A stretch of DNA of 64,000 bases from the NCBI RefSeq assembly GCF_000190315.1, contig NC_015151.1, positions 1,302,001 through 1,366,000 of the forward strand. Direction: 5' to 3'. The position numbers and the translations under genes are program-made. The DNA comes from Vulcanisaeta moutnovskia 768-28. GTDB lineage: Archaea; Thermoproteota; Thermoprotei; Thermoproteales; Thermocladiaceae. Positions 1 through 64,000 of the stretch are shown in pieces. Position 1 is the first letter of the stretch; each line of letters opens with the position of its first letter. The notes under the pieces were generated by a model that was not told the DNA's origin, ran no database searches, and worked only from the letters and a program-made list of their open reading frames with translations.

Positions 1-1005
1 TTGTTGAGGACTGAGAGGATGTTCAGGGCGCCAGGCAGGCTCGATCTATTTAGGAAGGTAATACTCTCGGATAATCCAGGTGAAAGGAGGGAATTGCTTG
101 ATCAATTGGCCGAGATGATGAAGAAGGACTTCCTGGAAATATTCGAGATAATGGAGGGTTACCCAATAACAGTTAGGTTGTTCGACCCACCACTCCATGA
201 GTTCCTACCAAACTTCGAGGAATTAGTCACTGAGGTGACTAGGGCTAGAACCCTGGGCAAGCCGGATCCTGAGAAGGAGAGGTTACTCGCCAGGGTTAAG
301 GCGCTGATGGAGGCTAACCCAATGATGGGACATAGGGGCGTTAGGGTTGGTATTACGTACCCAGAGATCTACGCAGCGCAGGTTAAGGCAATACTATCCG
401 CAGCCCTAGAGCTAAAGAGGAGGGGTAAGCATCTTGAGATTCAGATAATGATACCACAGGTTGCCGAGGTTAGGGAACTTGAGATAATAATAAACAATGT
501 TGTCAAGCCCACGGCTGAGGAGGTATTCAAGGCCTATGGCGATAGTATTGAATTTAAGATTGGCACAATGATGGAGACCGTCAGATCATGCCTAACCGCC
601 GACAAGATTGCAAAGGTTGTTGATTTCATGAGCTTTGGAACAAATGACCTAACACAGGCAGTCTTCAGCTTCAGCAGGGATGATGTTGAGAATAAGTTCA
701 TGAGCAAGTACCTGGAGCTTGGTGTACTGCCCTACGACCCATTCGTAACAATTGATGAGGAGGGCGTCGCTAAACTCATGAAGGTAGCCATAGATGCTGC
801 CAGGTCCGTAAAGCCAGACATAGAGATTGGAATATGCGGTGAGCATGGTGGTGATCCAGACTCAATAAAGATACTGGCTAAGGTGGTTGGTAGGGGACTT
901 AACTACTTCAGTGCGTCGCCGTATAGGGTTCCAGTGGCTAGGCTCGTGGCAGCTCAGGAATCATTGAAGATACTAGGAAGAGCACCAAAGATACATATAT
1001 ACTGA
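1..1005 (+). CDS. ppdK: Pyruvate, phosphate dikinase, C-terminal part (cut by window start)
   Basis: The frame is open from the first base, so this is the 3' end of a larger gene; the enzyme is usually about 880-900 residues and 334 are seen. Seen: an LRTERMF motif at the start, the PEP-binding TIM barrel, EIQIMIPQV, SFGTNDLTQ, and near residues 277-284 GICGEHGG, whose Cys279 matches the catalytic cysteine of the PEP-utilising domain. Known: PPDK interconverts pyruvate, ATP and phosphate with PEP, AMP and pyrophosphate in the cytosol. In Thermoproteales it supplies PEP for gluconeogenesis or carbon fixation. The nucleotide-binding and phospho-histidine domains lie upstream of the window. PEP synthase is the alternative, but SFGTNDLTQ with GICGEHGGDP favours PPDK. 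Confidence 0.93.
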   Translation: MLRTERMFRAPGRLDLFRKVILSDNPGERRELLDQLAEMMKKDFLEIFEIMEGYPITVRLFDPPLHEFLPNFEELVTEVTRARTLGKPDPEKERLLARVKALMEANPMMGHRGVRVGITYPEIYAAQVKAILSAALELKRRGKHLEIQIMIPQVAEVRELEIIINNVVKPTAEEVFKAYGDSIEFKIGTMMETVRSCLTADKIAKVVDFMSFGTNDLTQAVFSFSRDDVENKFMSKYLELGVLPYDPFVTIDEEGVAKLMKVAIDAARSVKPDIEIGICGEHGGDPDSIKILAKVVGRGLNYFSASPYRVPVARLVAAQESLKILGRAPKIHIY

Positions 1006-1154
1006 TCGAACATAAAATTGCAAGGCTCCATTTCAAAATTCTCCTTATACGTTTATAATTAAACAAAATACTAGCAAGTATTGCTATGGATGTCTATTTA
1101 TTATCATTATTTGTCATTAAATTCAGTTTTATGTCAAATTTATGAATAAATAAG

Positions 1155-1162
1155 TTTAAAAA
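1155..1162 (+). promoter_or_regulatory. TATA-like box for the TSUP permease gene
   Basis: The sequence TTTAAAAA has its centre about 28 nt upstream of the ATG at 1187, in an AT-rich 180 bp intergenic region. The spacing predicts transcription starting at or next to the start codon, a leaderless mRNA. Nothing else is recognised between 1006 and 1186. Confidence 0.55.
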
Positions 1163-1186
1163 GAGACTTACTTTACAGAGAAGTGT

Positions 1187-2026
1187 ATGACCTTGGTAAT
1201 AACGTTTATGCAGTATGTGCTTTCAATAGTATCGGGGATATTGGTAGGATTCTCACTTGGTCTTATTGGAGGCGGTGGTAGTATATTGGCTGTCCCATTG
1301 TTCCTTTACTTCGTTGGTCTTGACACAATACCTGATGCCGCCCACATAGCCATTGGTACGACCGCGCTTGCCGTCGGCCTTAATGCCTACATAAACTCCT
1401 ACATGCATCTTAAGAAGAAGAACGTGGCACCAAGGGTAGGTGGGATATTCGCCGGCGTAGGCCTTGTTGGCTCATTGATAGGGGCTTATTTGGGCCACAT
1501 AACACCAGGCACTGACTTACTAACCTACTTCGCAATAGCAATGATTGTACTAGGCATATACATGGCGATTAGGAGGGAGTCAACACAGGCTGGTACTGCT
1601 GATGAGGTTAATCACGTAATGAATGCCCTCAAGAAGTGCCCGAGGTTAACAACATTAACAATACTCAAGGTTGCAACCTTCGGCTTCATAGTTGGCCTTG
1701 TCAGTGGTTACTTTGGTATTGGTGGTGGCTTCCTAATAGTACCAAGCCTAATGTTCTCAGCTGGGCTCTGTATAACAAGGGCTATTGGAACCAGCTTGTT
1801 AAGTGTTGGTACGTTCGGTGTAGCCAGTGGTGCCGAGTACTGGTACTATGGCGATGTACTAATACTCATAGCCTTACTATATGTCGCTGGGGGAGCCGCG
1901 GGTGGCTATGCAGGCACTAGCCTAGCTGTTAAGGCCCCTAAGAGGGCACTTAGGATTGCCTATGGAGCAATAATAGTACTAGTCGGCATATACATGCTAA
2001 TGAGGGTTTATCACGTAATACCATGA
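1187..2026 (+). CDS. TSUP (TauE/SafE, UPF0721) family membrane permease
   Basis: This 279-residue polytopic membrane protein has the two-half layout of TSUP permeases. Each half carries a Gly-rich motif: GLIGGGGSILAVP near residues 25-37 and GYFGIGGGFLIVP near 174-186. About eight hydrophobic helices are separated by a basic loop (LKKKN) and a charged centre (RRESTQAGTADEV). Known: the family exports or takes up small sulfur-containing or carboxylate anions such as sulfite, sulfoacetate or taurine. The substrate cannot be read from the sequence. A TATA-like box lies about 28 nt upstream of the ATG, so the gene is probably monocistronic and leaderless. A link to sulfur respiration is plausible but only inferred. 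Confidence 0.85.
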   Translation: MTLVITFMQYVLSIVSGILVGFSLGLIGGGGSILAVPLFLYFVGLDTIPDAAHIAIGTTALAVGLNAYINSYMHLKKKNVAPRVGGIFAGVGLVGSLIGAYLGHITPGTDLLTYFAIAMIVLGIYMAIRRESTQAGTADEVNHVMNALKKCPRLTTLTILKVATFGFIVGLVSGYFGIGGGFLIVPSLMFSAGLCITRAIGTSLLSVGTFGVASGAEYWYYGDVLILIALLYVAGGAAGGYAGTSLAVKAPKRALRIAYGAIIVLVGIYMLMRVYHVIP

Positions 2027-2104
2027 GGTTTAATTAATAATTACCTTATTAACATCTGTAAGGAGAAATAAAAGATATAATTACTCTAGTGCCTCATATT
2101 AGTA

Positions 2105-2398
2105 ATGAGGATAATTAATTATAATAAACTCATGAATTTCGTTAGTAGTAATCCGCTGTATGAGGTTAGGGAAACCACAGACACCGTTGAGTTATTATTC
2201 CATGCACCAAGTGAAGAGGAGGCTGCTGGTACTGAGGTGGTAAGTGATGAACCCAGGCCAGTAATAAGGGTAGTATTTACTAAGAGGGGTGATGAGTTGG
2301 TACCCAGGGAAGCTTGGATAGAGAGAGGCAGTGCAAGGCAAAGAATGGGTGTTGATGAGCTTGATACATGGCTTGAGTTCGTTGATATTTACTCATAG
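2105..2398 (+). CDS. Small acidic hypothetical protein
   Basis: A 97-residue protein that I do not recognise. It is acidic and soluble-looking, without membrane segment or cysteine, with predicted alternating strands (VELLFHA, VIRVVFTKRG, ELVPREAWIE) and a C-terminal helix. The layout suggests a small alpha/beta fold. The ATG at 2105 lies 28 nt after the centre of an AAAGATATAA box at 2071-2080, supporting an expressed leaderless gene. It stands alone between the permease and a small membrane protein, so context gives no function. Confidence 0.7.
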   Translation: MRIINYNKLMNFVSSNPLYEVRETTDTVELLFHAPSEEEAAGTEVVSDEPRPVIRVVFTKRGDELVPREAWIERGSARQRMGVDELDTWLEFVDIYS

Positions 2399-2447
2399 TA
2401 TGTACTTATCAAATTAAGTTTTTAAGTGAAAGCGTATTCTTAGGAAT

Positions 2448-2969
2448 GTGAATTTAGTAAGAATTGGCATTGCATTAACCGTGATTGGAGCGGTAATACT
2501 ACTGGTGACCAATGCATTCCTGCCTAGGGTGTATAATATCATGCTGAGTACATTGAGTAATATGACAATAAGTCTCGATGTTTACTCAAGGTACTTAGTA
2601 CCTGTTTATGTAAATAATCCTGCGTATATCGTGGTCATGCTTAATAATTCATACCCACTATCCGTGTATATATTTGATTCCTTTGGGCACGTATTAACAC
2701 CATTGAGTTATAGCCATGAACATGGACTTTACCTAATAACATTCCCACTACTTAAGCATGGTAATTACTCACTGGTGTTGTTTAATAATAATCCGGAACC
2801 GCTTAATGTATCGCTCTCAGTAACGGCAGTATCACAATACATAGTAGGTAATGCCCTGCTCATAAACCTAGTTATGGATCTTGGAGTAGTGATATTCATA
2901 CTTGGGGTATTATTAATAGTAATGAGGACATTGTATACTGTTAAATACAGGTTCCTTAATACGAGATAA
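2448..2969 (+). CDS. Two-helix membrane protein with a beta-rich external domain
   Basis: 173 residues starting with GTG. One hydrophobic helix lies near residues 6-25 and another near 138-162, flanking about 110 residues rich in Asn, Tyr, Ser and hydrophobic strand patterns with many NXS/T sites (NNS, NYS, NVS). This fits an extracytoplasmic domain anchored at both ends. An AAGTTTTTA box at 2416-2424 sits 28 nt before the GTG; the ATG at 2446 is out of frame. The architecture matches the protein at 22752-23225 (N-terminal helix, beta-rich domain, C-terminal helix). I cannot assign a function; a surface or envelope role is a guess. Confidence 0.7.
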   Translation: MNLVRIGIALTVIGAVILLVTNAFLPRVYNIMLSTLSNMTISLDVYSRYLVPVYVNNPAYIVVMLNNSYPLSVYIFDSFGHVLTPLSYSHEHGLYLITFPLLKHGNYSLVLFNNNPEPLNVSLSVTAVSQYIVGNALLINLVMDLGVVIFILGVLLIVMRTLYTVKYRFLNTR

Positions 2970-3014
2970 AAGCTTAAAAGATAGTGATTCATCACGTGGT
3001 TAGTGTGAATACTG

Positions 3015-4280
3015 ATGAGCGTGGCATACCTGGTATTGGATACGCTTGGTGTTGTGGCTCTGAATGAGGACGGTGATGTAATAGCTAAGGTTATCTATGA
3101 GGGTAGTACAGACGAGATAGCCGATAAGGTGAATAGACTTGAGACTGGTGAACCAATTGATGAGGTCATCAAGGTAATAAATGAACTTAGAAATAAGGGA
3201 ATCACAAAGATTATTGTTGAGAATAGGGAACTAGCCAGGAACTTGGCTAATAGAATCACAGATATTGAGATTAGATCTGAATTACCAAGTAAGGCTGGAA
3301 CACTGTATAGGAACAACATCGGTAAATACGTTAAGGAGGTCTTTGGCCTGAGTGAGGATGAGTATCTGGCCAGGGTTCATGAAATAACGACGGTGCAGAC
3401 AAGGCATAAGTTAAGGCAGGTTGCTGAAAAGAGAGACTTGTTCATTGCCCAGGCTATAAGTTCGGTTGATGATCTTGACAAGATACTCAACCTAATAAGT
3501 TCAAGGGTTAGGGAGTGGTATGGACTTCACTTCCCAGAACTTGAGGATTTGGTTAAGGACCATAATGAATACATGACATTAGTAACGGAGTTAGGGCACA
3601 GGAGCAACTTCGCTATTGACAATCTCGTGAAGCTAGGGCTCACGCAGGACAGGGCTAAGAGAATCGCCGAGGCCGCAAGTAAGAGTGTTGGTGCTGAAAT
3701 GGCTGATTGGGACTTAGAACCCGTAAGAACCTATGCAAAAATATACGTACAACTATCAGACCTCAGGAGTAAATTGTCGCAGTATATTGATGAGGCTATG
3801 GTAGAGGTAGCACCGAACATTAGGGAGTTGGTAGGTCCATTATTGGGTGCAAGGCTTATAATGCTTGCGGGAGGCTTGATGAGGCTTGCGTTGCTACCGG
3901 CATCAACAATACAGGTACTTGGCGCCGAAAAGGCGTTATTTAGGGCATTAAGGACTGGCGGTAGACCCCCAAAGCATGGGATACTATTCCAATTCCCAGA
4001 AATATTTAGGGCTCCAAGGTGGCAACGTGGTAAGATAGCCAGGGCATTGGCTGCGAAGCTGGCAATAGCCGCTAAGGCCGACGCCTTCACTGGAAACTTC
4101 ATTGCCCCAAGGCTTAAGGAGGATCTCATGAAGAGGGTGCAGGAGGTTAAAACACTGTATGCGAAGCCGCCATTAAGGAAGCCTGAAGCTAAAGCCGCTA
4201 GGAAGGCTCCAGAGAAAAGAGGACCTGCGAAGAAGGCTGAGGAGAAGAGGGCTCATGAGAAGAGGGGCGGCCGTAGATAA
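3015..4280 (+). CDS. nop5: Nop5, C/D-box sRNP core protein (Nop56/58 homologue)
   Basis: Nop5 bridges fibrillarin and L7Ae on C/D-box guide RNAs that direct 2'-O-methylation of rRNA and tRNA. Seen in 421 residues: an N-terminal fibrillarin-binding domain (about 1-120), a long coiled-coil region (about 130-265), and the NOP domain with GAEKALFRALRTGG and PPKHGILFQF near 305-330. The extreme C-terminus is a Lys/Arg/Ala-rich tail (RKAPEKRGPAKKAEEKR), usual in archaeal Nop5. The fibrillarin gene follows 42 nt downstream, the conserved archaeal arrangement. A GCTTAAAAG box at 2972-2980 would leave a leader of about 13 nt before the ATG. Assignment is secure. Confidence 0.96.
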   Translation: MSVAYLVLDTLGVVALNEDGDVIAKVIYEGSTDEIADKVNRLETGEPIDEVIKVINELRNKGITKIIVENRELARNLANRITDIEIRSELPSKAGTLYRNNIGKYVKEVFGLSEDEYLARVHEITTVQTRHKLRQVAEKRDLFIAQAISSVDDLDKILNLISSRVREWYGLHFPELEDLVKDHNEYMTLVTELGHRSNFAIDNLVKLGLTQDRAKRIAEAASKSVGAEMADWDLEPVRTYAKIYVQLSDLRSKLSQYIDEAMVEVAPNIRELVGPLLGARLIMLAGGLMRLALLPASTIQVLGAEKALFRALRTGGRPPKHGILFQFPEIFRAPRWQRGKIARALAAKLAIAAKADAFTGNFIAPRLKEDLMKRVQEVKTLYAKPPLRKPEAKAARKAPEKRGPAKKAEEKRAHEKRGGRR

Positions 4281-4322
4281 TCAGTATTAAGATTTATAAT
4301 CCCTTAAAAATACGCATTCCCA

Positions 4323-5039
4323 ATGTCCTCATTAATACAGGTTGTTGGTGTTAAGGAGCATGAGAAATTCAGGGGTGTTTACTGGGTGTCCTTTGAGGAT
4401 GGCACAGAGAGATTGGCGACCATCAACTTAACACCGGGTAAGAGGGTTTATGGCGAGCAATTAATTCAGTGGGAGGGTAAGGAGTATAGGATTTGGAATC
4501 CGTACAGGTCGAAACTTGCCGCTGCAATCATGAATGGCCTTAAGGTAATGCCCATAATCGAGGGATCACGAATACTATATCTTGGTGCTGCCAGTGGTAC
4601 TACCGTGAGTCATGTGAGTGATATAGTTGGTAATAACGGCGTTATCTACTCGGTTGAGTTCTCACCTAGGGTTTTCAGGGAGTTCGTGGAGAAGCTCGTG
4701 GATCAGGGTAGGAAGAATGTAATACCAATACTCGCAGATGCCAGATATCCAGAGCAGTATGTACATATTGTCAAGACTGTTGATATCGCCTACATAGACA
4801 TTGCACAGCCGTTCCAGGCAAAGATACTTGCCGATAATGCTGACGTTTACGTGAAGAGCCACGGCTACGTAATGCTGGTTATAAAGGCCATGAGTATTGA
4901 CGTTACCAAGGAACCAAGTGAGACATTTAAGAGGGAAATTGATGTGCTTAAGGACAGGGGCTATGAAATACTTGATATGGTTCACCTGGAGCCTTACGAC
5001 ACGGCACATGCCATGGTCATTGGTAGAAAGACCTCGTAA
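4323..5039 (+). CDS. flpA: Fibrillarin-like rRNA/tRNA 2'-O-methyltransferase
   Basis: Catalytic subunit of the C/D sRNP, transferring methyl from SAM to the ribose 2'-OH at sites chosen by guide RNA. The 238 residues match the normal archaeal length. Seen: the N-terminal beta domain with VYGEQL, a SAM-binding loop at [17 protein letters not shown] (about 80-96), [11 protein letters not shown] after strand 2, and [12 protein letters not shown] near 152-163 carrying the catalytic Asp region. An ATTTATAAT box at 4292-4300 lies 27 nt before the ATG. The gene can therefore have its own leaderless transcript in addition to read-through from nop5. Confidence 0.96.
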
Positions 5040-5095
5040 TAATTAGTTACGCAAAAGTTTTAAATAAAATAATATGCATGAATTAATAATAGGTA

Positions 5096-5944
5096 ATGAG
5101 TAATGAACTCATAACGCATGTATTGAGCTTCGCAGCAAGTAGGAAAGCTAGGGTACTCTTTGTTGGTGATTCGTCATTATCCTACGACGCGATAATTAGA
5201 ATACCTAATTACAGTGATAATGAGGAGGGAAAATTCATCATTAAGGTAAAGGGGGATGCGGAGAAGGTAAGTAGGGATGCAATAATAGACTTGATAGTGT
5301 TATCAAAGGTCTCGAATTCAACACCAATAATAGTCGGTATTAAGTATGGTGATGAGGAGATGATTGATGGCGTAGCCTATAAAGTACATGGTGTTTACGC
5401 GGTGGGCGTTAGGACGTTCAAGAGAATTTTAGATAACGATAGTATTAAGTTCGTGAAGGATAAAGGCATCATAAAGGCTAGTGTGAAAGGTCAATTACTT
5501 AGGAAGCTGAGGGAGAATAGGGGCATGAGCCTTGGTGACCTTGCAAAGATGCTTGGTGTTACCAGGAGAACAATATATGAGTATGAGAGAGGATCAATAG
5601 AAGCCTCAGAAAGAACCGCCAGAATGCTTGTTAATCTATTTGACGAGGACTTACTCAATAACGTTGATTTAAGGCCTAGTGACAATGATGTGCTTAATGA
5701 TGTGAAGACTAGGGAGGAGATGGTTGATGACAATATTAGGGAATTACTGCCATCATTTAAATTATACTCATTACTGAAGGCGCACACAAAAGTCGCAGCG
5801 CACTCAACAGATGAGTCATACCTTGTTGAGGATAAGAGAAGGCTGAGTAATGAGGTTGTTAATGTGGCTAAGGTACTCGGTGTTGGTTTGGCGTTGATAG
5901 AGTCCGATAAACGCGATGTTGAATTCCTGGAATCTAGGAACTAA
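5096..5944 (+). CDS. Archaeal HTH transcriptional regulator (COG1395-like)
   Basis: 282 residues. The N-terminal half (about 1-130) is an alpha/beta domain resembling the nuclease-like domain of this archaeal regulator family. An XRE-type helix-turn-helix follows near residues 135-190 (LRENRGMSLGDLAKMLGVT, then RRTIYEYERG). The C-terminal 80 residues are charged and variable. A GTTTTAAATAAAA box at 5057-5068 precedes the ATG. The gene lies between flpA and trm1 on the same strand, 13 nt before trm1, so co-transcription with RNA-modification genes is likely. Its target is unknown. Family recognition comes from the layout and motif, not from a search. Confidence 0.8.
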   Translation: MSNELITHVLSFAASRKARVLFVGDSSLSYDAIIRIPNYSDNEEGKFIIKVKGDAEKVSRDAIIDLIVLSKVSNSTPIIVGIKYGDEEMIDGVAYKVHGVYAVGVRTFKRILDNDSIKFVKDKGIIKASVKGQLLRKLRENRGMSLGDLAKMLGVTRRTIYEYERGSIEASERTARMLVNLFDEDLLNNVDLRPSDNDVLNDVKTREEMVDDNIRELLPSFKLYSLLKAHTKVAAHSTDESYLVEDKRRLSNEVVNVAKVLGVGLALIESDKRDVEFLESRN

Positions 5945-5957
5945 TTAGGCGAGGGAT

Positions 5958-7118
5958 ATGAGTGACTATCCAAAGGTGGAGATTAGGGAGGGGTTAGTAT
6001 CGATAATTGTACCTGACCTATCTAAGTACATTGTTGGTAATAGACCTGAACCTGCTCACGCGCCAGTATTTTATAACCCCAGGATGGAAGTCAACAGATC
6101 ACTTTCCATTGCGATAATTAACGGCTACGTTAATTACACCGGTAAATCCAATATCATTATTTGTGAACCATTATCCGGCACTGGGGTTAGGGCCATTAGG
6201 TATGCCAGAGAGATTAATGGAGTATCTAAGGTTATATCCAATGATATTTCCGAGAGGGCCTATGAATTAATAAGAATGAACATAGACAGGAATGGACTAA
6301 GCGATATAATCAATGTACATAAGGATGATGCCAATAACCTATTACTACGAATTGCCCGTGAAGGTGGTTGTGACGTAATCGATATAGATCCCTTCGGATC
6401 ACCACAACCATTCATAGAAAATAGCCTCAGGGCTATTAGGGATCAAGGTCTCCTGTGTGTGACTGCGACTGACGTGGGTGTTTTATCGGGTAAGTACCCG
6501 ATTAAGTGCGTTAGGCGTTATGGGGCATTACCACAGAAATTCCCCTATAGGTTTGAGGTGGGTATTAGGATACTAATCTCGACAGTGGCGCGATACGCAT
6601 TATCAATGGATTATGGGATACGCCCATTAATGTCATTTCTAGATGGGCATTACTACAGGGTGTGTATGTTAGTCTTTAAGGATAGAGCCTATGCCTTGGA
6701 AACACTTAGGAACATTGGCTATTCCTATTACAGACCAAGCACCCTTCAGAGGGGGTTTATCTCAGGATACCCAATACCAGGCGTAAATAGGTATAGATTA
6801 TCTGGCCCATTGTGGATTGGTAATTTATGGGACGCCGAGTTTCTAATGAATTACTTTATGAAAGGCACTAGGGATTACTTCAGCAGTAGGGCTAGGGAAG
6901 TTGCTGGTTTAATAGGGGAGGAGGCATTGGGACCTAACATACCCTATGCGCTCACGACTGAGGTCGGTAGGGACTTGGGACGTGAATTACCCATTAACGA
7001 TGTTATAAGTATCATAAGGGGACTCGGCTATCAGGCCGTGAGATCCCACTTCCATGTTAAGGGATTTAGGACAAACGCCGACTTACTTAGGATTAAGGAG
7101 ATTATTATGGGAAAATAG
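5958..7118 (+). CDS. trm1: tRNA (guanine26-N2)-dimethyltransferase Trm1
   Basis: 386 residues, normal for archaeal Trm1, which uses two SAM to make N2,N2-dimethylguanosine at position 26 of tRNA. Seen: a substrate-side N-terminus with HAPVFYNPRMEVNRSLS, a SAM-binding loop EPLSGTGVRAIRYA (about 71-84), SNDISERA, and the diagnostic catalytic motif DIDPFGSPQPFI near 137-148. The C-terminal domain includes GPLWIGNLWD and ends in SHFHVKGFRTNA. It follows the HTH gene by 13 nt and precedes a kinase-like gene by 30 nt, consistent with one transcription unit. Assignment is secure. Confidence 0.95.
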   Translation: MSDYPKVEIREGLVSIIVPDLSKYIVGNRPEPAHAPVFYNPRMEVNRSLSIAIINGYVNYTGKSNIIICEPLSGTGVRAIRYAREINGVSKVISNDISERAYELIRMNIDRNGLSDIINVHKDDANNLLLRIAREGGCDVIDIDPFGSPQPFIENSLRAIRDQGLLCVTATDVGVLSGKYPIKCVRRYGALPQKFPYRFEVGIRILISTVARYALSMDYGIRPLMSFLDGHYYRVCMLVFKDRAYALETLRNIGYSYYRPSTLQRGFISGYPIPGVNRYRLSGPLWIGNLWDAEFLMNYFMKGTRDYFSSRAREVAGLIGEEALGPNIPYALTTEVGRDLGRELPINDVISIIRGLGYQAVRSHFHVKGFRTNADLLRIKEIIMGK

Positions 7119-7148
7119 GTAAATAAAGCCTTATACCCTTGAATCCAC

Positions 7149-7685
7149 GTGATAGTAATAGTAATAACGGGCCTACCTGGTTCAGGAAAGACAATAGCGT
7201 CGGACGTGGCGAGGGAGCTGGGACTTCCTGTGGTGATCATGGGCGACATAATCAGGGAGGAGGCAATGCGAAGTGGTATTCCTTCATCAATGGCGTCAGT
7301 AACACTTAGGTTGAGAGGTGGCACTAGGTATATTGCACATAAGACTTTGGAGAAGGCGCCTAGGTCATTAAGCATCGTTGTTATTGATGGAGCCAGGAGC
7401 ATTAGGGAAATTGAGACGATCGAGGAGACACTATCGACAAAGGTAATATTAATTTACGTTGTTGCGCCGTGGAGGTTAAGGTTCGAGAGACTACTAAAGA
7501 GGGGTAGGCCTGATGACCCGAGAACAATTGAGGATTTCTTGATGAGAGATCTTAGGGAATTGAAGTATGGACTTGGTGATTTAATAGCCAGGGCTGATTA
7601 CATACTCGTTAATGATTCATCCGTTGAGGAATTCAAGGAAAAGACCCGAAGAATACTTACATCAATAATGCAGGTTAGTAGATAA
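7149..7685 (+). CDS. UPF0200-type P-loop nucleotide kinase-like protein
   Basis: 178 residues with a P-loop at the N-terminus (ITGLPGSGKT, about 6-15), then MGDIIREEA and a LID-like Arg-rich segment (RFERLLKRGRPDD, about 117-129), the pattern of the archaeal UPF0200 family related to adenylate and dephospho-CoA kinases. The true substrate is not settled for this family as far as I know. The start is GTG at 7149, 30 nt after trm1. A DFLMRDLRELKYGLGDLI helix replaces a canonical NMP-binding domain. I call the family with good confidence and leave function open. Confidence 0.8.
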   Translation: MIVIVITGLPGSGKTIASDVARELGLPVVIMGDIIREEAMRSGIPSSMASVTLRLRGGTRYIAHKTLEKAPRSLSIVVIDGARSIREIETIEETLSTKVILIYVVAPWRLRFERLLKRGRPDDPRTIEDFLMRDLRELKYGLGDLIARADYILVNDSSVEEFKEKTRRILTSIMQVSR

Positions 7686-7715
7686 TCATTTCCTAAAGCC
7701 ATATTAATAATGAAA

Positions 7716-8462
7716 TTATTTAATAGTGCTTTTCTGGCGCTCAGCAATGTTTCTTAAGGCCGTTAGTAATTCATCAATTGAACTATTAACCACTGCCAAC
7801 GGTATACGTTCCCTCCTGGCTATTTCAATGCCTAGGTAATCAGGCCTATCAACACCATGCATCACCACTATGGCAGGTCTTAGATTAGTAAATGCAAGCA
7901 TTGACTTTATGGCTATTAATGGCGATCTACCATACCTAACATTAGTGAATACGGCGGCCCTCTGCGTAGTACTCCCATATAGCTTTAAGTATTCGTGAGA
8001 TGGCACGTCAAGAACCAACTTCAGACTATCAACCACAGTATACCCATGAATATCCGCATAACCCTCAGGCCCAACAGCCATAATAGCGCCTATGGACTTA
8101 ATAAACTCATTAATCTCGATGGGTATGTCGAAATCCCTCATGTCAATTATTGCCTCCCAAAACCTCTCACCACCCAACTGCCTACTAAGAATGTATAGTT
8201 TCTGACCACCCTTCTCCAACTCATAATCCACCAATGCCTTAACAACCCTCTTAATGAACTGGGAACCAGGCGACTTCCTACGCCCAGACTCATAATCACT
8301 GATAACGCTTGGCGAAGTACCAAGCCTAGCGGCTAACTCAGCCTGCGACATTTCAAAGAACTCACGCCATTTCCTAATGCCCTTGCCAGGGTTCTCTGAA
8401 AGCACTATGTCACCTGCTATCCTAATCATAATGTCCGTGATAAAACCCTCATACTCGACCAT
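7716..8462 (-). CDS. Archaeal XRE-family regulator with C-terminal sensor-like domain (COG1709-like)
   Basis: 248 residues. An XRE helix-turn-helix lies near residues 26-65 (FEMSQAELAARLGTSPSVIS, then DYESGRR). The rest is a mixed alpha/beta domain with VYGSTTQRAAVFTNVRYGR-like strands, matching a conserved archaeal regulator family. A CATAAATAC-type box about 29 nt upstream on the minus strand fits a leaderless start at 8462. The gene is divergent from sdhB with a 138 bp shared intergenic region, so control of the succinate dehydrogenase genes is possible but only inferred. It converges with the kinase-like gene. Confidence 0.82.
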   Translation of the reverse strand: MVEYEGFITDIMIRIAGDIVLSENPGKGIRKWREFFEMSQAELAARLGTSPSVISDYESGRRKSPGSQFIKRVVKALVDYELEKGGQKLYILSRQLGGERFWEAIIDMRDFDIPIEINEFIKSIGAIMAVGPEGYADIHGYTVVDSLKLVLDVPSHEYLKLYGSTTQRAAVFTNVRYGRSPLIAIKSMLAFTNLRPAIVVMHGVDRPDYLGIEIARRERIPLAVVNSSIDELLTALRNIAERQKSTIK

Positions 8463-8569
8463 TAAGAAATAGACAAAGGTCTAGTATTTATGCATTTATT
8501 AATTTAAGTCATTACTGGGCATTGCTAAGTCTCCGTAAATATATCGTTTTATTCTTTTCCAGGGAAGAA

Positions 8570-8578
8570 CTTATAAAG
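8570..8578 (+). promoter_or_regulatory. TATA box of the sdhB operon
   Basis: CTTATAAAG is centred 27 nt upstream of the GTG start of sdhB at 8601. It supports GTG as the real start and a leaderless transcript for the sdhBCD operon. Confidence 0.65.
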
Positions 8579-8600
8579 ATATACTTATTCACAACTAAGC

Positions 8601-9413
8601 GTGTCTTCTCAACAAACGAGTAGTGCATTACAGACAACAGTTGCTGTGGAGAAAATAACAATTACGAAACCACCCCTTGGCTCTCCCATTAGGCGTACTT
8701 ATACATTCAGGGTTAAGAGGTACGACCCAGAGAAGAGGAGTTATTACTGGCGTGAGTATAAAGTCGAGTTAACAAACCACGAAACGGTGCTTGATGGATT
8801 ACTAAAGATAAAGTGGAACCAAGATGCAACATTATCATTCAGGTATAGTTGTAGGATGGGTATATGCGGTTCCTGTGGCATGATAATAAATGGCGTACCG
8901 AGACTTGCCTGCGAGACTAAGCCGTACGACCTAGGTACTGAGGTAATTACTGTTGAACCATTAAGTAATTTCGAACCAATAAAGGACTTAGCTGCAGACT
9001 TCTCGAACTTCTTTGAGAAGCATATATCTGTTAAACCCTGGTTAATTAGGAAAGATGAGACTGAGCAATTCGAGAAATTGGATACCTACTACCCACAAAC
9101 AGAGGATCAACTTAGTGATTACTTGGAATTCGCATACTGCATTAAGTGTGGCCTTTGCTACTCGGCTTGTCCAATGGTTTTCCTAAACAAGGATTACCTA
9201 GGGCCACAGGCCCTTGCCCAGGCATATAGGTGGAGTGCTGATAGTAGGGATGAGGGCGCCGTGCTTAGGCTCAAGATCGTTGATAGCGAGAATGGTGTCT
9301 GGTCATGCCACTACAGTGGTACCTGCAGTAAGGTTTGCCCTAAGGATGTTGATCCAGCCCTGGCGATAAACCTTTTGAAGAACTGGTTATTAAGTGGTAA
9401 GCGTAGGAGGTGA
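8601..9413 (+). CDS. sdhB: Succinate dehydrogenase iron-sulfur subunit
   Basis: 270 residues, complete. All three cluster motifs are visible: [2Fe-2S] cysteines 84, 89, 92 and 104 (CRMGICGSCG); [4Fe-4S] cysteines 180, 183, 186 and 190 (CIKCGLCYSACP); and the third-cluster cysteines 236, 242 and 246 (CHYSGTCSKVCP). The subunit passes electrons from the flavoprotein to quinone at the membrane. The operon continues with two small membrane anchors, but no SdhA gene lies next to it. The start is GTG, 27 nt after a TATA box. Fumarate reductase is the reverse-direction alternative; the sequence cannot separate them. Near the C-terminus the gene carries the ribosome-binding site of the next gene. Confidence 0.95.
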   Translation: MSSQQTSSALQTTVAVEKITITKPPLGSPIRRTYTFRVKRYDPEKRSYYWREYKVELTNHETVLDGLLKIKWNQDATLSFRYSCRMGICGSCGMIINGVPRLACETKPYDLGTEVITVEPLSNFEPIKDLAADFSNFFEKHISVKPWLIRKDETEQFEKLDTYYPQTEDQLSDYLEFAYCIKCGLCYSACPMVFLNKDYLGPQALAQAYRWSADSRDEGAVLRLKIVDSENGVWSCHYSGTCSKVCPKDVDPALAINLLKNWLLSGKRRR

Positions 9414-9414
9414 T
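9406..9414 (+). promoter_or_regulatory. Strong Shine-Dalgarno for the first Sdh membrane anchor
   Basis: GGAGGTGAT is complementary to the 16S rRNA 3' end and overlaps the sdhB stop codon. Its 4-nt distance to the ATG at 9419 favours that start over GTG 9410 or ATG 9413. Confidence 0.7.
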
Positions 9415-9418
9415 GAGC

Positions 9419-9886
9419 ATGGCACAGCAAAAGACTAAGAGGGTCCCGCCAAAATGGTCTCTCTGGTTTAAGGGACTTGATGAGTGGTTACTAATCTTCC
9501 AGAAGGTCAGTGGTGCAATCCTGATTCTTTACCTACTTGGGCATACACTCGTAATATCCACAGCACTTGGTCTTGGTCATCCTTCACCACTAACATGGAA
9601 CGCAATAATAGGTACTATAGAGGGACCGGCAATTTATGGACATATACACGTAGGTACGGTAATCGAGTACTTAATAGCGCTGTTGGCGGCGGTACACGGT
9701 GCCAATGGGTTTAGGTTAATATTAACGCAGTACTTCGGTGTTGGTCTTCCAAAGCCCGAGAGACACACATTCCCAAGGGCGGTGCCATCAACCAAGAAGC
9801 CTGGACAGGCATGGCTTAAGTACATAGCGGTGATCGTCATCATAATATTCCTCATACTAGCAACACTAGTGGCCTTCATATGGTGA
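9419..9886 (+). CDS. sdhC: Succinate dehydrogenase membrane anchor, SdhC-like
   Basis: About 155 residues from the preferred ATG. Three membrane helices are visible, with QKVSGAILILYLLGHTLV in helix 1, HIHVGTVIEYLIALLAAVHG in helix 2 and a C-terminal helix. The S-G...H pattern in helix 1 and histidines in helix 2 fit the quinone and heme b ligation region of cytochrome b-type SdhC/FrdC anchors. The soluble loop GLPKPERHTFPRA is basic. The start was chosen because a perfect Shine-Dalgarno precedes it. The stop overlaps the start region of the next anchor gene. Sequence identity to known anchors is normally low, so the call rests on layout and position. Confidence 0.82.
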   Translation: MAQQKTKRVPPKWSLWFKGLDEWLLIFQKVSGAILILYLLGHTLVISTALGLGHPSPLTWNAIIGTIEGPAIYGHIHVGTVIEYLIALLAAVHGANGFRLILTQYFGVGLPKPERHTFPRAVPSTKKPGQAWLKYIAVIVIIIFLILATLVAFIW

Positions 9887-10245
9887 TGGGCATGGTGAGC
9901 GCATCCACATTAAGAAAGTGGCAGTACCTCCTTGGGATAGTGCTTATTGTTGTTGTTGGGATACACCTAGCCTTTAGGTGGCCAAGTTATGAACAATCAA
10001 TAACATACACAGCCGCAATAAGCCACATACAGGCCTGGGACTTCGCATATGCGGCGGTACTATACATACTGCTGTATGCTGCATTGACTCATGGGCTCAT
10101 AGGCTTAAGGACCTTATTACTTGAGTTATGGCATTGGAAATACGCCAGAATAACAATTGACGTGACATTAATATTGATTGGTGTATTCGTGGCTATCGTG
10201 GGTACAATAGCATTAACAGGTACGATACTAGCCCTCATCCACTGA
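9886..10245 (+). CDS. sdhD: Succinate dehydrogenase second membrane anchor, SdhD-like
   Basis: About 119 residues with three hydrophobic helices (LLGIVLIVVVGIHLAF; FAYAAVLYILLYAAL; LILIGVFVAIVGTIAL) and a conserved-looking THGLIGLRTLLLE segment with His before helix-loop, as in quinone-binding anchors. Several starts are possible: ATG 9880, ATG 9886 (TGATG overlap with the previous stop) and ATG 9892, 4 nt after GGTGAT. I report 9886. It is translationally coupled to the upstream anchor. Its 3' end overlaps a convergent aminotransferase gene by 18 nt, leaving no room for a separate terminator. Confidence 0.78.
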   Translation: MGMVSASTLRKWQYLLGIVLIVVVGIHLAFRWPSYEQSITYTAAISHIQAWDFAYAAVLYILLYAALTHGLIGLRTLLLELWHWKYARITIDVTLILIGVFVAIVGTIALTGTILALIH

Positions 10246-11406
10246 TAATTGTTGTGGTTCCCAATAACTCAATACCTCCTTAAATACATCCCCTATGTTA
10301 CTCACATTGTACATTACAGCAAGTATGGCGGAGATTAGCGTTAATGTATCCTTTCTTGTTAAATAACCCATATTACCAATCCTAAAGGCCTTGCCCTTAA
10401 CTTCATCCATACCATCAGAGATAGACACACCTAACTTGTACACGGTCTTCCTGAACTTATCAGGATTAGTATCAGGTGGGTATCTGAACGATAATACAGT
10501 TGTCGATCTATAATAATCATTCCTTACAAACGGCTCCAAACCAGCCTTGGTAAGGGCATTGAGTATCGCCTTACCCCTCTCAATGTGCCACTTAATCCAG
10601 TTATCAAGGCCAACCTCCCTAATTATGCCCAGAGCCTCCCTGATTGCGAATAGGTAATTAACGGCTGGCGTGAATGGCGTCTCCATCTTCTCACCAAACT
10701 TCCTCATTAAATTAATATCGAAGTAAATACTCGAATGGCTTATCGACTCTGCCTTACGATAGGCCTCACTTGATGCTACGGCGATGAACGACATAACGGG
10801 GGGCGCCGCAAGGCATTTTTGGCTACTGGATACGGCTACATCAATATCCCAGGGTTCAACTTCGAAGTAATCACCGCCTAATGCCGATACATTATCAACA
10901 AGGACTAAGGCACCGTAGGACCTAATCCACTTGGCAACCTTTGGTAAATCCCTAAATACTAGGCCTGGGCTTGTGTCATTATAAACAGTGGCAAGTACAT
11001 CAATTTGCTTAATTCCCATTGACTCAACTCTAGCCCTTAAATCATCATACGTAGGGGCTACGCCTAAGTCATAGTTTATTTCAATAACCTCGGCACCGAC
11101 CCTCCTAAGGTGATTAACAAGTCTCCTGCTGAAGCTGCCGAATACGGGCACGAGGACTGTATCCCTCGGTTTAACGAAGTTAAGCACCATGGTTTCAACA
11201 GCACCAGTTCCGCTTGCAGTTATTGGGTAAACATCACCACTCGTTCGAAATACATACCTCAAACCCTCAATCACGTCGTTATATAATTTATGGAAGTGAG
11301 GAGATCTGTGATCTACAACCCTCATCAAAGCCCTCATAACCCTAGGTGGTATTTGTGACGGCCCTGGAACAGTAAGGAGTGGGTCTGGCGCTAGGTCTAG
11401 GTCCAC
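10228..11406 (-). CDS. Class V aminotransferase (alanine/serine-glyoxylate type)
   Basis: 392 residues, usual for the family. The N-terminal LLTVPGPSQIPPRVM is the glyoxylate aminotransferase signature. Asp171 (VDNVSALGG) should hold the PLP ring nitrogen and Lys197 (SSSQKCLAAPP) forms the Schiff base. Known: members transfer amino groups from alanine, serine or phosphoserine to glyoxylate, pyruvate or related acids. Substrate choice cannot be read here. The 3' end overlaps sdhD by 18 nt in convergent orientation. The gene is divergent from an AAA ATPase gene across a 137 bp AT-rich gap. Confidence 0.9.
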   Translation of the reverse strand: MDLDLAPDPLLTVPGPSQIPPRVMRALMRVVDHRSPHFHKLYNDVIEGLRYVFRTSGDVYPITASGTGAVETMVLNFVKPRDTVLVPVFGSFSRRLVNHLRRVGAEVIEINYDLGVAPTYDDLRARVESMGIKQIDVLATVYNDTSPGLVFRDLPKVAKWIRSYGALVLVDNVSALGGDYFEVEPWDIDVAVSSSQKCLAAPPVMSFIAVASSEAYRKAESISHSSIYFDINLMRKFGEKMETPFTPAVNYLFAIREALGIIREVGLDNWIKWHIERGKAILNALTKAGLEPFVRNDYYRSTTVLSFRYPPDTNPDKFRKTVYKLGVSISDGMDEVKGKAFRIGNMGYLTRKDTLTLISAILAVMYNVSNIGDVFKEVLSYWEPQQLSVDEG

Positions 11407-11543
11407 GTGTTCGTAATTATTAGTTATTATTTAAGCTTTATTTATTAAATAAATACACCACACTATATTTGTGAATATTATATATATTTCAATATATCCC
11501 AATAAACATCACGCCCAATCATGGAACTCAACCTTAATAAATA

Positions 11544-12596
11544 ATGCCGCAAGACAGTGTTGTGCTGGTAACAAGATTGAGCGTTAAGGGGTTTTATGGA
11601 ATAAACACTAGTATTGACCTGGGGCCACTAACCATAATAACGGGACCGCCGGGCTCCGGCAAATCAATTATTATTGAATTACTATGGAGGATCTTCAGGG
11701 GTATTAGGGATAGGGTGTTCCTTGAGGATTTATCCAGGATTGGGGATGCAAGGGTTGAGGTAACTATGGCATTGGATGATAGGACTAAGAAGAGGCTTGA
11801 GGAGGTTGGTTATTCTGGTGATTCTGTAACGATTAGTGTTGGTTTTGATGAGGGTTATGTAAGTGTGGTGAAGATTAACGATAAGGAGGTCCTAGTTGCT
11901 GAGTTTAAGAGTGGGGTCAGCAGGGTTAAGTATCCACTTGATGTGGAGGTCATGGATGCATCAGTACTGCTGAATCCTGATGGGTTATCACCCAAGGAAC
12001 AAGCCCTACAACTCGTTGGTAGTGCCTCCGAGGATTATGAAGCAGCCTTATCAGTCATTAAGGTCCTTAGGGATTACCTATCCACAATTGGTGCTTATAG
12101 GATGGGGCCATACATAGACTTCAAAGGCCGTGTTAAGAACGTGGATGCTTCATACACGGACTTCATCGGCGAACATGGCGAACACATAGTTGAAACCCTC
12201 TCCCAATTATTTACTGACCCGAGGAGGGATTCGGACATTAGGTTCTTGAGGAAGGTTCTTGGCGACCTTGGCATTAGGAATTTCAGGGCTGGTTGGTATA
12301 ATGGTGAGTTAGTACTTTCATACATAGACAGGAGGGGTATTACTCATATTGGTGATGAATTGCCATGCCACGTAAAGACAATTCTTGCATTAATCACGCA
12401 GTTAATAGTGGCTAGGAGGCCATCATTAATACTCTTTGAGAATGCGGACTACTGCCTCAGTGAGGGGCTTGGTAACGTAATCACCCGGTTACTGAGTAAT
12501 TATATTGATGGTAGACAATTAGTAATGGAGGCCAGGAATAAGTGGTTTATTGATGAATTAAGGATGCCGCACGTAGTCCTCTACAACATGGATTAA
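11544..12596 (+). CDS. AAA (SMC/RecF-like) ATPase domain protein, unassigned
   Basis: 350 residues. The start fits RecF/SMC-like AAA proteins: VTRLSVKGFYGI, a beta-rich strand, then a P-loop ITGPPGSGKS (about 29-38). A Walker B-like strand SLILFENADY (about 294-303), with Glu in place of the usual Asp-Glu pair, is followed by a short C-terminal domain. No coiled coil or nuclease domain is evident. The protein is short for a full RecF-type protein. It ends in a 4-nt convergent overlap with a PadR regulator gene. Function unknown; roles in DNA maintenance or defence are possible, and nothing nearby decides. Confidence 0.72.
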   Translation: MPQDSVVLVTRLSVKGFYGINTSIDLGPLTIITGPPGSGKSIIIELLWRIFRGIRDRVFLEDLSRIGDARVEVTMALDDRTKKRLEEVGYSGDSVTISVGFDEGYVSVVKINDKEVLVAEFKSGVSRVKYPLDVEVMDASVLLNPDGLSPKEQALQLVGSASEDYEAALSVIKVLRDYLSTIGAYRMGPYIDFKGRVKNVDASYTDFIGEHGEHIVETLSQLFTDPRRDSDIRFLRKVLGDLGIRNFRAGWYNGELVLSYIDRRGITHIGDELPCHVKTILALITQLIVARRPSLILFENADYCLSEGLGNVITRLLSNYIDGRQLVMEARNKWFIDELRMPHVVLYNMD

Positions 12597-13033
12597 CACT
12601 GAATATTTGCCGTCTTAACGAGGTCCCTAAGAATCTCCCTAACCTTGGCCTTATCGGCCTCACTTATAATGTCCCAATTATCAATTATGTACTTAGTGAG
12701 TGATATGAAGTCGTTAATCGCTGCCGTGGTCCTGTCAACACTTGGCAATCCAATGAACGACTTACCGCTATCAGTAATCTCATAATACTTCTTAGTACCC
12801 TCAACCTTAGCCACCTTAATTAAGCCCTCAGTCTCAAGCTCCTCAAGAGCTGGGTAGACAGAGCCAGGGCTTGGTCTCCAGAAACCCATTGATAATCTCT
12901 CAATCTCATCAATAATCTGGGCGCCAGTCATCGGACCCCTATTATTAAGTAGGTATAGTATTAGGTATTTCAATCCTCTCCTCTTTATGAACCACTGCGG
13001 TGGTGGTCCGAAGTGACCATGTTCGTGATACAT
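12593..13033 (-). CDS. PadR-family transcriptional regulator
   Basis: 146 residues. A winged helix near the N-terminus is typical of PadR: LKYLILYLLNNRGPMTGAQI, then SPGSVYPALEELETEGLI and KKYYEITDSGK. The C-terminal part is helical and probably dimerises. An unusual His/Gly/Pro-rich N-terminus (YHEHGHFGPPPQW) could bind metal, which is speculative. The start at 13033 is divergent from the CobD-like aminotransferase gene with a 64 bp shared region, so that gene is a candidate target. The 3' end overlaps the ATPase gene by 4 nt. Confidence 0.88.
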   Translation of the reverse strand: MYHEHGHFGPPPQWFIKRRGLKYLILYLLNNRGPMTGAQIIDEIERLSMGFWRPSPGSVYPALEELETEGLIKVAKVEGTKKYYEITDSGKSFIGLPSVDRTTAAINDFISLTKYIIDNWDIISEADKAKVREILRDLVKTANIQC

Positions 13034-13097
13034 TAATTATCGGATTCAATAATAGCGGGGATTTATTTAACTTATCTCACAAATTTCTTACAGAAGT

Positions 13098-14138
13098 ATG
13101 AATAACATAAAGAGTAGTGCCAGAGGCCACGGTGGGTATGGATGGAAATACGGATTAATAGACCTTAGCTCTAACATGAATCCATTAGGAACACCCAAGG
13201 AGCTTATTTACCTTATTGAGGAAGCCGTTGAGCAGTCCCATTACTCACACTATCCCACTGAGCTTGGTGACGAGCTAAGGGAGGCGCTGGCTAGTTATGA
13301 GGGTATTGATCCCAGTATGACCTATGTATTTAATGGCGCTACGGAGGCACTACAAATGCTCATTATGCATCTAAGACCCAGGCGTGTCGTTATACCCATA
13401 CCCAATTACAGTGATTATATACGCATATCAAGGCTTGTGAACACCGAAATAGTGCTTACTGAGTACTGGAACCTTGGCTCACTGAGTGACTTAATCCTGG
13501 ATAAGATAACGACTGGTACAGTCTTTATGCTATCAAACCCCAACTCACCAATGGGTTACTTAATACATCGTGATGAATTACTATCACTGGCCGAGGAAAT
13601 TAAGAGGCAGGGTAGTCTCGTGATTGTTGATGAATCATTCATGGACTTTGTTAAGGATAATCAATCCCTAATTAAGTATGTTGATGAGTATGAAAATATC
13701 ATTGTAGTTAAGTCCTATACGAAATTCCTCGCAATACCTGGGCTAAGGATTGGTGCTGTGTACACAAGGATCAATATTGAGGATCTAGTGCCAACGTGGC
13801 CCACAAACTCAATAGTTGAGTATGCGGTTTCCAGGTTCATGAATCATGCCCATGAGTTTAGGGAATTAACCGTTAATTATGTTTATGAGGAACGAAGCAG
13901 GGTGTTTAATGCATTAAGGGAGTTGAATATTAATTACTACGACTCCTCAACCCATTACTTCGTAATTAAGCATCGGCCAAGCCTTGGCGATGATCTTCTT
14001 AAGTTCAATTTCCTAATTAGGGACCTATCAAACATACCACCATTATCAAAGGGGTACTTCAGGGTTAGTATTAGGAGCGTGGATATTGATAATGAATTCC
14101 TAAATGCATTGTCGAAGGTAATACAAATTAAGCATTAG
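13098..14138 (+). CDS. CobD/HisC-like class I aminotransferase-fold PLP enzyme
   Basis: 346 residues. The opening HGGYGWKYGLIDLSSNMNP resembles the HGGN...DFSxNxNP start of L-threonine-O-3-phosphate decarboxylase (CobD) more than histidinol-phosphate aminotransferase. PLP-binding elements: SNPNSPMG (about 146-153), VDES (177-180) and Lys209 in SYTKFLAIPGLRIG. Known: CobD makes (R)-1-amino-2-propanol phosphate for the cobamide loop; HisC acts in histidine synthesis. No cobalamin or histidine genes lie nearby, so the choice between them stays open. It is divergent from padR and 15 nt ahead of an M20 hydrolase gene, suggesting an operon. Confidence 0.8.
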   Translation: MNNIKSSARGHGGYGWKYGLIDLSSNMNPLGTPKELIYLIEEAVEQSHYSHYPTELGDELREALASYEGIDPSMTYVFNGATEALQMLIMHLRPRRVVIPIPNYSDYIRISRLVNTEIVLTEYWNLGSLSDLILDKITTGTVFMLSNPNSPMGYLIHRDELLSLAEEIKRQGSLVIVDESFMDFVKDNQSLIKYVDEYENIIVVKSYTKFLAIPGLRIGAVYTRINIEDLVPTWPTNSIVEYAVSRFMNHAHEFRELTVNYVYEERSRVFNALRELNINYYDSSTHYFVIKHRPSLGDDLLKFNFLIRDLSNIPPLSKGYFRVSIRSVDIDNEFLNALSKVIQIKH

Positions 14139-14153
14139 ATAGGGCAATGAGTA

Positions 14154-15395
14154 ATGGGTAGGGATGATTTAAGGAGCGAAATACCAAACCTAGTATCCAG
14201 GTTAATCCAGATCCCCAGTGTTAATCCACCTGGTTTCACTATTAATGTTGCTGGTTTCATAAGGGATTGGTTAAATGAACACGGCTTCACAAGCGAGTTT
14301 AGGGAGTATGCTAAGGATAAACCCAACGTAATTGCTAGGGTTGGCAGGAATAAGCCAGTGCTTATCCTGAATGGCCACATGGACGTTGTACCACCAGGTG
14401 ATGACTCTAAGTGGACTTACTCACCATTCTCAGGGAGGATTGTTGAGGACAGGGTCTATGGTAGAGGCGCTACGGATATGAAGGGTGGCTTGGCCGTGAT
14501 AATGACCGTATTCGCAGAATTAGCACCATTAATCGAGAAGCAGGGCTCTGGAACATTGATTTTCTCGGCAACCGCTGATGAGGAGACTGGTGGTCATCCA
14601 GGTGTTGAGGCCCTGGTTAGGGATAATGTTCTCACTGGTGATGCCGCAATAATTGCCGAGCCCTCGGGTAGCTCAAGGTACTACATTGGTGAGAAGGGTC
14701 TTTGTCAGGTTAAGCTTGTTACCAGGGGTAGGTCTGCTCATGGTAGTTTACCAGTACTTGGTGAGAATGCAATAATGAAGTTAATTAGGGCAATTAGTAA
14801 GGCTGAGGAGTTAATTAGTGAATTTAACAGTGGGATTAAAATACCGAGCGAGTTGGTGAATGCAATAAAGAATTCGGCTGAGGTTTACCTAGAGGCTGCA
14901 AAGGCATCTGGGCTTAACCTAACGCTTAGTGATTTTGAGAGGGTTGTTGGTACCGTGTCCTTTAACCCAGGCGTTATTAATGGCGGTTCTAAGATAAACA
15001 TGGTCCCTGACTACGCAGAGCTTGAGCTTGATATGAGGATCCCACCTGGAGTATCACCAAACCAGGTAATTAATCACCTAAGGAGTGGGTTAAGCAGTAT
15101 TGCTGATATCGAGATTCTGGACACAAGCGAGCCGAATTACACAAGCCCTGGCGAAACTATTGCTAGGCTTGTTCATGAAGGTATTGAGAAGGTGCTCGGT
15201 GCACCACCAAAGCCGGTGATAGTGACGGGAGCCACTGATGGTAGGTACCTAAGGGCTAGGGGAGTACCAACGGTTGTTTACGGTCCTGGTGAGCTAGCCC
15301 TCGCCCATGCGTATAATGAGTATGTCACTGTGGATGACTTATTGAAGACACACGACGTAATGACCTATGCAGTGAAGAGGTTTTTTGGCGTATAG
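14154..15395 (+). CDS. M20 family metallohydrolase (ArgE/DapE type)
   Basis: 413 residues. Di-zinc site residues are visible: His75 (GHMD), Asp108 (GATDMKGG), Glu143-Glu144 (ADEETGG), Glu169 (AEPSG) and a C-terminal His in LALAHAYNEY. A dimerisation domain lies near 180-300. Known: the family removes acyl groups from amino acids (acetylornithine deacetylase, succinyl-diaminopimelate desuccinylase) or cleaves dipeptides. The substrate is unknown here. It follows the CobD-like gene by 15 nt and precedes alaX by 44 nt. A lysA gene is present 15 kb away, but a shared DAP role is only conjecture. Confidence 0.9.
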   Translation: MGRDDLRSEIPNLVSRLIQIPSVNPPGFTINVAGFIRDWLNEHGFTSEFREYAKDKPNVIARVGRNKPVLILNGHMDVVPPGDDSKWTYSPFSGRIVEDRVYGRGATDMKGGLAVIMTVFAELAPLIEKQGSGTLIFSATADEETGGHPGVEALVRDNVLTGDAAIIAEPSGSSRYYIGEKGLCQVKLVTRGRSAHGSLPVLGENAIMKLIRAISKAEELISEFNSGIKIPSELVNAIKNSAEVYLEAAKASGLNLTLSDFERVVGTVSFNPGVINGGSKINMVPDYAELELDMRIPPGVSPNQVINHLRSGLSSIADIEILDTSEPNYTSPGETIARLVHEGIEKVLGAPPKPVIVTGATDGRYLRARGVPTVVYGPGELALAHAYNEYVTVDDLLKTHDVMTYAVKRFFGV

Positions 15396-15439
15396 ACCAC
15401 AGCGCAATTGTTAAGTATTTCCTGACAACCTTGGGTACT

Positions 15440-16162
15440 ATGCCGACGAAATTCCTCTACTGGTGGGATTCATACAAGAGGGAGTTTGATGCCACCGTGG
15501 TTAGGATTGATGGCAATAGGGTTTGGCTTGATCAAACGCTCTTCCACCCAAGGAGTGGTGGTGTGGCTAATGATACTGGTAAGTTGATTTGGCAGGGTGA
15601 GGAGTACGTGATTAAGGAGGTGATTAAGGAGAGTGAGGATGCAGTGCATATTCTTGATAGGGAGCCTAGGTTTAGGGTTGGTGATTCTGTTCACGGCATA
15701 ATCGATTGGGATAGAAGATATAGGTTGATGAGGCTTCACACGGCCACACACATCATCGCAGCCCTCGCCTATAAGGATTATAACGCACTGGTCACTGGTG
15801 GCGATATAACGCCAGAGTATGCCAGGGATGATTATAACCTAACCCTAAGTGGCGATGCACTTAGGAAGGCATTCCAGGACTTAATAGCAGAGGCCAATGA
15901 GGTGGTTAAGAGGGGTATTCCTGTAAAAATATACTTCCTAAAGAAGGAGGAGGCGCTGAAGATACCTGGCATTGTTAAGCTTGCCGAGAGGGAGCCACCG
16001 CCTGGTGAGGAATGGAGGATTGTGGAGATTGAGGGTATTGACATTCAGGCTGATGGTGGACCGCACGTGGCTAACACGAGGGAGATTGGGGAGATTGTGT
16101 TCCTCAAGTCCGAGAGCAGGGGTAAGGATAAGAAGAGGGTTTATTACACGGTAAAACCCTAA
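15440..16162 (+). CDS. alaX: Alanyl-tRNA editing hydrolase AlaX-like
   Basis: 240 residues from ATG 15440; an in-frame TTG at 15431 is less likely because a TTAAGTATTT box sits about 26 nt before the ATG. AlaX hydrolyses mischarged Ser- or Gly-tRNA(Ala). Seen: an N-terminal beta barrel with LDQTLFHPRSGGVANDTG, the HTATH metal motif (His100, His104), and the second half-site DGGPHVANTREIG with His209. The usual Cys of the CxxxH half is Asp205 here. The size and N-terminal barrel fit the medium AlaX class. It is last in the run from 13098. Confidence 0.9.
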   Translation: MPTKFLYWWDSYKREFDATVVRIDGNRVWLDQTLFHPRSGGVANDTGKLIWQGEEYVIKEVIKESEDAVHILDREPRFRVGDSVHGIIDWDRRYRLMRLHTATHIIAALAYKDYNALVTGGDITPEYARDDYNLTLSGDALRKAFQDLIAEANEVVKRGIPVKIYFLKKEEALKIPGIVKLAEREPPPGEEWRIVEIEGIDIQADGGPHVANTREIGEIVFLKSESRGKDKKRVYYTVKP

Positions 16163-16200
16163 AAATTATTGGTTTTTATTAAATTGCAATGCCCTCAGTG

Positions 16201-16827
16201 CTAACTGGCTCTCTTCCTAGACCTGCTCTTCTTTAGCTCCAGTGAATTTCTTATGTAATCAGTCAGGGAGTATACGTCACCAACCTCATTAGCGAAACCT
16301 CTCTCAACCCACTTATTGGCTGATAAAGTAATATCCTCACTAATAGTCCCCAATTCATCCATCAACCTAACAGTGGCCAAACCCCTTGACTTGAGTAAAT
16401 TATCCACCTTCTCCATTACTAACGCCCTAGCCGCACCCACAGTGGCCCTGAGGACACTAGACACAAAGGACCTATTTATGGGCTTAACAAAATACGTGAC
16501 TGACCTAGCGTCTTTATAAAGCATTGAACTCAATTCCTCAACCAATGAAACATCGGGTAATAAATACGTTGAATTATCAATTCTTGGGCATAGCAGTAAT
16601 GTGGCCCTCTCCTTAATCATTGAGTAAATGTGAGTCTCATAACCAGGTATGTCAAAAGACCATATTATAAGGGCATCCTTATCATCAGTAATAACGAAAC
16701 TCCTAAGAACATGATTAGTCCTTGGAACATCACTCACATGAACATCCCTAATATCACTAGGTCCTTTATACCTACCTTCGAAGATCATTGACGACATCCC
16801 ACTCGTTAATCCAAAGACCACATACAT
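16201..16827 (-). CDS. Hypothetical protein, about 208 residues
   Basis: I do not recognise this protein. I start it at ATG 16827, because an AAGTTTATAAATC box (plus-strand centre near 16854) lies 27 nt upstream; the longer reading frame to 16890 would begin upstream of that promoter. It begins MYVVFGLTSGMSSMIFEGR, has a mixed alpha/beta first half and a helical second half (SSVLRATVGAARALVMEKVD), and ends in a basic tail KKSRSRKRAS. There is no clear membrane span after start correction and no cysteine pairs. It is convergent with alaX. A repeat-bearing gap of 415 bp lies upstream. Confidence 0.65.
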   Translation of the reverse strand: MYVVFGLTSGMSSMIFEGRYKGPSDIRDVHVSDVPRTNHVLRSFVITDDKDALIIWSFDIPGYETHIYSMIKERATLLLCPRIDNSTYLLPDVSLVEELSSMLYKDARSVTYFVKPINRSFVSSVLRATVGAARALVMEKVDNLLKSRGLATVRLMDELGTISEDITLSANKWVERGFANEVGDVYSLTDYIRNSLELKKSRSRKRAS

Positions 16828-16953
16828 CAGAGTTAAAATAACCCAGAGATTTATAAACTTTTCTCTAATAAAAAATAGAAATAACACCAATAATTATGCC
16901 AAAACAACTAATAATTTATTAATTTCAACGCATTATAAAATAGGGACTACCGC

Positions 16954-17012
16954 ACTTTGGAAGTGCAGACTCGCCGCAGTTATATATACACGACGACTCT
17001 GCAAGTCCAAGT
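16954..17012 (+). repeat. Palindromic repeat copy A
   Basis: This is one of three related 58-59 bp elements. It carries GCAGACTCGCCGC, an AT-rich centre and CGACGACTCTGC, followed by AAGTCCAAG. The arms are imperfect, making this the most diverged copy. It lies in the gene-free stretch 16828-17241, which holds only copies A and B and the promoter of the hypothetical gene. Confidence 0.8.
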
Positions 17013-17141
17013 CTTGACAAAGCATTACCACCTATGCTCGCATGGTAATCATTCTGTACGTTCTAATCACCGACAATGATAATTTGAAACCCAGAATCTA
17101 GCACTAAAATTGGCGTTAATATCATAAATTACTGACATCGT

Positions 17142-17199
17142 ATTTGGATTGGAAGAGTCGCCGTAATTATATAATTACGACGGCTCTACACGCCCAAAG
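17142..17199 (-). repeat. Palindromic repeat copy B (inverted relative to A and C)
   Basis: Core arms AGAGTCGCCGT (17154-17164) and ACGACGGCTCT (17177-17187) pair with two non-Watson-Crick positions across TAATTATATAAT-type sequence. The flanks TTTGGATTGG and CGCCCAAAG match copies A and C only when read on the minus strand. The element begins 43 nt downstream of the stop codon of the membrane-protein gene at 17242. Confidence 0.85.
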
Positions 17200-17241
17200 C
17201 ACGGAAAATCAATTATAATAATGTAGTTTCAATTTTGTTTG

Positions 17242-17829
17242 TTAGATCATTGTTGATATTGCCCAGAAGATAATTAGGGCTATTAGTGTTGGTATTAATG
17301 CCTTGGTGATGCTTGTACCGTAGGTTCTGGCGAATATGTAGGCTAGGTATAGTGAGCCTATTACTGTGAATGTAAGATTGATTGCGAGTAGCAATGGTTC
17401 GCTTGTTAATCCCCTATGTATGGTTACTGCTGTTATTGAGTAATTAAATAGGGGTGTCGTGACAGTTATAGCCGTCTGTATTGTGCTGATGCAGAAGTAG
17501 TTCCCACTGAGTAACCAGGTGTCTGTGAATCCCGACCTAATCCTAAAGGCCCTAAGTAGTGCCATGAGCACTGCAGCCTCTATTAACCAACCAATCACCA
17601 TACCGACTAGTGATGTTATTGGCATTACTGTGGTTAGGAGGGAGACCATGCCTGAGATTTCGCTTTGGCTAATCGATACGCCCTCACCACTTAATTGTGA
17701 CTCAACTTGGTGAATTATTATCGGTGTTATTACAGGTATGAGTATGTAGACAATGTATATGTAGGTTGCTATGGCCGCTAATATGAAGCCCGCAATACCC
17801 GTAATCCTCAATAATGACTTAGCATTCAT
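17242..17829 (-). CDS. Polytopic membrane protein, Yip1-like layout
   Basis: About 195 residues from ATG 17829, chosen because a GTATTAAAG box (centre near 17855) lies 26 nt upstream; six residues of the longer frame are dropped. Five hydrophobic helices are visible: IAGFILAAIATYIYIVYILI; SLVGMVIGWLIEAAVLMALL; a middle segment; LLLAINLTFTVIGSLYLAYI; and ALIPTLIALIIFWAIS. The external loop between helices 1 and 2 is polar. The layout resembles Yip1-domain proteins often found near archaeal ABC export genes, and the ABC ATPase gene lies just upstream (43 nt) on the same strand. A functional link is inferred only. Confidence 0.7.
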   Translation of the reverse strand: MNAKSLLRITGIAGFILAAIATYIYIVYILIPVITPIIIHQVESQLSGEGVSISQSEISGMVSLLTTVMPITSLVGMVIGWLIEAAVLMALLRAFRIRSGFTDTWLLSGNYFCISTIQTAITVTTPLFNYSITAVTIHRGLTSEPLLLAINLTFTVIGSLYLAYIFARTYGTSITKALIPTLIALIIFWAISTMI

Positions 17830-17871
17830 TAAGGAATTAAGCAGCAATACGCTTTAATACATTACGGTGGC

Positions 17872-18627
17872 TCACGCCGTCATTAACTCCCTAATTAATA
17901 TGTCAAGGTTTTCACGGACTTGGGGCACGTCGTACGTCCTCGTTATTACCCCATCACTTATCCTAGAGACTCTGTGGCAATTACCTATTAATTCAAGGTT
18001 GTGTGTTACCATTATTATTGTCATGCCAAGCTCCCTATTCAACTTCCTGAATATGTCCATTATCACAGCCGCAGTCTTACTATCCAGGTTACCCGTGGGT
18101 TCATCAGCTAACAAAAGCCTTGGTTTAGCCACAATAGCCCTCGCAATAGCGACCCTCTGCTGCTCACCACCACTAAGCTCACTTGGTCTCTTTCTGGCCT
18201 TATCCCTAAGTCCAACCATCTCAAGGGCTTCGAGAGCTAGCTTCCTCCTCTCGATTGAACCAATACCCTTAGCTATTAGCGGTAGTTCCACGTTCTCAAG
18301 CACGGTCATCCTGGGTATTAAATAGAATAATTGGAATACAAAACCCACGAACTCATTCCTATACCTATCAAGTTCCGTATTGCTGAGCCTATGCAGCTCA
18401 TAAGGACCAACCCTCAGGTAGCCCCTGCTAACCCCGTCCAAACCGCCTATTAGGCTTAGGAGGGTTGTCTTGCCACTACCACTAGGTCCAATGATGCATC
18501 TAAACTCACCCTCATTTATCTCTAGATTTATTCCTCGAAGCGCAGGGTAATCACCGTAGTACTTCCACACGTCTCTAGCCTCTATGAATGACACGGTGGG
18601 TAAGCACAGTCTCTCTTTAAAATACAT
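17872..18627 (-). CDS. ABC transporter ATPase, MacB/LolD type
   Basis: About 251 residues. Motifs: Walker A GPSGSGKTTL, Q-loop in FVFQLFYLIPRMTVLEN, signature LSGGEQQRVAIARAI, Walker B LLLADEPTGNLDS and H-loop VTHN. LADEPTGNLDS and the FQxxxLxP pattern place it with MacB, LolD and FtsE-type ATPases that work with FtsX-like permeases. The reading frame is open to 18888, but family alignment and overlap with the divergent gene put the start near ATG 18627; GTG 18594 is an alternative. Its partner permease is very likely the product of 20338-21585. Confidence 0.9.
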   Translation of the reverse strand: MYFKERLCLPTVSFIEARDVWKYYGDYPALRGINLEINEGEFRCIIGPSGSGKTTLLSLIGGLDGVSRGYLRVGPYELHRLSNTELDRYRNEFVGFVFQLFYLIPRMTVLENVELPLIAKGIGSIERRKLALEALEMVGLRDKARKRPSELSGGEQQRVAIARAIVAKPRLLLADEPTGNLDSKTAAVIMDIFRKLNRELGMTIIMVTHNLELIGNCHRVSRISDGVITRTYDVPQVRENLDILIRELMTA

Positions 18628-18688
18628 ACTCACCGAGGACTCATATAGCGTAGACTGTAATGTGATTGATACTATAAAGAGAGTATGA

Positions 18689-18696
18689 TTTATAAG
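18689..18696 (+). promoter_or_regulatory. TATA box of the exported-protein/permease operon
   Basis: TTTATAAG is centred 27 nt upstream of ATG 18719 and supports that start rather than the GTG at 18704. A divergent CTTTATAGT box for the ATPase gene lies at about 18673-18682 on the minus strand. The 91 bp gap thus carries back-to-back promoters. Confidence 0.6.
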
Positions 18697-18718
18697 AAGA
18701 TTCGTGGTTTCAAATTCG

Positions 18719-20341
18719 ATGTCGAAAATGATAACTAACAGGTACACACTGGTGATAATGACTATATTACTAGCACTGCTGGTTTTAATACCCTTGGCGT
18801 ACGCACAGCAGTACTCAAACACCGCACCGCCCTTTTCAATAGTCAGTATATCCTCAGTACCATCACCGACTATTACTGGCGTCTCCAAGGTCTCAATAAC
18901 ACTAATATATACGGGAGGCTACTACCTATATAACACCGAGTTCTCCCTAACGCCCTGTAGCGGCACTGTGGTTTCCCAGAACCCAGCCTTCATTGGTTGG
19001 TTAAATCCTGGACAGCAAGTCACTGTTACCTACCTGATTAACTCAACACTACCCATTAATTGCCAATCCACGCTTGCCATAAGTTGGGGCGCTGAGTATG
19101 AGACCTCGGCGAAGGCGCAGGTAACCACCTACATACAAGTGGCTGGCTCGGGTTCAATGAACATAAACTTCCCACTGGTTATTTACGGCTCACCAATAAT
19201 CACAGCGTACACGAAAACCCAATACTTGGTTAGTAACCTTGTTAATCCAGTGGAGCTTGTAGTGAGTAATAATGGCAGTGGCTCCATTTATAATTTGCAG
19301 GTTAACATAGGCATTAGTGGAGCTACTTTAGCCGCTGGTTACAGTAGTATTGTAATTGGGACCCTAAACCCAGGTAGTAACTACACCATGACCCTATACG
19401 TATTACCGATCAGCAGCGGCCCCGTGACAATCAATGTTGGTTACACAGGCCTTGATCAAAGCGGTAATACGGTAAGTGGCAGTATCTCAATAAGCATGAG
19501 CGTGATTGCAGTGTCCTCAAGCCAGGTGATTGTTTATCCAGTCAACTCCTCACTGAGTATTGGCTCTGGTGAACTGGTTATTGGCATTAGGAATGTTAAT
19601 CCAGTGCCCATTTACAACGTAACCCTAGTGCTCACGTCAATCCAGGGATTAAGCCTAGCTGGTAATACAACCTATGACATTGCAGAGATACCACCTGGAG
19701 CGACCTACTATGTTTATGTGCCTATTGCAGTGCCCATATCATCATCCTCAGCATCCATAACATACTCACTAACCTATCAATACACTGGCGGCTACCCAGG
19801 CAGTGTTCAAGGCACCATGGCTGTATCCGTACTAAATGAACCATCAATACTAGTCACCGGTTACCAGGTCGCACCAACACCATTAATGATCAGTGAGACT
19901 GGTTCCGTGTCCCTAAACTTCGTTAATACAGGGCCGGTACCCGCCTACAACCTAAACATAACCGCAATACCAGGACCAGGAATTGAATTAATTAGTCAAT
20001 CAAGCACCTACATGGGCACACTGAATTCCCAGCAGTTAAGTGCCGTGGCCTTCAGCTTCACTGTTACGAAGACAATGAACACCACAATAACCTTCCAAAT
20101 ACAATACACCAATCAATTCGGACAGCAACATACTCAGTACTACACAGTGCCAATAACCGTGATTAGGAACGCAACACTATTCACACAATCAGCATCTCAA
20201 CTCAGCTCACAGAGCACTTACTACAGGTATCACAGGGCTAATTACTTCACATACATAATAATTGCATTAGCCGTAGTGGCTGCGGTCGTGATAATTGCTG
20301 CGGTTCTGATCCTACGTAGGAGGCACGGTGGCAAGTCATGA
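18719..20341 (+). CDS. Exported, C-terminally anchored CARDB/S-layer-like repeat protein
   Basis: 540 residues. A signal or anchor helix near the N-terminus (TLVIMTILLALLVLIPLAYA) is followed by repeated beta-sandwich segments of roughly 100-120 residues. Each carries a pattern like LVVSNNGSGSIYNLQVNIG, IGIRNVNPVPIYNVTLVL or LNFVNTGPVPAYNLNITAIP. A single C-terminal helix (IIIALAVVAAVVIIAAVLIL) and a basic tail RRRHGG end the protein. Many NXT/S sites suggest glycosylation outside the cell. The ATGA overlap with the permease gene points to tight co-expression. I infer an extracellular partner of the transporter, playing the place of a periplasmic adaptor. It is CARDB-like by pattern, not by search. 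Confidence 0.83.
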   Translation: MSKMITNRYTLVIMTILLALLVLIPLAYAQQYSNTAPPFSIVSISSVPSPTITGVSKVSITLIYTGGYYLYNTEFSLTPCSGTVVSQNPAFIGWLNPGQQVTVTYLINSTLPINCQSTLAISWGAEYETSAKAQVTTYIQVAGSGSMNINFPLVIYGSPIITAYTKTQYLVSNLVNPVELVVSNNGSGSIYNLQVNIGISGATLAAGYSSIVIGTLNPGSNYTMTLYVLPISSGPVTINVGYTGLDQSGNTVSGSISISMSVIAVSSSQVIVYPVNSSLSIGSGELVIGIRNVNPVPIYNVTLVLTSIQGLSLAGNTTYDIAEIPPGATYYVYVPIAVPISSSSASITYSLTYQYTGGYPGSVQGTMAVSVLNEPSILVTGYQVAPTPLMISETGSVSLNFVNTGPVPAYNLNITAIPGPGIELISQSSTYMGTLNSQQLSAVAFSFTVTKTMNTTITFQIQYTNQFGQQHTQYYTVPITVIRNATLFTQSASQLSSQSTYYRYHRANYFTYIIIALAVVAAVVIIAAVLILRRRHGGKS

Positions 20342-21585
20342 GGATTACCGACTACTTCAAACTTGCATGGAGCGCCGCCTGGGAGCGTAGGGGTAGGACA
20401 ATAGGCGCCATTGTCGGCATAGTAATAGCCATAGTGGCCCTTGGCCTTGCCATAGGCATGGGACAGGGCTATAAGACACTGACTACGAGCTTCTTCGAGA
20501 GGATCTTCGGCACAAACACTGTGTTCCTATTCCCAGGGCAGAACTCGGAATTAACGATTACCAGCGTTTATGAGGTTATGAATATACCTCACGTGACCAA
20601 TGCAATACCCATATTATCCACGGTTGCTAGGGTGGATATTAATGGCCATGAGGTCACAGCCACAATAATAGGGGCCACGGAACAGGAGATAATGCAACTC
20701 TATGGAGTTACCTCACTGAACAATGCAATAATGGCTGGCACACCAATACTCACGCCTGGGCTTGCCTTTGTCGGATATGACGTGGCCTTCACAAGCACTG
20801 GACAGCAGATTGCATACCCTGGGCAGGTAATGGTGATAACCGCACCAGGTGGTTCTGAGCTCACATACACAATAGGCGCCGTAATGCAACAAAGCGGTAT
20901 TGGAGTCATTGGCCTGAATCCAAACAATGCCATATTCATTGATGAGAATACCTTCCTATCACAATTCGATCCCTCGGGCATTGTCAGTGGCATAATAGTC
21001 TATGTTGACTCACCAAACAATATTAATTACGTCACAAATGAGTTAAAGGCTCTCTTCCCAATGGACCAGGTACTAAACCTATCAACATTACTATCAAGCA
21101 TTAACCAATTCTTCACCGTGCTCGAGCTCTTCCTGGCCTTCATAGCCGGCATAAGTTTCGTAATAATCGGCATTTGGATGTTTGACACGATGATGATAAA
21201 TGTGATTCAAAGGACTAGGGAGTTCGGCATAATGAGAGCAGTGGGCTTCAGCGGAAGGTCAATACCACTACTCCTAATTATTGAGGCCGCGATAATAGCC
21301 ATAATAGGGTCAGTAATCGGCATCGCATTGCTAATGACCATTGTTAGTGCCTTCCCAAGTCCATCATCATTCATGGGACCGGCCTTCGGTGGAGGTCCTG
21401 GCAGGGCAACCACCAGGGCAGCCACAGCCGCCACCTCCTCATCTATAGTGCTACCCATAATGCTTACGCCGCTGGATTTCGCGGCAATATTCATACTGCC
21501 CATAGCCATAAACATAATCGCAGCCCTAGTACCAGCAATAAGGGCCATGAGAATACCGCCAGCCCAGACCCTGCGTTATGAGTGA
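20338..21585 (+). CDS. FtsX/MacB-type ABC transporter permease
   Basis: 415 residues. The layout is that of MacB/FtsX permeases: N-terminal helix (GAIVGIVIAIVALGLAIGMG, about 22-41), a large external domain (about 45-260), then three helices at about 265-290, 315-345 and 380-405. REFGIMRAVGFSGRSI is the conserved coupling segment and PAIRAMRIPPAQTLRYE the conserved C-terminus. An Ala/Thr-rich insertion (GRATTRAATAATSSS) lies between the last two helices. The start overlaps the upstream stop by ATGA. With the divergent ATPase it forms a probable export or mechanotransmission complex whose cargo is unknown. Confidence 0.92.
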   Translation: MRITDYFKLAWSAAWERRGRTIGAIVGIVIAIVALGLAIGMGQGYKTLTTSFFERIFGTNTVFLFPGQNSELTITSVYEVMNIPHVTNAIPILSTVARVDINGHEVTATIIGATEQEIMQLYGVTSLNNAIMAGTPILTPGLAFVGYDVAFTSTGQQIAYPGQVMVITAPGGSELTYTIGAVMQQSGIGVIGLNPNNAIFIDENTFLSQFDPSGIVSGIIVYVDSPNNINYVTNELKALFPMDQVLNLSTLLSSINQFFTVLELFLAFIAGISFVIIGIWMFDTMMINVIQRTREFGIMRAVGFSGRSIPLLLIIEAAIIAIIGSVIGIALLMTIVSAFPSPSSFMGPAFGGGPGRATTRAATAATSSSIVLPIMLTPLDFAAIFILPIAINIIAALVPAIRAMRIPPAQTLRYE

Positions 21586-21620
21586 GGAGTGTTGGCTAGT
21601 GGTTTGCCTTAAAAGTAATG

Positions 21621-22711
21621 TCACAATTTAAGTACGGCTTTCTTGAGTATTGGGTCTGCAATCACGTACTCCTCATTGGCCTTCTCCGCAATGCCATGGT
21701 CAATTAGTTCCTTGAGTAGTACGTAGAGCGACTTATCATTAATTGGCTTACCCTCTGCAATCTCAAGTGCCGCCTTAAGCTCCCTCCAACTTCTCCTAAC
21801 GAATAATTCCTTAAGCAATACCCTATACCTAGGACTCCTATTGGTTAGGAAGTTCCTGAGTTCATTAAGTGCCAATGCGATTGCGGGCTCGAGGACCTCC
21901 TCAATGGATTGCTTACCCTCAATCACATATTGATGACCGATGTACGTCAACCAACCAATGACACCATCAAGATCATTCACAATACGCACGAGGAAATCAT
22001 CACCGGGCCTGACCCCATACTGCTCAAAGCCCCTCCTTAGGAAGTCCAGGGACTCATCAGGGCTGAGTCTCCTGGTATTCACGAAGTGTATGTACCTGCC
22101 GAATAGTGGGGCCTCGGGATCATTAACCCTGAGGAACCTATCCAATACCCCAACCTCGGAGCCTGACAACAGTAATTTCACATACCTCAAATTATCGTAT
22201 GCATACGCAAGCAGCATATTAAAGTCCACCCAAGTCACCCTACTCAGCTCCTGGGCCTCATCAACAGCAATCACCACCGCCCTACCCAATTCAGCGCCAA
22301 GGTCATTAATGGCATTAAGCAATTCGCCAATACTCAGCCTACGGGATTCACCCAACCTAATCTCCACATGTATCGGTGATACCCCAACCCTAACCCACCT
22401 AACCCTAGATAGGGCGTCCCTAACCTTATCAATTATTGACCTATTCCTGATCAGGAAGTCCTCAAGCCCACGCCTAATTAACTCAATAAGGTCAATCTGC
22501 CTAGGCCTCCCCGCGAACCTAACGTCCAGGTAAATGTATGGGCAGCCAACCTCATTAAGCGCAACCCTCATCAATGAGGTCTTACCAGTCCTCCTCAAAC
22601 CCCTGACAACAATTACCTTATCATTAATAACACCATTAATAAATCCCTCAACTCAGTCTCGAAGTCGTAAAGATCCTCCCTCCTACTCTTAGGCTCAAGG
22701 TCAAAAAGCAT
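21621..22711 (-). pseudogene. Archaeal P-loop ATPase (PF01637-like), frameshifted near 22641
   Basis: The family product should run from ATG 22711. The first frame gives MLFDLEPKSRREDLYDFETE, the usual start of these archaeal ATPases, then goes out of frame at a T-run (plus-strand A-run 22641-22643) and stops at 22613. The rest continues one frame away as VEGFINGVINDKVIVVRG, Walker A LRRTGKTSL, Walker B VVIAVDEAQEL and a C-terminal winged-helix-like end, closing at 21621. The second frame alone could only start at TTG 22598, inside the P-loop, which is not a credible start. One added base would restore a protein of about 364 residues. It may be a true mutation, a sequencing error or recoding. 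Confidence 0.82.
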
Positions 22712-22720
22712 ATACCAGTT

Positions 22721-22739
22721 ACTTACCCTATGGGTAAGT
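22721..22739. promoter_or_regulatory. Perfect 8-bp inverted repeat between TATA box and start (possible operator)
   Basis: ACTTACCC and GGGTAAGT, separated by TAT, form a perfect dyad. It begins 10 nt upstream of ATG 22711 and overlaps the downstream edge of a TTAATAAACTT box (about 22731-22742, minus strand). A repressor bound here would block RNA polymerase. The binding protein is unknown. Confidence 0.5.
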
Positions 22740-22751
22740 TTATTAATCCAA

Positions 22752-23225
22752 CTATTTCCTTGACCTCAATACGGCACCCAGTATTGCCAGTATCACACCT
22801 ACGACACCAATTATTATTGCCACAAATGCGAGTGCTCCGGCAATAATAATTGATGAGGTTACCGATACGCCGATGATGCTGTACTTAATGGTTACTGGCA
22901 CTGAATAATTATTCACTAGGTATAGGGTGCCCGTGCCTGTTGTCACCGTGTAAGCCACGACATACTGACCATTCGAGTATATAGTCTTAAGTATGCCTGG
23001 CACCGTGATGTACGTCTCGAGGGGTTGATTAATAGAATCCGTGTAAACCACGGTCAACACCTTACCAAGGCTCGCGGTACCCACCGTGACATTATCACCT
23101 GGGCTTAAGGTGACCGCCATAGTTGCAGGCTTTACCTGCCTAGCAACAACATAAGTACTAACTACAAAAATTACTATGGCAACTATTATTAAAATCACGC
23201 CAACTATTAACAAACCCCTCCTCAT
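22752..23225 (-). CDS. Two-helix membrane protein with a beta-rich external domain
   Basis: 157 residues: N-terminal helix (LIVGVILIIVAIVIFVVSTY, about 5-24), about 95 residues of strand-rich Thr/Val/Tyr sequence with NVT and NYS sites, and a C-terminal hydrophobic segment long enough for two helices or one long one (IIIAGALAFVAIIIGVVGVI). The tail RSRK is basic. ATG 23225 lies about 27 nt after a CTTATTAAT box on the minus strand, so it is leaderless. The layout matches 2448-2969, suggesting one loosely conserved family. Function unknown. Confidence 0.7.
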   Translation of the reverse strand: MRRGLLIVGVILIIVAIVIFVVSTYVVARQVKPATMAVTLSPGDNVTVGTASLGKVLTVVYTDSINQPLETYITVPGILKTIYSNGQYVVAYTVTTGTGTLYLVNNYSVPVTIKYSIIGVSVTSSIIIAGALAFVAIIIGVVGVILAILGAVLRSRK

Positions 23226-23401
23226 AATGCCGTAGTCCTAAAACTAATTAATAAGTTTTGTTTCTCAATTTCCCAATATCGCTAATCACTACCCTAGGCT
23301 TTAGAGGTGGGTTAATTCGTTAGTACCAAGAATGGTGTTAATTCCTCCCTCCACGTAAGCACCCAAACACACTCCCTCCTAGCCTCCTCAATACTCACAA
23401 C

Positions 23402-23575
23402 TCAATTAAGCATTGCGTTGAAGTCCTGCCTAAGGGCCCTAAGCTCGTTAAGTATTGCCTCAAGACCCAGGGCACCGGCTATGGCAAGCCGAAACTCCTC
23501 ATCAGTCCTAATCAACTCCAGCACAATCCTCCTAACCTCATCCCTACTAACCACATTAACCCAATTATTGAACAT
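23402..23575 (-). CDS. 57-residue ORF, probable remnant of a larger gene
   Basis: Begins MFNNWVNVVSRDEVRRIVLE and continues LIRTDEEFRLAIAGALGLEA, then LRALRQDFNAMLN before TGA. The EEFRxAxAGxxGLExIL pattern resembles the N-terminus of longer crenarchaeal coiled-coil/nuclease-like proteins (PaREP or DUF3782-type), which go on for over 100 more residues. Three nucleotides downstream a 28-codon frame (23398-23312, GTG start, EEARRECVWVLTWREE) may be another piece. No convincing TATA box lies at the right distance. I read 23312-23575 as decayed coding DNA; a real small protein cannot be excluded. Confidence 0.45.
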   Translation of the reverse strand: MFNNWVNVVSRDEVRRIVLELIRTDEEFRLAIAGALGLEAILNELRALRQDFNAMLN

Positions 23576-23638
23576 TGCAGGGATTAATAACTCTTCCCGT
23601 TGTGTTGGGTCGCACCATCATTAATTAGGGTTGCTGTG

Positions 23639-23696
23639 CTTTGGGTGTGTAGAGTCGCCGTGATTATAGATATACGGCGACTCTTCAAGTCCAAGT
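23639..23696 (+). repeat. Palindromic repeat copy C (best stem)
   Basis: Arms AGAGTCGCCGT (23651-23661) and ACGGCGACTCT (23674-23684) are a perfect 11-bp inverted repeat around a 12-nt AT-rich loop. The flanks CTTTGGGTGTGT and TCAAGTCCAAG extend an imperfect stem and match copies A and B. It lies in the gene-poor stretch 23226-23802, downstream of the toxin-antitoxin genes. Confidence 0.88.
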
Positions 23697-23800
23697 TATG
23701 GCTTTACTATTATCATTGATAAGGTCCTAATTGGCATAACGACCCTAGAAATACTGAGTTTAATGATAGACTCAACAACGGGCACCCTCGGAAGCACCAT
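23696..23800 (-). CDS. Possible 34-residue ORF after mntA
   Basis: ATG 23800 follows the mntA stop by 2 nt and reads VLPRVPVVESIIKLSISRVV before a TAA that touches repeat copy C. The protein is basic and amphipathic. Nothing supports it beyond position, and it may be a gene remnant. Confidence 0.25.
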   Translation of the reverse strand: MVLPRVPVVESIIKLSISRVVMPIRTLSMIIVKP

Positions 23801-23802
23801 AC

Positions 23803-24204
23803 CTACTGTATTGAATCATCATCACGCATTACTAGGTATAACTCATCGAGTGTCTCTCTTATCAATGCCTCGTATAGGCCATCAACAGCCTCAAGAATTA
23901 TGAGGCCGTGCTCCATTATCGAAAGCCTAAATTTAGGGTCGATATTGATTAGCGGCACGACATCCACAGGCATGCCAAGTACCTCTTCAAGCCTTGTTCC
24001 AAGGCTTAATAACGCATTAAGGTCGAGATTCTTCCCGTAAACCGCAATGTCTATGTCCCTAAACTCATTAAGTTCCACGAAACTACCGAATAATATCCCA
24101 AGGGAGATACCGTACTCCCTAAGTATATCCCTAATTCTTGAAATAATTAATTCCCTCTCCTCACGTCTCATTGAGTGATAGATATACTCGCCACTAAATT
24201 CCAT
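23803..24204 (-). CDS. mntA: MntA-type minimal nucleotidyltransferase antitoxin
   Basis: 133 residues. The nucleotidyltransferase core is GSFVELNEFRDIDIAVYG, with Gly40-Ser41 and the Asp50/Asp52 pair that bind metal and nucleotide. Known: MntA antitoxins add AMP to a tyrosine of the paired HepT toxin and so silence it. The start overlaps the hepT stop by 11 nt, a translational coupling usual for these pairs. The order toxin first, antitoxin second is common for HEPN-MNT modules. The residues after the core (VPLINIDPKFRLSIMEHG) fit the family. Confidence 0.9.
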   Translation of the reverse strand: MEFSGEYIYHSMRREERELIISRIRDILREYGISLGILFGSFVELNEFRDIDIAVYGKNLDLNALLSLGTRLEEVLGMPVDVVPLINIDPKFRLSIMEHGLIILEAVDGLYEALIRETLDELYLVMRDDDSIQ

Positions 24205-24610
24205 AACGATCCCTCAACCTATTTATGAAACTCGCCAGGTTTTTAAAGTTCGACTTAATGCTTTGATATATTAGGTAATCATCGATTACCCAATACCTAT
24301 GAACAAGCAGGTTCCTAAGTCTTACAAGTCTCGTTAAATCCTCGTACTCATTCATCATTAATAAGCCCTTATCTCTTAATATCATTAGTGCATTTATCGG
24401 TGTCCTAGGTCTTTCATTTAATTCTCTACGTACTATATGCATCGCTAATGCCATTACTGCCTCTGCAATGACTATTAACTCATACCTAATGGCCATTTTA
24501 TCCTCATCGCTTAATTCATCATATGGCTTATTTGTTATTCTTTCAATTTCCTTTATCGCATCCTCAACATCCCTAATAAGGCCCTTAATAAATTCCTTAG
24601 AAACACCCAC
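24194..24610 (-). CDS. hepT: HepT-type HEPN ribonuclease toxin
   Basis: 138 residues, all-helical. The HEPN catalytic motif Rx4HxY is seen as R99, H104 and Y106 (RNLLVHRYW). Known: HepT cleaves RNA, and its motif tyrosine is the AMPylation target of MntA, which would be Tyr106 here. The GTG start lies about 27 nt after a CTTAAAATAAAC box on the minus strand, giving a leaderless bicistronic transcript with mntA. The pair sits beside repeats and gene remnants, a typical accessory location. Confidence 0.9.
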   Translation of the reverse strand: MGVSKEFIKGLIRDVEDAIKEIERITNKPYDELSDEDKMAIRYELIVIAEAVMALAMHIVRRELNERPRTPINALMILRDKGLLMMNEYEDLTRLVRLRNLLVHRYWVIDDYLIYQSIKSNFKNLASFINRLRDRYGI

Positions 24611-24655
24611 GTTGGTCTTTAACGCCCTGTTTATTTTAAGGTTATTTTTAGTACG

Positions 24656-26050
24656 TTACTGACTTATACCTAGTTCTCCCGAGGATAGTTCCAGGGGCTT
24701 ACCCTTAGGTTCCTTTATGAATAGTGCTGTGAATATTACGCCAATTATCGCCACGGCAACCAATACGAGTAATAGGTTCGACATCACCATGTACTTGGCC
24801 GTTGCGCTCAATGCGCTACTTGTTATTGGGAAGAGTAGTGGAATGAATAGTGCAGCTATTGTTGCGCCAAGCTTACCACTGCCCGCGGCTATCCCGTGGC
24901 CCGTAGTCCTGAACCGGGTTGGGAACACCTCAGTTGGTAGTATGAATGTGGTCACGTTGGGACCGACGTTAGTGAAGAACTGGGCTAGGCCATATAGGGC
25001 TATTATGGCCGCTGGAATTATTATGCCGTTCCTTAGCATGAGCGCCGTGATTAAGTATGTAGCGGCCACTATTGAGAAGCCCATTATCTGCATGGACTTC
25101 CTACCCATTTTATCCACTAGGAAGGCCGCCACGTAGTAACCAGGGACTAGGAAGGCCAGAACGACGTATAACTGTATGTATATACCAGCCAATGGGTTCT
25201 TGGCTAGGCCTATTGCCGAGGTTACGAAGGGACCAAATATGTTTGTGCCATAGAAGAACACATCAAGTGCAAACCAGGGTATTGCAGTACCAAGTATTAC
25301 CGGTAAGTACCTAAGTAAATTCCTGTAAATGCCATTACTGGCATTATTTACATTATTAATTTCCACATCCTGCCTTAGCACGTCCTTAACGGCCTTCTTG
25401 GCGCCCTCAACATCACCCTTAACGAAGTACTCAAACCTAGGCGTCTCATGAACCCTACGCCTAAAGTAAATGACTATGGCGGGCATCACTGCACCGAACC
25501 CAAGTATTATTCTCCAGGCAATGTCTGGGTTTATCTTAGCATTTAATAGACCGAGGCCGAGTAGGGCAGCCGTAACAATGCCCCATCCCTGCATTGAGAA
25601 GACCCCCGCCACGAATAAGCCTCTACTTCTCGCCGGTGCATACTCACTCATTAACGTGGCGCTTATTGGGTAATCACCACCAACTCCAAGACCTAGTATG
25701 AACCTTGTTATCCAAAGCATTGTTGGGTTTATTGAGAATGCAGAGGCTATGGCTCCAGCCGCCAATAGTGCTGCCTCCACACCGTATATGTACTTCCTGC
25801 CAAATATATCGCCTATCCTGCCGAATATGAAGGGGCCTATCACTGCGCCAAACAGTGCGGCTGATGATATTAGGCTTATTTCTGACGCTGTTAACGACCA
25901 AACCTGCTTTAGAAAGACCAGAGCTACTGATATTGCAAATAGGTCATAGGCATCCGCGAAGAAACCTGCGCCTGATATGAATAGGAGCTTTAGGTGTCCT
26001 GGTGTCGGTTTTGACCAATCAAGCGGTTCAAAGGGTGTTTTATTCGACAT
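24656..26050 (-). CDS. MFS transporter, phosphate:H+ symporter (PHS)-like
   Basis: 464 residues with twelve predicted helices. Family marks: DAYDLFAISVAL in helix 1, GRIGDIFGRKYIYG after helix 2, and LGVGGDYPISATLMSEYA in helix 4, the PHS signature. A central charged loop and DKMGRKSMQ are also seen, with PTEVFPTRFRTTGHG in the second half. Known PHS members are mostly phosphate symporters; related sugar or aromatic-acid carriers share parts of these motifs. An ATTAAAGC box lies 26 nt upstream of ATG 26050. The neighbours do not point to a substrate. Confidence 0.85.
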   Translation of the reverse strand: MSNKTPFEPLDWSKPTPGHLKLLFISGAGFFADAYDLFAISVALVFLKQVWSLTASEISLISSAALFGAVIGPFIFGRIGDIFGRKYIYGVEAALLAAGAIASAFSINPTMLWITRFILGLGVGGDYPISATLMSEYAPARSRGLFVAGVFSMQGWGIVTAALLGLGLLNAKINPDIAWRIILGFGAVMPAIVIYFRRRVHETPRFEYFVKGDVEGAKKAVKDVLRQDVEINNVNNASNGIYRNLLRYLPVILGTAIPWFALDVFFYGTNIFGPFVTSAIGLAKNPLAGIYIQLYVVLAFLVPGYYVAAFLVDKMGRKSMQIMGFSIVAATYLITALMLRNGIIIPAAIIALYGLAQFFTNVGPNVTTFILPTEVFPTRFRTTGHGIAAGSGKLGATIAALFIPLLFPITSSALSATAKYMVMSNLLLVLVAVAIIGVIFTALFIKEPKGKPLELSSGELGISQ

Positions 26051-26187
26051 TATGAACCGTATAACTAAAGCTTTAATAGGGCTTTTGTCAGTAAAATAAT
26101 AATCATATATATTAATAAATATACTTATATATCAACGCAATTCCCATGAGGCAAATTTTTATTAATGCCAAGTAGCCACGTATAGCG

Positions 26188-26781
26188 ATGCCTGTCATAG
26201 ACCTAGCACAGGTGGATTTAAGGGCATTAACACCAGATCAACTGGACTGGAGAAAGTTCGTATTACCTGTTGATCATCCAATGAGGGTTATTAGGATTGA
26301 GAAGGTCGTGGCCAACATAGGTGTTGGACAAAGTGGGGAGAGACTTGAGAAGGCTGCTAAGGTCCTTGAGGAATTGACGCAGCAGGAACCAAGCTATAGG
26401 CTTGCCAAGAGGTCGATTAAGGATTGGAACATTAGGAAGGGTGAACCAATAGGTGTGGCAGTCACATTAAGAAGAAATAAGGCTGTTTGGTTCCTACTGA
26501 GGACGCTGGCTGCAGTGGACTTCACACTGAGGGAAAATTCATTCGATGACTGGGGCAACGTGGCCTTCGGAATTAGGGAGCACATAATGATACCGGGTAC
26601 GAAGTATGACCCATCAGTCGGTGTTTGGGGCTTAAACGTAGTCACAGTACTCGCAAGACCAGGATTAAGGGTCATGTACAGGAGGAGGGCTAGGTATGAC
26701 GTTGGTAAGGAACAAAGAGTATCAAAGGCCGAGGCAATGAAATTCTTCCAAGAAGTACTCGGTGTAAAAATAATAAAGTAA
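26188..26781 (+). CDS. rpl5: 50S ribosomal protein uL5
   Basis: 197 residues, the long crenarchaeal form. Core motifs are KVVANIGVGQSGERLEKA, RKGEPIGVAVTLRR, FGIREHIMIPGTKYD and the C-terminal GLRVMYRRRARY. The protein binds 5S rRNA and contacts the P-site tRNA in the large subunit. Here the gene stands alone and not inside a spc-like ribosomal operon. A TTTTTATTA-type box about 27 nt upstream of ATG 26188 supports a leaderless mRNA. Assignment is secure. Confidence 0.96.
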   Translation: MPVIDLAQVDLRALTPDQLDWRKFVLPVDHPMRVIRIEKVVANIGVGQSGERLEKAAKVLEELTQQEPSYRLAKRSIKDWNIRKGEPIGVAVTLRRNKAVWFLLRTLAAVDFTLRENSFDDWGNVAFGIREHIMIPGTKYDPSVGVWGLNVVTVLARPGLRVMYRRRARYDVGKEQRVSKAEAMKFFQEVLGVKIIK

Positions 26782-26812
26782 ATTTTAACTTATTTTTAAT
26801 AAATAATAATTA
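26782..26812. terminator. AT-rich convergent terminator region
   Basis: The 31 bp between the converging rpl5 and solute-binding-protein genes contain TTTTAACTTATTTTTAATAA. T-rich tracts occur on both strands, the kind of sequence that ends archaeal transcripts. There is no hairpin. Confidence 0.4.
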
Positions 26813-28933
26813 TTATGTGTTGGCTATTGTTCCGTTGCTGTATTGGATTACTTGTGTGCCGTTGCTGTAGGTTATTACGTATAGTGTGATTGGTTGGTAA
26901 TACATTGTGTTGTAAAAATATTCATCCCATGTCCATACGACTCCCTTGACGTATGGCTGTACGATTAAATAATTAATAGGCCATGGTAGCCATATATATG
27001 GTGCTTGCCAGTATGTTATGTTGTAGACTTCGGCGAGCATCTGCAGCTGCTCTGTTTCATTGGTCACAAAGGGCATTGTTAAAGTCAGGTTATTCACAAC
27101 AGTATTATTAAACCAAGCTTCATTTGCACCATAAACACCGCCTTCTATTACATTCAATACAGGGAATAATAATTGGAATAACGGGTCTGGCCAATCGGGA
27201 TACCATCCTAAATCGACCATTGTTGGCGTTATTTGCGGATTGTACCATGTACCACTTTCTGCTGTTGTTACGTATTCTATTGATGTTGGTATTCCTATTT
27301 GGCTTAGGTCCTGAGTTATTATCTCAAGCTGCTCCTCAACTAGTGGCGTTATTGGCGGAATTACTGCAATTGGTATTGCCGGTAGTTTTTGTCCGTTGGG
27401 ATTACCGATAGTCGTGCCATTTGGTAGTACCGTGTAGAAGTTACATTCCCAACCGGATTTATTGAGGTACTCAATGGCTAGGTTAGGATCGTATGAATAC
27501 ATGGGAAGATTATCAGGGTTATAGAATGGAATGTATGCCGGGTTCGACGGTCCTAAGTACAGTTCAGCAAGTGTTGTGTTGAGTAACGGTGAGTAGTAAG
27601 TGTATAGTAAAGCCGTGTAATTAACGGCATGGACTACGGCTAGTCTGAAGTCTGTGCAGTTAGTAGGCCATTCATAAACATTCATTGATATGAAGAGAAC
27701 ACCCGCTGGTTGATATCCAAGTAGTCGTATTATTGATTGTGGTGGTAGGTATTTGTTGTATGGCCATGCTGTGTATATTTGGTCTAGGAATGGTGGGCTT
27801 ACGTAGCTTATTTGTGCCTCATTGCTTGCGAATAACTCAACCCTATCAGTATGAGACATGGTATACTTGATATCGATTATTTGTATGTGGGCTGGTTGGT
27901 CAAGCACTGGTAATGAACCAGATGGATAACTATTACCCCAGTAATTCGGATTAGCCTTAAGAACAATCTCCGTAAACTCACCAGGAGTACCAGAAACACT
28001 CTCAATCTCATAAGGACCAGTACCAGGTGCACCATACTGATCTAAGTAACTATTTGGTGTGTTTGGTTGTACTCCGCCATGAGCATCTACGTAGGCTGGT
28101 GGAACCACAGCACCCCAAGCATTAGATATGTCTAGTAGGAAGTACATGTATGGATGTATTAGGTTTATTTCTACTTCGTATGGCCCTAGGACTACGACTG
28201 CTTGATTGGGGTATGTCATGAGCTTTTGGATTGTTGCATTGTTAACGTTGAAGTTACTCAATACATTGGCTAGTGCGTAGGCGCACAGCGTTGCATTACT
28301 GATGTACGCTGGGTTACCCGTAACATTAGTAAGAGCGTGACAAACACCCCATGGTATGGCATAACCAGTCTCCAAATACTTCGTATAACTAAAAAGTAAT
28401 TTCGGATAGTTGCTTACTCCTGGTCCTTGTCCCATGATTATTGTCCTATAGAAGCTGAACCATACCACGGTTGCGTTGAATGGTTCACCATCAGTGAAGT
28501 AAACGCCCTGCCTAAGCGTGAAGATGTAGTGCTTGTAGTCGGGGCTGATCGTCCAATTAGTGGCCAACATAGGAACAACATGCATATAATCACTACCATT
28601 CCAAATAACCAACTCCTGATAAACGACGTCAAATATTGGTGTATCAACTTCATAAAAGCCCGTGGCTGGGTCTAGGTAATCAGGAGATATCGTGACTGAA
28701 ATATCCACTAATTCATTTGGGTTTGGTGGTGCCAATGTAATTGTTTGGTTCGAGACCACGGTGACTGTTGGCTTCGTAACGTTAGTAGTTGTAGGTGGTG
28801 GAGAAGGCGCAGTGGGCTTAGGATGATAAGTAACAGCAAAATAAGCGCCTAGTGCTATTACCACTATGATTACCACTATTAGGGTTATTAACGCAGCACG
28901 AGACAAACCCCCATTTAACCCTTGTCTAAGCAC
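26813..28933 (-). CDS. ABC solute-binding protein, family 5 (peptide/nickel/oligosaccharide)
   Basis: 706 residues. The N-terminal helix (ALITLIVVIIVVIALGAYFA) works as signal or membrane anchor and is followed by a Thr/Pro/Val linker (PSPPPTTTNVTKPTVTVV), the usual stalk of crenarchaeal binding proteins. The SBP_bac_5 fold includes LATNWTISPDYKHYIFTLRQ, GTGPYEIESV and PDWPDPLFQLLFP. The GTG start at 28933 lies 25 nt after an AACTTAAATGT box. No permease or ATPase genes are adjacent, so it is an orphan here. Thermoproteales family 5 proteins often bind oligosaccharides or peptides; the ligand is unknown. Confidence 0.88.
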   Translation of the reverse strand: MLRQGLNGGLSRAALITLIVVIIVVIALGAYFAVTYHPKPTAPSPPPTTTNVTKPTVTVVSNQTITLAPPNPNELVDISVTISPDYLDPATGFYEVDTPIFDVVYQELVIWNGSDYMHVVPMLATNWTISPDYKHYIFTLRQGVYFTDGEPFNATVVWFSFYRTIIMGQGPGVSNYPKLLFSYTKYLETGYAIPWGVCHALTNVTGNPAYISNATLCAYALANVLSNFNVNNATIQKLMTYPNQAVVVLGPYEVEINLIHPYMYFLLDISNAWGAVVPPAYVDAHGGVQPNTPNSYLDQYGAPGTGPYEIESVSGTPGEFTEIVLKANPNYWGNSYPSGSLPVLDQPAHIQIIDIKYTMSHTDRVELFASNEAQISYVSPPFLDQIYTAWPYNKYLPPQSIIRLLGYQPAGVLFISMNVYEWPTNCTDFRLAVVHAVNYTALLYTYYSPLLNTTLAELYLGPSNPAYIPFYNPDNLPMYSYDPNLAIEYLNKSGWECNFYTVLPNGTTIGNPNGQKLPAIPIAVIPPITPLVEEQLEIITQDLSQIGIPTSIEYVTTAESGTWYNPQITPTMVDLGWYPDWPDPLFQLLFPVLNVIEGGVYGANEAWFNNTVVNNLTLTMPFVTNETEQLQMLAEVYNITYWQAPYIWLPWPINYLIVQPYVKGVVWTWDEYFYNTMYYQPITLYVITYSNGTQVIQYSNGTIANT

Positions 28934-29037
28934 CTCTTAATGCTTATTAACTGACATTTAAGTTTTCCTATTTTAGAAATTGAATATTTGTATAACGCCT
29001 AGGTTATCATTATAAATACCCTGTTATGATTAATTAT

Positions 29038-30015
29038 GTGAAGTATTCAATTAAACCTAGGAGACTTAGGCCTGGTTCTACAATAATGCTTGTGGCACCT
29101 GCCAGTTTTCCTCAGTATCCCAGTATGAATTTGATGCTTGGTATTCAACTCCTTAAGAAGATAGGCTTTAATGTAGTTCTTGGTAAGTCTGTTAGGGAGT
29201 CCTGGGTCCGCTGGCATTTGTCTGGACCTGATGACATACGCACTAAGGACTTACTCGAGGGATTTAAGAGGAGTGATGTTGATGCCATTTGGTGCGTACG
29301 TGGTGGTGCTGGTTCCCTAAGGCTACTTAACATGATTGATTATGACTTAGTTAGGGAGAATCCTAAGGTTATTGTTGGCTTTAGTGATATAACGGCGATA
29401 CAAAACGCAATATACTCAATGACTGGCTTACCGTCACTACAGGGACCAATGCCCTCCGTAACGCCTAAACCCGGTGATGAGATAGGCTGGGCTAGGTTCA
29501 AAAGGGACTTGGAGTTGGCCGTGAAGATACTCACGGGCGAAACATTGGAGTTGAAACCTACTGAGGATGGCCCATATCCGAAAGTTATAAATCATGGAAG
29601 GGCTAGGGGAAGCATTATTGGTGGTAATCTAACACTCTTCACGTTGCTACAGGGTACGCCGTATAGGCCCGATCCAGGTAATAAGGTATTGTTCCTGGAG
29701 GATATTAATGAGGAGGCATATAGGGTTGATAATTACCTAACTGTATTAAGGTTGAATAAGGCTTTATCTACTGTTAATGCCATTGTTTATGGAGAATTCC
29801 CAGAACCTGAGGATAAGGGTCCTCATCCAAGCCTTGAGGAGGTTATTATTGAGGATACCAGGGGAGTTACAGGGGCGCCTTCATTCATTGGTTATCCCTG
29901 TTGTCATGGTGGTGATGAGCATGGATACAATGTGTATTCCGTACCAATTGGCATAGACGTTGAGGTTGATGCTGATGATGGAATTATGACAATGATTGAA
30001 CCACTCACTGAGTAA
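29038..30015 (+). CDS. S66 family LD-carboxypeptidase/MccF-like serine peptidase
   Basis: About 325 residues. The S66 catalytic serine is in VGFSDIT; the Glu in LFLEDINEEAYRVD and a late His in the CCHGGDEHGYNVYSVPIG region complete the triad. RRLRPGSTIMLVAPAS is the family N-terminus. A TATAAATA box at 29011-29018 fits GTG 29038; ATG 29026 is the alternative and adds four residues. Known: S66 members trim L-Lys/mDAP-D-Ala in murein recycling or cleave microcin C-type aminoacyl-nucleotides. Archaea lack murein, so peptide or nucleotide detoxification is more likely. Confidence 0.88.
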   Translation: MKYSIKPRRLRPGSTIMLVAPASFPQYPSMNLMLGIQLLKKIGFNVVLGKSVRESWVRWHLSGPDDIRTKDLLEGFKRSDVDAIWCVRGGAGSLRLLNMIDYDLVRENPKVIVGFSDITAIQNAIYSMTGLPSLQGPMPSVTPKPGDEIGWARFKRDLELAVKILTGETLELKPTEDGPYPKVINHGRARGSIIGGNLTLFTLLQGTPYRPDPGNKVLFLEDINEEAYRVDNYLTVLRLNKALSTVNAIVYGEFPEPEDKGPHPSLEEVIIEDTRGVTGAPSFIGYPCCHGGDEHGYNVYSVPIGIDVEVDADDGIMTMIEPLTE

Positions 30016-30016
30016 A

Positions 30017-30865
30017 CTAGGCTTTACTGCAGTTAAAATCGCTGGTTGATAACCTGCAGTATATTAATTCACCCGTACCTGGCTCAAGCTCCCTAGTATC
30101 TCCTAACTTGGCTAGGCCGTAGGCTCTAACTAACGTGCTTGATGCTGCGAATACACCATTATTCAACCTCCCAATAAAGAGGTTGTAGTACCTCCTCCTT
30201 CTCTCGTTATTTATAACGTCACTATTATACATGGTCGTTATAAACAACTCCGCACAGCATGGCTTAATCAATAGTATACCCGTATTTAATGCGGATTCCA
30301 CACCATTAATCTCCCTAAGTAGCCCCGCAAGTTCCTTGATTGTTGATTCCAGGTCACCAACCTCATTATACATTGACGCAATTAAGTGGGTAAGCACGTA
30401 AGTGTCTGATGCATCATCTACATTAAGTTCCACACCATACTCCCTCCTCAGTATCTCAAACAATGCATACTTATTAACAACACCATTATGAACAACGTGC
30501 AATTCACCATCCCTCGTATAGACCATTGATGGATGAACGTTCTCAATTCTAATTAACTTCTTGTCTGCCGCGTTAAGTACGTGAAAGATCCCGTAAGACT
30601 CACCTGACATTAATAACCTACCTATTACCATCCCAAGTGATTGGTAATTATCATCCTTATAAATCGGCGTTAATGACCTGTAATACCACTTAAGTGCTGT
30701 ACTAACGCCATAACTAACCACTGTGAATCCCCATCCATCACTGTGATTAATAACGCCACTGGGACCCATGGGATCTGCCTGGGCGGAATTCCTAAGGGCA
30801 GAGAGTCCATTAATAACCAATTCACTGGCTGATCCATTGCTTGAGAATACGAATACCCTACACAT
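30017..30865 (-). CDS. Class II glutamine amidotransferase domain protein
   Basis: About 282 residues from ATG 30865, so that Cys2 (MCRVF) becomes the N-terminal nucleophile required by Ntn glutaminases. A TTTTAAGTA box 24 nt upstream supports this start over 30880. Seen: HSDGWGFTVVSYG, HVLNAADKKLIRIENVHP, VHNGVVNKYAL and SDTYVLTHLIA, matching stand-alone COG0121-type proteins related to YafJ. No synthetase domain is attached. The glutamine-derived ammonia acceptor is unknown. It shares a divergent promoter region of about 50 bp with lysA. Confidence 0.83.
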   Translation of the reverse strand: MCRVFVFSSNGSASELVINGLSALRNSAQADPMGPSGVINHSDGWGFTVVSYGVSTALKWYYRSLTPIYKDDNYQSLGMVIGRLLMSGESYGIFHVLNAADKKLIRIENVHPSMVYTRDGELHVVHNGVVNKYALFEILRREYGVELNVDDASDTYVLTHLIASMYNEVGDLESTIKELAGLLREINGVESALNTGILLIKPCCAELFITTMYNSDVINNERRRRYYNLFIGRLNNGVFAASSTLVRAYGLAKLGDTRELEPGTGELIYCRLSTSDFNCSKA

Positions 30866-30917
30866 TATCCCAGTATTCAAGTCGAATACTTAAAAATACA
30901 TTGCTGTGCTTACTATC

Positions 30918-32123
30918 GTGAGCAATTGCATTGTTGGTAATGGAATTAATCTTACTGAGTTAGCGAATAGGTTTGGCACTCCCCTCATTGTTTATGATCT
31001 CGGCAGAGTTGAGGAGAATTATAGAGCCATTAGGGATTCCATTAATGCCAAGATCCTCTACTCAATCAAGGCTAATCCCAACCTGGCAATACTAACGCTA
31101 CTCAGGAAACTTGGATCTGGAGCTGATGCTGCATCACCTGGTGAGATATTCCTAGCCACGAGGGCTGGTTTTGAACCCAGTAATATATTATACACGGGTG
31201 CCTATCGTTCACTTGATGATATTAAGTACGGAATTAATACAGGGGTCTTATTTAATTTCGACTCGAGAAGGGAATTCGAGAGAGCACTAGCCCTTGGTTA
31301 CAGGCCTAGGACCATATTCTTCAGGGTTGACCTGGGTTATGGCAGGGGCTTTGCGCCTGGCGTCACATTGGCCGGTGAGGAGAGTAAGTTCGGCATGTTC
31401 TTGAACGACGCTATTGATGCATATAGCCTCGCTAAGTCCATTGGTACTGAGGAGTTCGGTATACATGCAATGATGGGTAGTAACGTTCTTGATTCTGATT
31501 ACTTCATTAGGATTGCCGAGTTACTTAGGGAGCATGCGGAAACTATTGAGGATAGGGTTGGTATTAGGATTAGTTATTTCGATATGGGTGGTGGGTTTGG
31601 TATACCGTACAGACCAGGTGAGAAATCCCTTGACTTGAGTAAATTAAGTGTACTTAGGAACTTCTTCCCTGGTGAGTTATGGGTTGAGCCTGGTAGGTTC
31701 ATTGTTGGTAATGCGGGTTACCTGGTGACTAGGGTTACTGAGGTTAAGAGGAAGGGTGGTAGGACCTTTGTTGGTGTTGATGTTGGCATGAACGTTCTCA
31801 TTAGACCCATGCTTTACGGTGCCTATCACCAAATGATCACGTGTGGCAATAATACTGAGGTAACTGAGGTTGTTGATGTTGTTGGGCCCATTTGTGAGAA
31901 TACTGATAAATTGGCGATTAATAGGGAATTACCGAGGGTTAGGGAGGGCGACTTACTCATTATTCTTAATGCAGGTGCCTACGTCTACTCAATGAGTAGT
32001 AATTACAATGGTAGGCCCAGGCCTGCTGAGATCGTTGTTTACAGGAATGAGTACGGAATAGCCAGGTTTAGGGAACCACTTGATTCACTTGTTACTGGGC
32101 AGGTCATTCCTGGCTTTATTTAG
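30918..32123 (+). CDS. lysA: Diaminopimelate decarboxylase-like PLP enzyme
   Basis: About 401 residues from GTG 30918, which lies about 25 nt after a CTTAAAAATA box; GTG 30906 is the alternative. Seen: Lys51 in YSIKANPN (Schiff base), IHAMMGSNV, a Gly-rich phosphate loop DMGGGFGIPY, WVEPGR, GPICENTDKLA in the active-site Cys region, and YNGRPRPAEIVV. Known: LysA converts meso-DAP to lysine and CO2. Many Thermoproteales use the DAP or AAA route variably, and other group IV decarboxylases (carboxynorspermidine, ornithine) share this fold. The CENTD motif is close to LysA CESxD. No other lysine gene is adjacent. Confidence 0.85.
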   Translation: MSNCIVGNGINLTELANRFGTPLIVYDLGRVEENYRAIRDSINAKILYSIKANPNLAILTLLRKLGSGADAASPGEIFLATRAGFEPSNILYTGAYRSLDDIKYGINTGVLFNFDSRREFERALALGYRPRTIFFRVDLGYGRGFAPGVTLAGEESKFGMFLNDAIDAYSLAKSIGTEEFGIHAMMGSNVLDSDYFIRIAELLREHAETIEDRVGIRISYFDMGGGFGIPYRPGEKSLDLSKLSVLRNFFPGELWVEPGRFIVGNAGYLVTRVTEVKRKGGRTFVGVDVGMNVLIRPMLYGAYHQMITCGNNTEVTEVVDVVGPICENTDKLAINRELPRVREGDLLIILNAGAYVYSMSSNYNGRPRPAEIVVYRNEYGIARFREPLDSLVTGQVIPGFI

Positions 32124-32189
32124 GTTACTTACCACTATTTATTCACCAGGACAACTTTGCTTAAATAGGCCTTCCTTCTCCAGTATCAC

Positions 32190-32699
32190 GTGTCGGCATG
32201 GGATGAATTAATGAAGACTGTTGGTTCAATAAGCAGCATTAGGGAGTTGTTTCTCAAGGCTAGGTCAGCCGGTTTTAATGTTGCTGAGTTGATGAATAAT
32301 TACCTGCGTAGTGAGCCTCTATTCAACTTCATTGGTCTTGAGTTTGTTGAGGTTGGTGATGGTTTTGTTAGGGCTGTTTTTCCCTATAAGCGTGAGATTT
32401 TGAGGCGTGGTGGTATGGTTCATGGTGGTGTTGTTATGACTGTTATTGATACTGTCCTTGGTACTGCCGTGATGACTGTTAATGATGGTATTGATCAATA
32501 CACGGCGGAGCTTAAGGTACACTTCCTAGAGCCATTAATAAATGGACCATTCACAGTAGAGGGCAGGGTAATAAGGACTGGCAGGCACTTGGCAGTTGCA
32601 GAGGCCCACGTATACGACACAAACAAAAAACTATGCGCCGTGGGAATAGGAACATGGTTCATGGTAAAGAATAGTGGGCAGAAGGGCAATAATCATTGA
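32190..32699 (+). CDS. PaaI-type hotdog thioesterase
   Basis: 169 residues with a hotdog fold. PLFNFIGLEFVEVGDGFVRA, then GGMVHGGVVMTVIDTVLGTA (the HGG...D signature with a central Asp) and YTAELKVHFLEP are typical of PaaI/ComA acyl-CoA thioesterases. The N-terminal 45 residues are helical and extra to the minimal fold. A CTTAAATA-type box 26 nt upstream supports GTG 32190. The CoA-transferase gene follows 47 nt later, so joint action on CoA esters is plausible. Acyl specificity is unknown. Confidence 0.87.
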   Translation: MSAWDELMKTVGSISSIRELFLKARSAGFNVAELMNNYLRSEPLFNFIGLEFVEVGDGFVRAVFPYKREILRRGGMVHGGVVMTVIDTVLGTAVMTVNDGIDQYTAELKVHFLEPLINGPFTVEGRVIRTGRHLAVAEAHVYDTNKKLCAVGIGTWFMVKNSGQKGNNH

Positions 32700-32746
32700 T
32701 TCCCAGGGTTAATTATTCTTATTAACCTAGGCTTGGAATTTACTTA

Positions 32747-33820
32747 ATGTATAGGGTTCTGGACCTGACCAGGCTTTATCCTGGTGGTGTCGCCACGAGA
32801 TTACTAGCTGACCTTGGTTTTGATGTTATTAAGGTTGAGGATACGGAGGTTGGTGATTACCTCAGGGAGATATCGCCAAAGCTCTTCGAGTGGTTGAATG
32901 CTGGCAAGAGGAGCATTGCCATTAACCTAAAGACTAATGAGGGCAGGGAACTATTCTACAAACTGGTTAGGGACAGCCACGTGGTTATTGAGGGCTTTAG
33001 ACCTGGCGTTACCAAGAAGCTAGGTATTGATTATGAAACCCTCAGGGGTATTAATAATAGGATTGTTTACTGCTCAATAAATGGTTATGGAGAGTATGGC
33101 CCATACTCAGGGCTTCCAAACCATGACATTAACACAGTTAGTGTCGCCGGTTTACTAGACCCTAACCTCTTCAGTGATGGCGTGCCTAGACCACTCACTG
33201 TGCAAGTTGCCGATGTTGGTTCAGCCCTACTATGTGTCATTGGAATACTAAGCCTACTGCTACGTGGTATTGGCGGTAGGGTTGAGGTCTCAATGATGGA
33301 GACTGCATTACTCTTCAATACACTAAACATGGCCATGACGTATGAAAACGCCGACCCAAGCCTAACAGGTAAGTACCCATTCTATAACGTCTATAAGTGT
33401 AGGGATGGCTACATAACAATTGGTGCCATAGAGATTAAGTTCTGGCAGGGACTATGCAGGGCATTGAACCGTGAGGACCTAATCAATAGGCAGTTCGATA
33501 AGGAAGCCATAAGCGAATTAAGTAAGGAATTAAGTAAGTACACGGCTGCAGAGGCCCTCAGGCTTCTTTGGAGTTATGATGTACCGGCGGCCCCCATAAA
33601 CTCCATAAAGGACTTCGAAAAAGACCCACAATTAACTGCAAGGGGCTTTAATGGAAAGGACTTCCTCAACCCATTATTAATAAATGGCATTAGGCCAGGC
33701 ATGAGGGGTAGAGCGCCAAAATTGGGTGAGAACACCATGGAGATATTGATTGAAATGGGCTTACCACGTGATGAAATAAGTAAATTAGCCGAATTAGGCG
33801 TAATCATTAAATTGACCTAA
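32747..33820 (+). CDS. Family III CoA-transferase/alpha-methylacyl-CoA racemase-like
   Basis: 357 residues of the CaiB/BaiF superfamily. Seen: VLDLTRLYPGGVATRLLADL at the start, then GFDVIKVEDTEVGDYLRE, CSINGYGEYGPYSGLPNHD with the probable catalytic Asp, and GGRVEVSMMETAL. The PNHDIN context resembles alpha-methylacyl-CoA racemase (GHDIN) more than CaiB or formyl-CoA transferase. Known activities are CoA transfer between acids or epimerisation of 2-methylacyl-CoA. It lies 47 nt after the thioesterase gene and ends in a 4-nt convergent overlap with mqnD. Confidence 0.87.
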   Translation: MYRVLDLTRLYPGGVATRLLADLGFDVIKVEDTEVGDYLREISPKLFEWLNAGKRSIAINLKTNEGRELFYKLVRDSHVVIEGFRPGVTKKLGIDYETLRGINNRIVYCSINGYGEYGPYSGLPNHDINTVSVAGLLDPNLFSDGVPRPLTVQVADVGSALLCVIGILSLLLRGIGGRVEVSMMETALLFNTLNMAMTYENADPSLTGKYPFYNVYKCRDGYITIGAIEIKFWQGLCRALNREDLINRQFDKEAISELSKELSKYTAAEALRLLWSYDVPAAPINSIKDFEKDPQLTARGFNGKDFLNPLLINGIRPGMRGRAPKLGENTMEILIEMGLPRDEISKLAELGVIIKLT

Positions 33821-34620
33821 ATAAACAATAATTGAACCTCAGGTAATAAACCACTTTCACGACCCATCTCAAGTAGTACTCTAATCGCCTTCTCACCGTC
33901 GACGCCCATATCCATTGTATAGTCATTCACGTACATCCTAACGAACCTGTCAGTATCACTCATGTTCAAACCCCTTGAGAACTTCATGGCGTGCGTTAGA
34001 GCCTCCTCTCTATGGCTCATTGCGTATCTAATGGACTCCAGCAATGCTTCCTTAACAGCCTTGGCCATGTCGATTCCCAGGGACGCCCTAACAACATCTA
34101 GGCCTAGGGGTGTTGGTAGTTTTGTCTCTTCATACCACCACTCACCAAGATCAATGACCTTCTTAAGGCCATACCTTTCATAGGTTATTTGGCCCTCGTG
34201 TATTAGGGCGCCGGCATCAACAACACCGGCCTTCACGGCATCCATAATTCTATCAAAGGGTATCTCCACGGTCTTTACATTAGGCATTGCTAACCTGACC
34301 ATTAACGTCGCCGTGGTGTAGGTGCCTGGCACAGCCACTAGCTCAGGCTTTGCGGTGTTACTCACAATGACTGGGCCGTACTTAAACCCCATGGATGCAC
34401 CGACCCTAAGTATGTAGTATTTACTACCTATGTATGCCATGGCGTGTGTGCTCACAGCCGTGATGTCGATCCTACAATGGACCGCCAATTTATTTAGTGT
34501 CTCAATGTCGACCAGGAATTCCCTAACCGTGAATGGCACTTTAATCAGACCCTTCTTTAGTGCATAAAACATGAATGCATCGTCTGGATCAGGGCTATGT
34601 CCAATCAATAACTCCATCAT
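33817..34620 (-). CDS. mqnD: 1,4-dihydroxy-6-naphthoate synthase
   Basis: 267 residues of the periplasmic-binding-protein fold used by MqnD, which cleaves cyclic dehypoxanthinyl futalosine to 1,4-dihydroxy-6-naphthoate. Seen: the GHSPDPDDAFMFYAL start, ITAVSTHAMAYI, GPVIVSN, VPGTYTTATLMVRL, and ALIHEGQITYERYGLKKVID with the active-site His. The gene is third in mqnE-mqnA-mqnD, 22 nt after mqnA. The cytosolic location is indicated by lack of a signal peptide. Assignment is secure given the cluster. Confidence 0.93.
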   Translation of the reverse strand: MMELLIGHSPDPDDAFMFYALKKGLIKVPFTVREFLVDIETLNKLAVHCRIDITAVSTHAMAYIGSKYYILRVGASMGFKYGPVIVSNTAKPELVAVPGTYTTATLMVRLAMPNVKTVEIPFDRIMDAVKAGVVDAGALIHEGQITYERYGLKKVIDLGEWWYEETKLPTPLGLDVVRASLGIDMAKAVKEALLESIRYAMSHREEALTHAMKFSRGLNMSDTDRFVRMYVNDYTMDMGVDGEKAIRVLLEMGRESGLLPEVQLLFI

Positions 34621-34642
34621 GCTGGGGTTTCGCCCTGTGGTA

Positions 34643-35386
34643 TTAAGTTTTATTGCCTAGGAATCGTAGGCAATTATTTATGCCGAATATCCTCAGCTCC
34701 TCATTAATCCCTGAAATGACCCTATCATCAACCCTATACCTAATGGCACTAAAGTACTGCCTAATTAATTCTCTGGACACGCCAAGCTTACCCGCGGTAT
34801 ACTGAATAACAGGTTCCGGGTCCTCCTCAAAGAGTTTGAGGGACCTTTCAATGGCGTTTACGACCATGTTCAACTCCTTCTCATCATAATTCCTAGTCAC
34901 AGCCATGACCGCATACACCAGGGGTAGGCCGACCCTCTCCCTCCATAGCTCACCCACGTCTAGTATGTACGGGTAACCAGCATCAACCATCCTCAGGGCA
35001 TCATCACCAATAACAAGCACAGCACCAAAATCCCTCAACGCCCTGTATGGATCATCAATGACCTTAAGGTCAATACCCAATAACCTCCTCACAGCCATTG
35101 CATTAACGCTTGTGTCACTAACGGCCGCATAACCGGAGCCCAATCCCCTGAATAACCTGGCCGATATTACTGCCCCATCACTATAAATCGCGATCTTTGG
35201 AACGACGTATAACACGTCACAGTTATGCGCAGCGTGTGTTAGTGGCACGAAGCCTATGCTTGTCCTGCCCTCCAGGAGTAGCCTTATTGACTCATTATTA
35301 CTAGCCCATATTGGATTAAGCCCCGAGTAATAGAAGAGTGGGTTCGAGTGCGCGTACTTTAGTCTAACGATACTCATCATCACCAT
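34643..35386 (-). CDS. mqnA: Chorismate dehydratase
   Basis: 247 residues with the MqnA periplasmic-binding fold. MqnA dehydrates chorismate to 3-enolpyruvylbenzoate, the first committed step of the futalosine route. Seen: HSNPLFYYSG, TSIGFVPLTHAA, IAIYSDGAVISARLF, VSDTSVNAMAVRRLL, LVIGDDALRM and DVGELWRERVGLPLVYAVMA. The start is GTG or the ATG three codons on. It begins 2 nt after the mqnE stop, so it is co-transcribed. The call relies on fold motifs plus the neighbours. Confidence 0.92.
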   Translation of the reverse strand: MVMMSIVRLKYAHSNPLFYYSGLNPIWASNNESIRLLLEGRTSIGFVPLTHAAHNCDVLYVVPKIAIYSDGAVISARLFRGLGSGYAAVSDTSVNAMAVRRLLGIDLKVIDDPYRALRDFGAVLVIGDDALRMVDAGYPYILDVGELWRERVGLPLVYAVMAVTRNYDEKELNMVVNAIERSLKLFEEDPEPVIQYTAGKLGVSRELIRQYFSAIRYRVDDRVISGINEELRIFGINNCLRFLGNKT

Positions 35387-35388
35387 CC

Positions 35389-36480
35389 TTACGCACTACT
35401 CACCTCGGTGATTATCCTATGAAATGTATCCCTCAGGAATAGTCTCAGGCCAGCCTCACGGGCTATGTGCGCCAACTCGTTAAGCATTACTGATTCCCTA
35501 GAGCCCGCTTGCCTAAGTACCTGCTCATTGATCATCGTGCCAACCAAGTCATTAGCTCCGGCCATTAGCAAGGTTGATATAAGTCTCTTACCGGTCGAGA
35601 TCCAGTAAGCGCCTATCCTCTTGATGGAGTCCCCAAGTATTAGCCTTGAGATGGCTATGACCTTTATATCATACTCCGTGGATGCCGGACCCTTAACCAA
35701 GCCATCCTTATATAACTTCGTGTTCCAGGGAACGAACTTTATCGGTATGAACAATAGTATACCATGGGTCTTCTCCTGAACCTCCTTAATCGCGAAGACA
35801 TGCTCAACAATGTGACTTGGCTTCTCGATGTGGCCGTAGAGCATAGTGGCATTGCTCATAAGCCCGACTCTATGGGCTTCCTCCTGAATCCTGAGCCAGG
35901 TCTCGGCATTGAACTTATACGGAGTTATCACCCTTCTAACCTCCTCATTAAGTATCTCAGCACCACCCCCACTAAGTGCGTCAAGCCCAGCCTCCCTGAG
36001 TCTCGTAAGGACCTCTCTCGTACTCATCCTCCAAACCCTTGCGTAGAAGTCTATCTCCGCTGCCGTAGGCCCCTTAATAGTTACGTCAGGCGCCGCCCTC
36101 TTAACTGACCTAAAAACATTCTCAAAATACTCAATGCCTAAATCGGGGTTGAAGCCACCGTTTATATGAAGCTCCGTTACACCAAAATGCGCCTTAGCCT
36201 CCAGCACACCCTTGGTTATCTCCTCGGGAGTTCTAACGTAGGCCTCTGGATGACCCTTAGGCCTGTAGAAGGCGCATATTGGGCATTGAGCCACACATAT
36301 GTTTGAGTAGTTAATAACTACGTTATTGACCACGGTAGCCGTATCGCCAGTTATCTTCCACGTAAGCTCGTTCGCCACGCGGGCTAGATCCTTAAAATCA
36401 CATTCTCTCATGAATTCCTCAACATCGGTCTTAGTAATGCCATTAGTCACGGCATTACGTAAGTCATCTATTGTGCACAT
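35389..36480 (-). CDS. mqnE: Aminofutalosine synthase (radical SAM)
   Basis: 363 residues. The [4Fe-4S] radical SAM motif CVAQCPIC uses Cys62, Cys66 and Cys69. VTELHINGGFNPDLGIEYFE, TAAEIDFYARV, GGGAEIL and SNATMLYGHIEKPSHIVEH match MqnE and not MqnC, its paralogue encoded divergently at 36592. Known: it joins 3-enolpyruvylbenzoate and SAM to give 6-amino-6-deoxyfutalosine. An ATTTAAAAG box about 28 nt upstream on the minus strand fits the ATG at 36480. It heads the mqnE-mqnA-mqnD operon. Confidence 0.92.
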   Translation of the reverse strand: MCTIDDLRNAVTNGITKTDVEEFMRECDFKDLARVANELTWKITGDTATVVNNVVINYSNICVAQCPICAFYRPKGHPEAYVRTPEEITKGVLEAKAHFGVTELHINGGFNPDLGIEYFENVFRSVKRAAPDVTIKGPTAAEIDFYARVWRMSTREVLTRLREAGLDALSGGGAEILNEEVRRVITPYKFNAETWLRIQEEAHRVGLMSNATMLYGHIEKPSHIVEHVFAIKEVQEKTHGILLFIPIKFVPWNTKLYKDGLVKGPASTEYDIKVIAISRLILGDSIKRIGAYWISTGKRLISTLLMAGANDLVGTMINEQVLRQAGSRESVMLNELAHIAREAGLRLFLRDTFHRIITEVSSA

Positions 36481-36561
36481 GACATCGCGTTAAAAGTCAC
36501 ATCCCTTTTAAATATTGATTTCATTATTCTATTTATTTCATTACCAGCAATCACGTGATAA

Positions 36562-36569
36562 CTTAAATA
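36562..36569 (+). promoter_or_regulatory. TATA box of mqnC
   Basis: CTTAAATA is centred 26 nt before GTG 36592 and decides for that GTG start. Together with the mqnE box it makes the 111 bp gap a two-way promoter for the menaquinone genes. Confidence 0.65.
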
Positions 36570-36591
36570 ATGCCGCTTATTACGTAGCAAC

Positions 36592-37680
36592 GTGCCTAAT
36601 CATTGGAGCCCCATAGTCGAGAAGGCTATTTATGAAGAGCAGTTAAGTCCACGTGACATTGAGGAATTGTTTAAGGCTGATCTTTGGGAACTTGGGTCTG
36701 CCGCTGAGTACTTGACAAGGAAGTACTTTGGTAATGTCGTCACGTTTATACCGAACATGATACTTAACTACACAAACGTGTGCGTAATAGCCTGTAGGTT
36801 CTGCGCCTTCTATAGATTACCTGGACACCCAGAGGCCTATACGCTAAGTGCCGAGGAGGCTTTGCGTAGGGTTATGGCTATCGATAGGGAATTCGGCATT
36901 AGACAGGTCCTGATCCAGGGAGGCATAAACCCTGAACTAGACATTGAGTACTACGAGAGGTTATTCAAGGCATTGAAGGCTAAGCTACCTCACGTGGCCA
37001 TTCATGGACTAAGCCCAATAGAGATTGATTACCTGGCTAGGAAGCATAGGATGAGTTATAGAGAGACACTAGACAGGCTTAGGGAGTCTGGCATGGACAC
37101 ATTGGCTGGTGGTGGCGGTGAGATACTGGTTGATAGGGTGAGGAAGATTATTGCGCCTCATAAGATCGATACCGATACCTGGCTAAATATAATGGAGACA
37201 GCCCATAAAATGGGCATAATGAGTAATGCAACAATGATGTATGGTCACGTGGAGACCATAAGTGATCAGGCTGAGCATCTCTATAGGATAATTGAGTTGC
37301 AGAAAAGGACTCATGGGTTCCTATCTTTCACGGCCTGGAACTTCGAGCCAGGCAATAGTGAATTGACCAGGGAGGTTACATACCCATTAACCTCAGTCAC
37401 GCTGTTGAGGATGGTCGCCGTGGCTAGGCTCGTCTTTAAGAACATACTGCCCAATATACAATCAAGCTGGCTAACAAATGGCCTTGATGTTGCTCAATTA
37501 ACCCTTAAGTTTGGTGCTAATGACTTTGGTGGTACGCTCTATGAGGAGAGGGTTATACCGGCTACAGGGCTTAAGATGCTGGTATTGACTAGGGACTCCA
37601 TTATTGGTATGATTAAAGACCTGAGGCTAATACCTGCTGAGAGGGATAATTGGTACAAAATTGTTAAGGTATATAACTAG
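36592..37680 (+). CDS. mqnC: Cyclic dehypoxanthinyl futalosine synthase (radical SAM)
   Basis: 362 residues. The radical SAM cysteines are Cys64, Cys68 and Cys71 (CVIACRFC). LIQGGINPELDIEYYERLF, SPIEIDYLA, GGGGEILVDRVR, FTAWNFEPGNSEL, SSWLTNGLD and FGANDFGGTLYEE are MqnC features. It cyclises dehypoxanthinyl futalosine before MqnD. The gene is divergent from mqnE with back-to-back promoters. The hydrolase/deaminase step between MqnE and MqnC (MqnB or equivalent) is not encoded in this window. Confidence 0.93.
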   Translation: MPNHWSPIVEKAIYEEQLSPRDIEELFKADLWELGSAAEYLTRKYFGNVVTFIPNMILNYTNVCVIACRFCAFYRLPGHPEAYTLSAEEALRRVMAIDREFGIRQVLIQGGINPELDIEYYERLFKALKAKLPHVAIHGLSPIEIDYLARKHRMSYRETLDRLRESGMDTLAGGGGEILVDRVRKIIAPHKIDTDTWLNIMETAHKMGIMSNATMMYGHVETISDQAEHLYRIIELQKRTHGFLSFTAWNFEPGNSELTREVTYPLTSVTLLRMVAVARLVFKNILPNIQSSWLTNGLDVAQLTLKFGANDFGGTLYEERVIPATGLKMLVLTRDSIIGMIKDLRLIPAERDNWYKIVKVYN

Positions 37681-37912
37681 GTATTGAATGAGCATTTGAT
37701 AAATCCATGGTCTGGTCCAATGTTAATGCCATAATTAAGCATGGAATACGTATACGCCGGGTTACTTGCTGATCCTGGGCCGTATGCTTCATTTTGAGGA
37801 GGAATGTTTTGGGAATACCAAGGACTTAATACATTCAGGGGGAAACTACGTCAGGCCAGGGCACCAATGAAGTGATGTGGATTTAAATTTATATTACATT
37901 ATTGTATTACTG

Positions 37913-38038
37913 ATGTGCGGCAGTATTGTAATTACAGTAAGAATGCCAAAGGCATTGAGAAAGGGAATCCTTTTAACAAGCGTTAAAGAACAGGCTAATG
38001 TTGCCAGGAAATTAGGCGTATCGGTAATCCCCATGTAA
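37913..38038 (+). CDS. 41-residue small protein candidate
   Basis: ATG 37913 reads MCGSIVITVRMPKALRKG and continues with LTSVKEQANVARKLGVSVIP before TAA. An ATTTAAATTTA box at about 37880-37890 lies 26-28 nt upstream, the same geometry as confirmed genes here, so it may be a real leaderless gene. The strand-then-helix start (IVITVRMPKALR) resembles ribbon-helix-helix antitoxins such as VapB, but the rest is too short to be sure. It lies in the 434 bp gap 37681-38114, where I see nothing else convincing. Confidence 0.4.
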   Translation: MCGSIVITVRMPKALRKGILLTSVKEQANVARKLGVSVIPM

Positions 38039-38114
38039 AACTTCTCATTAGTTACTTTGGCTCGTGTCTGCGCAATAATCTTAATTAATTAGTGCCTATG
38101 CCCTGGGTCTTGTT

Positions 38115-38456
38115 ATGTGGAAGAGGGTTTCCATACTGGTTAAGGTTTTCGAGAAGAGGAACTCCGTGATTACCTGGGTAGATAACAAGCCAATACTCGT
38201 GGTTAAATACGGCAATAACTACTACGGGACGCTCGCCATATGCGCCCACATGGGCTGCGCACTACTAACAGACGTCAATGGCTACATAGCAACTTGCCCA
38301 GCGCATCAAGCAAAATACGACGTCAGGACCGGCGAAATGATTGAGAAGCCGCAGGTGAGGCCTGACGTGCTCTGTGAATACGCTGACGTGAAGACACCAT
38401 TACCAACCTATAAAGTTAGGGTCACGCAGGATGGATTTCTCGAGATTGACGTCTAG
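38115..38456 (+). CDS. Rieske-type [2Fe-2S] ferredoxin
   Basis: 113 residues. The Rieske ligands are Cys43/His45 (CAHMGC) and Cys61/His64 (CPAHQAKYDVRTGE). There is no membrane anchor or signal, so this is a soluble ferredoxin-type Rieske protein of the dioxygenase or nitrite-reductase small-subunit kind, not a bc1 subunit. The short loop AHMGCALLTD lacks the second-cysteine disulfide partner in the CPAH box, consistent with the low-potential type. No oxygenase or reductase gene is next to it. The electron partner is unknown. It converges with the AGPS-like gene. Confidence 0.9.
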   Translation: MWKRVSILVKVFEKRNSVITWVDNKPILVVKYGNNYYGTLAICAHMGCALLTDVNGYIATCPAHQAKYDVRTGEMIEKPQVRPDVLCEYADVKTPLPTYKVRVTQDGFLEIDV

Positions 38457-38566
38457 CTTTGATGTTAATGCATTTAATGCATTTAAAATCGTTATTTAGG
38501 TAATGTCGCAATACTCATTTTCTTAGCTAACCATTTAAATACCTACTACCGAGAAAAATACCTGAC

Positions 38567-39961
38567 TTAATCAGTGAAGAACATGCCATTCTTCGTATTT
38601 AACACTCCCTTACCATCCAAAGCCTTCTTTATTGATCTTAGCACGTTAAGCGCATTACCAAGCTCGTACTTTAACCATGTAGACCGTACAATACCAACAC
38701 CGTGATGATGGCTTATGGAACCACCGTTCCTTAATGTGGTCTCCATTGCCTTATTCCATATTTCCCAGTAGGTATTTACGTTGGGCTTGAATAGTATTGT
38801 GAAGTATATGCATGCGCCGTTAATGTATAGGTGCGATATGTGGGCCATGACGCCTAATACACCGTTAGTCTTAAGCAGTGAATCCCTGAAATCCATATAC
38901 AATGAGGCAATCCTGGACCAGGTGGCCGAAACCTCTATCGTGTCGAACCACAACCCATACCTCTTAACCATCTCAATCTCCTCCTCAACGTTGAATCTCG
39001 TCCTTAACCAATCCTCAAAGTACTTGCTCCCCACGTAATCACCGCCGCGACTTCTAATAATCTCATCAGCCCTCCTCCACAGCACTTGTACCAGATCATC
39101 ATAGTAACCCTCAAAGCTAATTATTAGTAATGACTTATTAAGGCCGAACCTAAGCGATGCCTCGCTCTCATCATAAAGCCTAGCAACGGCTGGAACAATC
39201 CTCTTCATCATTAATTCCCTAAGAGCCTCGATACCCTGCTCAAGGGAGTTAAATCCGTATGCGCCGTAAATGGTAGATGTTGGTAACGGCACGATCCTAA
39301 GCACGGCCTTTGTGACCACGCCGAGCATGCCCTCCGATCCAATGAATAGGTACTTAAGTGATGGTCCTGTCGATGCACGGGGGACATTATTGCCCCTCAA
39401 CCAAGTGACTTCGCCATTGGGTAGTACAACCTCAAGGTTTATCACAATGTCCTCTATATTACCGTATAACGTGCTATACTGGCCCGAGCTCATTGTAGCT
39501 ATTAAGCCGCCTATTGTTGCGTAATTGAATGATTGCGGAATATGCCTAAGGCTATACCCCATCTCATTCAGTTTAATCTCAACATCCCTCAACCTGGCGC
39601 CAGCCTCAACGGTTATTAATGAGTCATAAGTATTAATGTCTATGACCCTATTCAATTTAGTCATGTCAATAACTATTGACCCAGCGCCGTATGATGCACC
39701 TGTAACACTTGAGCCACCACCATAAACAACCACGGGCACTACATCATTGCTCTCATTAATTATTCTCAGGGTTAGCGATATATCATTCACGCTCTCGGGC
39801 ATAATAACCGCGAGAGGCCTTGGTAACTCCTCGTTAAGTACCTGCTCACGCATTATTAATAACGGCCAGAAATCCCTGGAGTACCTCCTTAATGCCTCGT
39901 CATTTATTATTACCTTATCATGACTCAAGGCGTTAATTAGTTTCTCAATTATGCTCTGCAT
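38567..39961 (-). CDS. FAD-linked oxidase of the GlcD/alkylglycerone-phosphate synthase type
   Basis: 464 residues. FAD_binding_4 core: VVVYGGGSSVTGASYG and IGGLIATMSSGQYST; then SEGMLGVVTKAVLRIVP. Near the C-terminus SHHHGVG (His418-420) is the alkyl-DHAP synthase triple-histidine motif. Known relatives are alkylglycerone-phosphate synthase, glycolate/lactate dehydrogenases and FAD-dependent glycerol-phosphate oxidising proteins. The gene is the last of a five-gene overlapping operon with glycerol kinase-like and GlpA/GlpB-like genes (13 nt overlap upstream). I infer oxidation of a glycerol-derived 2-hydroxy acid or phosphate; true AGPS activity has no obvious place in an archaeon. Confidence 0.83.
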   Translation of the reverse strand: MQSIIEKLINALSHDKVIINDEALRRYSRDFWPLLIMREQVLNEELPRPLAVIMPESVNDISLTLRIINESNDVVPVVVYGGGSSVTGASYGAGSIVIDMTKLNRVIDINTYDSLITVEAGARLRDVEIKLNEMGYSLRHIPQSFNYATIGGLIATMSSGQYSTLYGNIEDIVINLEVVLPNGEVTWLRGNNVPRASTGPSLKYLFIGSEGMLGVVTKAVLRIVPLPTSTIYGAYGFNSLEQGIEALRELMMKRIVPAVARLYDESEASLRFGLNKSLLIISFEGYYDDLVQVLWRRADEIIRSRGGDYVGSKYFEDWLRTRFNVEEEIEMVKRYGLWFDTIEVSATWSRIASLYMDFRDSLLKTNGVLGVMAHISHLYINGACIYFTILFKPNVNTYWEIWNKAMETTLRNGGSISHHHGVGIVRSTWLKYELGNALNVLRSIKKALDGKGVLNTKNGMFFTD

Positions 39962-41355
39962 CTCATCCCCTCAACAATCCTCTTAACAACATCCCTATTT
40001 AATGATAGTCTCTCCTCGCCAGGCTTAATTCGTAACTCCACGTTAACATGAATTCCCCTAATAATGTCATTCAATGACCAATCACCCCTAAACACCTTCA
40101 ATAATGCAGCAACACCCCTAGCCGTTGCCTCCACATCCCTCTGTCTTTCAACGACGGTGCCTAGTGCCGTAGCCAATAACCTAAGGAATAGGGCACTCCT
40201 TGATAAGCCACCATCAACCCTAACAACATCAACCCTTGAGTAATTCTTAATTTTATCGAAGATTAGGCCTATTAATTGAACGACGCCCTCAACAACAGCC
40301 CTCACGAAGGCCTCCCTAGTGGTGTTTAGCGTTAAGCCATCAATTAAACCCCTTGCGCATGGCCTAGGCGGCACGTTAACACCGGCCAATGCTGGTATAA
40401 CCACTATATCCTGGGTACTAACATTGGTTAAACCATCTAATTCCTGCGGTGAAGACAGCAGTCCAAGCTTAACTAGCCAGTCAATTACCGAACCGGTCGC
40501 TGGCAGGAAACCCTCAACTCCATAAAACACACTACCTCCATACTTAAGTATGAGGAGCGGTAATAAACCACCACCAACAAGTCTAAACCTATCAATAACG
40601 GCGTCAACGAAGGAACCTGTACCATTCGTAACCTTACCACAACCAACGCTTAGGCAGCCCTCACCAACCATTGCTGCTTGCTGGTCTGCTATTAAAACCC
40701 CAACGGTCATTCCGTTGGCCTCCCCAAACTCATGAACATTATCAACAACCTCAGGACTTACCTCCCTAGGTATTTTCAGTAAATCATAAATTAGGTCAAT
40801 ACTACTTAAATTACCTGGATGCCAAAGTCCCGTTAATGCCTCATTACCGGCATCATTAACATACCTATTACTAACGAGATACGCCAGGTATGAACTCAAT
40901 GTACCAATGAATACTTCACCCTTCCTTGCACGTTCAATTAAATCCTGCCTATTCCTCAACAACCAGAGTACTTGGGTAACGGGTGATGTCGGTATTAGGA
41001 TACTGCTCATTAGTGGCAAATGTCTCATGAATGAGTATGGGAATTTATTAACAATCTCCAGACCTCTCCTGTCTAACCACGTGATTATATTAATGAGGGG
41101 ATTACCCGACTTGTCCCAGGCGATTATTGATGCCCTATATGTCGAAATACCGATGTACTTAACACCCTTATCCCTAGCCGTATTAATTAAGTGATTGAAA
41201 GCTAACCTAAGCGCGTTTGCGTCCTGCTCAACGTAGTAATTGGCGGGGAATAGCATTGGCACGTTTACAGTCTCGGAATACCTCTGGTTAAGCTCATCAT
41301 CATATATTATGAGCTTAATGTTTGTGGTCCCAACATCAATGACCCCAAGACTCAT
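39949..41355 (-). CDS. FGGY-family carbohydrate kinase, glycerol kinase-like
   Basis: 468 residues. N-terminal phosphate-1 motif VIDVGTTNIKLIIYD; ITWLDRRG matches the kinase substrate loop; GVLIADQQAAMVGEGCLSVG then NGTGSF is the catalytic Asp region as in glycerol kinase; VRVDGGLSRSALFLRLLAT is the C-terminal adenosine motif. Phosphorylation of glycerol to glycerol 3-phosphate is the best guess from neighbours; xylulose or other polyols are alternatives because glycerol kinases are usually near 500 residues. It overlaps its neighbours by ATGA upstream and 13 nt downstream. Confidence 0.85.
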   Translation of the reverse strand: MSLGVIDVGTTNIKLIIYDDELNQRYSETVNVPMLFPANYYVEQDANALRLAFNHLINTARDKGVKYIGISTYRASIIAWDKSGNPLINIITWLDRRGLEIVNKFPYSFMRHLPLMSSILIPTSPVTQVLWLLRNRQDLIERARKGEVFIGTLSSYLAYLVSNRYVNDAGNEALTGLWHPGNLSSIDLIYDLLKIPREVSPEVVDNVHEFGEANGMTVGVLIADQQAAMVGEGCLSVGCGKVTNGTGSFVDAVIDRFRLVGGGLLPLLILKYGGSVFYGVEGFLPATGSVIDWLVKLGLLSSPQELDGLTNVSTQDIVVIPALAGVNVPPRPCARGLIDGLTLNTTREAFVRAVVEGVVQLIGLIFDKIKNYSRVDVVRVDGGLSRSALFLRLLATALGTVVERQRDVEATARGVAALLKVFRGDWSLNDIIRGIHVNVELRIKPGEERLSLNRDVVKRIVEGMRCRA

Positions 41356-42290
41356 GAAACCACCCTCCTAATGCTTACCCTCTCCACGTCCGGTAATTCA
41401 ATTACTGCGGCATCACCATTAATTACGTACTCCCTATCATTAATCATGACCCTACATCCACCGCAGGGAATTATTACCCTACGTATATCCCTACTAACCC
41501 TATTACCTGGGTAGATAGGTAAATCACTATTTATAGTTATGAACTCATTAGACTTACTCATTAATTCCCTAGCCATTATTTTACCACTCTCAATTACAAT
41601 GCTTGGGTCGTAGATTTCAATGGCTGATTGACCAACAGCCCTAAACTCAGGGAATGGATTAAAGGGTTTAAACACGGATATTACCAGGGTATCCGCAATA
41701 ACCCACTCATTATTCACTAAGACCCTCTCAACCCTACCTAAACCCTTAACATACCTAACCTTGCCAATAATGACCTCAACATCACCACTTGCAGTCCTAA
41801 CATTCAGTTTTGTTGGCGATACGACATGGGCAGTAGCACCGCGCCTCATTAATTCCCTGGCCAGTGATATGGCGTATGTATTGTCTCCGTAAATTATTAC
41901 GTTCTTGCCAGGTAATAAATCGTAATGCAGCATATCCAATACGGCATGGTGTGGGTAAATCCCCGCGGGTCTCTCACCATAAATACCCAACTCTGGCATT
42001 GTCATTACCCTAAATCCCGTAGCCACCAAGGCATTATCACTGAGTCTCCTGTAACCACCTCTCCAAACCTCGTATACAGTACTATCAATTTTAATGGCTG
42101 TTGTGATTAATCGAATATTAACCTCGTTCAATGCATCATTAATTACGCCCCTAACCTCAGGTATTAAGGCATGAATTCCACCAGCATAATCCCTATACTC
42201 AATTACCTCAATATCAACGCCTAACCTACGTAACTCCAGCGCCAGTGAGAGCCCGGCCAACCCAGCACCAATTACCGTGTAACCAACCAT
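41352..42290 (-). CDS. FAD/NAD(P)-dependent oxidoreductase, GlpB-like partner
   Basis: 312 residues. A dinucleotide fold opens the protein (VIGAGLAGLSLALELRRLG); ATGFRVMTMPELGIYGERPA and a second nucleotide-binding segment (NVIIYGDNTYAISLARELM) follow, as in COG0446-type proteins that pair with GlpA in archaea and Thermotoga. The C-terminus carries IIPCGGCRVMINDREY, perhaps replacing the separate small cysteine-rich subunit of such complexes. It overlaps glpA-like by 19 nt and the kinase gene by ATGA. I infer electron transfer from glycerol 3-phosphate oxidation to NAD or quinone. Confidence 0.8.
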   Translation of the reverse strand: MVGYTVIGAGLAGLSLALELRRLGVDIEVIEYRDYAGGIHALIPEVRGVINDALNEVNIRLITTAIKIDSTVYEVWRGGYRRLSDNALVATGFRVMTMPELGIYGERPAGIYPHHAVLDMLHYDLLPGKNVIIYGDNTYAISLARELMRRGATAHVVSPTKLNVRTASGDVEVIIGKVRYVKGLGRVERVLVNNEWVIADTLVISVFKPFNPFPEFRAVGQSAIEIYDPSIVIESGKIMARELMSKSNEFITINSDLPIYPGNRVSRDIRRVIIPCGGCRVMINDREYVINGDAAVIELPDVERVSIRRVVS

Positions 42291-43663
42291 GAACTACCAC
42301 CCGACTTGGTTAATTCCCTCGGTTCAATCCCCAACTCCTCAGAGATAACCTTAATTGCCCTACCAAGGCACATACCCTGACAAACACCCATGCCTAACCC
42401 AGTCCTGAAAATAACACCATCCAGCGTCCTAGCACCACGTCTTATCGCCTCACGAATATCGGCCCTAGTAACCCCCATACATGGGCAAACAACCTCGCCT
42501 TGGTCATCACTAATGGTTCCACTAGATTCAATGGCGTCCTTCGTCATTACCATGGGCTCCACCTCCTTAACGTCATCCTTGGGTACCAATTCTATTCCAG
42601 CACCACTAAGCATTTCAACTACCCTCTTAGCTATTGCTGGTGCTGCCGTTAGGCCAGGTGATTCAATACCCACTAAATGAATTACGTGCCTACCCAACCT
42701 GCTATACGTAATTATGAAATCATCACCCTCAGGTATAGGCCTAATACCCGCGTAGGCCCTTATTGGCGTGAAATCCCTATTCCTCAATAAGCCACTAAAC
42801 TTCCTGGCTAATACATTGATGTCATCCTCATTAACAGCCCTATCATCCCTACCACTCACTGATAGACTTGGTCCCCATATGGTCGTGTTGAATACAGTGG
42901 GTATGATAGCACCACCCTTAGTCCTTGGGTTAGGTATTAACTGGAGCGGTGCAATTATATTCCTGGTTTGCTCACCCCAAAACACAAGCATTACGCCCTT
43001 ACCGAACTCAAGCCTATACTCATCATCAAATAACCTGGCAATGTCTGCCGAGTAAAGCCCAGCGGCATTAATGACATACCTAGTCCTGTACTCACCCCTA
43101 TTAGTAATAATGATAAACTCATCATCTAAAGCCCTAACGCTCCTAACCTCGGTATTAAAGGCAAAGTCAACACCATTCAACCTACAGAAGTTGAATAGTT
43201 GTGACACTAATTCGAAGGAGTTTATGACCCCATAACCCTCAACCTCAACCGCACCTAAACCGTTGATGTTGGGTTCACGTTTACGTAATCCCCGCGGGCC
43301 GAGAATCCTAACCCTAAAGCCGCGCTTACCATATACATAATTGAGTATTAACCACACGGCGGGTAGCGCAATTAGGTGGCTAAGGTTCTGGGCCACTAAT
43401 AAGGTGCTTAATCTCTTGACCCTAACATGAAGCCTCTTTGCAATGCCATCATATAGCCTATTGCCCTCAACGGCTAATTTACTCCTTAGTGAATTGAATG
43501 GTGGTTGAACAACATGAACAACACCTGCATGTCCCTTGGAAACACCGAAGCCGGGCTCGGTCTCCTTATCAATGACGATAACCCTAACCCTATAATGCGC
43601 AAGTTCATAGGCAATGAACAAACCAACAACGCCAGAACCTATTATGGCAACGTCATAACTCAT
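42272..43663 (-). CDS. glpA: GlpA-like FAD-dependent glycerol-3-phosphate dehydrogenase with BFD-like domain
   Basis: About 463 residues from ATG 43663 (the longer frame adds a GTG start at 43672). DAO fold: VAIIGSGVVGLFIAYELAHY, FGVSKGHAGVVH, and a catalytic-side AGIRPIPEGDDFII. The C-terminal 70 residues hold a BFD-like [2Fe-2S] site: CPCMGVTRADI and CQGMC. This combination is the anaerobic GlpA type. It oxidises glycerol 3-phosphate to dihydroxyacetone phosphate. Relatives such as L-2-hydroxyglutarate oxidase share the fold; the kinase neighbour supports glycerol phosphate. It overlaps the phosphoesterase gene upstream by 11 nt. Confidence 0.85.
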   Translation of the reverse strand: MSYDVAIIGSGVVGLFIAYELAHYRVRVIVIDKETEPGFGVSKGHAGVVHVVQPPFNSLRSKLAVEGNRLYDGIAKRLHVRVKRLSTLLVAQNLSHLIALPAVWLILNYVYGKRGFRVRILGPRGLRKREPNINGLGAVEVEGYGVINSFELVSQLFNFCRLNGVDFAFNTEVRSVRALDDEFIIITNRGEYRTRYVINAAGLYSADIARLFDDEYRLEFGKGVMLVFWGEQTRNIIAPLQLIPNPRTKGGAIIPTVFNTTIWGPSLSVSGRDDRAVNEDDINVLARKFSGLLRNRDFTPIRAYAGIRPIPEGDDFIITYSRLGRHVIHLVGIESPGLTAAPAIAKRVVEMLSGAGIELVPKDDVKEVEPMVMTKDAIESSGTISDDQGEVVCPCMGVTRADIREAIRRGARTLDGVIFRTGLGMGVCQGMCLGRAIKVISEELGIEPRELTKSGGSSWLVTR

Positions 43664-45737
43664 GACCAACACCCCGCCTAATACCTCCTATCTGCATTAC
43701 GAACCAGGTAATAGTTAGTAGGAGGCCTATTAATTCCGTGGGTAGTAGCAATGTTGATAGTCCTGGTTGGTATAGCCTTATGTATGTGAAGGCAATCATT
43801 AGCATTACTATGTAGGAAAGGAGCCCCGCTGAAACCACATAACCCAAGCCCCTGGCCCAGGTATTATTGCTTACGTATGCCCTAAGCATTAATAATGTAA
43901 TTAGCATTATAGGCGCTGTGGATAGTAAGCCGTAGATTAATAATGGTTTGTCGCTCATTAAGTAGGATTGAATGGCTTGAACATAAATAAGTACGTATAG
44001 AAGTACTGGGATAATTATTGAAAGGATTATCAATGTGTGCAAGCCATGCCTAATCCGCATTAGTACTAAGCCTATTATTGAGAATAGTATTAAGCCTATT
44101 AAATACCCTAGAAGCAGTAGTGGTGCCTCACCAGTATTGCCTAGGTAATTAAGTAAGCCCGTTGTTAGGGTTATTAGTCCAATAATTGATGCAGTAACCA
44201 CTGAACCACTAATAACACTAAGCACCTTCACGGGCACTGACCTAGGCGCCTTCCTGCCCATAGGTAGTAATGACACTGCTGTTAGGTCTATGATCAGGGC
44301 TATTATTAGCCATAGGAATAATGGTGTATAAATCACTGGTACGTACGCAGAATTCCCACTTACATATACCTGTGACCCTAATTCAGCAAGCGTTATATTA
44401 CTAAGGCCATACCTTGAGTATGGAAGCTCATTAAGCGATATCTGCAGTGTTAATGGGAATAGGCTTGATAAGTCCCTGTAATTGGATACGTTGGGTAATG
44501 AATATATATTGTCTATTAATGGGAATCCTTGACTAAATACTATTGGCCCTCTGCTCATGTTGAAGTAGAAGAAGTCAAGGGGTATGTTGCTCTTCAGCAC
44601 GTACTCGTTCAGGGCTGGTAGTTCCCAGTTATAATCAATGAAGGCTATTAATGAGGCATGCGTGAGTAGTGTATGCGATACGTAATCCTCCTTGGCGTAG
44701 GGTGATATGACTATTAGGGGGACCCTGACACCCAGTGGTTCACCATTAATTATTGGTGGTGGTACATGGTCGTAATAACCACCGAATTCATCCCAGGTTA
44801 TGAAAATGACCGTTGAATTCCATATTGGGCTCTCCTCAACCGTATTAATTATGTAAAGAAGCCAAGCCTCACCATACAACATGTTGTTTGGTGGCCCCAT
44901 GTCATTTATTGGGTTTGGCATTACCCATGAAACCGCGGGTAACGAACCATTCATGACCTCACTAATGAAGTCACTCCATGTCTGTACATGCGATGAGTAT
45001 CTATTAATACCGTAGAAATACTTAATATCGAGGAGGCTCGGAGGCTCCCTGGGGTCTATGTAGTATCCCCAACTCACGTGGTACTGGCACAACTCCGCAA
45101 ATATGCTCTCTTGAACTGGTATGTATGGTGGTGGGCCGTAATCATCTATGACAGGTGCATATGCCGCGTATAGGAAGAGGTGGTTTGGTGCACTTTCCGA
45201 GAGGTATGGCGTGAAGTAATTGTCGGCAAGCCCATACTCCTCAGCCAAATCCCAAATGGGTGCAACCTGATCAACAGTGTAGTAATAAAGCGACTGTGGG
45301 CCTGAACCCCTTACCCAACCATCCATTTTCCCGTAATCCCAATCTGCATGGTACGGTATATACCCCTCATTAGGATTCTTTGTGTAGTAAATACCTATAG
45401 GTACGGGCTCCAGATAACTGGGTATTTCACTCATGGTAAGTAGATTATTAGGTATCGTAAATTGAACAATTAAGGAACCGTTCAATGTACCGTTGGTTGG
45501 GTACACACCGAATATGTTGTCAAAGCTATGATTCTCCAGGAATATTATAATGACATGCTTAATGGGAGTCCTAGTACTCAATTGAGATGCTGTTAGGGTT
45601 TGGCATTGCGGTACCATAGAGATCAAGGCATTACCCTGGTATGTACCATAGATAAAAAGCCCAAGTAGTACTAGGGATAGGGCAATAGCCACTATAATTA
45701 TTATAGTGAATTGTAAACCATACTTACCAATCAACAT
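43653..45737 (-). CDS. Phospholipase C/acid phosphatase-type phosphoesterase fused to seven membrane helices
   Basis: 694 residues. An N-terminal anchor helix (FTIIIIVAIALSLVLLGLFI) is followed by a PF04185-type catalytic domain (about 58-400): KHVIIIFLENHSFDNIFG with the metal-binding Glu-Asn, APNHLFLYAA, FITWDEFGGYYDHVPPP and GVRVPLIVISPYA, then HASLIAFIDYNWELP. Seven hydrophobic helices fill about 475-690 (for example LFLWLIIALIIDLTAVSLLP and LHTLIILSIIIPVLLYVLIY). The catalytic domain should face outside, as it has NXT sites. It heads the operon with GlpA/GlpB-like, kinase and AGPS-like genes. Known relatives hydrolyse phosphodiesters or monoesters; glycerophospholipid or glycerol phosphate is my inferred substrate. 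Confidence 0.88.
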   Translation of the reverse strand: MLIGKYGLQFTIIIIVAIALSLVLLGLFIYGTYQGNALISMVPQCQTLTASQLSTRTPIKHVIIIFLENHSFDNIFGVYPTNGTLNGSLIVQFTIPNNLLTMSEIPSYLEPVPIGIYYTKNPNEGYIPYHADWDYGKMDGWVRGSGPQSLYYYTVDQVAPIWDLAEEYGLADNYFTPYLSESAPNHLFLYAAYAPVIDDYGPPPYIPVQESIFAELCQYHVSWGYYIDPREPPSLLDIKYFYGINRYSSHVQTWSDFISEVMNGSLPAVSWVMPNPINDMGPPNNMLYGEAWLLYIINTVEESPIWNSTVIFITWDEFGGYYDHVPPPIINGEPLGVRVPLIVISPYAKEDYVSHTLLTHASLIAFIDYNWELPALNEYVLKSNIPLDFFYFNMSRGPIVFSQGFPLIDNIYSLPNVSNYRDLSSLFPLTLQISLNELPYSRYGLSNITLAELGSQVYVSGNSAYVPVIYTPLFLWLIIALIIDLTAVSLLPMGRKAPRSVPVKVLSVISGSVVTASIIGLITLTTGLLNYLGNTGEAPLLLLGYLIGLILFSIIGLVLMRIRHGLHTLIILSIIIPVLLYVLIYVQAIQSYLMSDKPLLIYGLLSTAPIMLITLLMLRAYVSNNTWARGLGYVVSAGLLSYIVMLMIAFTYIRLYQPGLSTLLLPTELIGLLLTITWFVMQIGGIRRGVGHEL

Positions 45738-45817
45738 TATATTTGTAATTCACTCATTACTATTTAAACATCGGCAATACTTACTAATATACATTGAATC
45801 CATGAATTATATATAAT

Positions 45818-46591
45818 TTATTTACTCCACGGTCTCCAATCATAGAGATACCCACCGCTTATTATTGCAAGGACCGAGCCCCAGGTTAGGCCTCCAGCAG
45901 CGAGTATCCACATTAGTATACCAAGGAAGACCATTACCAAGCCCAATACTCTGCAAATCTCAGGCCTTGGATAGAGTAGTGGTACCAGTGATAGTATTAG
46001 GGTTATTCCACCAAGTATGAAGGCATTTATTAATGATGTGCTCACGAATAATACTCTGAAGTACATCATTGGCATTAGGAGGAGTATTACGGCTGATAGT
46101 GAACCCAGGTAAACTCCCCAGAAGGGTATCCTACCCCTGAGCGAGCGCCACTTATCCCTAATGAAGTAACCAATGAGTGGCGGTACCAATACTGCCAACA
46201 CTACGATGGGTGTCAAGGGTAGCGCAAAGAGTAGCGCTATCATTACGAAGAGGTATGAGGGCGGCTTAATCAAGGCGAGAAGTACTGAACTAACGTATAT
46301 GAATAATGCGTATACTATTATTAATGATATGAAGGTGTCAAGGCCCATCCTCCTAACCACACCTGGGTCATAATTATTCTCCTCCATAATAACCACGGGT
46401 ATAACGCCGATGAATACCACGGTCAGAAAAACCGCCAGGGTGAGGATTATTAATGCAAAACCAAGTAGTGACGGCCTAACCCAGAAGTAAATCCAAGTAA
46501 CCAGGTTCACGGCAAATAGGGCAGGTAGTATTATGACCTTACGTCTCCACATACTAACGAGACCGAAACCAAACCTAGTGAAGAAATCCAC
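45818..46591 (-). CDS. Polytopic membrane protein, unassigned
   Basis: 257 residues with six to eight hydrophobic helices (VIILPALFAVNLVTWIYFWV; LGFALIILTLAVFLTVVFIG; LFVMIALLFALPLTPIVVLA; GGITLILSLVPLLYP; ILMWILAAGGLTWGSVLAII). It begins with MDFFTRFGFGLVSMWRRKVI, a DUF-like opening with a basic cytosolic segment, seen in archaeal integral membrane proteins of unknown role. It sits 80 nt upstream of nothing on its own strand and is separated from the glycerol operon by an AT-rich gap that may hold its own promoter. I cannot assign a function. Confidence 0.72.
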   Translation of the reverse strand: MDFFTRFGFGLVSMWRRKVIILPALFAVNLVTWIYFWVRPSLLGFALIILTLAVFLTVVFIGVIPVVIMEENNYDPGVVRRMGLDTFISLIIVYALFIYVSSVLLALIKPPSYLFVMIALLFALPLTPIVVLAVLVPPLIGYFIRDKWRSLRGRIPFWGVYLGSLSAVILLLMPMMYFRVLFVSTSLINAFILGGITLILSLVPLLYPRPEICRVLGLVMVFLGILMWILAAGGLTWGSVLAIISGGYLYDWRPWSK

Positions 46592-46715
46592 AAATAACTA
46601 ATGTAAGGCATATCCTTTAAGGTTAATCCATATATAACCTTTATAGGTTATTAGAAAAATGAAAAAGAAAATAAATAGTAATTTTGATATAAATAAAACG
46701 TTAATGCCCATGGCC

Positions 46716-47330
46716 TTAACCAATCCCGTTACTTGGTACACTATTATACGTTGTTACACCACTTGAACTACAAACTATTACTGCTGGTGTCACTGTAACA
46801 TTTAATCCACTGTATGATAGGCCACCGACACTTACGTAGTATGCGTAAGTCGTTAAGCCATACATCGTACCACTGCTAATCGTTTGATTAACGACATATG
46901 GTAAGCCAGCCGCTATTATATTAACGCCACTTAAGCTACCTGACGTTGATGTCAGGTTGACCGCATACATGAATACGTTACTCATGCTCGCCGAACTCAT
47001 GCCTAGTGATGCTGTGATTTGAACAGTGGCTGTTGGGCAACTTGGCATTAGTGGGTTGGGTAGTGGTACCGTGACCGTCTTGCTAATGAGCTGACCATTA
47101 GGCGCACTCAGCGTACCTATTGACTGAGCAATCACTGGCGCATACTCACCTGATTGTGTTGATGTTGAGTAAACCCAGCCGTACATTAGGACGTTACTTA
47201 TTTGGGCCGTTGGTAGGTATATCTTGACTGGGCCCGGTATGTCGGCATTAATGGCAATACCCAACGTTGATGCAGCGATGAGTAGTGCTATCACGAGAAC
47301 AAAACCTATTGCTGTTAGTTTCCAGTTCAT
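46716..47330 (-). CDS. Secreted protein with signal helix, paralogue of 47449-47958
   Basis: 204 residues. A hydrophobic N-terminus (LTAIGFVLVIALLIAASTLG) is followed by a Ser/Thr/Val-rich beta-type domain. Two cysteines (SCPTA and VCSSS) could form a disulfide outside the cell. The segment MSSASMSNVFMYAVNLTSTS and the later YGLTTYAYYVSVGGLSYSG align by eye with MSSAVMQNVTVYAANITAT and YNVEIYAYYVNASSITYSS of the neighbour. I infer a duplicated surface protein family. Function unknown. Confidence 0.68.
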   Translation of the reverse strand: MNWKLTAIGFVLVIALLIAASTLGIAINADIPGPVKIYLPTAQISNVLMYGWVYSTSTQSGEYAPVIAQSIGTLSAPNGQLISKTVTVPLPNPLMPSCPTATVQITASLGMSSASMSNVFMYAVNLTSTSGSLSGVNIIAAGLPYVVNQTISSGTMYGLTTYAYYVSVGGLSYSGLNVTVTPAVIVCSSSGVTTYNSVPSNGIG

Positions 47331-47448
47331 ACTATTGTTTCTATCTCGTTTTAGTTCTAAAGTTTAGTCCATAAATATGACATATATTTATTGTAATAAA
47401 AGTTACTTAAGTAAAAGGATCAATTTCTAATTAAATTCTTTACATAAA

Positions 47449-47958
47449 TCAAGTGTCTAATTCGATCGAGGAGTACGTTATTGATGACGCATTAACGTAA
47501 TAGGCATATATCTCTACATTATAGAGCGGTAGTAATTCTAACACTATTTCTGATATTATCGACAGTACTCCCACGTTCTGTGGGGTTATTGTCACTGTTA
47601 TTCCTAAGACCGTGGCGGTTATATTCGCGGCATATACCGTAACATTTTGCATAACGGCACTACTCATGCTTATTGTAACATTATAACTGGAGTCAAATCC
47701 GATCATTAACTGCCCTGAAGGCATGTAAAGTGTACTGGCTTGGTAAACAACCACTGGTATGCCATCATAATTACCCGCGCTGAATGAGATATAACCTGAC
47801 GCCTTAATTACCGGTGAATATATGTAAATTATTGGGTCATTACTCATTCTTAATCCTCTCGATGATTTAAAATGGTCGTGATAAGATGCGCTTATGTTCA
47901 ATAAGATAATTGTTAATAATGCTCCTAAAATTAAAATGAGAATAAGTCCCTTATTCAT
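47449..47958 (-). CDS. Secreted protein with signal helix, paralogue of 46716-47330
   Basis: 169 residues: signal or anchor helix (LILILILGALLTIILLNISA), then a beta-rich exported domain with NVT, NIT and NAS sites. It shares the order of elements PSGQLMIG (neighbour PNGQLIS), MSSAVMQNVTVYAANIT and IYAYYVNASSITYSS with the protein at 46716, so the two are diverged tandem paralogues. It lacks the cysteines of its partner. The two genes are on the same strand, 118 nt apart. Surface location is inferred from the signal and glycosylation-like sites. Confidence 0.66.
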   Translation of the reverse strand: MNKGLILILILGALLTIILLNISASYHDHFKSSRGLRMSNDPIIYIYSPVIKASGYISFSAGNYDGIPVVVYQASTLYMPSGQLMIGFDSSYNVTISMSSAVMQNVTVYAANITATVLGITVTITPQNVGVLSIISEIVLELLPLYNVEIYAYYVNASSITYSSIELDT

Positions 47959-48035
47959 AATTCAATGATTAATTTAATGAAGCGCCATTAAAGTATTTTT
48001 AATATATATGCTATGTAATGCTTTATAGATCACCA

Positions 48036-48824
48036 CTAACTCCAGGTTAATTTCCACTCCTTAACTCTCCTAACAATGCCCAGCTCCATGTCGCCCTCAA
48101 TGTAGAAGCCAGTAATTACTTGCGTCACCTTTATATCACTAAGTGGGTCGAAAGGTGTACCATCTAATTTTATCCTAGCCTCTCCGGCCCATATCTGTGG
48201 GCTCTCCCTTGGTGTGAATGTGAACTTTGCATACCAATGTATTAGCTGTGCAATACCGGGTGTACCATCCGGCAGTGGTGGTAATACCCTTACTGACAAT
48301 AGTGGGAACGTCACTGTATTGTCGGTCCTAGGCATTAATGCCTTAAACGCGTCCAACTGCTCAAGGCCCAACCTACTACTTAACGCAACCTCAGCCCTCA
48401 TTAACTCACCACCCCTCTCCAACGTGCCTATTGCTAATCCATAATCATTCACTAATAACCTAATGTCAGCAAGCTTCTTCGGCGCACCCGCCAACTCCCT
48501 ACCAGCCGCCAATGCCGCATCATTTGTCACGTAAATATACAGTATATAATAGGCAAGTTCAATACCCTCAGTCTTTACCGGTATCGCCACCAACGCCTCC
48601 CTGTAGACTCCAACGGTTGATATGCCATAATCACCAACCCAAAACGCGGTCACCTCAAGGGCTAGGTCAACACCCTCAGGCAATAGTGGCTCCACACTTT
48701 TCGGATCAATATTAGCCAACGCCATAACTACCCTAACCCTACTATAGTTTATGATTGATGATTGGGGATACAATGGTGCATTTAATGGTATTCCAAAACC
48801 CTTATCACCACCCTTAAGGACCAT
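48036..48824 (-). CDS. Acetoacetate decarboxylase-like protein
   Basis: 262 residues of the PF06314-type fold. The family motif AAGRELAGAPKKLADIRL (about 107-124) contains Lys116-Lys117, one of which is the expected Schiff-base lysine. Glu and hydrophobic residues nearby would lower its pKa. The C-terminal strands (ITGFYIEGDMELG) also fit. Known: ADC splits acetoacetate to acetone and CO2; homologues act on other beta-keto or pyruvoyl compounds. The gene precedes the acyl-CoA island and follows the acyl-CoA dehydrogenase gene on the same strand by 52 nt, so a role in a keto-acid branch is plausible. Confidence 0.83.
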   Translation of the reverse strand: MVLKGGDKGFGIPLNAPLYPQSSIINYSRVRVVMALANIDPKSVEPLLPEGVDLALEVTAFWVGDYGISTVGVYREALVAIPVKTEGIELAYYILYIYVTNDAALAAGRELAGAPKKLADIRLLVNDYGLAIGTLERGGELMRAEVALSSRLGLEQLDAFKALMPRTDNTVTFPLLSVRVLPPLPDGTPGIAQLIHWYAKFTFTPRESPQIWAGEARIKLDGTPFDPLSDIKVTQVITGFYIEGDMELGIVRRVKEWKLTWS

Positions 48825-48876
48825 TATACTTGATTTATATCTATTTAGATTTAAGTATTAGTACTATTTATATTAT

Positions 48877-50130
48877 TTACAAACCATAATTCTGAATAAT
48901 GTCATCAGCAGCATCAAGGCTTAACGTCTCCACTGTACCATCCTCAATGAGCAACGCCCTAGCATCCCTAAACAACTTCTCAATAATAAACTCCCTACTG
49001 AGTCCATAGGCGCCAAATACCTGCAGTGCATCGTGTGCAACCTCAAAGGCTATCTTCTTCGCATATATCTGGGCAGCCCTGGCATACCTAGGTGGTGTTG
49101 CGAATGACTGTTCAATAAAGAACTTAGTGTATACGTAGTCCATGGCCCTCCTAACGTAGTACCTGGCCGTCTCCACCCTCTCAAACATTTCATACATCCT
49201 CAACTTAATGTTCTTATGCTCAATCAATGACTTACCACCCTGTACACGGGTCTTCGCATACCTCAGGGCTTCCTCAAATGCCGCCCTTGCGAGCCCCACG
49301 GAGTACGCGCCCATGTTTACACTCGTTAAATTAAGTAGTTGATCTGAGAACACCTCATAGAATGGTGGTTGAACAATCACATAATCATCAGGTACATGTA
49401 CATTATCAAAGTATACGGGCCCCTGTGGGCAATCCCTATTACCAAGCATATCAACAGGCTCGCCCTTCCTAACACCCCTCAGGTTAAGTGGCATTATCAC
49501 GAATGCGCCATCCCTGAGACTCTTACCATCCTTTAACTGTGCGTGAAGGCCCATGTGGGTGCATATTGGCGCCGCTGATACCCAGGCGGACTTCTGTCCA
49601 TTTATGACCCACTCATCACCATCATGCTCAATAACCACGTTACCCCTACCGAAGGACCCAACATCCTTATCCCTAAAGGCCAGTATGTAGTCACTACCAT
49701 GCTCAGGCTCAGTAACTCCCCAACAACCGATGTACTTACCCTCAGTGTCCTCGAGCCAGGGCTTAACAAGCTCATCCCTAACCCTCTCTGAACCGAACAA
49801 TGCGGCTATTGTGAAGGGTATTGCGTCAACACCAATAAGTGTTGCGAAACCAAGACTAGCCCAGCCAAGTTCCTCATCAATTATGTACCTCTGTAGGTTC
49901 GTTAATTCCAAGCCACCACGCTCTTTCGGTAAGTGAATCTTATGTAGTTCCATCCTCTTCATCTCCTTAATTGCATCATATAACGGTGAACCAAGTGCGA
50001 TCCTATTCCTGGGTTCCATCCTATCCACCTTAATGGATAATGGCCTAAGGATCTCCTCAGCGAGCCTATGTATATTCCTCCTTATTAATTCATCCTCATT
50101 GGTTAATCTGTCAAGGTCCAGGAAGCTCAT
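48877..50130 (-). CDS. Acyl-CoA dehydrogenase
   Basis: 417 residues with the three-domain acyl-CoA dehydrogenase plan: helical N-terminus, middle beta domain with GCWGVTEPEHGSD and WVINGQKSAWVSAA (FAD and substrate contacts), and a helical C-terminus with QVFGAYGLSREFIIEKLFRD. IEDGTVETL near the end replaces the usual EGT segment. Known: these enzymes introduce the alpha-beta double bond in acyl-CoA and pass electrons to ETF or similar. Chain length is not evident. It is transcribed away from the SCP2 gene at 50254 across a 123 bp promoter region. Confidence 0.92.
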   Translation of the reverse strand: MSFLDLDRLTNEDELIRRNIHRLAEEILRPLSIKVDRMEPRNRIALGSPLYDAIKEMKRMELHKIHLPKERGGLELTNLQRYIIDEELGWASLGFATLIGVDAIPFTIAALFGSERVRDELVKPWLEDTEGKYIGCWGVTEPEHGSDYILAFRDKDVGSFGRGNVVIEHDGDEWVINGQKSAWVSAAPICTHMGLHAQLKDGKSLRDGAFVIMPLNLRGVRKGEPVDMLGNRDCPQGPVYFDNVHVPDDYVIVQPPFYEVFSDQLLNLTSVNMGAYSVGLARAAFEEALRYAKTRVQGGKSLIEHKNIKLRMYEMFERVETARYYVRRAMDYVYTKFFIEQSFATPPRYARAAQIYAKKIAFEVAHDALQVFGAYGLSREFIIEKLFRDARALLIEDGTVETLSLDAADDIIQNYGL

Positions 50131-50225
50131 TAATCCTAATTATATGTAGATATTTTAAACGTGATCACTATATATTATAACTAATTAATAATTAAATTAA
50201 ATAGTATTTATACAAATAATCCTTA

Positions 50226-50234
50226 ATTTAAAAA
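50226..50234 (+). promoter_or_regulatory. TATA box of the SCP2 protein gene
   Basis: ATTTAAAAA is centred about 25 nt before ATG 50254, predicting a leaderless or near-leaderless mRNA. Confidence 0.55.
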
Positions 50235-50253
50235 TGGATTTTAGTAATTATGT

Positions 50254-50721
50254 ATGTCAAGTGAGGGCTTTATATTCCCAAGTCCGCAATGGGCCGAGGC
50301 ATTTTGCAAGGCCTTAAATGAGAACCAGGAGTATAGGGAGGCTGCTAAGGATTGGATTTGGGATCTCGTTTTCGTGGCCTCTAACGTACCCAGTGCCGTG
50401 ATTAATACAGTCGCTCAACTAATGGGGCTTACCAACGTCACTTCAAGCGCTGGTGCCATGAAGTTTAAGCTTAGGAATGGTACATGCCAGGGCTCTGAGT
50501 TCTACATAGATGCCAGTAAGGCTGATGCTGATTATATACTCGAGGCCGATTATACCCTTTGGAAGGATTTAATACAGGGTAGGGTTGACCCAGTCGCTGC
50601 AATACTCTCGAGAAAGATAAGGGTGAAGAAGGGTAGTTTCTTAACGTTAATTCAGTTCTCATCAGCGGCAATAAAAATGACGAATACGGCCATGAAGGTA
50701 CCGACAAAGTTTGTTGTTTGA
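50254..50721 (+). CDS. SCP2 sterol-carrier-like lipid-binding protein, longer form
   Basis: 155 residues. The SCP2 core shows AMKFKLRNGTCQGSEFYIDA, then ADADYILEADYTLWKDLIQG and VDPVAAILSRKIRVKKGSFL, the typical order of ligand-binding strands and helices. The N-terminal 45 residues are helical. In archaea SCP2 domains are usually tied to acyl-CoA metabolism and may carry lipid or acyl chains. A second SCP2 protein is encoded at 54672. It lies between acyl-CoA dehydrogenase and alcohol dehydrogenase genes. Confidence 0.85.
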   Translation: MSSEGFIFPSPQWAEAFCKALNENQEYREAAKDWIWDLVFVASNVPSAVINTVAQLMGLTNVTSSAGAMKFKLRNGTCQGSEFYIDASKADADYILEADYTLWKDLIQGRVDPVAAILSRKIRVKKGSFLTLIQFSSAAIKMTNTAMKVPTKFVV

Positions 50722-50835
50722 CATTACCTGTAATAGTTTCACCTTAAAACTATACATATAATTATATAATTTATTTATAATAAAATAGTGATCTTAAGGT
50801 AATATGTTAAAAGCATTAACGTGCATTAAGTCTTC

Positions 50836-51882
50836 ATGAAGGCTGCAACATTTAGGGGACCGAGCAAGCCATACCTGGAAATTAAGGACGTACCGGCACC
50901 AAAGCCGGGATCTGACGAAATACTCGTTAAGGTTGCCGCAACTGGTATATGCCACAGCGACATACACCTGTTTAAGGGTGATTTCGGACCTGTAAGGCAA
51001 GGCTTTATACCAGGGCATGAGGTCTCGGGTTGGGTTGAGGAATTGGGACCAGATGTTAAGAATCCATGGGGCTTAAAGAAGGGTGATCCAGTAATTGTCT
51101 CTTGGATAGTCCCAGACGGCATTTGTAAGTACTGCGCCAGTGGTAAGGAGAATTACTGCCCGACAGCCGCTGGCAGGATGCCAGGCCTTGTTGGACTTAA
51201 TGGTGGTCATGCGGAATACATCACAATACCTGAAATAGCCGTTATACCCCTTGAGAAGGGTGTTGATGTTTACTACGCAGCACCAATTGCCTGCGCCTAT
51301 GGTACCGCGTATCACGCACTCAGGGAGGCTGGTGTTGGGCCTGGCACGAGCCTAGTGATAATAGGTGTTGGTGGTGTTGGTTTATCGGCGATTCAATTAG
51401 CCAGCGCCATGGGTGCATACCCAATAATTGCCGTAGACATTAGGGACTATGCGCTGGATAAGGCCAAGGAGCTTGGTGCTACCCACGTGATAAACTCGAC
51501 AAAGGAAGACCCAATTAGTAGGGTAAGGGATATACTCCCTGACGGTGCTGATGTTGTTCATGAGGCCAGACCAGAGCCTGATCTTAAATTATCCATGGAG
51601 GTCGTTGCTAGGTCTGGAACAATAGTGGTGACTGGACTTGGTGGTCCGAAGTCATCCTTTAGTGTGAACGTATTACCATTCGTCATTAATGGCATTAGGA
51701 TAATGGGTAGTTTAGGCTATAGACCTAGGCTTGACCTACCTGAGATAATTAGGCTAGTGGCTTCGGGTAAGGTGGATATTAAGAAGCTCGTCAGCCACGT
51801 ATATGCACCTGAGCAGATAAATGAGGCCTATGAAAACCTTGAGAAGGGGTTACATGCGAGGGCTATTGTTAAGTGGAGCTGA
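50836..51882 (+). CDS. Zinc-dependent alcohol dehydrogenase
   Basis: 348 residues, medium-chain type. Catalytic zinc ligands are Cys39 (TGICHSD) and His61-Glu62 (GHEVSG). The structural zinc loop reads DGICKYCASGKENYC: Cys97, Cys100 and Cys108 remain, while the first ligand position is Asp94, comparable to the acidic ligand in Sulfolobus ADH. NAD binding is at VIIGVGGVGLSAIQLA. A GTTAAAAGC box lies 26 nt before ATG 50836. It may oxidise a primary or secondary alcohol from the neighbouring keto/aldehyde pathway. It converges with the ThDP-enzyme gene. Confidence 0.92.
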   Translation: MKAATFRGPSKPYLEIKDVPAPKPGSDEILVKVAATGICHSDIHLFKGDFGPVRQGFIPGHEVSGWVEELGPDVKNPWGLKKGDPVIVSWIVPDGICKYCASGKENYCPTAAGRMPGLVGLNGGHAEYITIPEIAVIPLEKGVDVYYAAPIACAYGTAYHALREAGVGPGTSLVIIGVGGVGLSAIQLASAMGAYPIIAVDIRDYALDKAKELGATHVINSTKEDPISRVRDILPDGADVVHEARPEPDLKLSMEVVARSGTIVVTGLGGPKSSFSVNVLPFVINGIRIMGSLGYRPRLDLPEIIRLVASGKVDIKKLVSHVYAPEQINEAYENLEKGLHARAIVKWS

Positions 51883-51915
51883 GTAGTTATTATTTTAAAA
51901 TTGAATTGTAAACTC

Positions 51916-53619
51916 TTACCTCTTACCGAAGATGGTCATTACCTGCCTTGTTATTGGTGTTGGTATGGCGTCAGGATTTACGAGGACGTCTACAATGCAT
52001 GGTCCATTAAATCCATATATACACCTCTCCAGTCCGTCCTCAAGCTCCTTCCTATCACTAATCCTAACACAGCCTATGTTTAGTGACTCAGCGAATTTGC
52101 AGAAGTCCATGGGGTATGTATGCGATGCATAGACCTTACCACCATAGAGAAGCCTCTGCTGTAGTTTTAGGACTCCCTGAGCCCTATCATTAAATATCAC
52201 GAAGGCTATCTTAAGGTTTAGCTCGGCTGCCGTTGCTATTTCCATGCCGGTCATGAAGAATGCTGCGTCACCCGTAGTAGCCACCACGGTTGCCTCAGGC
52301 CTAGCCACCTTAGCGCCTATCGCTGCTGGTATTGCGAAGCCCAGTGATGTGAAGCCAGCCGGGTTGAAGTAAGTTCTTGGTTTATAAACGGGTAATTCAA
52401 ACATTGCGACTTGATTACCACCAGCATCGCATGTGACTACCGCCTTCCCCTCACGCATGTCGCTATCAATCACGTGGGCGAGCGCCCTCACAAGATCGCT
52501 TGGGTTTATCCTGGTCTCGTCATAACCAAGCTCCCTCAATTGTTGATTACCAACTGAAGCCCTAACCTCATCAATCAACTTAACCCCCCTATCCTTACCT
52601 GGGCCCCTACCCCTAACTCTATCATGCAATGCATTGAGGAATTCCAATGCATCAGAGATTATCGCAAGGTCCGTCTTGTAATTCTTACCAATATCATTAG
52701 GATCAACATTCACATGAATTAACCTACCCCTTATCGGTAGTGACCACATGCCAGTGCCCAACTCACTGAACCTAGTGCCTATGGCAAGCACTACATCCGC
52801 GTTCTCAACGAGTTTAACGGCTACGGTATCCCCAAAGTAACCTGCGGCTAAACCACCATGTAGTGGGTGGTCAAAGGGTATTGCGCCCTTACCCATCACT
52901 GAGGTAACGACTGGTGCACCAATTTCCTCAGCCACCCTAATAAGCACATCACCTGCGTTTGCCGCTATTACACCACCACCCACGTAAATAATGGGCCTCT
53001 CGGCATTGAGCAACTCCTTAACCGCCAAATCCACTAAAGCGGTGTCGGGTTTAATCCTTACGGGCTCCTCCTTGGTATAGCCAACCCACTCGGTCTCGCT
53101 TTCAATAATGTCCCTGGGCAACTCCACATAAACAGGCCCAGGCCTGCCTTCCCTAGTAACTCTAAATGCCTTGGCGAGGATCTTAGGTATTTCCCTAGGT
53201 TCCTCAGCCCTAATGGCTAGTTTCGTGAATGGCTTGAAAATACTTAATTGAGCATTGGCATCCCTGAATTCATGGTAATAACCCTTACCGGCGGTCCTTA
53301 TCGGCGTTAAACCAGCAAGTGCCACAATGGGGACACCCTCAACAGCGGCTTGGGCAAGTGGTGTTACTAGTCCCGTGGCTCCAGGCCCAGCCGTGCTTAT
53401 TAGAACACTAGTCCTTCCACTGGCTCTTGCGTAGCCATCTGCCATAAATCCCATACTTGGTTCGAAACGACCCAGTACATGCCTTATCCTCTCATGGTAA
53501 TCATGTAGAGCCGCGTATAGACCAAGTACGTGGGTCCCAGGTAAGCCAAAAACAGTGTCCACGCCCTCCTCTATTAGGGATTTGACTATGACCTCACCGC
53601 CACTGACCACACCCATCAC
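51916..53619 (-). CDS. Thiamine-diphosphate enzyme, acetolactate synthase/2-oxoacid decarboxylase superfamily
   Basis: 567 residues. Glu53 in GRFEPSMGFMADGYARAS is the conserved Glu that activates the cofactor; TTGDAAFFMTGMEIATAAEL with N later gives the GDA...N ThDP-Mg motif. GTHVLGLYAAL opens the Pyr domain; a central domain of the usual length follows. Alternatives include acetolactate synthase, 2-hydroxyacyl-CoA lyase and 2-oxoacid decarboxylase; no small ALS subunit is nearby. It starts within 4 nt (overlap) of the 2-hydroxyacid dehydrogenase stop, so the pair may convert a 2-hydroxyacid to a 2-oxoacid and then to an aldehyde or condensation product. Confidence 0.86.
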   Translation of the reverse strand: MMGVVSGGEVIVKSLIEEGVDTVFGLPGTHVLGLYAALHDYHERIRHVLGRFEPSMGFMADGYARASGRTSVLISTAGPGATGLVTPLAQAAVEGVPIVALAGLTPIRTAGKGYYHEFRDANAQLSIFKPFTKLAIRAEEPREIPKILAKAFRVTREGRPGPVYVELPRDIIESETEWVGYTKEEPVRIKPDTALVDLAVKELLNAERPIIYVGGGVIAANAGDVLIRVAEEIGAPVVTSVMGKGAIPFDHPLHGGLAAGYFGDTVAVKLVENADVVLAIGTRFSELGTGMWSLPIRGRLIHVNVDPNDIGKNYKTDLAIISDALEFLNALHDRVRGRGPGKDRGVKLIDEVRASVGNQQLRELGYDETRINPSDLVRALAHVIDSDMREGKAVVTCDAGGNQVAMFELPVYKPRTYFNPAGFTSLGFAIPAAIGAKVARPEATVVATTGDAAFFMTGMEIATAAELNLKIAFVIFNDRAQGVLKLQQRLLYGGKVYASHTYPMDFCKFAESLNIGCVRISDRKELEDGLERCIYGFNGPCIVDVLVNPDAIPTPITRQVMTIFGKR

Positions 53620-54572
53620 CTCCTAAAGGCCATTAACGCGTCTCTAACTCCTCTCGCAACGTATAGTGTGTATCTCTTAACGGATTCCCGGGTAACTCCA
53701 GCAATATGACTAGTTATGAATAGATTAGCAATCTCACCCCTCTTGAATGCCCTTAATAATGGCGATGACTCCTCTGTTGGTGGTTCTCCAGTAAGTACGT
53801 CCGCCGCATAACCAGCTATCTTCCCACTCCTTAAGCCCTCAAGGACTGCGTTCTCATCAATGACCTCACCCCTCGCCGTATTAATGATATAAACACCATC
53901 CTTCATAAGCCCGATCTCCCTCTTACCGATTAGGCCCTTACTTTCCTTGGTTAATGAGGTATGTATTGTTATGAAGTCCGACTGCCTAAGTAATTCATCA
54001 AGGTTCTCAACCTTAACGGCATTAGCCTCAATGAACCTCTCCCTATCTACGAACGGGTCGTAGGCCAGAACCCTCATCCTGAAGGCATTGGCTATTGAGG
54101 CAACGTAGGCACCAATTCTACCGAGGCCAATTATGCCAAATGTCTTCCCAAATAACTCAGTACCTGGCGTTAGTAATGAACCCCACTCACCGTTCCTAAC
54201 CCTACCCATGTTCTCGGGAATCCTCTTAACCATCATTAGTAGTAAGCCGAAGGTGAACTCCGCAACGCTATAAGTCGATGCGCCGGCGGCGCTAACGACC
54301 TTAATGCCCCTACTCTCAGCGTACTCAACGTCAATGTGGTCGGTACCTACGGATGCCGTACCAATCACCTTAAGGTTCCTACCGGAATCAATTATATCCC
54401 TAGTGACTCTATGCCAAACACTGACTATTACTGCGTCATAATCACGTATTGCCTCCCTCAATTGATCAGTCGTCATGGGCCTAACATCAACCTCACCAAC
54501 CTCACTGAGCATTTTCATGGCTTGAGGACCAACATCCGGATCCACCAGTGGAACCGTGACCAGTATCCTCAT
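53616..54572 (-). CDS. D-isomer-specific 2-hydroxyacid dehydrogenase
   Basis: About 318 residues from ATG 54572. An upstream CTATATTAAG-type box near 54587-54596 supports this start and drops five residues. NAD loop GIIGLGRIGAYVASIANAF, catalytic Arg in INTARGEVIDE, Glu near GEPPTEE and His in ITSHIAGVTRESVK. Related to D-3-phosphoglycerate, hydroxypyruvate/glyoxylate and formate dehydrogenases. The tight coupling with the ThDP enzyme argues for catabolic 2-hydroxyacid use rather than serine synthesis. Substrate unknown. Confidence 0.9.
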   Translation of the reverse strand: MRILVTVPLVDPDVGPQAMKMLSEVGEVDVRPMTTDQLREAIRDYDAVIVSVWHRVTRDIIDSGRNLKVIGTASVGTDHIDVEYAESRGIKVVSAAGASTYSVAEFTFGLLLMMVKRIPENMGRVRNGEWGSLLTPGTELFGKTFGIIGLGRIGAYVASIANAFRMRVLAYDPFVDRERFIEANAVKVENLDELLRQSDFITIHTSLTKESKGLIGKREIGLMKDGVYIINTARGEVIDENAVLEGLRSGKIAGYAADVLTGEPPTEESSPLLRAFKRGEIANLFITSHIAGVTRESVKRYTLYVARGVRDALMAFRR

Positions 54573-54671
54573 ATAATAATGCAGCACTTAATATAGTAAT
54601 AAGTATGCCTATTATTTATAGTACGGAGGAAAAATGTATATTTTAATTACTATGTATAAACCTATATATTA

Positions 54672-55010
54672 TCACGCACTACGTGCGGTATTCATGATAT
54701 CTATGAGAGTTGCCGCATCCATTATGTTACCTGTCACCTTAATCACTCCTGAGAAGTAAGCCTGCATTGCGTCGAGTTGCCCCTTAATTAACTTCAACAG
54801 ATTGTCCTTGTTTACCTGTATTGTGGCTGTCGGTGATTTATGAGTACCCTTATTAAGCTTCACAGTGCCTCCACCAACCTCAACATAAAATGGTTCGTAA
54901 CCCTCCCCAGTGAATTGAAACACCTTAACAGGCCCGCTAGCCTTACTGGCAAGTTTTGGTAGGGCCTTTTCAGTCATTGATTTTAGAAGTTCGAAGGGAT
55001 CCTCAGACAT
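54672..55010 (-). CDS. SCP2 sterol-carrier-like lipid-binding protein, short form
   Basis: 112 residues from ATG 55010; a TTG at 55019 is the alternative, since an ACTTAAAAT box lies about 27 nt before it. Core SCP2 features: GPVKVFQFTGEGYEPFYVEV, TIQVNKDNLLKLIKGQLDA and the C-terminal helix MDAATLIDIMNTARS. It is the near-minimal SCP2 domain. Adjacent to the fusion beta-oxidation enzyme gene, it may carry or present acyl-CoA substrates. Which lipid it binds is not visible. Confidence 0.85.
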   Translation of the reverse strand: MSEDPFELLKSMTEKALPKLASKASGPVKVFQFTGEGYEPFYVEVGGGTVKLNKGTHKSPTATIQVNKDNLLKLIKGQLDAMQAYFSGVIKVTGNIMDAATLIDIMNTARSA

Positions 55011-55075
55011 ATCAACCAAGAATAAGCATTGATTACCTGGATTTTAAGTAATGTTGCTATTTATACTATATACCA

Positions 55076-57070
55076 TTATTCACCCTTAAACTCAGGCCTC
55101 CTACGCATGGCAAAGGCCATAACCCCCTCCTGGGCGTCCTTCGTGTTCACAGCCATACTGAAGAAGGCCGCCTCGAGCAGCATGCCTATGTCAACTGGTA
55201 CCTGTGTTCCGAAGTTCACTGCATACTTCGCGTAGGTCAGTGCTATTGGTGGACCTTGGGCTAATCTAATTGCGAATGACCTAACCTCATCCTCAAACTT
55301 CTCCTTGGGTACGACCCTATTAACAAGGCCAATCCTATACGCCTCATCAGCCTTAATCCTATCGCCAAGCATTATCAACTCCTTAGCCCTACCAAGGCCA
55401 ACATACCTAATCAACCTCTGTGTACCACCAGCACCTGGTATTATGCCTAGGGTGATCTCAGGCTGGCCAAACTCGGACTTGTCAGTGACTATTCTGAAGT
55501 CGCAGGCCATTGCGATTTCTAGGCCACCACCAAGTGCGTAACCATCAATAGCCGCTATCACGGGCTTGGGGAACCTCTCAATCTTACTTACAGCGTCCTG
55601 GAACCTCCTATTATACAGGAAGAAGTAGTAGGTGTGTAGTGGGCCTTGGAATGAGGTAACATCAGCACCAGCCGAGAAAGCCCTATCGCCAGCACCCCTT
55701 ATTACGACAACCCTAACCTCCTTATCATCCCAGAGCATATCAAGCGCCCTACCTATCTCCTCAAGCATTGTCAGGGTTAAGGCATTAAGCCTCTGTGGCC
55801 TGTTGAGTATTATCCAGGCGAGCGGTGGCTCCTTCTTGAGTATTATCTCCTTAAACTCAGTCACGCCAACAGCACCATACTCGTAGAATCCCCTACCACT
55901 CTTCTGCCCGAGCTTACCCTCCTGAACCATCTGCATGAGTAACGGGTCTGGTTTAAACAATTCATAACCATACTTAGAGTACAACTGATTAAGTGCGTTA
56001 ACAACCTTGTCAATGCCGAACTCATCAGCATACTCAAGAACTCCCTTTGGCCAGCCAAGGCCTAGCTTAACGCCCTTATCAATATCCTCCCTAGAGGCAA
56101 TACCCTGCCTAAGCAGCCATGCTGCCATGTTTATTGCCGGTGCAAATACCTGTACTAGGTCAACCTTCTCACCAGCCTCCCTGGGTATGTTAGCCCTCTC
56201 GTACGGGCCACCCTTATACTCATAGAAGCCACGACCGCTCTTCTGACCAAGCCAGCCCTTCTTATATAGGTCCTCAATTAATGGGCATGGGACCCTAAGC
56301 ATTGGGTCCCTCTCAGCAACTGCAAAGCCAACTAGGTAGCCAACGTCTATGCCCGTGAAGTCCTGAAGCTCGAAAATACCCATTGGTAAACCAGCCCTGT
56401 ATTTAACGGCTGAGTCAATCTCAACAATGGAGTACACGTTATTAGCGACTAATAGGCATGCAGCTGAGTTCAGCGCTATTAATATTCTGTTTACCACGAA
56501 TCCAGGTACGTCCTTATTAACCATTATTGGCTCCTTACCGAGGCTCTTAACGAAGTCATAGGCCCTCCTGGCGACCTCGTCGCTTGTTTGGGCACCCTTA
56601 ATAACCTCAACAAGGGGCATTAGTACTGGTGGATTGAAGAAGTGAATTCCAACGACCCTCTCAGGCCTCTTTGTGGCGCTTGCAATCTCGGTTATTGGTA
56701 AACTACTCGTGTTCGTGGCCAGTATTGCGTGCGGAGGCGCATTTGCGTCTGCCTCAGAAAATATCTGCTTCTTAAGGTCAAGTTTTTCGGGTACTGCCTC
56801 AATCATTATGTCAATATTCTTAACGGCCTCAGCCACTGATAATGAAGTCTTTATGCGACTCATGATCTCATTAACCTTCTCCTTACTTATTGTACCCCTC
56901 TCAGCCAGCTTGTCAAGGCTCCACTTAATCCTTTCCAGGGCTTTATTTAGATAGTCCTGAGATACATCAACAATCACAACCTCATAACCCGCCAGGGCAG
57001 ATACTTCGGCTATTCCATGGCCCATTGTACCTGCTCCTATCACCGCAACCCTCCTAATTTGCGTACTCAT
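55076..57070 (-). CDS. 3-hydroxyacyl-CoA dehydrogenase/enoyl-CoA hydratase fusion
   Basis: 664 residues. N-terminal HCDH: VIGAGTMGHGIAEVSALAGY, NTSSLPITEIA, VVGIHFFNPPVLMPLVEVI and a duplicated C-terminal HCDH lobe with KSGRGFYEY twice. From about residue 410 an enoyl-CoA hydratase domain: LAWIILNRPQRLNALTLTML, FSAGADVTSF, IDGYALGGGLEIAMACDFRI and GIIPGAGGTQRL (Glu pair conserved). The order dehydrogenase then hydratase is the archaeal fusion, unlike bacterial FadB. It serves beta-oxidation or crotonyl-CoA to acetoacetyl-CoA conversion in the dicarboxylate/4-hydroxybutyrate cycle; the latter is known from Thermoproteales. Confidence 0.94.
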   Translation of the reverse strand: MSTQIRRVAVIGAGTMGHGIAEVSALAGYEVVIVDVSQDYLNKALERIKWSLDKLAERGTISKEKVNEIMSRIKTSLSVAEAVKNIDIMIEAVPEKLDLKKQIFSEADANAPPHAILATNTSSLPITEIASATKRPERVVGIHFFNPPVLMPLVEVIKGAQTSDEVARRAYDFVKSLGKEPIMVNKDVPGFVVNRILIALNSAACLLVANNVYSIVEIDSAVKYRAGLPMGIFELQDFTGIDVGYLVGFAVAERDPMLRVPCPLIEDLYKKGWLGQKSGRGFYEYKGGPYERANIPREAGEKVDLVQVFAPAINMAAWLLRQGIASREDIDKGVKLGLGWPKGVLEYADEFGIDKVVNALNQLYSKYGYELFKPDPLLMQMVQEGKLGQKSGRGFYEYGAVGVTEFKEIILKKEPPLAWIILNRPQRLNALTLTMLEEIGRALDMLWDDKEVRVVVIRGAGDRAFSAGADVTSFQGPLHTYYFFLYNRRFQDAVSKIERFPKPVIAAIDGYALGGGLEIAMACDFRIVTDKSEFGQPEITLGIIPGAGGTQRLIRYVGLGRAKELIMLGDRIKADEAYRIGLVNRVVPKEKFEDEVRSFAIRLAQGPPIALTYAKYAVNFGTQVPVDIGMLLEAAFFSMAVNTKDAQEGVMAFAMRRRPEFKGE

Positions 57071-57193
57071 CAGTCACTCTGGCTCTAGGTAAGTTATTAA
57101 GTGCGATCTCAATTTACTCAAATTATTTGTGTCGAGGGTGTATATAATGAATATAGTGATAATGATTAAGCAATAGTGAACAGAGGGGCATTA

Positions 57194-57202
57194 TTATTTA
57201 AG
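57194..57202 (+). promoter_or_regulatory. TATA box of the thiolase operon
   Basis: TTATTTAAG is centred about 24 nt before ATG 57222, supporting that start and a leaderless transcript for the thiolase, DUF35 and hydratase genes. Confidence 0.6.
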
Positions 57203-57221
57203 GTGCTTCTCGAGGAGTAAT

Positions 57222-58445
57222 ATGGGAATTATGAGGGGGGTTGCGGTTGTTGGGATTGGCCATGCGAAGTTTGGGCGTAGGACCGACACAACCTTAGGTG
57301 AGCTTGCCTGGGAGGCTGTTAAGGAGGCACTTGAGGATGCAAGGCTTGATCAGAAGGATATTCAGTACTTCGTTGTTGGTAATGCAGGTGGTTGGAGCGC
57401 CGAGTCATTACCCGCCGTGATTGTTGGTGAGTACTGTGGGTTAAGTCCGAAGGGTACTATGAGGGTTGAGGCGGCATGCGCCACTGGTAGTGCTGCCCTC
57501 TATAATGCCTACTTAGCCGTGGCTTCGGGAATGGCCGACATAGCCATGGCAATAGGTGTGGAGAAAATGTACGAATCACCAACACCAACAGTTGTTGAAT
57601 TCATTGGTAGGGCAGGTAATTACTTCTGGGAGTTTGAGAACTTTGGTTTAACATTCCCAGGTTATTATGCACTATACATGACGGCTTACATGAATAGATT
57701 TGGAGCCACTGAGGAGGACTTCTGCAGGGTTGCCGTTAAGAACCATTATTACGGATCAATAAACCCCAAGGCCCAGTTCTATGGGTTGAAAATAAACATT
57801 GATCAATGCCTCAAGTCCAGGTATGTGGCCTGGCCCATTAAACTCTACGACTCAAGCCCAATAACCGATGGCGCAGCCGCAGCGATACTAGTCAGTGAAG
57901 AGTTGGCTAGGAAGATAACGGACACGCCAGTGTGGATTAGATCCGTGGGCGTGGCAACAGGTACAGCAAACCTGAGTAGGAGACCCGACTTCATAGGGCT
58001 CGATGCAGCCTACCAAGCAGCTGAGCAAGCGTTCAAGAGGATTGGCATCGAGCATAGGGACACTTGGAAGTACTTCGATGTTGCTAATGTTCATGATTGC
58101 TTCACGATAGCTGAGGTCATGGCTTACGAGGACCTGGGATTCGTGGAAAGGGGCATGGGTATTCAACTGGTTAGGAATGAACAGACCTACAAGGGTGGCT
58201 TAATACCCGTTAATCTGGATGGCGGTCTCAAGGCAAAGGGCCATCCCATAGGGGCTACGGGGGTTAGTATGGCTGTTGAGATGACCAAGCAGTTAAGGCA
58301 GGGTGTTGAGCCTAGGGATAGGCAGGCCGATATCTATACTGGTTGGGCATTGGCGCATAACGTTGGTGGTACTGGCCATTACGCTTATGTAACTATATAC
58401 TCACTTGATAAGGATGGTTCGCCGAAGGTGAAGCCCAAGAGGTGA
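57222..58445 (+). CDS. Thiolase (acetyl-CoA acetyltransferase/SCP-x type)
   Basis: 407 residues. Nucleophilic Cys86 in EAACATGSAALYNAYLAVAS, histidine in ANVHDCFTIAE and the C-terminal GHPIGATGVSMAV. The C-terminal Cys-Gly element of classical thiolases is replaced, as in archaeal thiolases that work with a DUF35 partner. It is the archaeal thiolase of a two-subunit unit: the partner gene starts inside its stop. It condenses or cleaves acetoacetyl-CoA or longer 3-ketoacyl-CoA; the first is expected in the dicarboxylate/4-hydroxybutyrate cycle and in mevalonate synthesis. HMG-CoA synthase, the third usual partner, is not in this operon. Confidence 0.92.
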   Translation: MGIMRGVAVVGIGHAKFGRRTDTTLGELAWEAVKEALEDARLDQKDIQYFVVGNAGGWSAESLPAVIVGEYCGLSPKGTMRVEAACATGSAALYNAYLAVASGMADIAMAIGVEKMYESPTPTVVEFIGRAGNYFWEFENFGLTFPGYYALYMTAYMNRFGATEEDFCRVAVKNHYYGSINPKAQFYGLKINIDQCLKSRYVAWPIKLYDSSPITDGAAAAILVSEELARKITDTPVWIRSVGVATGTANLSRRPDFIGLDAAYQAAEQAFKRIGIEHRDTWKYFDVANVHDCFTIAEVMAYEDLGFVERGMGIQLVRNEQTYKGGLIPVNLDGGLKAKGHPIGATGVSMAVEMTKQLRQGVEPRDRQADIYTGWALAHNVGGTGHYAYVTIYSLDKDGSPKVKPKR

Positions 58446-58447
58446 TG
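58440..58447 (+). promoter_or_regulatory. Shine-Dalgarno for the DUF35 gene
   Basis: GAGGTGAT overlaps the thiolase stop codon and ends 3 nt before ATG 58451, favouring that start over GTG 58442 or ATG 58445. Confidence 0.55.
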
Positions 58448-58450
58448 GTG

Positions 58451-58990
58451 ATGTCCCTGGAGGCTAAGTATGAGGAGTTTTGGAGGCAATCTATTAAGCA
58501 GCTGAATGAAGTTGTCAAGGCCACTGGACTACCCATAGCGCCTGATGAGAAGGGTCAATACAGCTTGTGGTATGATGTTAGGGAGATGAGGCTTAGGTTC
58601 TCGATTAGTGTTGAGAGGATTAAGAAGTTCTTTGATGGTTTGAGGGAGGGCAAGATCTACGCCACCAGATGCAGGAGGTGCGGTAGGTATTACTTCCCGC
58701 CCCAGGTGGATTGCCCGTACTGTAAGGTCAGTGATATGGATTGGGTTGAGACTAGTGGTGAGGGTGAATTACTAACCTATACCGTAATAAACACGAAGCC
58801 CTTAACATACTCGCACTATCCAGATTACATAGTGGCTATTGCAAGGATGAGGGAGGGATTCAATGTGCTGGCTTGGTTGAGGGTTGATGATCCAAGGAAG
58901 GTTAAGGTTGGCATGAGGGTTAAGCTTCAGGTTGTTAAGAGGGAGCCTGAGGGTTACTTAACGTATGAATTCATACCTATGGAGCAATAG
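58451..58990 (+). CDS. DUF35 Zn-ribbon/OB-fold acyl-CoA-binding partner of thiolase
   Basis: About 179 residues. The zinc ribbon uses Cys74, Cys77, Cys88 and Cys91 (CRRCGRYYFPPQVDCPYC). The OB-fold that follows includes GELLTYTVINTKP, YIVAIARMREGFNVLAWL and a VGMRVKLQVVKRE ending. The N-terminal helix (about 1-60) is the usual docking helix. In archaeal thiolase-HMGCS complexes this domain shuttles acyl-CoA between active sites. It starts at the thiolase stop codon and the next gene follows by 10 nt. Confidence 0.92.
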   Translation: MSLEAKYEEFWRQSIKQLNEVVKATGLPIAPDEKGQYSLWYDVREMRLRFSISVERIKKFFDGLREGKIYATRCRRCGRYYFPPQVDCPYCKVSDMDWVETSGEGELLTYTVINTKPLTYSHYPDYIVAIARMREGFNVLAWLRVDDPRKVKVGMRVKLQVVKREPEGYLTYEFIPMEQ

Positions 58991-59000
58991 GTGGTGCTGA

Positions 59001-59771
59001 ATGTATAGGTACTTGGTTATTGATGAGAGGGATTCCGTAACTATATTCACGCTTAATAGGCCGGAGAGATTGAATGCATTAGGGCCTGAGCTCAGGGCTG
59101 AGTTATTGGATGCGCTGCGTAGGTTCAATAATGACCCGAAAAAGAGGGTTGGCATAATAACCGGTTCTGGTAAGGCGTTCTCGGCGGGTGCCGACATATC
59201 AACTAAGCCAAGTGAGCCTGGAACCGTCAATCTTGAGGACGAACTTAGGAACTCCTTCCACCTAATTCTGAGGGAGATAAGGTTTAGTGATAAGTTATTC
59301 ATTGCGGCGATTAATGGTGTAGCCGCGGGCGCCGGTATTAGTCTTGCCGTCGCATGTGATTTCGCCTTTGCGTCAAAGAGTTCTAGGTTTGTTATGGCGT
59401 TTCAAAACATTGGGTTAGCACCTGATACTGGGTTAACGCTTATGATGGCTAGATTAGTTGGTGCCAAGGCACTTAGGTACCTGCTAGTTGGTGGTGAGTT
59501 CACGGCTGAGGAGGCTGAGTCCATGGGACTCATCAAGGTTGTTGATGACCCATTAGGAGAGGCCATTAAGTTTGCTAATGAGATTGCTCAAGGTCCATTT
59601 AGAGCATACGTACATAGTAAGAAATTGATTAATGAAGCGTTGTTTAAGGACCTTGAGCAGTTCCTAGTGACCGAGGCCAGGTTACAGGGTGAGTTGGGTA
59701 ATACCCATGATTTTATTGAGGGTGTTTCAGCATTCCTAGAGAAGAGGAGGCCTAGGTTTGTTGGTTATTGA
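59001..59771 (+). CDS. Enoyl-CoA hydratase/isomerase family protein
   Basis: 256 residues. Crotonase fold: TIFTLNRPERLNALGPEL, oxyanion loops FSAGADIST and NGVAAGAGISLAVACDFAFA, then IGLAPDTGLTLMMARLVG. The first catalytic Glu position of classical hydratases is Ala-Gly rich here (AAGAGIS) and the second is Asp in PDTG, so a PaaG-type isomerase or another crotonase reaction is possible. It is the third gene of the operon with thiolase and DUF35; a GGTGGT sequence 7-12 nt upstream may act as ribosome-binding site. Confidence 0.88.
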   Translation: MYRYLVIDERDSVTIFTLNRPERLNALGPELRAELLDALRRFNNDPKKRVGIITGSGKAFSAGADISTKPSEPGTVNLEDELRNSFHLILREIRFSDKLFIAAINGVAAGAGISLAVACDFAFASKSSRFVMAFQNIGLAPDTGLTLMMARLVGAKALRYLLVGGEFTAEEAESMGLIKVVDDPLGEAIKFANEIAQGPFRAYVHSKKLINEALFKDLEQFLVTEARLQGELGNTHDFIEGVSAFLEKRRPRFVGY

Positions 59772-59842
59772 TCATTTTATATTTATAAAATGATTATCAT
59801 TAAGTACTTAACTCAGTGTTCATAAGTTAAAATATGATGTAT

Positions 59843-59853
59843 TATTTTTAAAT
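59843..59853 (+). promoter_or_regulatory. TATA box of the amidohydrolase gene
   Basis: ATTTTTAAATA is centred about 29 nt before ATG 59878 in the 106 bp gap after the hydratase gene; a leaderless start is predicted. Confidence 0.5.
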
Positions 59854-59877
59854 AGCAGTTGATTAATCCTCTTATTA

Positions 59878-60810
59878 ATGCAGAACTACTACTTCATTGA
59901 TTTCCACGTGCATCCAGCTGCGGAACTTATTCGATTAAGGAACAAGCTTCATAATGCTGGGGCTGTTGCATCAGCCCTCTACCCAATTGATATTGACCCA
60001 ACGCTTAGTCTAACCCTTCATGGCCTATACAGATTAGCTAGGGACTTGGGTATGTACGTTGATGTTAAGTCCGTGGTTAGGGAGATTTATGACTTGATTA
60101 GTAGGTGGCCTGAGTACATGATTGATAATATGAAGCTTTGGTATGAGATCTTTAAGGAGGGTGTCAGTGATTTCTTCATACCCTTCTCAAGCATAAACCC
60201 AAGCTTTGGTGGTAGGTATGTTAAGCAGAAGATTAGGGAGATGGAGCACTTAGGCCTTAGGGGTGTGTTTGTCTCGCCAACACTTCAATTCTTCAACCCA
60301 GCCACAAGCCCAGCCTTTAAGCAGTTGATGGAGTATGCAGAGAAGAATAATGTGTTAGTAATAATGCACTTGGGAATGCCTAGGGATGTTGATGAGAGGG
60401 TCGTAACACATATAATGCCCAAGAACCTTATGGAAATTCTTGAGGAATATAGGCCTTACATGGTAATCAGTGGCCTTGGAACATCACCCGATAGATTTAA
60501 TCTCTGGGTTAGGGAGGTTCTTAGGGTAATGAGGAAGTACGATAATACCTACCTAAGCACCCCCGGAATTAATTGCTACCTATTCAATGATGAATCAGCA
60601 AGGCCCGTACTAAATACCTTAGGCCCAGAGAGAATACTATTTGGTAGTGGCTATCCCTACAGAAGATTTAGGGATTTAATGAGCGATGTTAAGTGCATTG
60701 AGGGTAGTGATGGTATTAGTAATGTTGATAAGGAGGTGATAATGATGAATAACGCAATTGACTTGTTTAAATACCATGGATTCAGGATCAACGAGAACCT
60801 AAGTACCTAG
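59878..60810 (+). CDS. Amidohydrolase-2 family TIM-barrel metal-dependent hydrolase
   Basis: 310 residues of the PF04909-type fold. The metal motif HVH lies near residues 10-12 (IDFHVHPA); a central His (VIMHLGMP, about 163-168) and LFGSGYPYRRF near the end, where the usual Asp (GTDYP) is Gly-Ser, complete the pattern. Known members hydrolyse or decarboxylate aromatic and other ring compounds. The loss of the late Asp may alter metal binding. The 3' end overlaps the truncated metallo-beta-lactamase gene by 12 nt. Function within the acyl-CoA island is not clear. Confidence 0.82.
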   Translation: MQNYYFIDFHVHPAAELIRLRNKLHNAGAVASALYPIDIDPTLSLTLHGLYRLARDLGMYVDVKSVVREIYDLISRWPEYMIDNMKLWYEIFKEGVSDFFIPFSSINPSFGGRYVKQKIREMEHLGLRGVFVSPTLQFFNPATSPAFKQLMEYAEKNNVLVIMHLGMPRDVDERVVTHIMPKNLMEILEEYRPYMVISGLGTSPDRFNLWVREVLRVMRKYDNTYLSTPGINCYLFNDESARPVLNTLGPERILFGSGYPYRRFRDLMSDVKCIEGSDGISNVDKEVIMMNNAIDLFKYHGFRINENLST

Positions 60811-61179
60811 GCTTATTGGGCTTCCATGGCCAGGATAAATAACCCTAGGTCTCAAACTAAGTAGTTTATTGAAGCTCCTCATTGCCTTATCCATGTTAAG
60901 TGTGAATCCTCTTGGCGGTAGTGCTGGTTTTCCGCCATGCTCAGTAATGGTGTCTCCCGTAAATAATAAACCATCCTTGAAGTAAGCCGTACTACCAGGT
61001 GTATGGCCAGGCGCGTATATTGCCCTATAACCCTCAACGACATCACCATCATTAACCTTAACATCAACATTCACGGGCCTAGTCCTCATTAATGATGAGA
61101 CAATTGATTGAAGAAAACTCGCAGTCCTGGGCCTCTCCCTACCCTCAATAATTCCCGACTCAAGTAATGACGCAACCAC
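60799..61179 (-). pseudogene. Metallo-beta-lactamase fold hydrolase, N-terminally truncated
   Basis: 126 residues from a GTG at 61179, holding only the second half of the fold: GHTPGS (His59), FTGDT (Asp76) and YPGHGS (His118). The HxHxDH metal motif that should precede by about 60-90 residues is missing. In-frame sequence runs only to 61209 (GKISSELLVKVV) before a stop, inside the end of the acyl-CoA ligase gene. It looks as if the N-terminal third was lost when the ligase gene was joined here. A working protein is unlikely without the first motif. Confidence 0.75.
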
Positions 61180-61184
61180 CTTAA

Positions 61185-62843
61185 CTAAGAGTTCACTTGA
61201 AATCTTTCCTTAAGCACCTTCTTATCCACCTTACCAGTACTCGTCTTTGGTAATTCGGACTCAATAATCACCACCTTATCTGGTATCCACCACTTCGGCA
61301 TTTTACCCTCATTAACAAGGCCTATTAGGTAGTCCTTGATTTCGTCCTCGGTAATTCTTCGGCCAGGTTTGGGAACTACAATGGCCACGGGCCTCTCACC
61401 CCACTTCGGGTGTGGAACACCAATAACGGCGACTTCATAAACCGCCGGGTGCGTGCTAATTAGGTCTTCAAGCCTCGTACTTGATATCCACTCACCACCG
61501 CTCTTAATCACATCCTTAGCCCTATCCATTATCCATATGTAGTCCTCGCTATCCCAAACGGCTATGTCGTCCGTGTGGAACCAACCATCACGCCAGGCAT
61601 TCCTAGTCTTCTCAGGATCATTTAGGTACTCTTTAATTATCCATGGAGCCCTAACCACTAATTCACCCATTGTCTTCCCATCCCTAGGCACATCCCTACC
61701 CTGCTCATCAACAATCCTAATATCCACTAGTGGTATTGGTAGACCGGCGCTAAGTACGAGTTCCCTCTTCCTGTCCTCGGGCCAATTCCTCATGTTTGGT
61801 TTCTCCATTGACAGCAGGATTACTGGGGCTGTCTCTGTTAGGCCGAAGCCCTGAACCACGTGTATACCCCTCCTACTTGCCTCCTCGAGTAAGCCCCTTG
61901 GTAGCGCCGCGCCGCCTATTATGAATTTCAATCCCCTAAGGTCATACCTAGGGGAGTCTGGGTGATAGAGTAGGTTATAGAGTATTGTTGGTACTCCGTT
62001 AATTATTGTCACGCCTTCATCCTTAATCAACCTCAGTATCCAACCCCACTCGAATTGCCCTGGATAGACCTGCTTAATACCAGTGAGGGTGGATATGTAT
62101 GGTAATCCCCAGGCATGTACATGGAACATTGGCACGAGGGGCATTGCAACGTCATAAATACTCGCGTTAATTGGTGGTGCGGTTATTGATAATGCGACTG
62201 ACATTGCATGAAGGACTAACTGCCTATGCGTGAAGTATGTGCCCTTCGGCCTACCCGTAGTACCTGATGTGAACATCATTGTGGCTACGGTATTCTCATT
62301 AAGTTCAGGGAATTTGTACGGCCTAGCATCCTTAATTAAATCCTCATACCAATAAACCTCGGCTCCATCGAACGTAACCTCCCCATGCTCCTGCTTATCA
62401 CTCATTATTACAACCTTCCTTATTGTCTTCACAAGCGATACAGCAACCCTCGCAAGTGGTGTGAAGTCCTCATTAATGAATAATACCTCATCCTGTGCCT
62501 GGAGCATTGTGTATATTATGTCCTCAGGAGCAAGTAGTACATTTACGGTGTGTAGTATAGCGCCGTACATGGGTATGCCGTAGTAAAGCTCGTAATGCCT
62601 AATGGTGTTCCAATCAAGTACGGCAACCCTACTGCCGAACTTACCTGGACCGCCGGAATTCACACCCAATTCCTCAAGTACCGAGCCAAGCCTTTGTATT
62701 CTGTCCCACTCCTTGGCATAGCTTGACCTAGTTATGGGGCCATTGGGTGGCGCATTAATAATCTCAACATCAGGATATAGTTGGGCAGCCCTGCGTATTA
62801 TCTTGTCCAGCGTTAATTGATAATCATAGTACTGGGCGCACAT
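61185..62843 (-). CDS. AMP-forming acyl-CoA synthetase (fatty acid/medium-chain type)
   Basis: 552 residues. P-loop-like FTSGTTGRPKGTYFTHRQ, A5 segment GFGLTETAPVI, A7 DGWFHTDDIAVWD, hinge VIKSGGEWIS and C-terminal catalytic lysine in PKTSTGKVDKK. The family closest in motif is long/medium-chain fatty-acyl-CoA ligases (YngI or FadK-like). It activates a carboxylic acid with ATP and CoA for the nearby dehydrogenase, hydratase and thiolase. Acyl length not evident. The start at 62843 is after a TATA-poor gap to the methyltransferase gene. Confidence 0.92.
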   Translation of the reverse strand: MCAQYYDYQLTLDKIIRRAAQLYPDVEIINAPPNGPITRSSYAKEWDRIQRLGSVLEELGVNSGGPGKFGSRVAVLDWNTIRHYELYYGIPMYGAILHTVNVLLAPEDIIYTMLQAQDEVLFINEDFTPLARVAVSLVKTIRKVVIMSDKQEHGEVTFDGAEVYWYEDLIKDARPYKFPELNENTVATMMFTSGTTGRPKGTYFTHRQLVLHAMSVALSITAPPINASIYDVAMPLVPMFHVHAWGLPYISTLTGIKQVYPGQFEWGWILRLIKDEGVTIINGVPTILYNLLYHPDSPRYDLRGLKFIIGGAALPRGLLEEASRRGIHVVQGFGLTETAPVILLSMEKPNMRNWPEDRKRELVLSAGLPIPLVDIRIVDEQGRDVPRDGKTMGELVVRAPWIIKEYLNDPEKTRNAWRDGWFHTDDIAVWDSEDYIWIMDRAKDVIKSGGEWISSTRLEDLISTHPAVYEVAVIGVPHPKWGERPVAIVVPKPGRRITEDEIKDYLIGLVNEGKMPKWWIPDKVVIIESELPKTSTGKVDKKVLKERFQVNS

Positions 62844-62909
62844 TACTAAGCCACTGCGTGAATTTAGTCATAATGCGAATAAAGCATTGCCTATATATTG
62901 GTTATATAC

Positions 62910-63572
62910 CTATTTCCGTGAAACTACGTAATAATTAATAAAACCACCAATCCTAATGACGCCATTCTTAATAACATTAAGGCCGGCATTAATGACCTCA
63001 CCCTCCAACTCACCCTTCCTGTAAAGCCTATAGAACCTAAGAACCTCCCTATCAAGGCCGTAACTCCACGGCAAATAACCCTCACAATCACTCAACCCCC
63101 TTAGGCGCCTTAGTACTTCCCCCTCACAACCCCATACGGTAGTTATGAAAGCACCACCAATCCTAAGCACTCTACGAATCTCCCTAAGTGCATCCATAAT
63201 TAAGTTCTTTGGTATGTGATGAAGCACAGCAATGGACACCACTAGATCCAGTGACTCAGTCCTGATTGGTATGTGAGTACTTGAACAATTAATCCACTCA
63301 ATACCTCCCCCTGAAGCCCTTATCATGCCAATACTCAACTCACAACCAATATACATGGAATTTCCCAGGAATTTCCTCAAAACCTCCAGGTTACCACCAG
63401 CCCCAGCACCAACATCAAGCACCAAGCGTGGTGCTAATTCCCTAATGAAATCACCAACCTCACTAAGCAAAGCCCCAGCCAGCAAACCGCCTTCCCTTGT
63501 CTCGGGATATGCCCTAGAAATAATGTCGTAGGCCTCCATAACCCTCCTCAGGTATTCCACGAAATAATACAT
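62910..63572 (-). CDS. SAM-dependent methyltransferase, Trm9/UbiE-like
   Basis: About 220 residues from ATG 63572, which is about 24 nt after a TTAAGATTTTAA-type box; GTG 63581 is an alternative. Class I fold: LVLDVGAGAGGN (motif I), IGCELSIGMI, LDLVVSIAVLHHI (motif IV), ALREIRRVLRIGGAFITTVW. HHIP and the AVLHH pattern resemble Trm9-type tRNA wobble methyltransferases and small-molecule methyltransferases; the C-terminal basic EGEVINAGLN part is not diagnostic. Substrate unknown. Confidence 0.83.
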   Translation of the reverse strand: MYYFVEYLRRVMEAYDIISRAYPETREGGLLAGALLSEVGDFIRELAPRLVLDVGAGAGGNLEVLRKFLGNSMYIGCELSIGMIRASGGGIEWINCSSTHIPIRTESLDLVVSIAVLHHIPKNLIMDALREIRRVLRIGGAFITTVWGCEGEVLRRLRGLSDCEGYLPWSYGLDREVLRFYRLYRKGELEGEVINAGLNVIKNGVIRIGGFINYYVVSRK

Positions 63573-63613
63573 GTTAAGCACCCTTAAAATCTTAATTATG
63601 GATACGTTAGTGG

Positions 63614-63623
63614 CTTATTATTT
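63614..63623 (+). promoter_or_regulatory. TATA-like box of the partial gene at the window end
   Basis: CTTATTATTT is centred 26 nt before ATG 63644, in the 71 bp divergent gap to the methyltransferase gene. Confidence 0.45.
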
Positions 63624-63643
63624 TCGGTGAGAAATCACTATTG

Positions 63644-64000
63644 ATGTATCTAGTTAAGGATAGGATAAGCGCCATCACGCTTGTAAATGAACTAGAGAGG
63701 CTCATTAGGGAGAATGGTGTTAAGTCAGTACTCGTGGACTTTGAGAAGAAAACACCGGGATTCGTAGCCCTATTATCCCTGGGAGGCAAGGATCGATCCA
63801 ATGATGAACCTGAGATCTACTTTACCCTAAGTGATGGTGAGTTGATTAAGAGGGATTTCGAGGATCAATCCCTTGAGTATTACGTGGTTAAGGACGCAAC
63901 ATGGGTTATTTATGGAGTTGTTTTCACACAGCATGGTAAAGAGGAGGGTACTATGCATATTACGATAGGTGGTTCAGGTAAGGCTAGGCGTATGCTTGAG
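63644..64000 (+). CDS. 5' part of an unidentified gene (cut by window end)
   Basis: 119 codons without a stop run to the edge. The translation starts MYLVKDRISAITLVNELERL, continues through LVDFEKKTPGFVALLSLGGK, EIYFTLSDGELIKRDFED and IYGVVFTQHGKEEGTMHITI, and ends GGSGKARRMLE. It looks like an alpha/beta protein with charged strands and no membrane segment. A TATA-like box at the right distance supports the ATG. I do not recognise the family from this half. Confidence 0.68.
   Translation, partial: MYLVKDRISAITLVNELERLIRENGVKSVLVDFEKKTPGFVALLSLGGKDRSNDEPEIYFTLSDGELIKRDFEDQSLEYYVVKDATWVIYGVVFTQHGKEEGTMHITIGGSGKARRMLE

Follow-up and report, generated by a model that had tools for sequence, protein, structure and literature searches.

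A conserved gene cassette of Vulcanisaeta moutnovskia and its possible role in the oxygen-independent cleavage of glycerol ether lipids

Introduction

Archaea and many thermophilic bacteria produce large amounts of ether lipids. Eukaryotes synthesize such lipids by means of AGPS, an alkyl-DHAP synthase that swaps an acyl group on DHAP for an alkyl group with no net redox change, together with alkyl-DHAP reductase. Alkylglycerol monooxygenase (AGMO) is described as the only known enzyme for cleavage of the alkylglycerol ether bond, and it requires O2 and tetrahydrobiopterin. There seems to be no published oxygen-independent pathway that yields a fatty alcohol and a sugar phosphate from ether-linked membrane lipids.

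Glycerol is degraded by GlpK in combination with GlpABC, GlpA-CoxG, or GlpTk-NOX-MOX (PMC11962113). No linkage to AGPS or to a phospholipase was found in the text of that survey, and a literature search, covering mainly papers available without subscription, yielded no published description of an AGPS-GlpA-kinase module. In the lipid-degradation cluster Saci_1103-1126 of S. acidocaldarius, glycerol kinase and glycerol-3-phosphate dehydrogenase (G3PDH) genes are located beside beta-oxidation genes (PMC6449355, PMC11962113).

The window analyzed here is a stretch of 64,000 nt from Vulcanisaeta moutnovskia 768-28 (GCF_000190315.1, NC_015151.1, positions 1,302,001-1,366,000), and all feature coordinates are positions in this window. 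It contains an operon that shares with the described glycerol systems a kinase, a DAO-family FAD dehydrogenase, and an FeS/FAD electron-transfer partner, but in which the glycerol signature of the kinase is incomplete and which carries, in addition, an AGPS-like gene and, in front, a phosphoesterase gene. The Saci_1103-1126 cluster is similar in its combination of kinase, dehydrogenase, and beta-oxidation genes, but differs in having a canonical glycerol kinase, GlpA-CoxG, and esterases; no AGPS-like gene was seen in locus L084, which was taken to be this cluster.

Results

Five open reading frames on the minus strand of the window (38567-45737) form the operon:

43653..45737, minus strand: exported membrane-anchored phosphoesterase of the phospholipase C / acid phosphatase family (694 aa; PF04185)
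42272..43672, minus strand: GlpA-like FAD dehydrogenase with C-terminal BFD [2Fe-2S] domain (466 aa; DAO + Fer2_BFD)
41352..42290, minus strand: GlpB-like FAD/NAD oxidoreductase, presumed electron-transfer partner (312 aa; Pyr_redox_2)
39949..41355, minus strand: FGGY kinase resembling glycerol kinase, with a modified substrate pocket (468 aa; FGGY_N + FGGY_C)
38567..39961, minus strand: AGPS-like flavoprotein, proposed to perform an ether-cleaving step (464 aa; FAD_binding_4 + FAD-oxidase_C)

Neighboring genes overlap by 13, 4, 19, and 20 nt when the GlpA-like gene is taken to start at GTG, and the last junction shrinks to the 11 nt of the first-pass annotation if it starts at an ATG three codons downstream. 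The families assigned in that annotation were borne out by Pfam domains and, for the AGPS-like protein, by a search of solved structures. Its suggestion that such tight coupling reflects one process is also supported, as gene order and kinds of overlap recur in Vulcanisaeta relatives, the five-gene order being conserved down to about 60% protein identity, and as a four-gene core (GlpA-BFD, GlpB-like protein, FGGY kinase, and AGPS-like flavoprotein) recurs with different neighbors across the phylum, which is more than chance would give. A scan of genome contigs with a single protein gave matches in Vulcanisaeta only. Kinase and AGPS-like genes lie close together in 36 of 398 genomes from 8 families, mostly with GlpA and often with GlpB.

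The phosphoesterase matches PF04185 above the cut-off (2.4e-67), contains the motifs ENHSFDN, SAPNHL, and WDEFGGYYDH, and has one N-terminal hydrophobic segment and a C-terminal cluster of them beyond residue 463. Its nearest solved relatives are the acid phosphatase 2d1g (7e-35) and several phospholipases C; against the model for phosphocholine-specific phospholipase C (TIGR03396) it scores 122.5 bits with a cut-off of 580, which leaves general PF04185 membership. The expected linkage to glp genes holds in relatives, in which the phosphoesterase gene is tied to the kinase and the GlpA-type dehydrogenase, but not for the conserved four-gene core, to which this variable gene does not belong. 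In one related cassette (L060), a second, unrelated membrane-anchored phosphoesterase occupies the same place, which counts in favor of the ether-lipid proposal discussed below.

In the case of the kinase, the fold is that of glycerol kinase (top match 6k78, 4.6e-41), although the protein reaches only 218 bits against NCBIfam GlpK (cut-off 590) and is placed outside the clade of 23 canonical glycerol kinases in a tree. GlpK contacts glycerol through Arg83, Glu84, Tyr135, Asp245, and Phe270 (PMC3245297). The positions of Arg83, Asp245, and Phe270 are retained in the operon kinase, whereas Glu84 is replaced by Ala and Tyr135 is lost from an altered loop. Among AGPS-linked kinases of the glycerol kinase type, Asp245 and Arg83 are present and Glu84 is missing in all 34, whereas it is missing in none of the 23 canonical enzymes. 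Many independent losses of Glu84 were considered and rejected because the kinase tree shows a single change, so that the 34 cases are not 34 independent events. Absence of Glu84 and Tyr135 would open the pocket at the end expected to hold an alkyl group.

Elsewhere in the genome, another gene encodes a canonical glycerol kinase in which the motif is complete, and two genes beyond it lies that of an S. acidocaldarius-like G3PDH. Together with the altered pocket, this argues against plain glycerol or glycerol phosphate as substrate. The first-pass annotation had proposed surface cleavage of glycerophospholipids or glycerol phosphates, uptake, phosphorylation, and oxidation to a triose phosphate, which can be spelled out as scavenging of glycerophosphodiesters or glycerol phosphate, with glycerol uptake and conversion through G3P to DHAP, the AGPS-like protein serving as a side oxidase. 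The coupled and conserved phosphoesterase, kinase, and GlpA-like genes, the fold of the kinase, and GlpO-like active-site residues would fit such a scheme, but two of the five glycerol-contacting residues are missing, the operon contains no GlpF or other transporter gene, the phosphoesterase is outside the core, and the cassette occurs in a genome apparently of T. uzonense, a species that does not grow on glycerol. A glycerol route also leaves the AGPS-like enzyme without a task, although its gene and the kinase gene are usually neighbors, and we regard this scheme as improbable. The triose-phosphate product that it predicted is nevertheless likely.

The GlpA-like protein contains DAO (8e-55) and Fer2_BFD (1e-11) domains, and its best NCBIfam match is type 2 glycerol-3-phosphate oxidase (8e-49), at 166.7 bits with an equivalog cut-off of 460. 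When aligned with its nearest solved relative, the L-alpha-glycerophosphate oxidase 4x9m (9e-26), it retains His, Lys, Arg, and Ser; the last three are presumably the substrate-site residues of GlpO, and by analogy with mpGlpO the His may be the catalytic base. The GlpB-like protein (Pyr_redox_2, 7.8e-9) is encoded next to GlpA in most BFD-type cassettes. Unlike in canonical GlpABC, in which glpC adjoins glpA and glpB, no glpC is present in the operon of the window; the related cassette L066 includes a GlpC-like gene, and L067, L068, and L070 have candidate counterparts of matching length and place. The CGGC tail seen in the first-pass annotation is indeed present on the GlpB-like protein, but close orthologues carry CRGC or CKGC and more distant ones lack the tail, for which reason it is probably not functional and was dropped as a candidate metal site.

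For the AGPS-like protein, the 29 best fold matches are all mammalian AGPS, followed by D-lactate dehydrogenases, and among solved structures AGPS (2uuu, 2e-58) is nearer than D-lactate dehydrogenase (2e-33). The HHH motif, Arg419, and Tyr578 are retained. The earlier assignment of this last gene is thus confirmed by sequence, fold, and motif, and it counts in favor of ether lipids as substrates. On the other side, the place of guinea-pig AGPS Arg515, which we take to be a functional residue, is occupied by Ile or Glu, the position being approximate as read from the alignment.

Beyond the operon, at higher window coordinates, the following genes were identified:

48877..50130, minus strand: acyl-CoA dehydrogenase, start of the neighboring lipid-catabolic island (Acyl-CoA_dh domains)
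50254..50721, plus strand: SCP2-like lipid-carrier protein (weak SCP2 match, 0.0013, below cut-off; orthologues above cut-off, up to 1.3e-12)
50836..51882, plus strand: Zn alcohol dehydrogenase, candidate for oxidizing a released alcohol (ADH_N + ADH_zinc_N)
55076..57070, minus strand: 3-hydroxyacyl-CoA dehydrogenase / enoyl-CoA hydratase fusion (3HCDH_N 3.9e-71, ECH_1 6e-65)
57222..58990, plus strand: thiolase (57222-58445) and DUF35-type partner (58442-58990), from Pfam
59001..59771, plus strand: enoyl-CoA hydratase (ECH_1 2e-53)
61185..62843, minus strand: AMP-forming acyl-CoA ligase (AMP-binding 1e-67)

Of the 20 cassette genomes with an SCP2-like gene, 10 carry it no more than about 5 kb from the cassette; these fall into about 6 independent lineages, and the probability of this by chance, counted by lineage, is about 8e-7. 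The acyl-CoA dehydrogenase is syntenic in L030, L031, and L035, its homologues adjoin the cassettes L060 and L075, and those of the Zn alcohol dehydrogenase adjoin L044, L081, and L082. In L035, the operon is immediately followed by genes for a fatty-acyl-CoA ligase and another AGPS-like protein. A TPP enzyme (51916-53619) adjoins a 2-hydroxyacid dehydrogenase, a pairing that had hinted at a 2-hydroxyacyl-CoA lyase; phytanyl alpha-oxidation by this route was rejected, the enzyme being clearly nearer to acetolactate-synthase-type enzymes. A candidate FadR-type regulator (62910-63581) turned out to be a methyltransferase.

An analogous trio of G3P dehydrogenase, AGPS-like, and kinase genes is found on bacterial plasmids. 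In Tsukamurella, a protein of the diacylglycerol kinase family accompanies the dehydrogenase/AGPS-like pair. The trio of Paracoccus jeotgali is accompanied by an aldehyde dehydrogenase, two enoyl-CoA hydratases, an alcohol dehydrogenase, and a thioesterase. Other bacterial relatives are encoded together with ETF, SDR, and MFS proteins or with sugar-acid kinases, settings in which a lipid substrate is unlikely: ETF subunits are encoded directly after the AGPS-like gene in Enterococcus raffinosus and near it in Ilyobacter, and the AGPS-like gene accompanies PdxA and a four-carbon-acid-sugar kinase in Methylobacterium. AGPS-like genes also occur together with xylulokinase-type kinases. These clusters, and the D-lactate dehydrogenases as next-best fold matches, suggest that kinase, GlpAB, and AGPS-like protein might instead degrade a non-lipid glyceryl or polyol compound, with the AGPS-like protein acting as a conventional FAD dehydrogenase on a hydroxyacid or a polyol phosphate. 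In the FGGY kinases of these bacterial clusters, however, the pocket and DQQ motifs that the cassette kinases have are absent, and lipid-type neighbors occur instead in many archaeal cassettes and in two bacterial ones of the GlpD type. We therefore consider a small substrate rather unlikely, while giving it serious weight as the main rival reading.

Discussion

The operon may well serve the breakdown of 1-O-substituted glycerols, with monoalkyl glycerol ethers and lyso-ether lipids as the most likely substrates. Degradation would amount to a reversal of ether-lipid synthesis, and we place this reading slightly below even chances. From the observed gene order, conservation, families and folds, residues retained or lost, and neighbors, we infer every substrate, the direction of the AGPS-like step, and the link to neighboring genes as follows. 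The surface phosphoesterase would remove the phosphate head group outside the cell, and the alkylglycerol would enter unaided. The FGGY kinase would then phosphorylate its free end, and the GlpA/GlpB-like complex would oxidize C2 of the alkylglycerol phosphate to give 1-O-alkyl-DHAP, with electrons passing through flavin and [2Fe-2S] to a carrier. The AGPS-like enzyme would catalyze the alkyl-DHAP synthase reaction in reverse, using water or a carboxylate as nucleophile in place of an alkoxide, and thereby release DHAP (or acyl-DHAP) and a long-chain alcohol, which could be consumed by the alcohol dehydrogenase, acyl-CoA ligase, and beta-oxidation enzymes encoded next door. Intermediates (DHAP, alkyl-DHAP, alkyl-G3P) and the flavoenzyme fold and motif are those of eukaryotic ether-lipid synthesis, but the proposed direction is reversed, the dehydrogenase is of the FAD/FeS type, and a kinase feeds the pathway. 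Like AGMO, the module would break the alkylglycerol ether bond, but it would need no oxygen.

This proposal is favored by the proximity of kinase and AGPS-like genes, the Glu84 pattern and loss of Tyr135, the GlpO-aligned catalytic and substrate-site residues of the GlpA-like protein, the Tsukamurella and Paracoccus neighbors, the SCP2-like linkage, the beta-oxidation island, and the genes following the operon in L035. Against it count the bacterial relatives in clusters of non-lipid type, the Arg515 position, the origin of the Glu84 loss in one event, and the Thermofilum-type cassettes, alongside which no beta-oxidation genes were recognized. GlpA-type enzymes would also favor the bacterial stereochemistry. 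As ordinary archaeal lipids are ether-linked at C2 as well as at C3, oxidation at C2 would be limited to monoethers. No demonstration of hydrolytic reversal of AGPS was found in the literature examined.

As AGPS is a biosynthetic enzyme in eukaryotes, its homologue could alternatively make ethers or swap the chains of DHAP-type lipids taken up from other microbes; Thermofilum pendens needs a polar lipid fraction of Thermoproteus tenax, and the cassette is present in the genome apparently of Thermofilum uzonense and in relatives. However, the oxidative dehydrogenase of the cassette, with a GlpC-like subunit in some lineages, and the beta-oxidation genes near it in the window make lipid remodeling or synthesis very improbable.

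That oxygen-independent cleavage of glycerol ether lipids by phosphorylation, C2 oxidation, and a reversed AGPS homologue is widespread in Thermoproteota, with a parallel form in bacteria, is proposed tentatively and with some doubt. Where a kinase annotated as GlpK is encoded beside an AGPS-like gene, as in Microbacterium, the protein may be something other than a glycerol kinase. If the proposal is true, the module supplies named genes for anaerobic ether-lipid recycling and a mechanism adapted from that of a human enzyme that has been studied in depth.

Organization of the operon and its surroundings

The genome of V. moutnovskia is a single contig of 2,298,983 bases. The coordinates given by the first-pass annotation for the five open reading frames of the operon were right, all of them lie on the minus strand, and the families proposed agree with Pfam (PF04185; DAO plus Fer2_BFD; Pyr_redox; FGGY; FAD_binding_4/FAD-oxidase_C). 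Of the overlaps that it described, those of 13, 4 and 19 nt stand; the last junction measures 20 nt, and the claimed 11 nt is obtained only with an inner ATG start of the GlpA-like gene. The operon and its flanking genes in the window are:

38115-38456: gene for a sulredoxin-like Rieske protein; convergent orientation to the operon, position conserved in relatives
38567-45737, minus strand: operon for a PF04185 phosphoesterase and the four-gene cassette (GlpA-BFD, GlpB-like, FGGY kinase, AGPS-like flavoprotein)
45818-47958: genes for a DUF6114 membrane protein and for two small proteins (204 and 169 aa, with N-terminal hydrophobic segments and without Pfam match), which other Vulcanisaeta genomes likewise have upstream of the operon

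Conservation of the cassette in Thermoproteota

The five-gene order and similar overlaps also occur in other Vulcanisaeta genomes with about 80% identity, and a divergent Vulcanisaeta locus (L035) has the five genes in identical order and with overlaps of this kind at about 60% identity. Several draft Vulcanisaeta genomes (L032, L033, L040, L045) show numerous frame breaks in otherwise conserved genes, which are probably sequencing errors. In another family of the same order, locus L044 keeps the four-gene core with about 40% identity (32% for GlpB) and without the phosphoesterase, and this core directly adjoins homologues of the SCP2-like and alcohol dehydrogenase genes found in the window 4.5-6 kb upstream of the operon.

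By our own tally from the listed gene places, kinase and AGPS-like genes lie at most about 8 kb apart in 36 of the 398 genomes of the phylum, representing 8 families. Among 40 loci read from these 36 and related genomes, those of Thermofilum-like genomes and of several other families have the full four-gene set. A second form includes a GlpC-like subunit (L066; equally long genes are placed alike in L067, L070 and L068). The short form consists of kinase, AGPS and a GlpA that lacks the BFD domain. Genome G108 carries the cassette. Directly behind the AGPS-like gene, Thermofilum-like genomes encode a protein (about 257 aa) that gives a weak 4Fe-4S match (L057:4981-7610; corresponding positions in L058 and L094), joined in some of them by a PEPCK_ATP-like protein (about 598 aa).

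Within the order, 14 genomes have PF04185; in 11 of them it adjoins the cassette or what is left of it, and in the other 3 no cassette was found. At L060 an unrelated phosphodiesterase-family protein occupies this position and has the same build, with an N-terminal anchor, an outer domain and several C-terminal hydrophobic segments.

Properties of the core proteins

The nearest solved relatives of the AGPS-like protein are alkyl-DHAP synthases (2e-58, versus 2e-33 for D-lactate dehydrogenase), and the first 29 fold matches of its structure model (pLDDT 86) are mammalian AGPS, D-lactate dehydrogenases coming after. It retains the HHH motif, Arg419 and Tyr578, and by entry names solved structures exist for AGPS mutants at both of the latter residues. 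Paralogues of D-lactate/glycolate type from the same locus set lack HHH and have EHG instead. A second, distinct AGPS-like gene (L048:6687-8059; V. moutnovskia C1:16716-18043) is split into two frames here and intact in the relatives L090 and L091; its lone orthologue in L069, L072, L073 and L083 has HHH and lacks Arg419.

The GlpA-like protein is closest to type 2 glycerol-3-phosphate oxidase, whose His, Lys, Arg and Ser residues it retains in the alignment. By analogy with mpGlpO the His is probably the catalytic base; the Lys, Arg and Ser belong to the substrate site in GlpO.

The operon kinase has the glycerol kinase fold. Of the five glycerol-contact residues published for glycerol kinase (Arg83, Glu84, Tyr135, Asp245 and Phe270; PMC3245297), three are present in it (Arg83, Asp245 and Phe270) and two are missing (Glu84 and Tyr135). 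Position 84 is Ala, Ser, Gly or Thr in all 34 AGPS-adjoining GK-type kinases, archaeal and bacterial, and Glu84 is kept in 23/23 canonical kinases, which include the V. moutnovskia copy and second copies from cassette-bearing genomes. In a tree, canonical kinases form a single well-supported clade, the operon kinase falls outside, and the loss of Glu84 maps as one change. The Glu84 pattern indicates a kinase outside the glycerol kinase clade and is not evidence of many separate changes. For three kinases without Glu84 (L085, L087, L115) no adjoining AGPS-like gene was seen; the genomes of L085 and L087 have AGPS-GlpA elsewhere.

Lipid-related neighbours and bacterial counterparts

At 48-63 kb the window encodes an acyl-CoA dehydrogenase, a Zn-alcohol dehydrogenase, a 3-hydroxyacyl-CoA dehydrogenase/enoyl-CoA hydratase, a thiolase with DUF35 partner, an enoyl-CoA hydratase and an acyl-CoA ligase. 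Of the 20 cassette genomes with an SCP2-like gene, 10, from about 6 independent lineages, have it no more than about 5 kb from the cassette; a simple uniform-placement model gives this a chance of about 5e-11 when genomes are counted and about 8e-7 when lineages are counted (13 lineages by our own count). Further features of this region are:

48036-62843: lipid-catabolic island, also with ADC-like protein, SCP2-like protein, TPP enzyme, 2-hydroxyacid dehydrogenase and amidohydrolase
51916-54587: acetolactate-synthase-like, BbmA-like TPP enzyme gene overlapping the 2-hydroxyacid dehydrogenase gene

The latter pair, which likewise adjoins the cassette in L035, possibly provides a route from a 2-hydroxyacid to an aldehyde.

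A protein search of plasmid records revealed trios of G3P dehydrogenase, AGPS-like protein and FGGY kinase in Novosphingobium, Microbacterium and Paracoccus jeotgali, followed in the last by aldehyde dehydrogenase, enoyl-CoA hydratases, alcohol dehydrogenase and thioesterase; in Tsukamurella, G3P dehydrogenase and AGPS-like genes lie beside one for a diacylglycerol-kinase-family protein. Further bacterial AGPS-like genes neighbour SDR, MFS and ETF genes or sugar-acid kinases. In an E. coli record (L096:5027-10437), the AGPS-like gene, which we take to be ygcU, and an FGGY kinase gene, presumably ygcE, are about 2.5 kb apart, and the kinase is of the type seen in these latter clusters; a literature search found no paper on the function of this AGPS-like gene.

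Proposed pathway

A recent survey of archaeal glycerol metabolism describes GlpABC, GlpA-SdhBCD, GlpA-CoxG and GlpTk-NOX-MOX, and a word search of it found neither AGPS nor phospholipase linkage (PMC11962113). A literature search, its coverage mostly outside subscription papers, found no paper on an AGPS-GlpA-kinase module. As context, Thermofilum needs lipids or culture filtrate from other Crenarchaeota; glycerol does not support growth of T. uzonense.

Eukaryotic ether-lipid synthesis links DHAP to 1-O-alkylglycerol phosphate, and kinase, C2 dehydrogenase and AGPS correspond to its steps in reverse order. In the catabolic direction, the three enzymes would convert alkylglycerol to DHAP and fatty alcohol. 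In AGPS, exchange of the C1 oxygen depends on the C2 ketone; this would account both for the C2 dehydrogenase acting first and for the co-occurrence of the three genes. The surface phosphoesterase may release alkylglycerol from a lyso-ether phospholipid, and a transporter would be unnecessary because this substrate is membrane-soluble. We infer every substrate assignment in this pathway. Intact archaeal diethers would need an earlier step, and, since a free C2 hydroxyl would be needed, the likely targets are bacterial-type monoethers or lyso-lipids.
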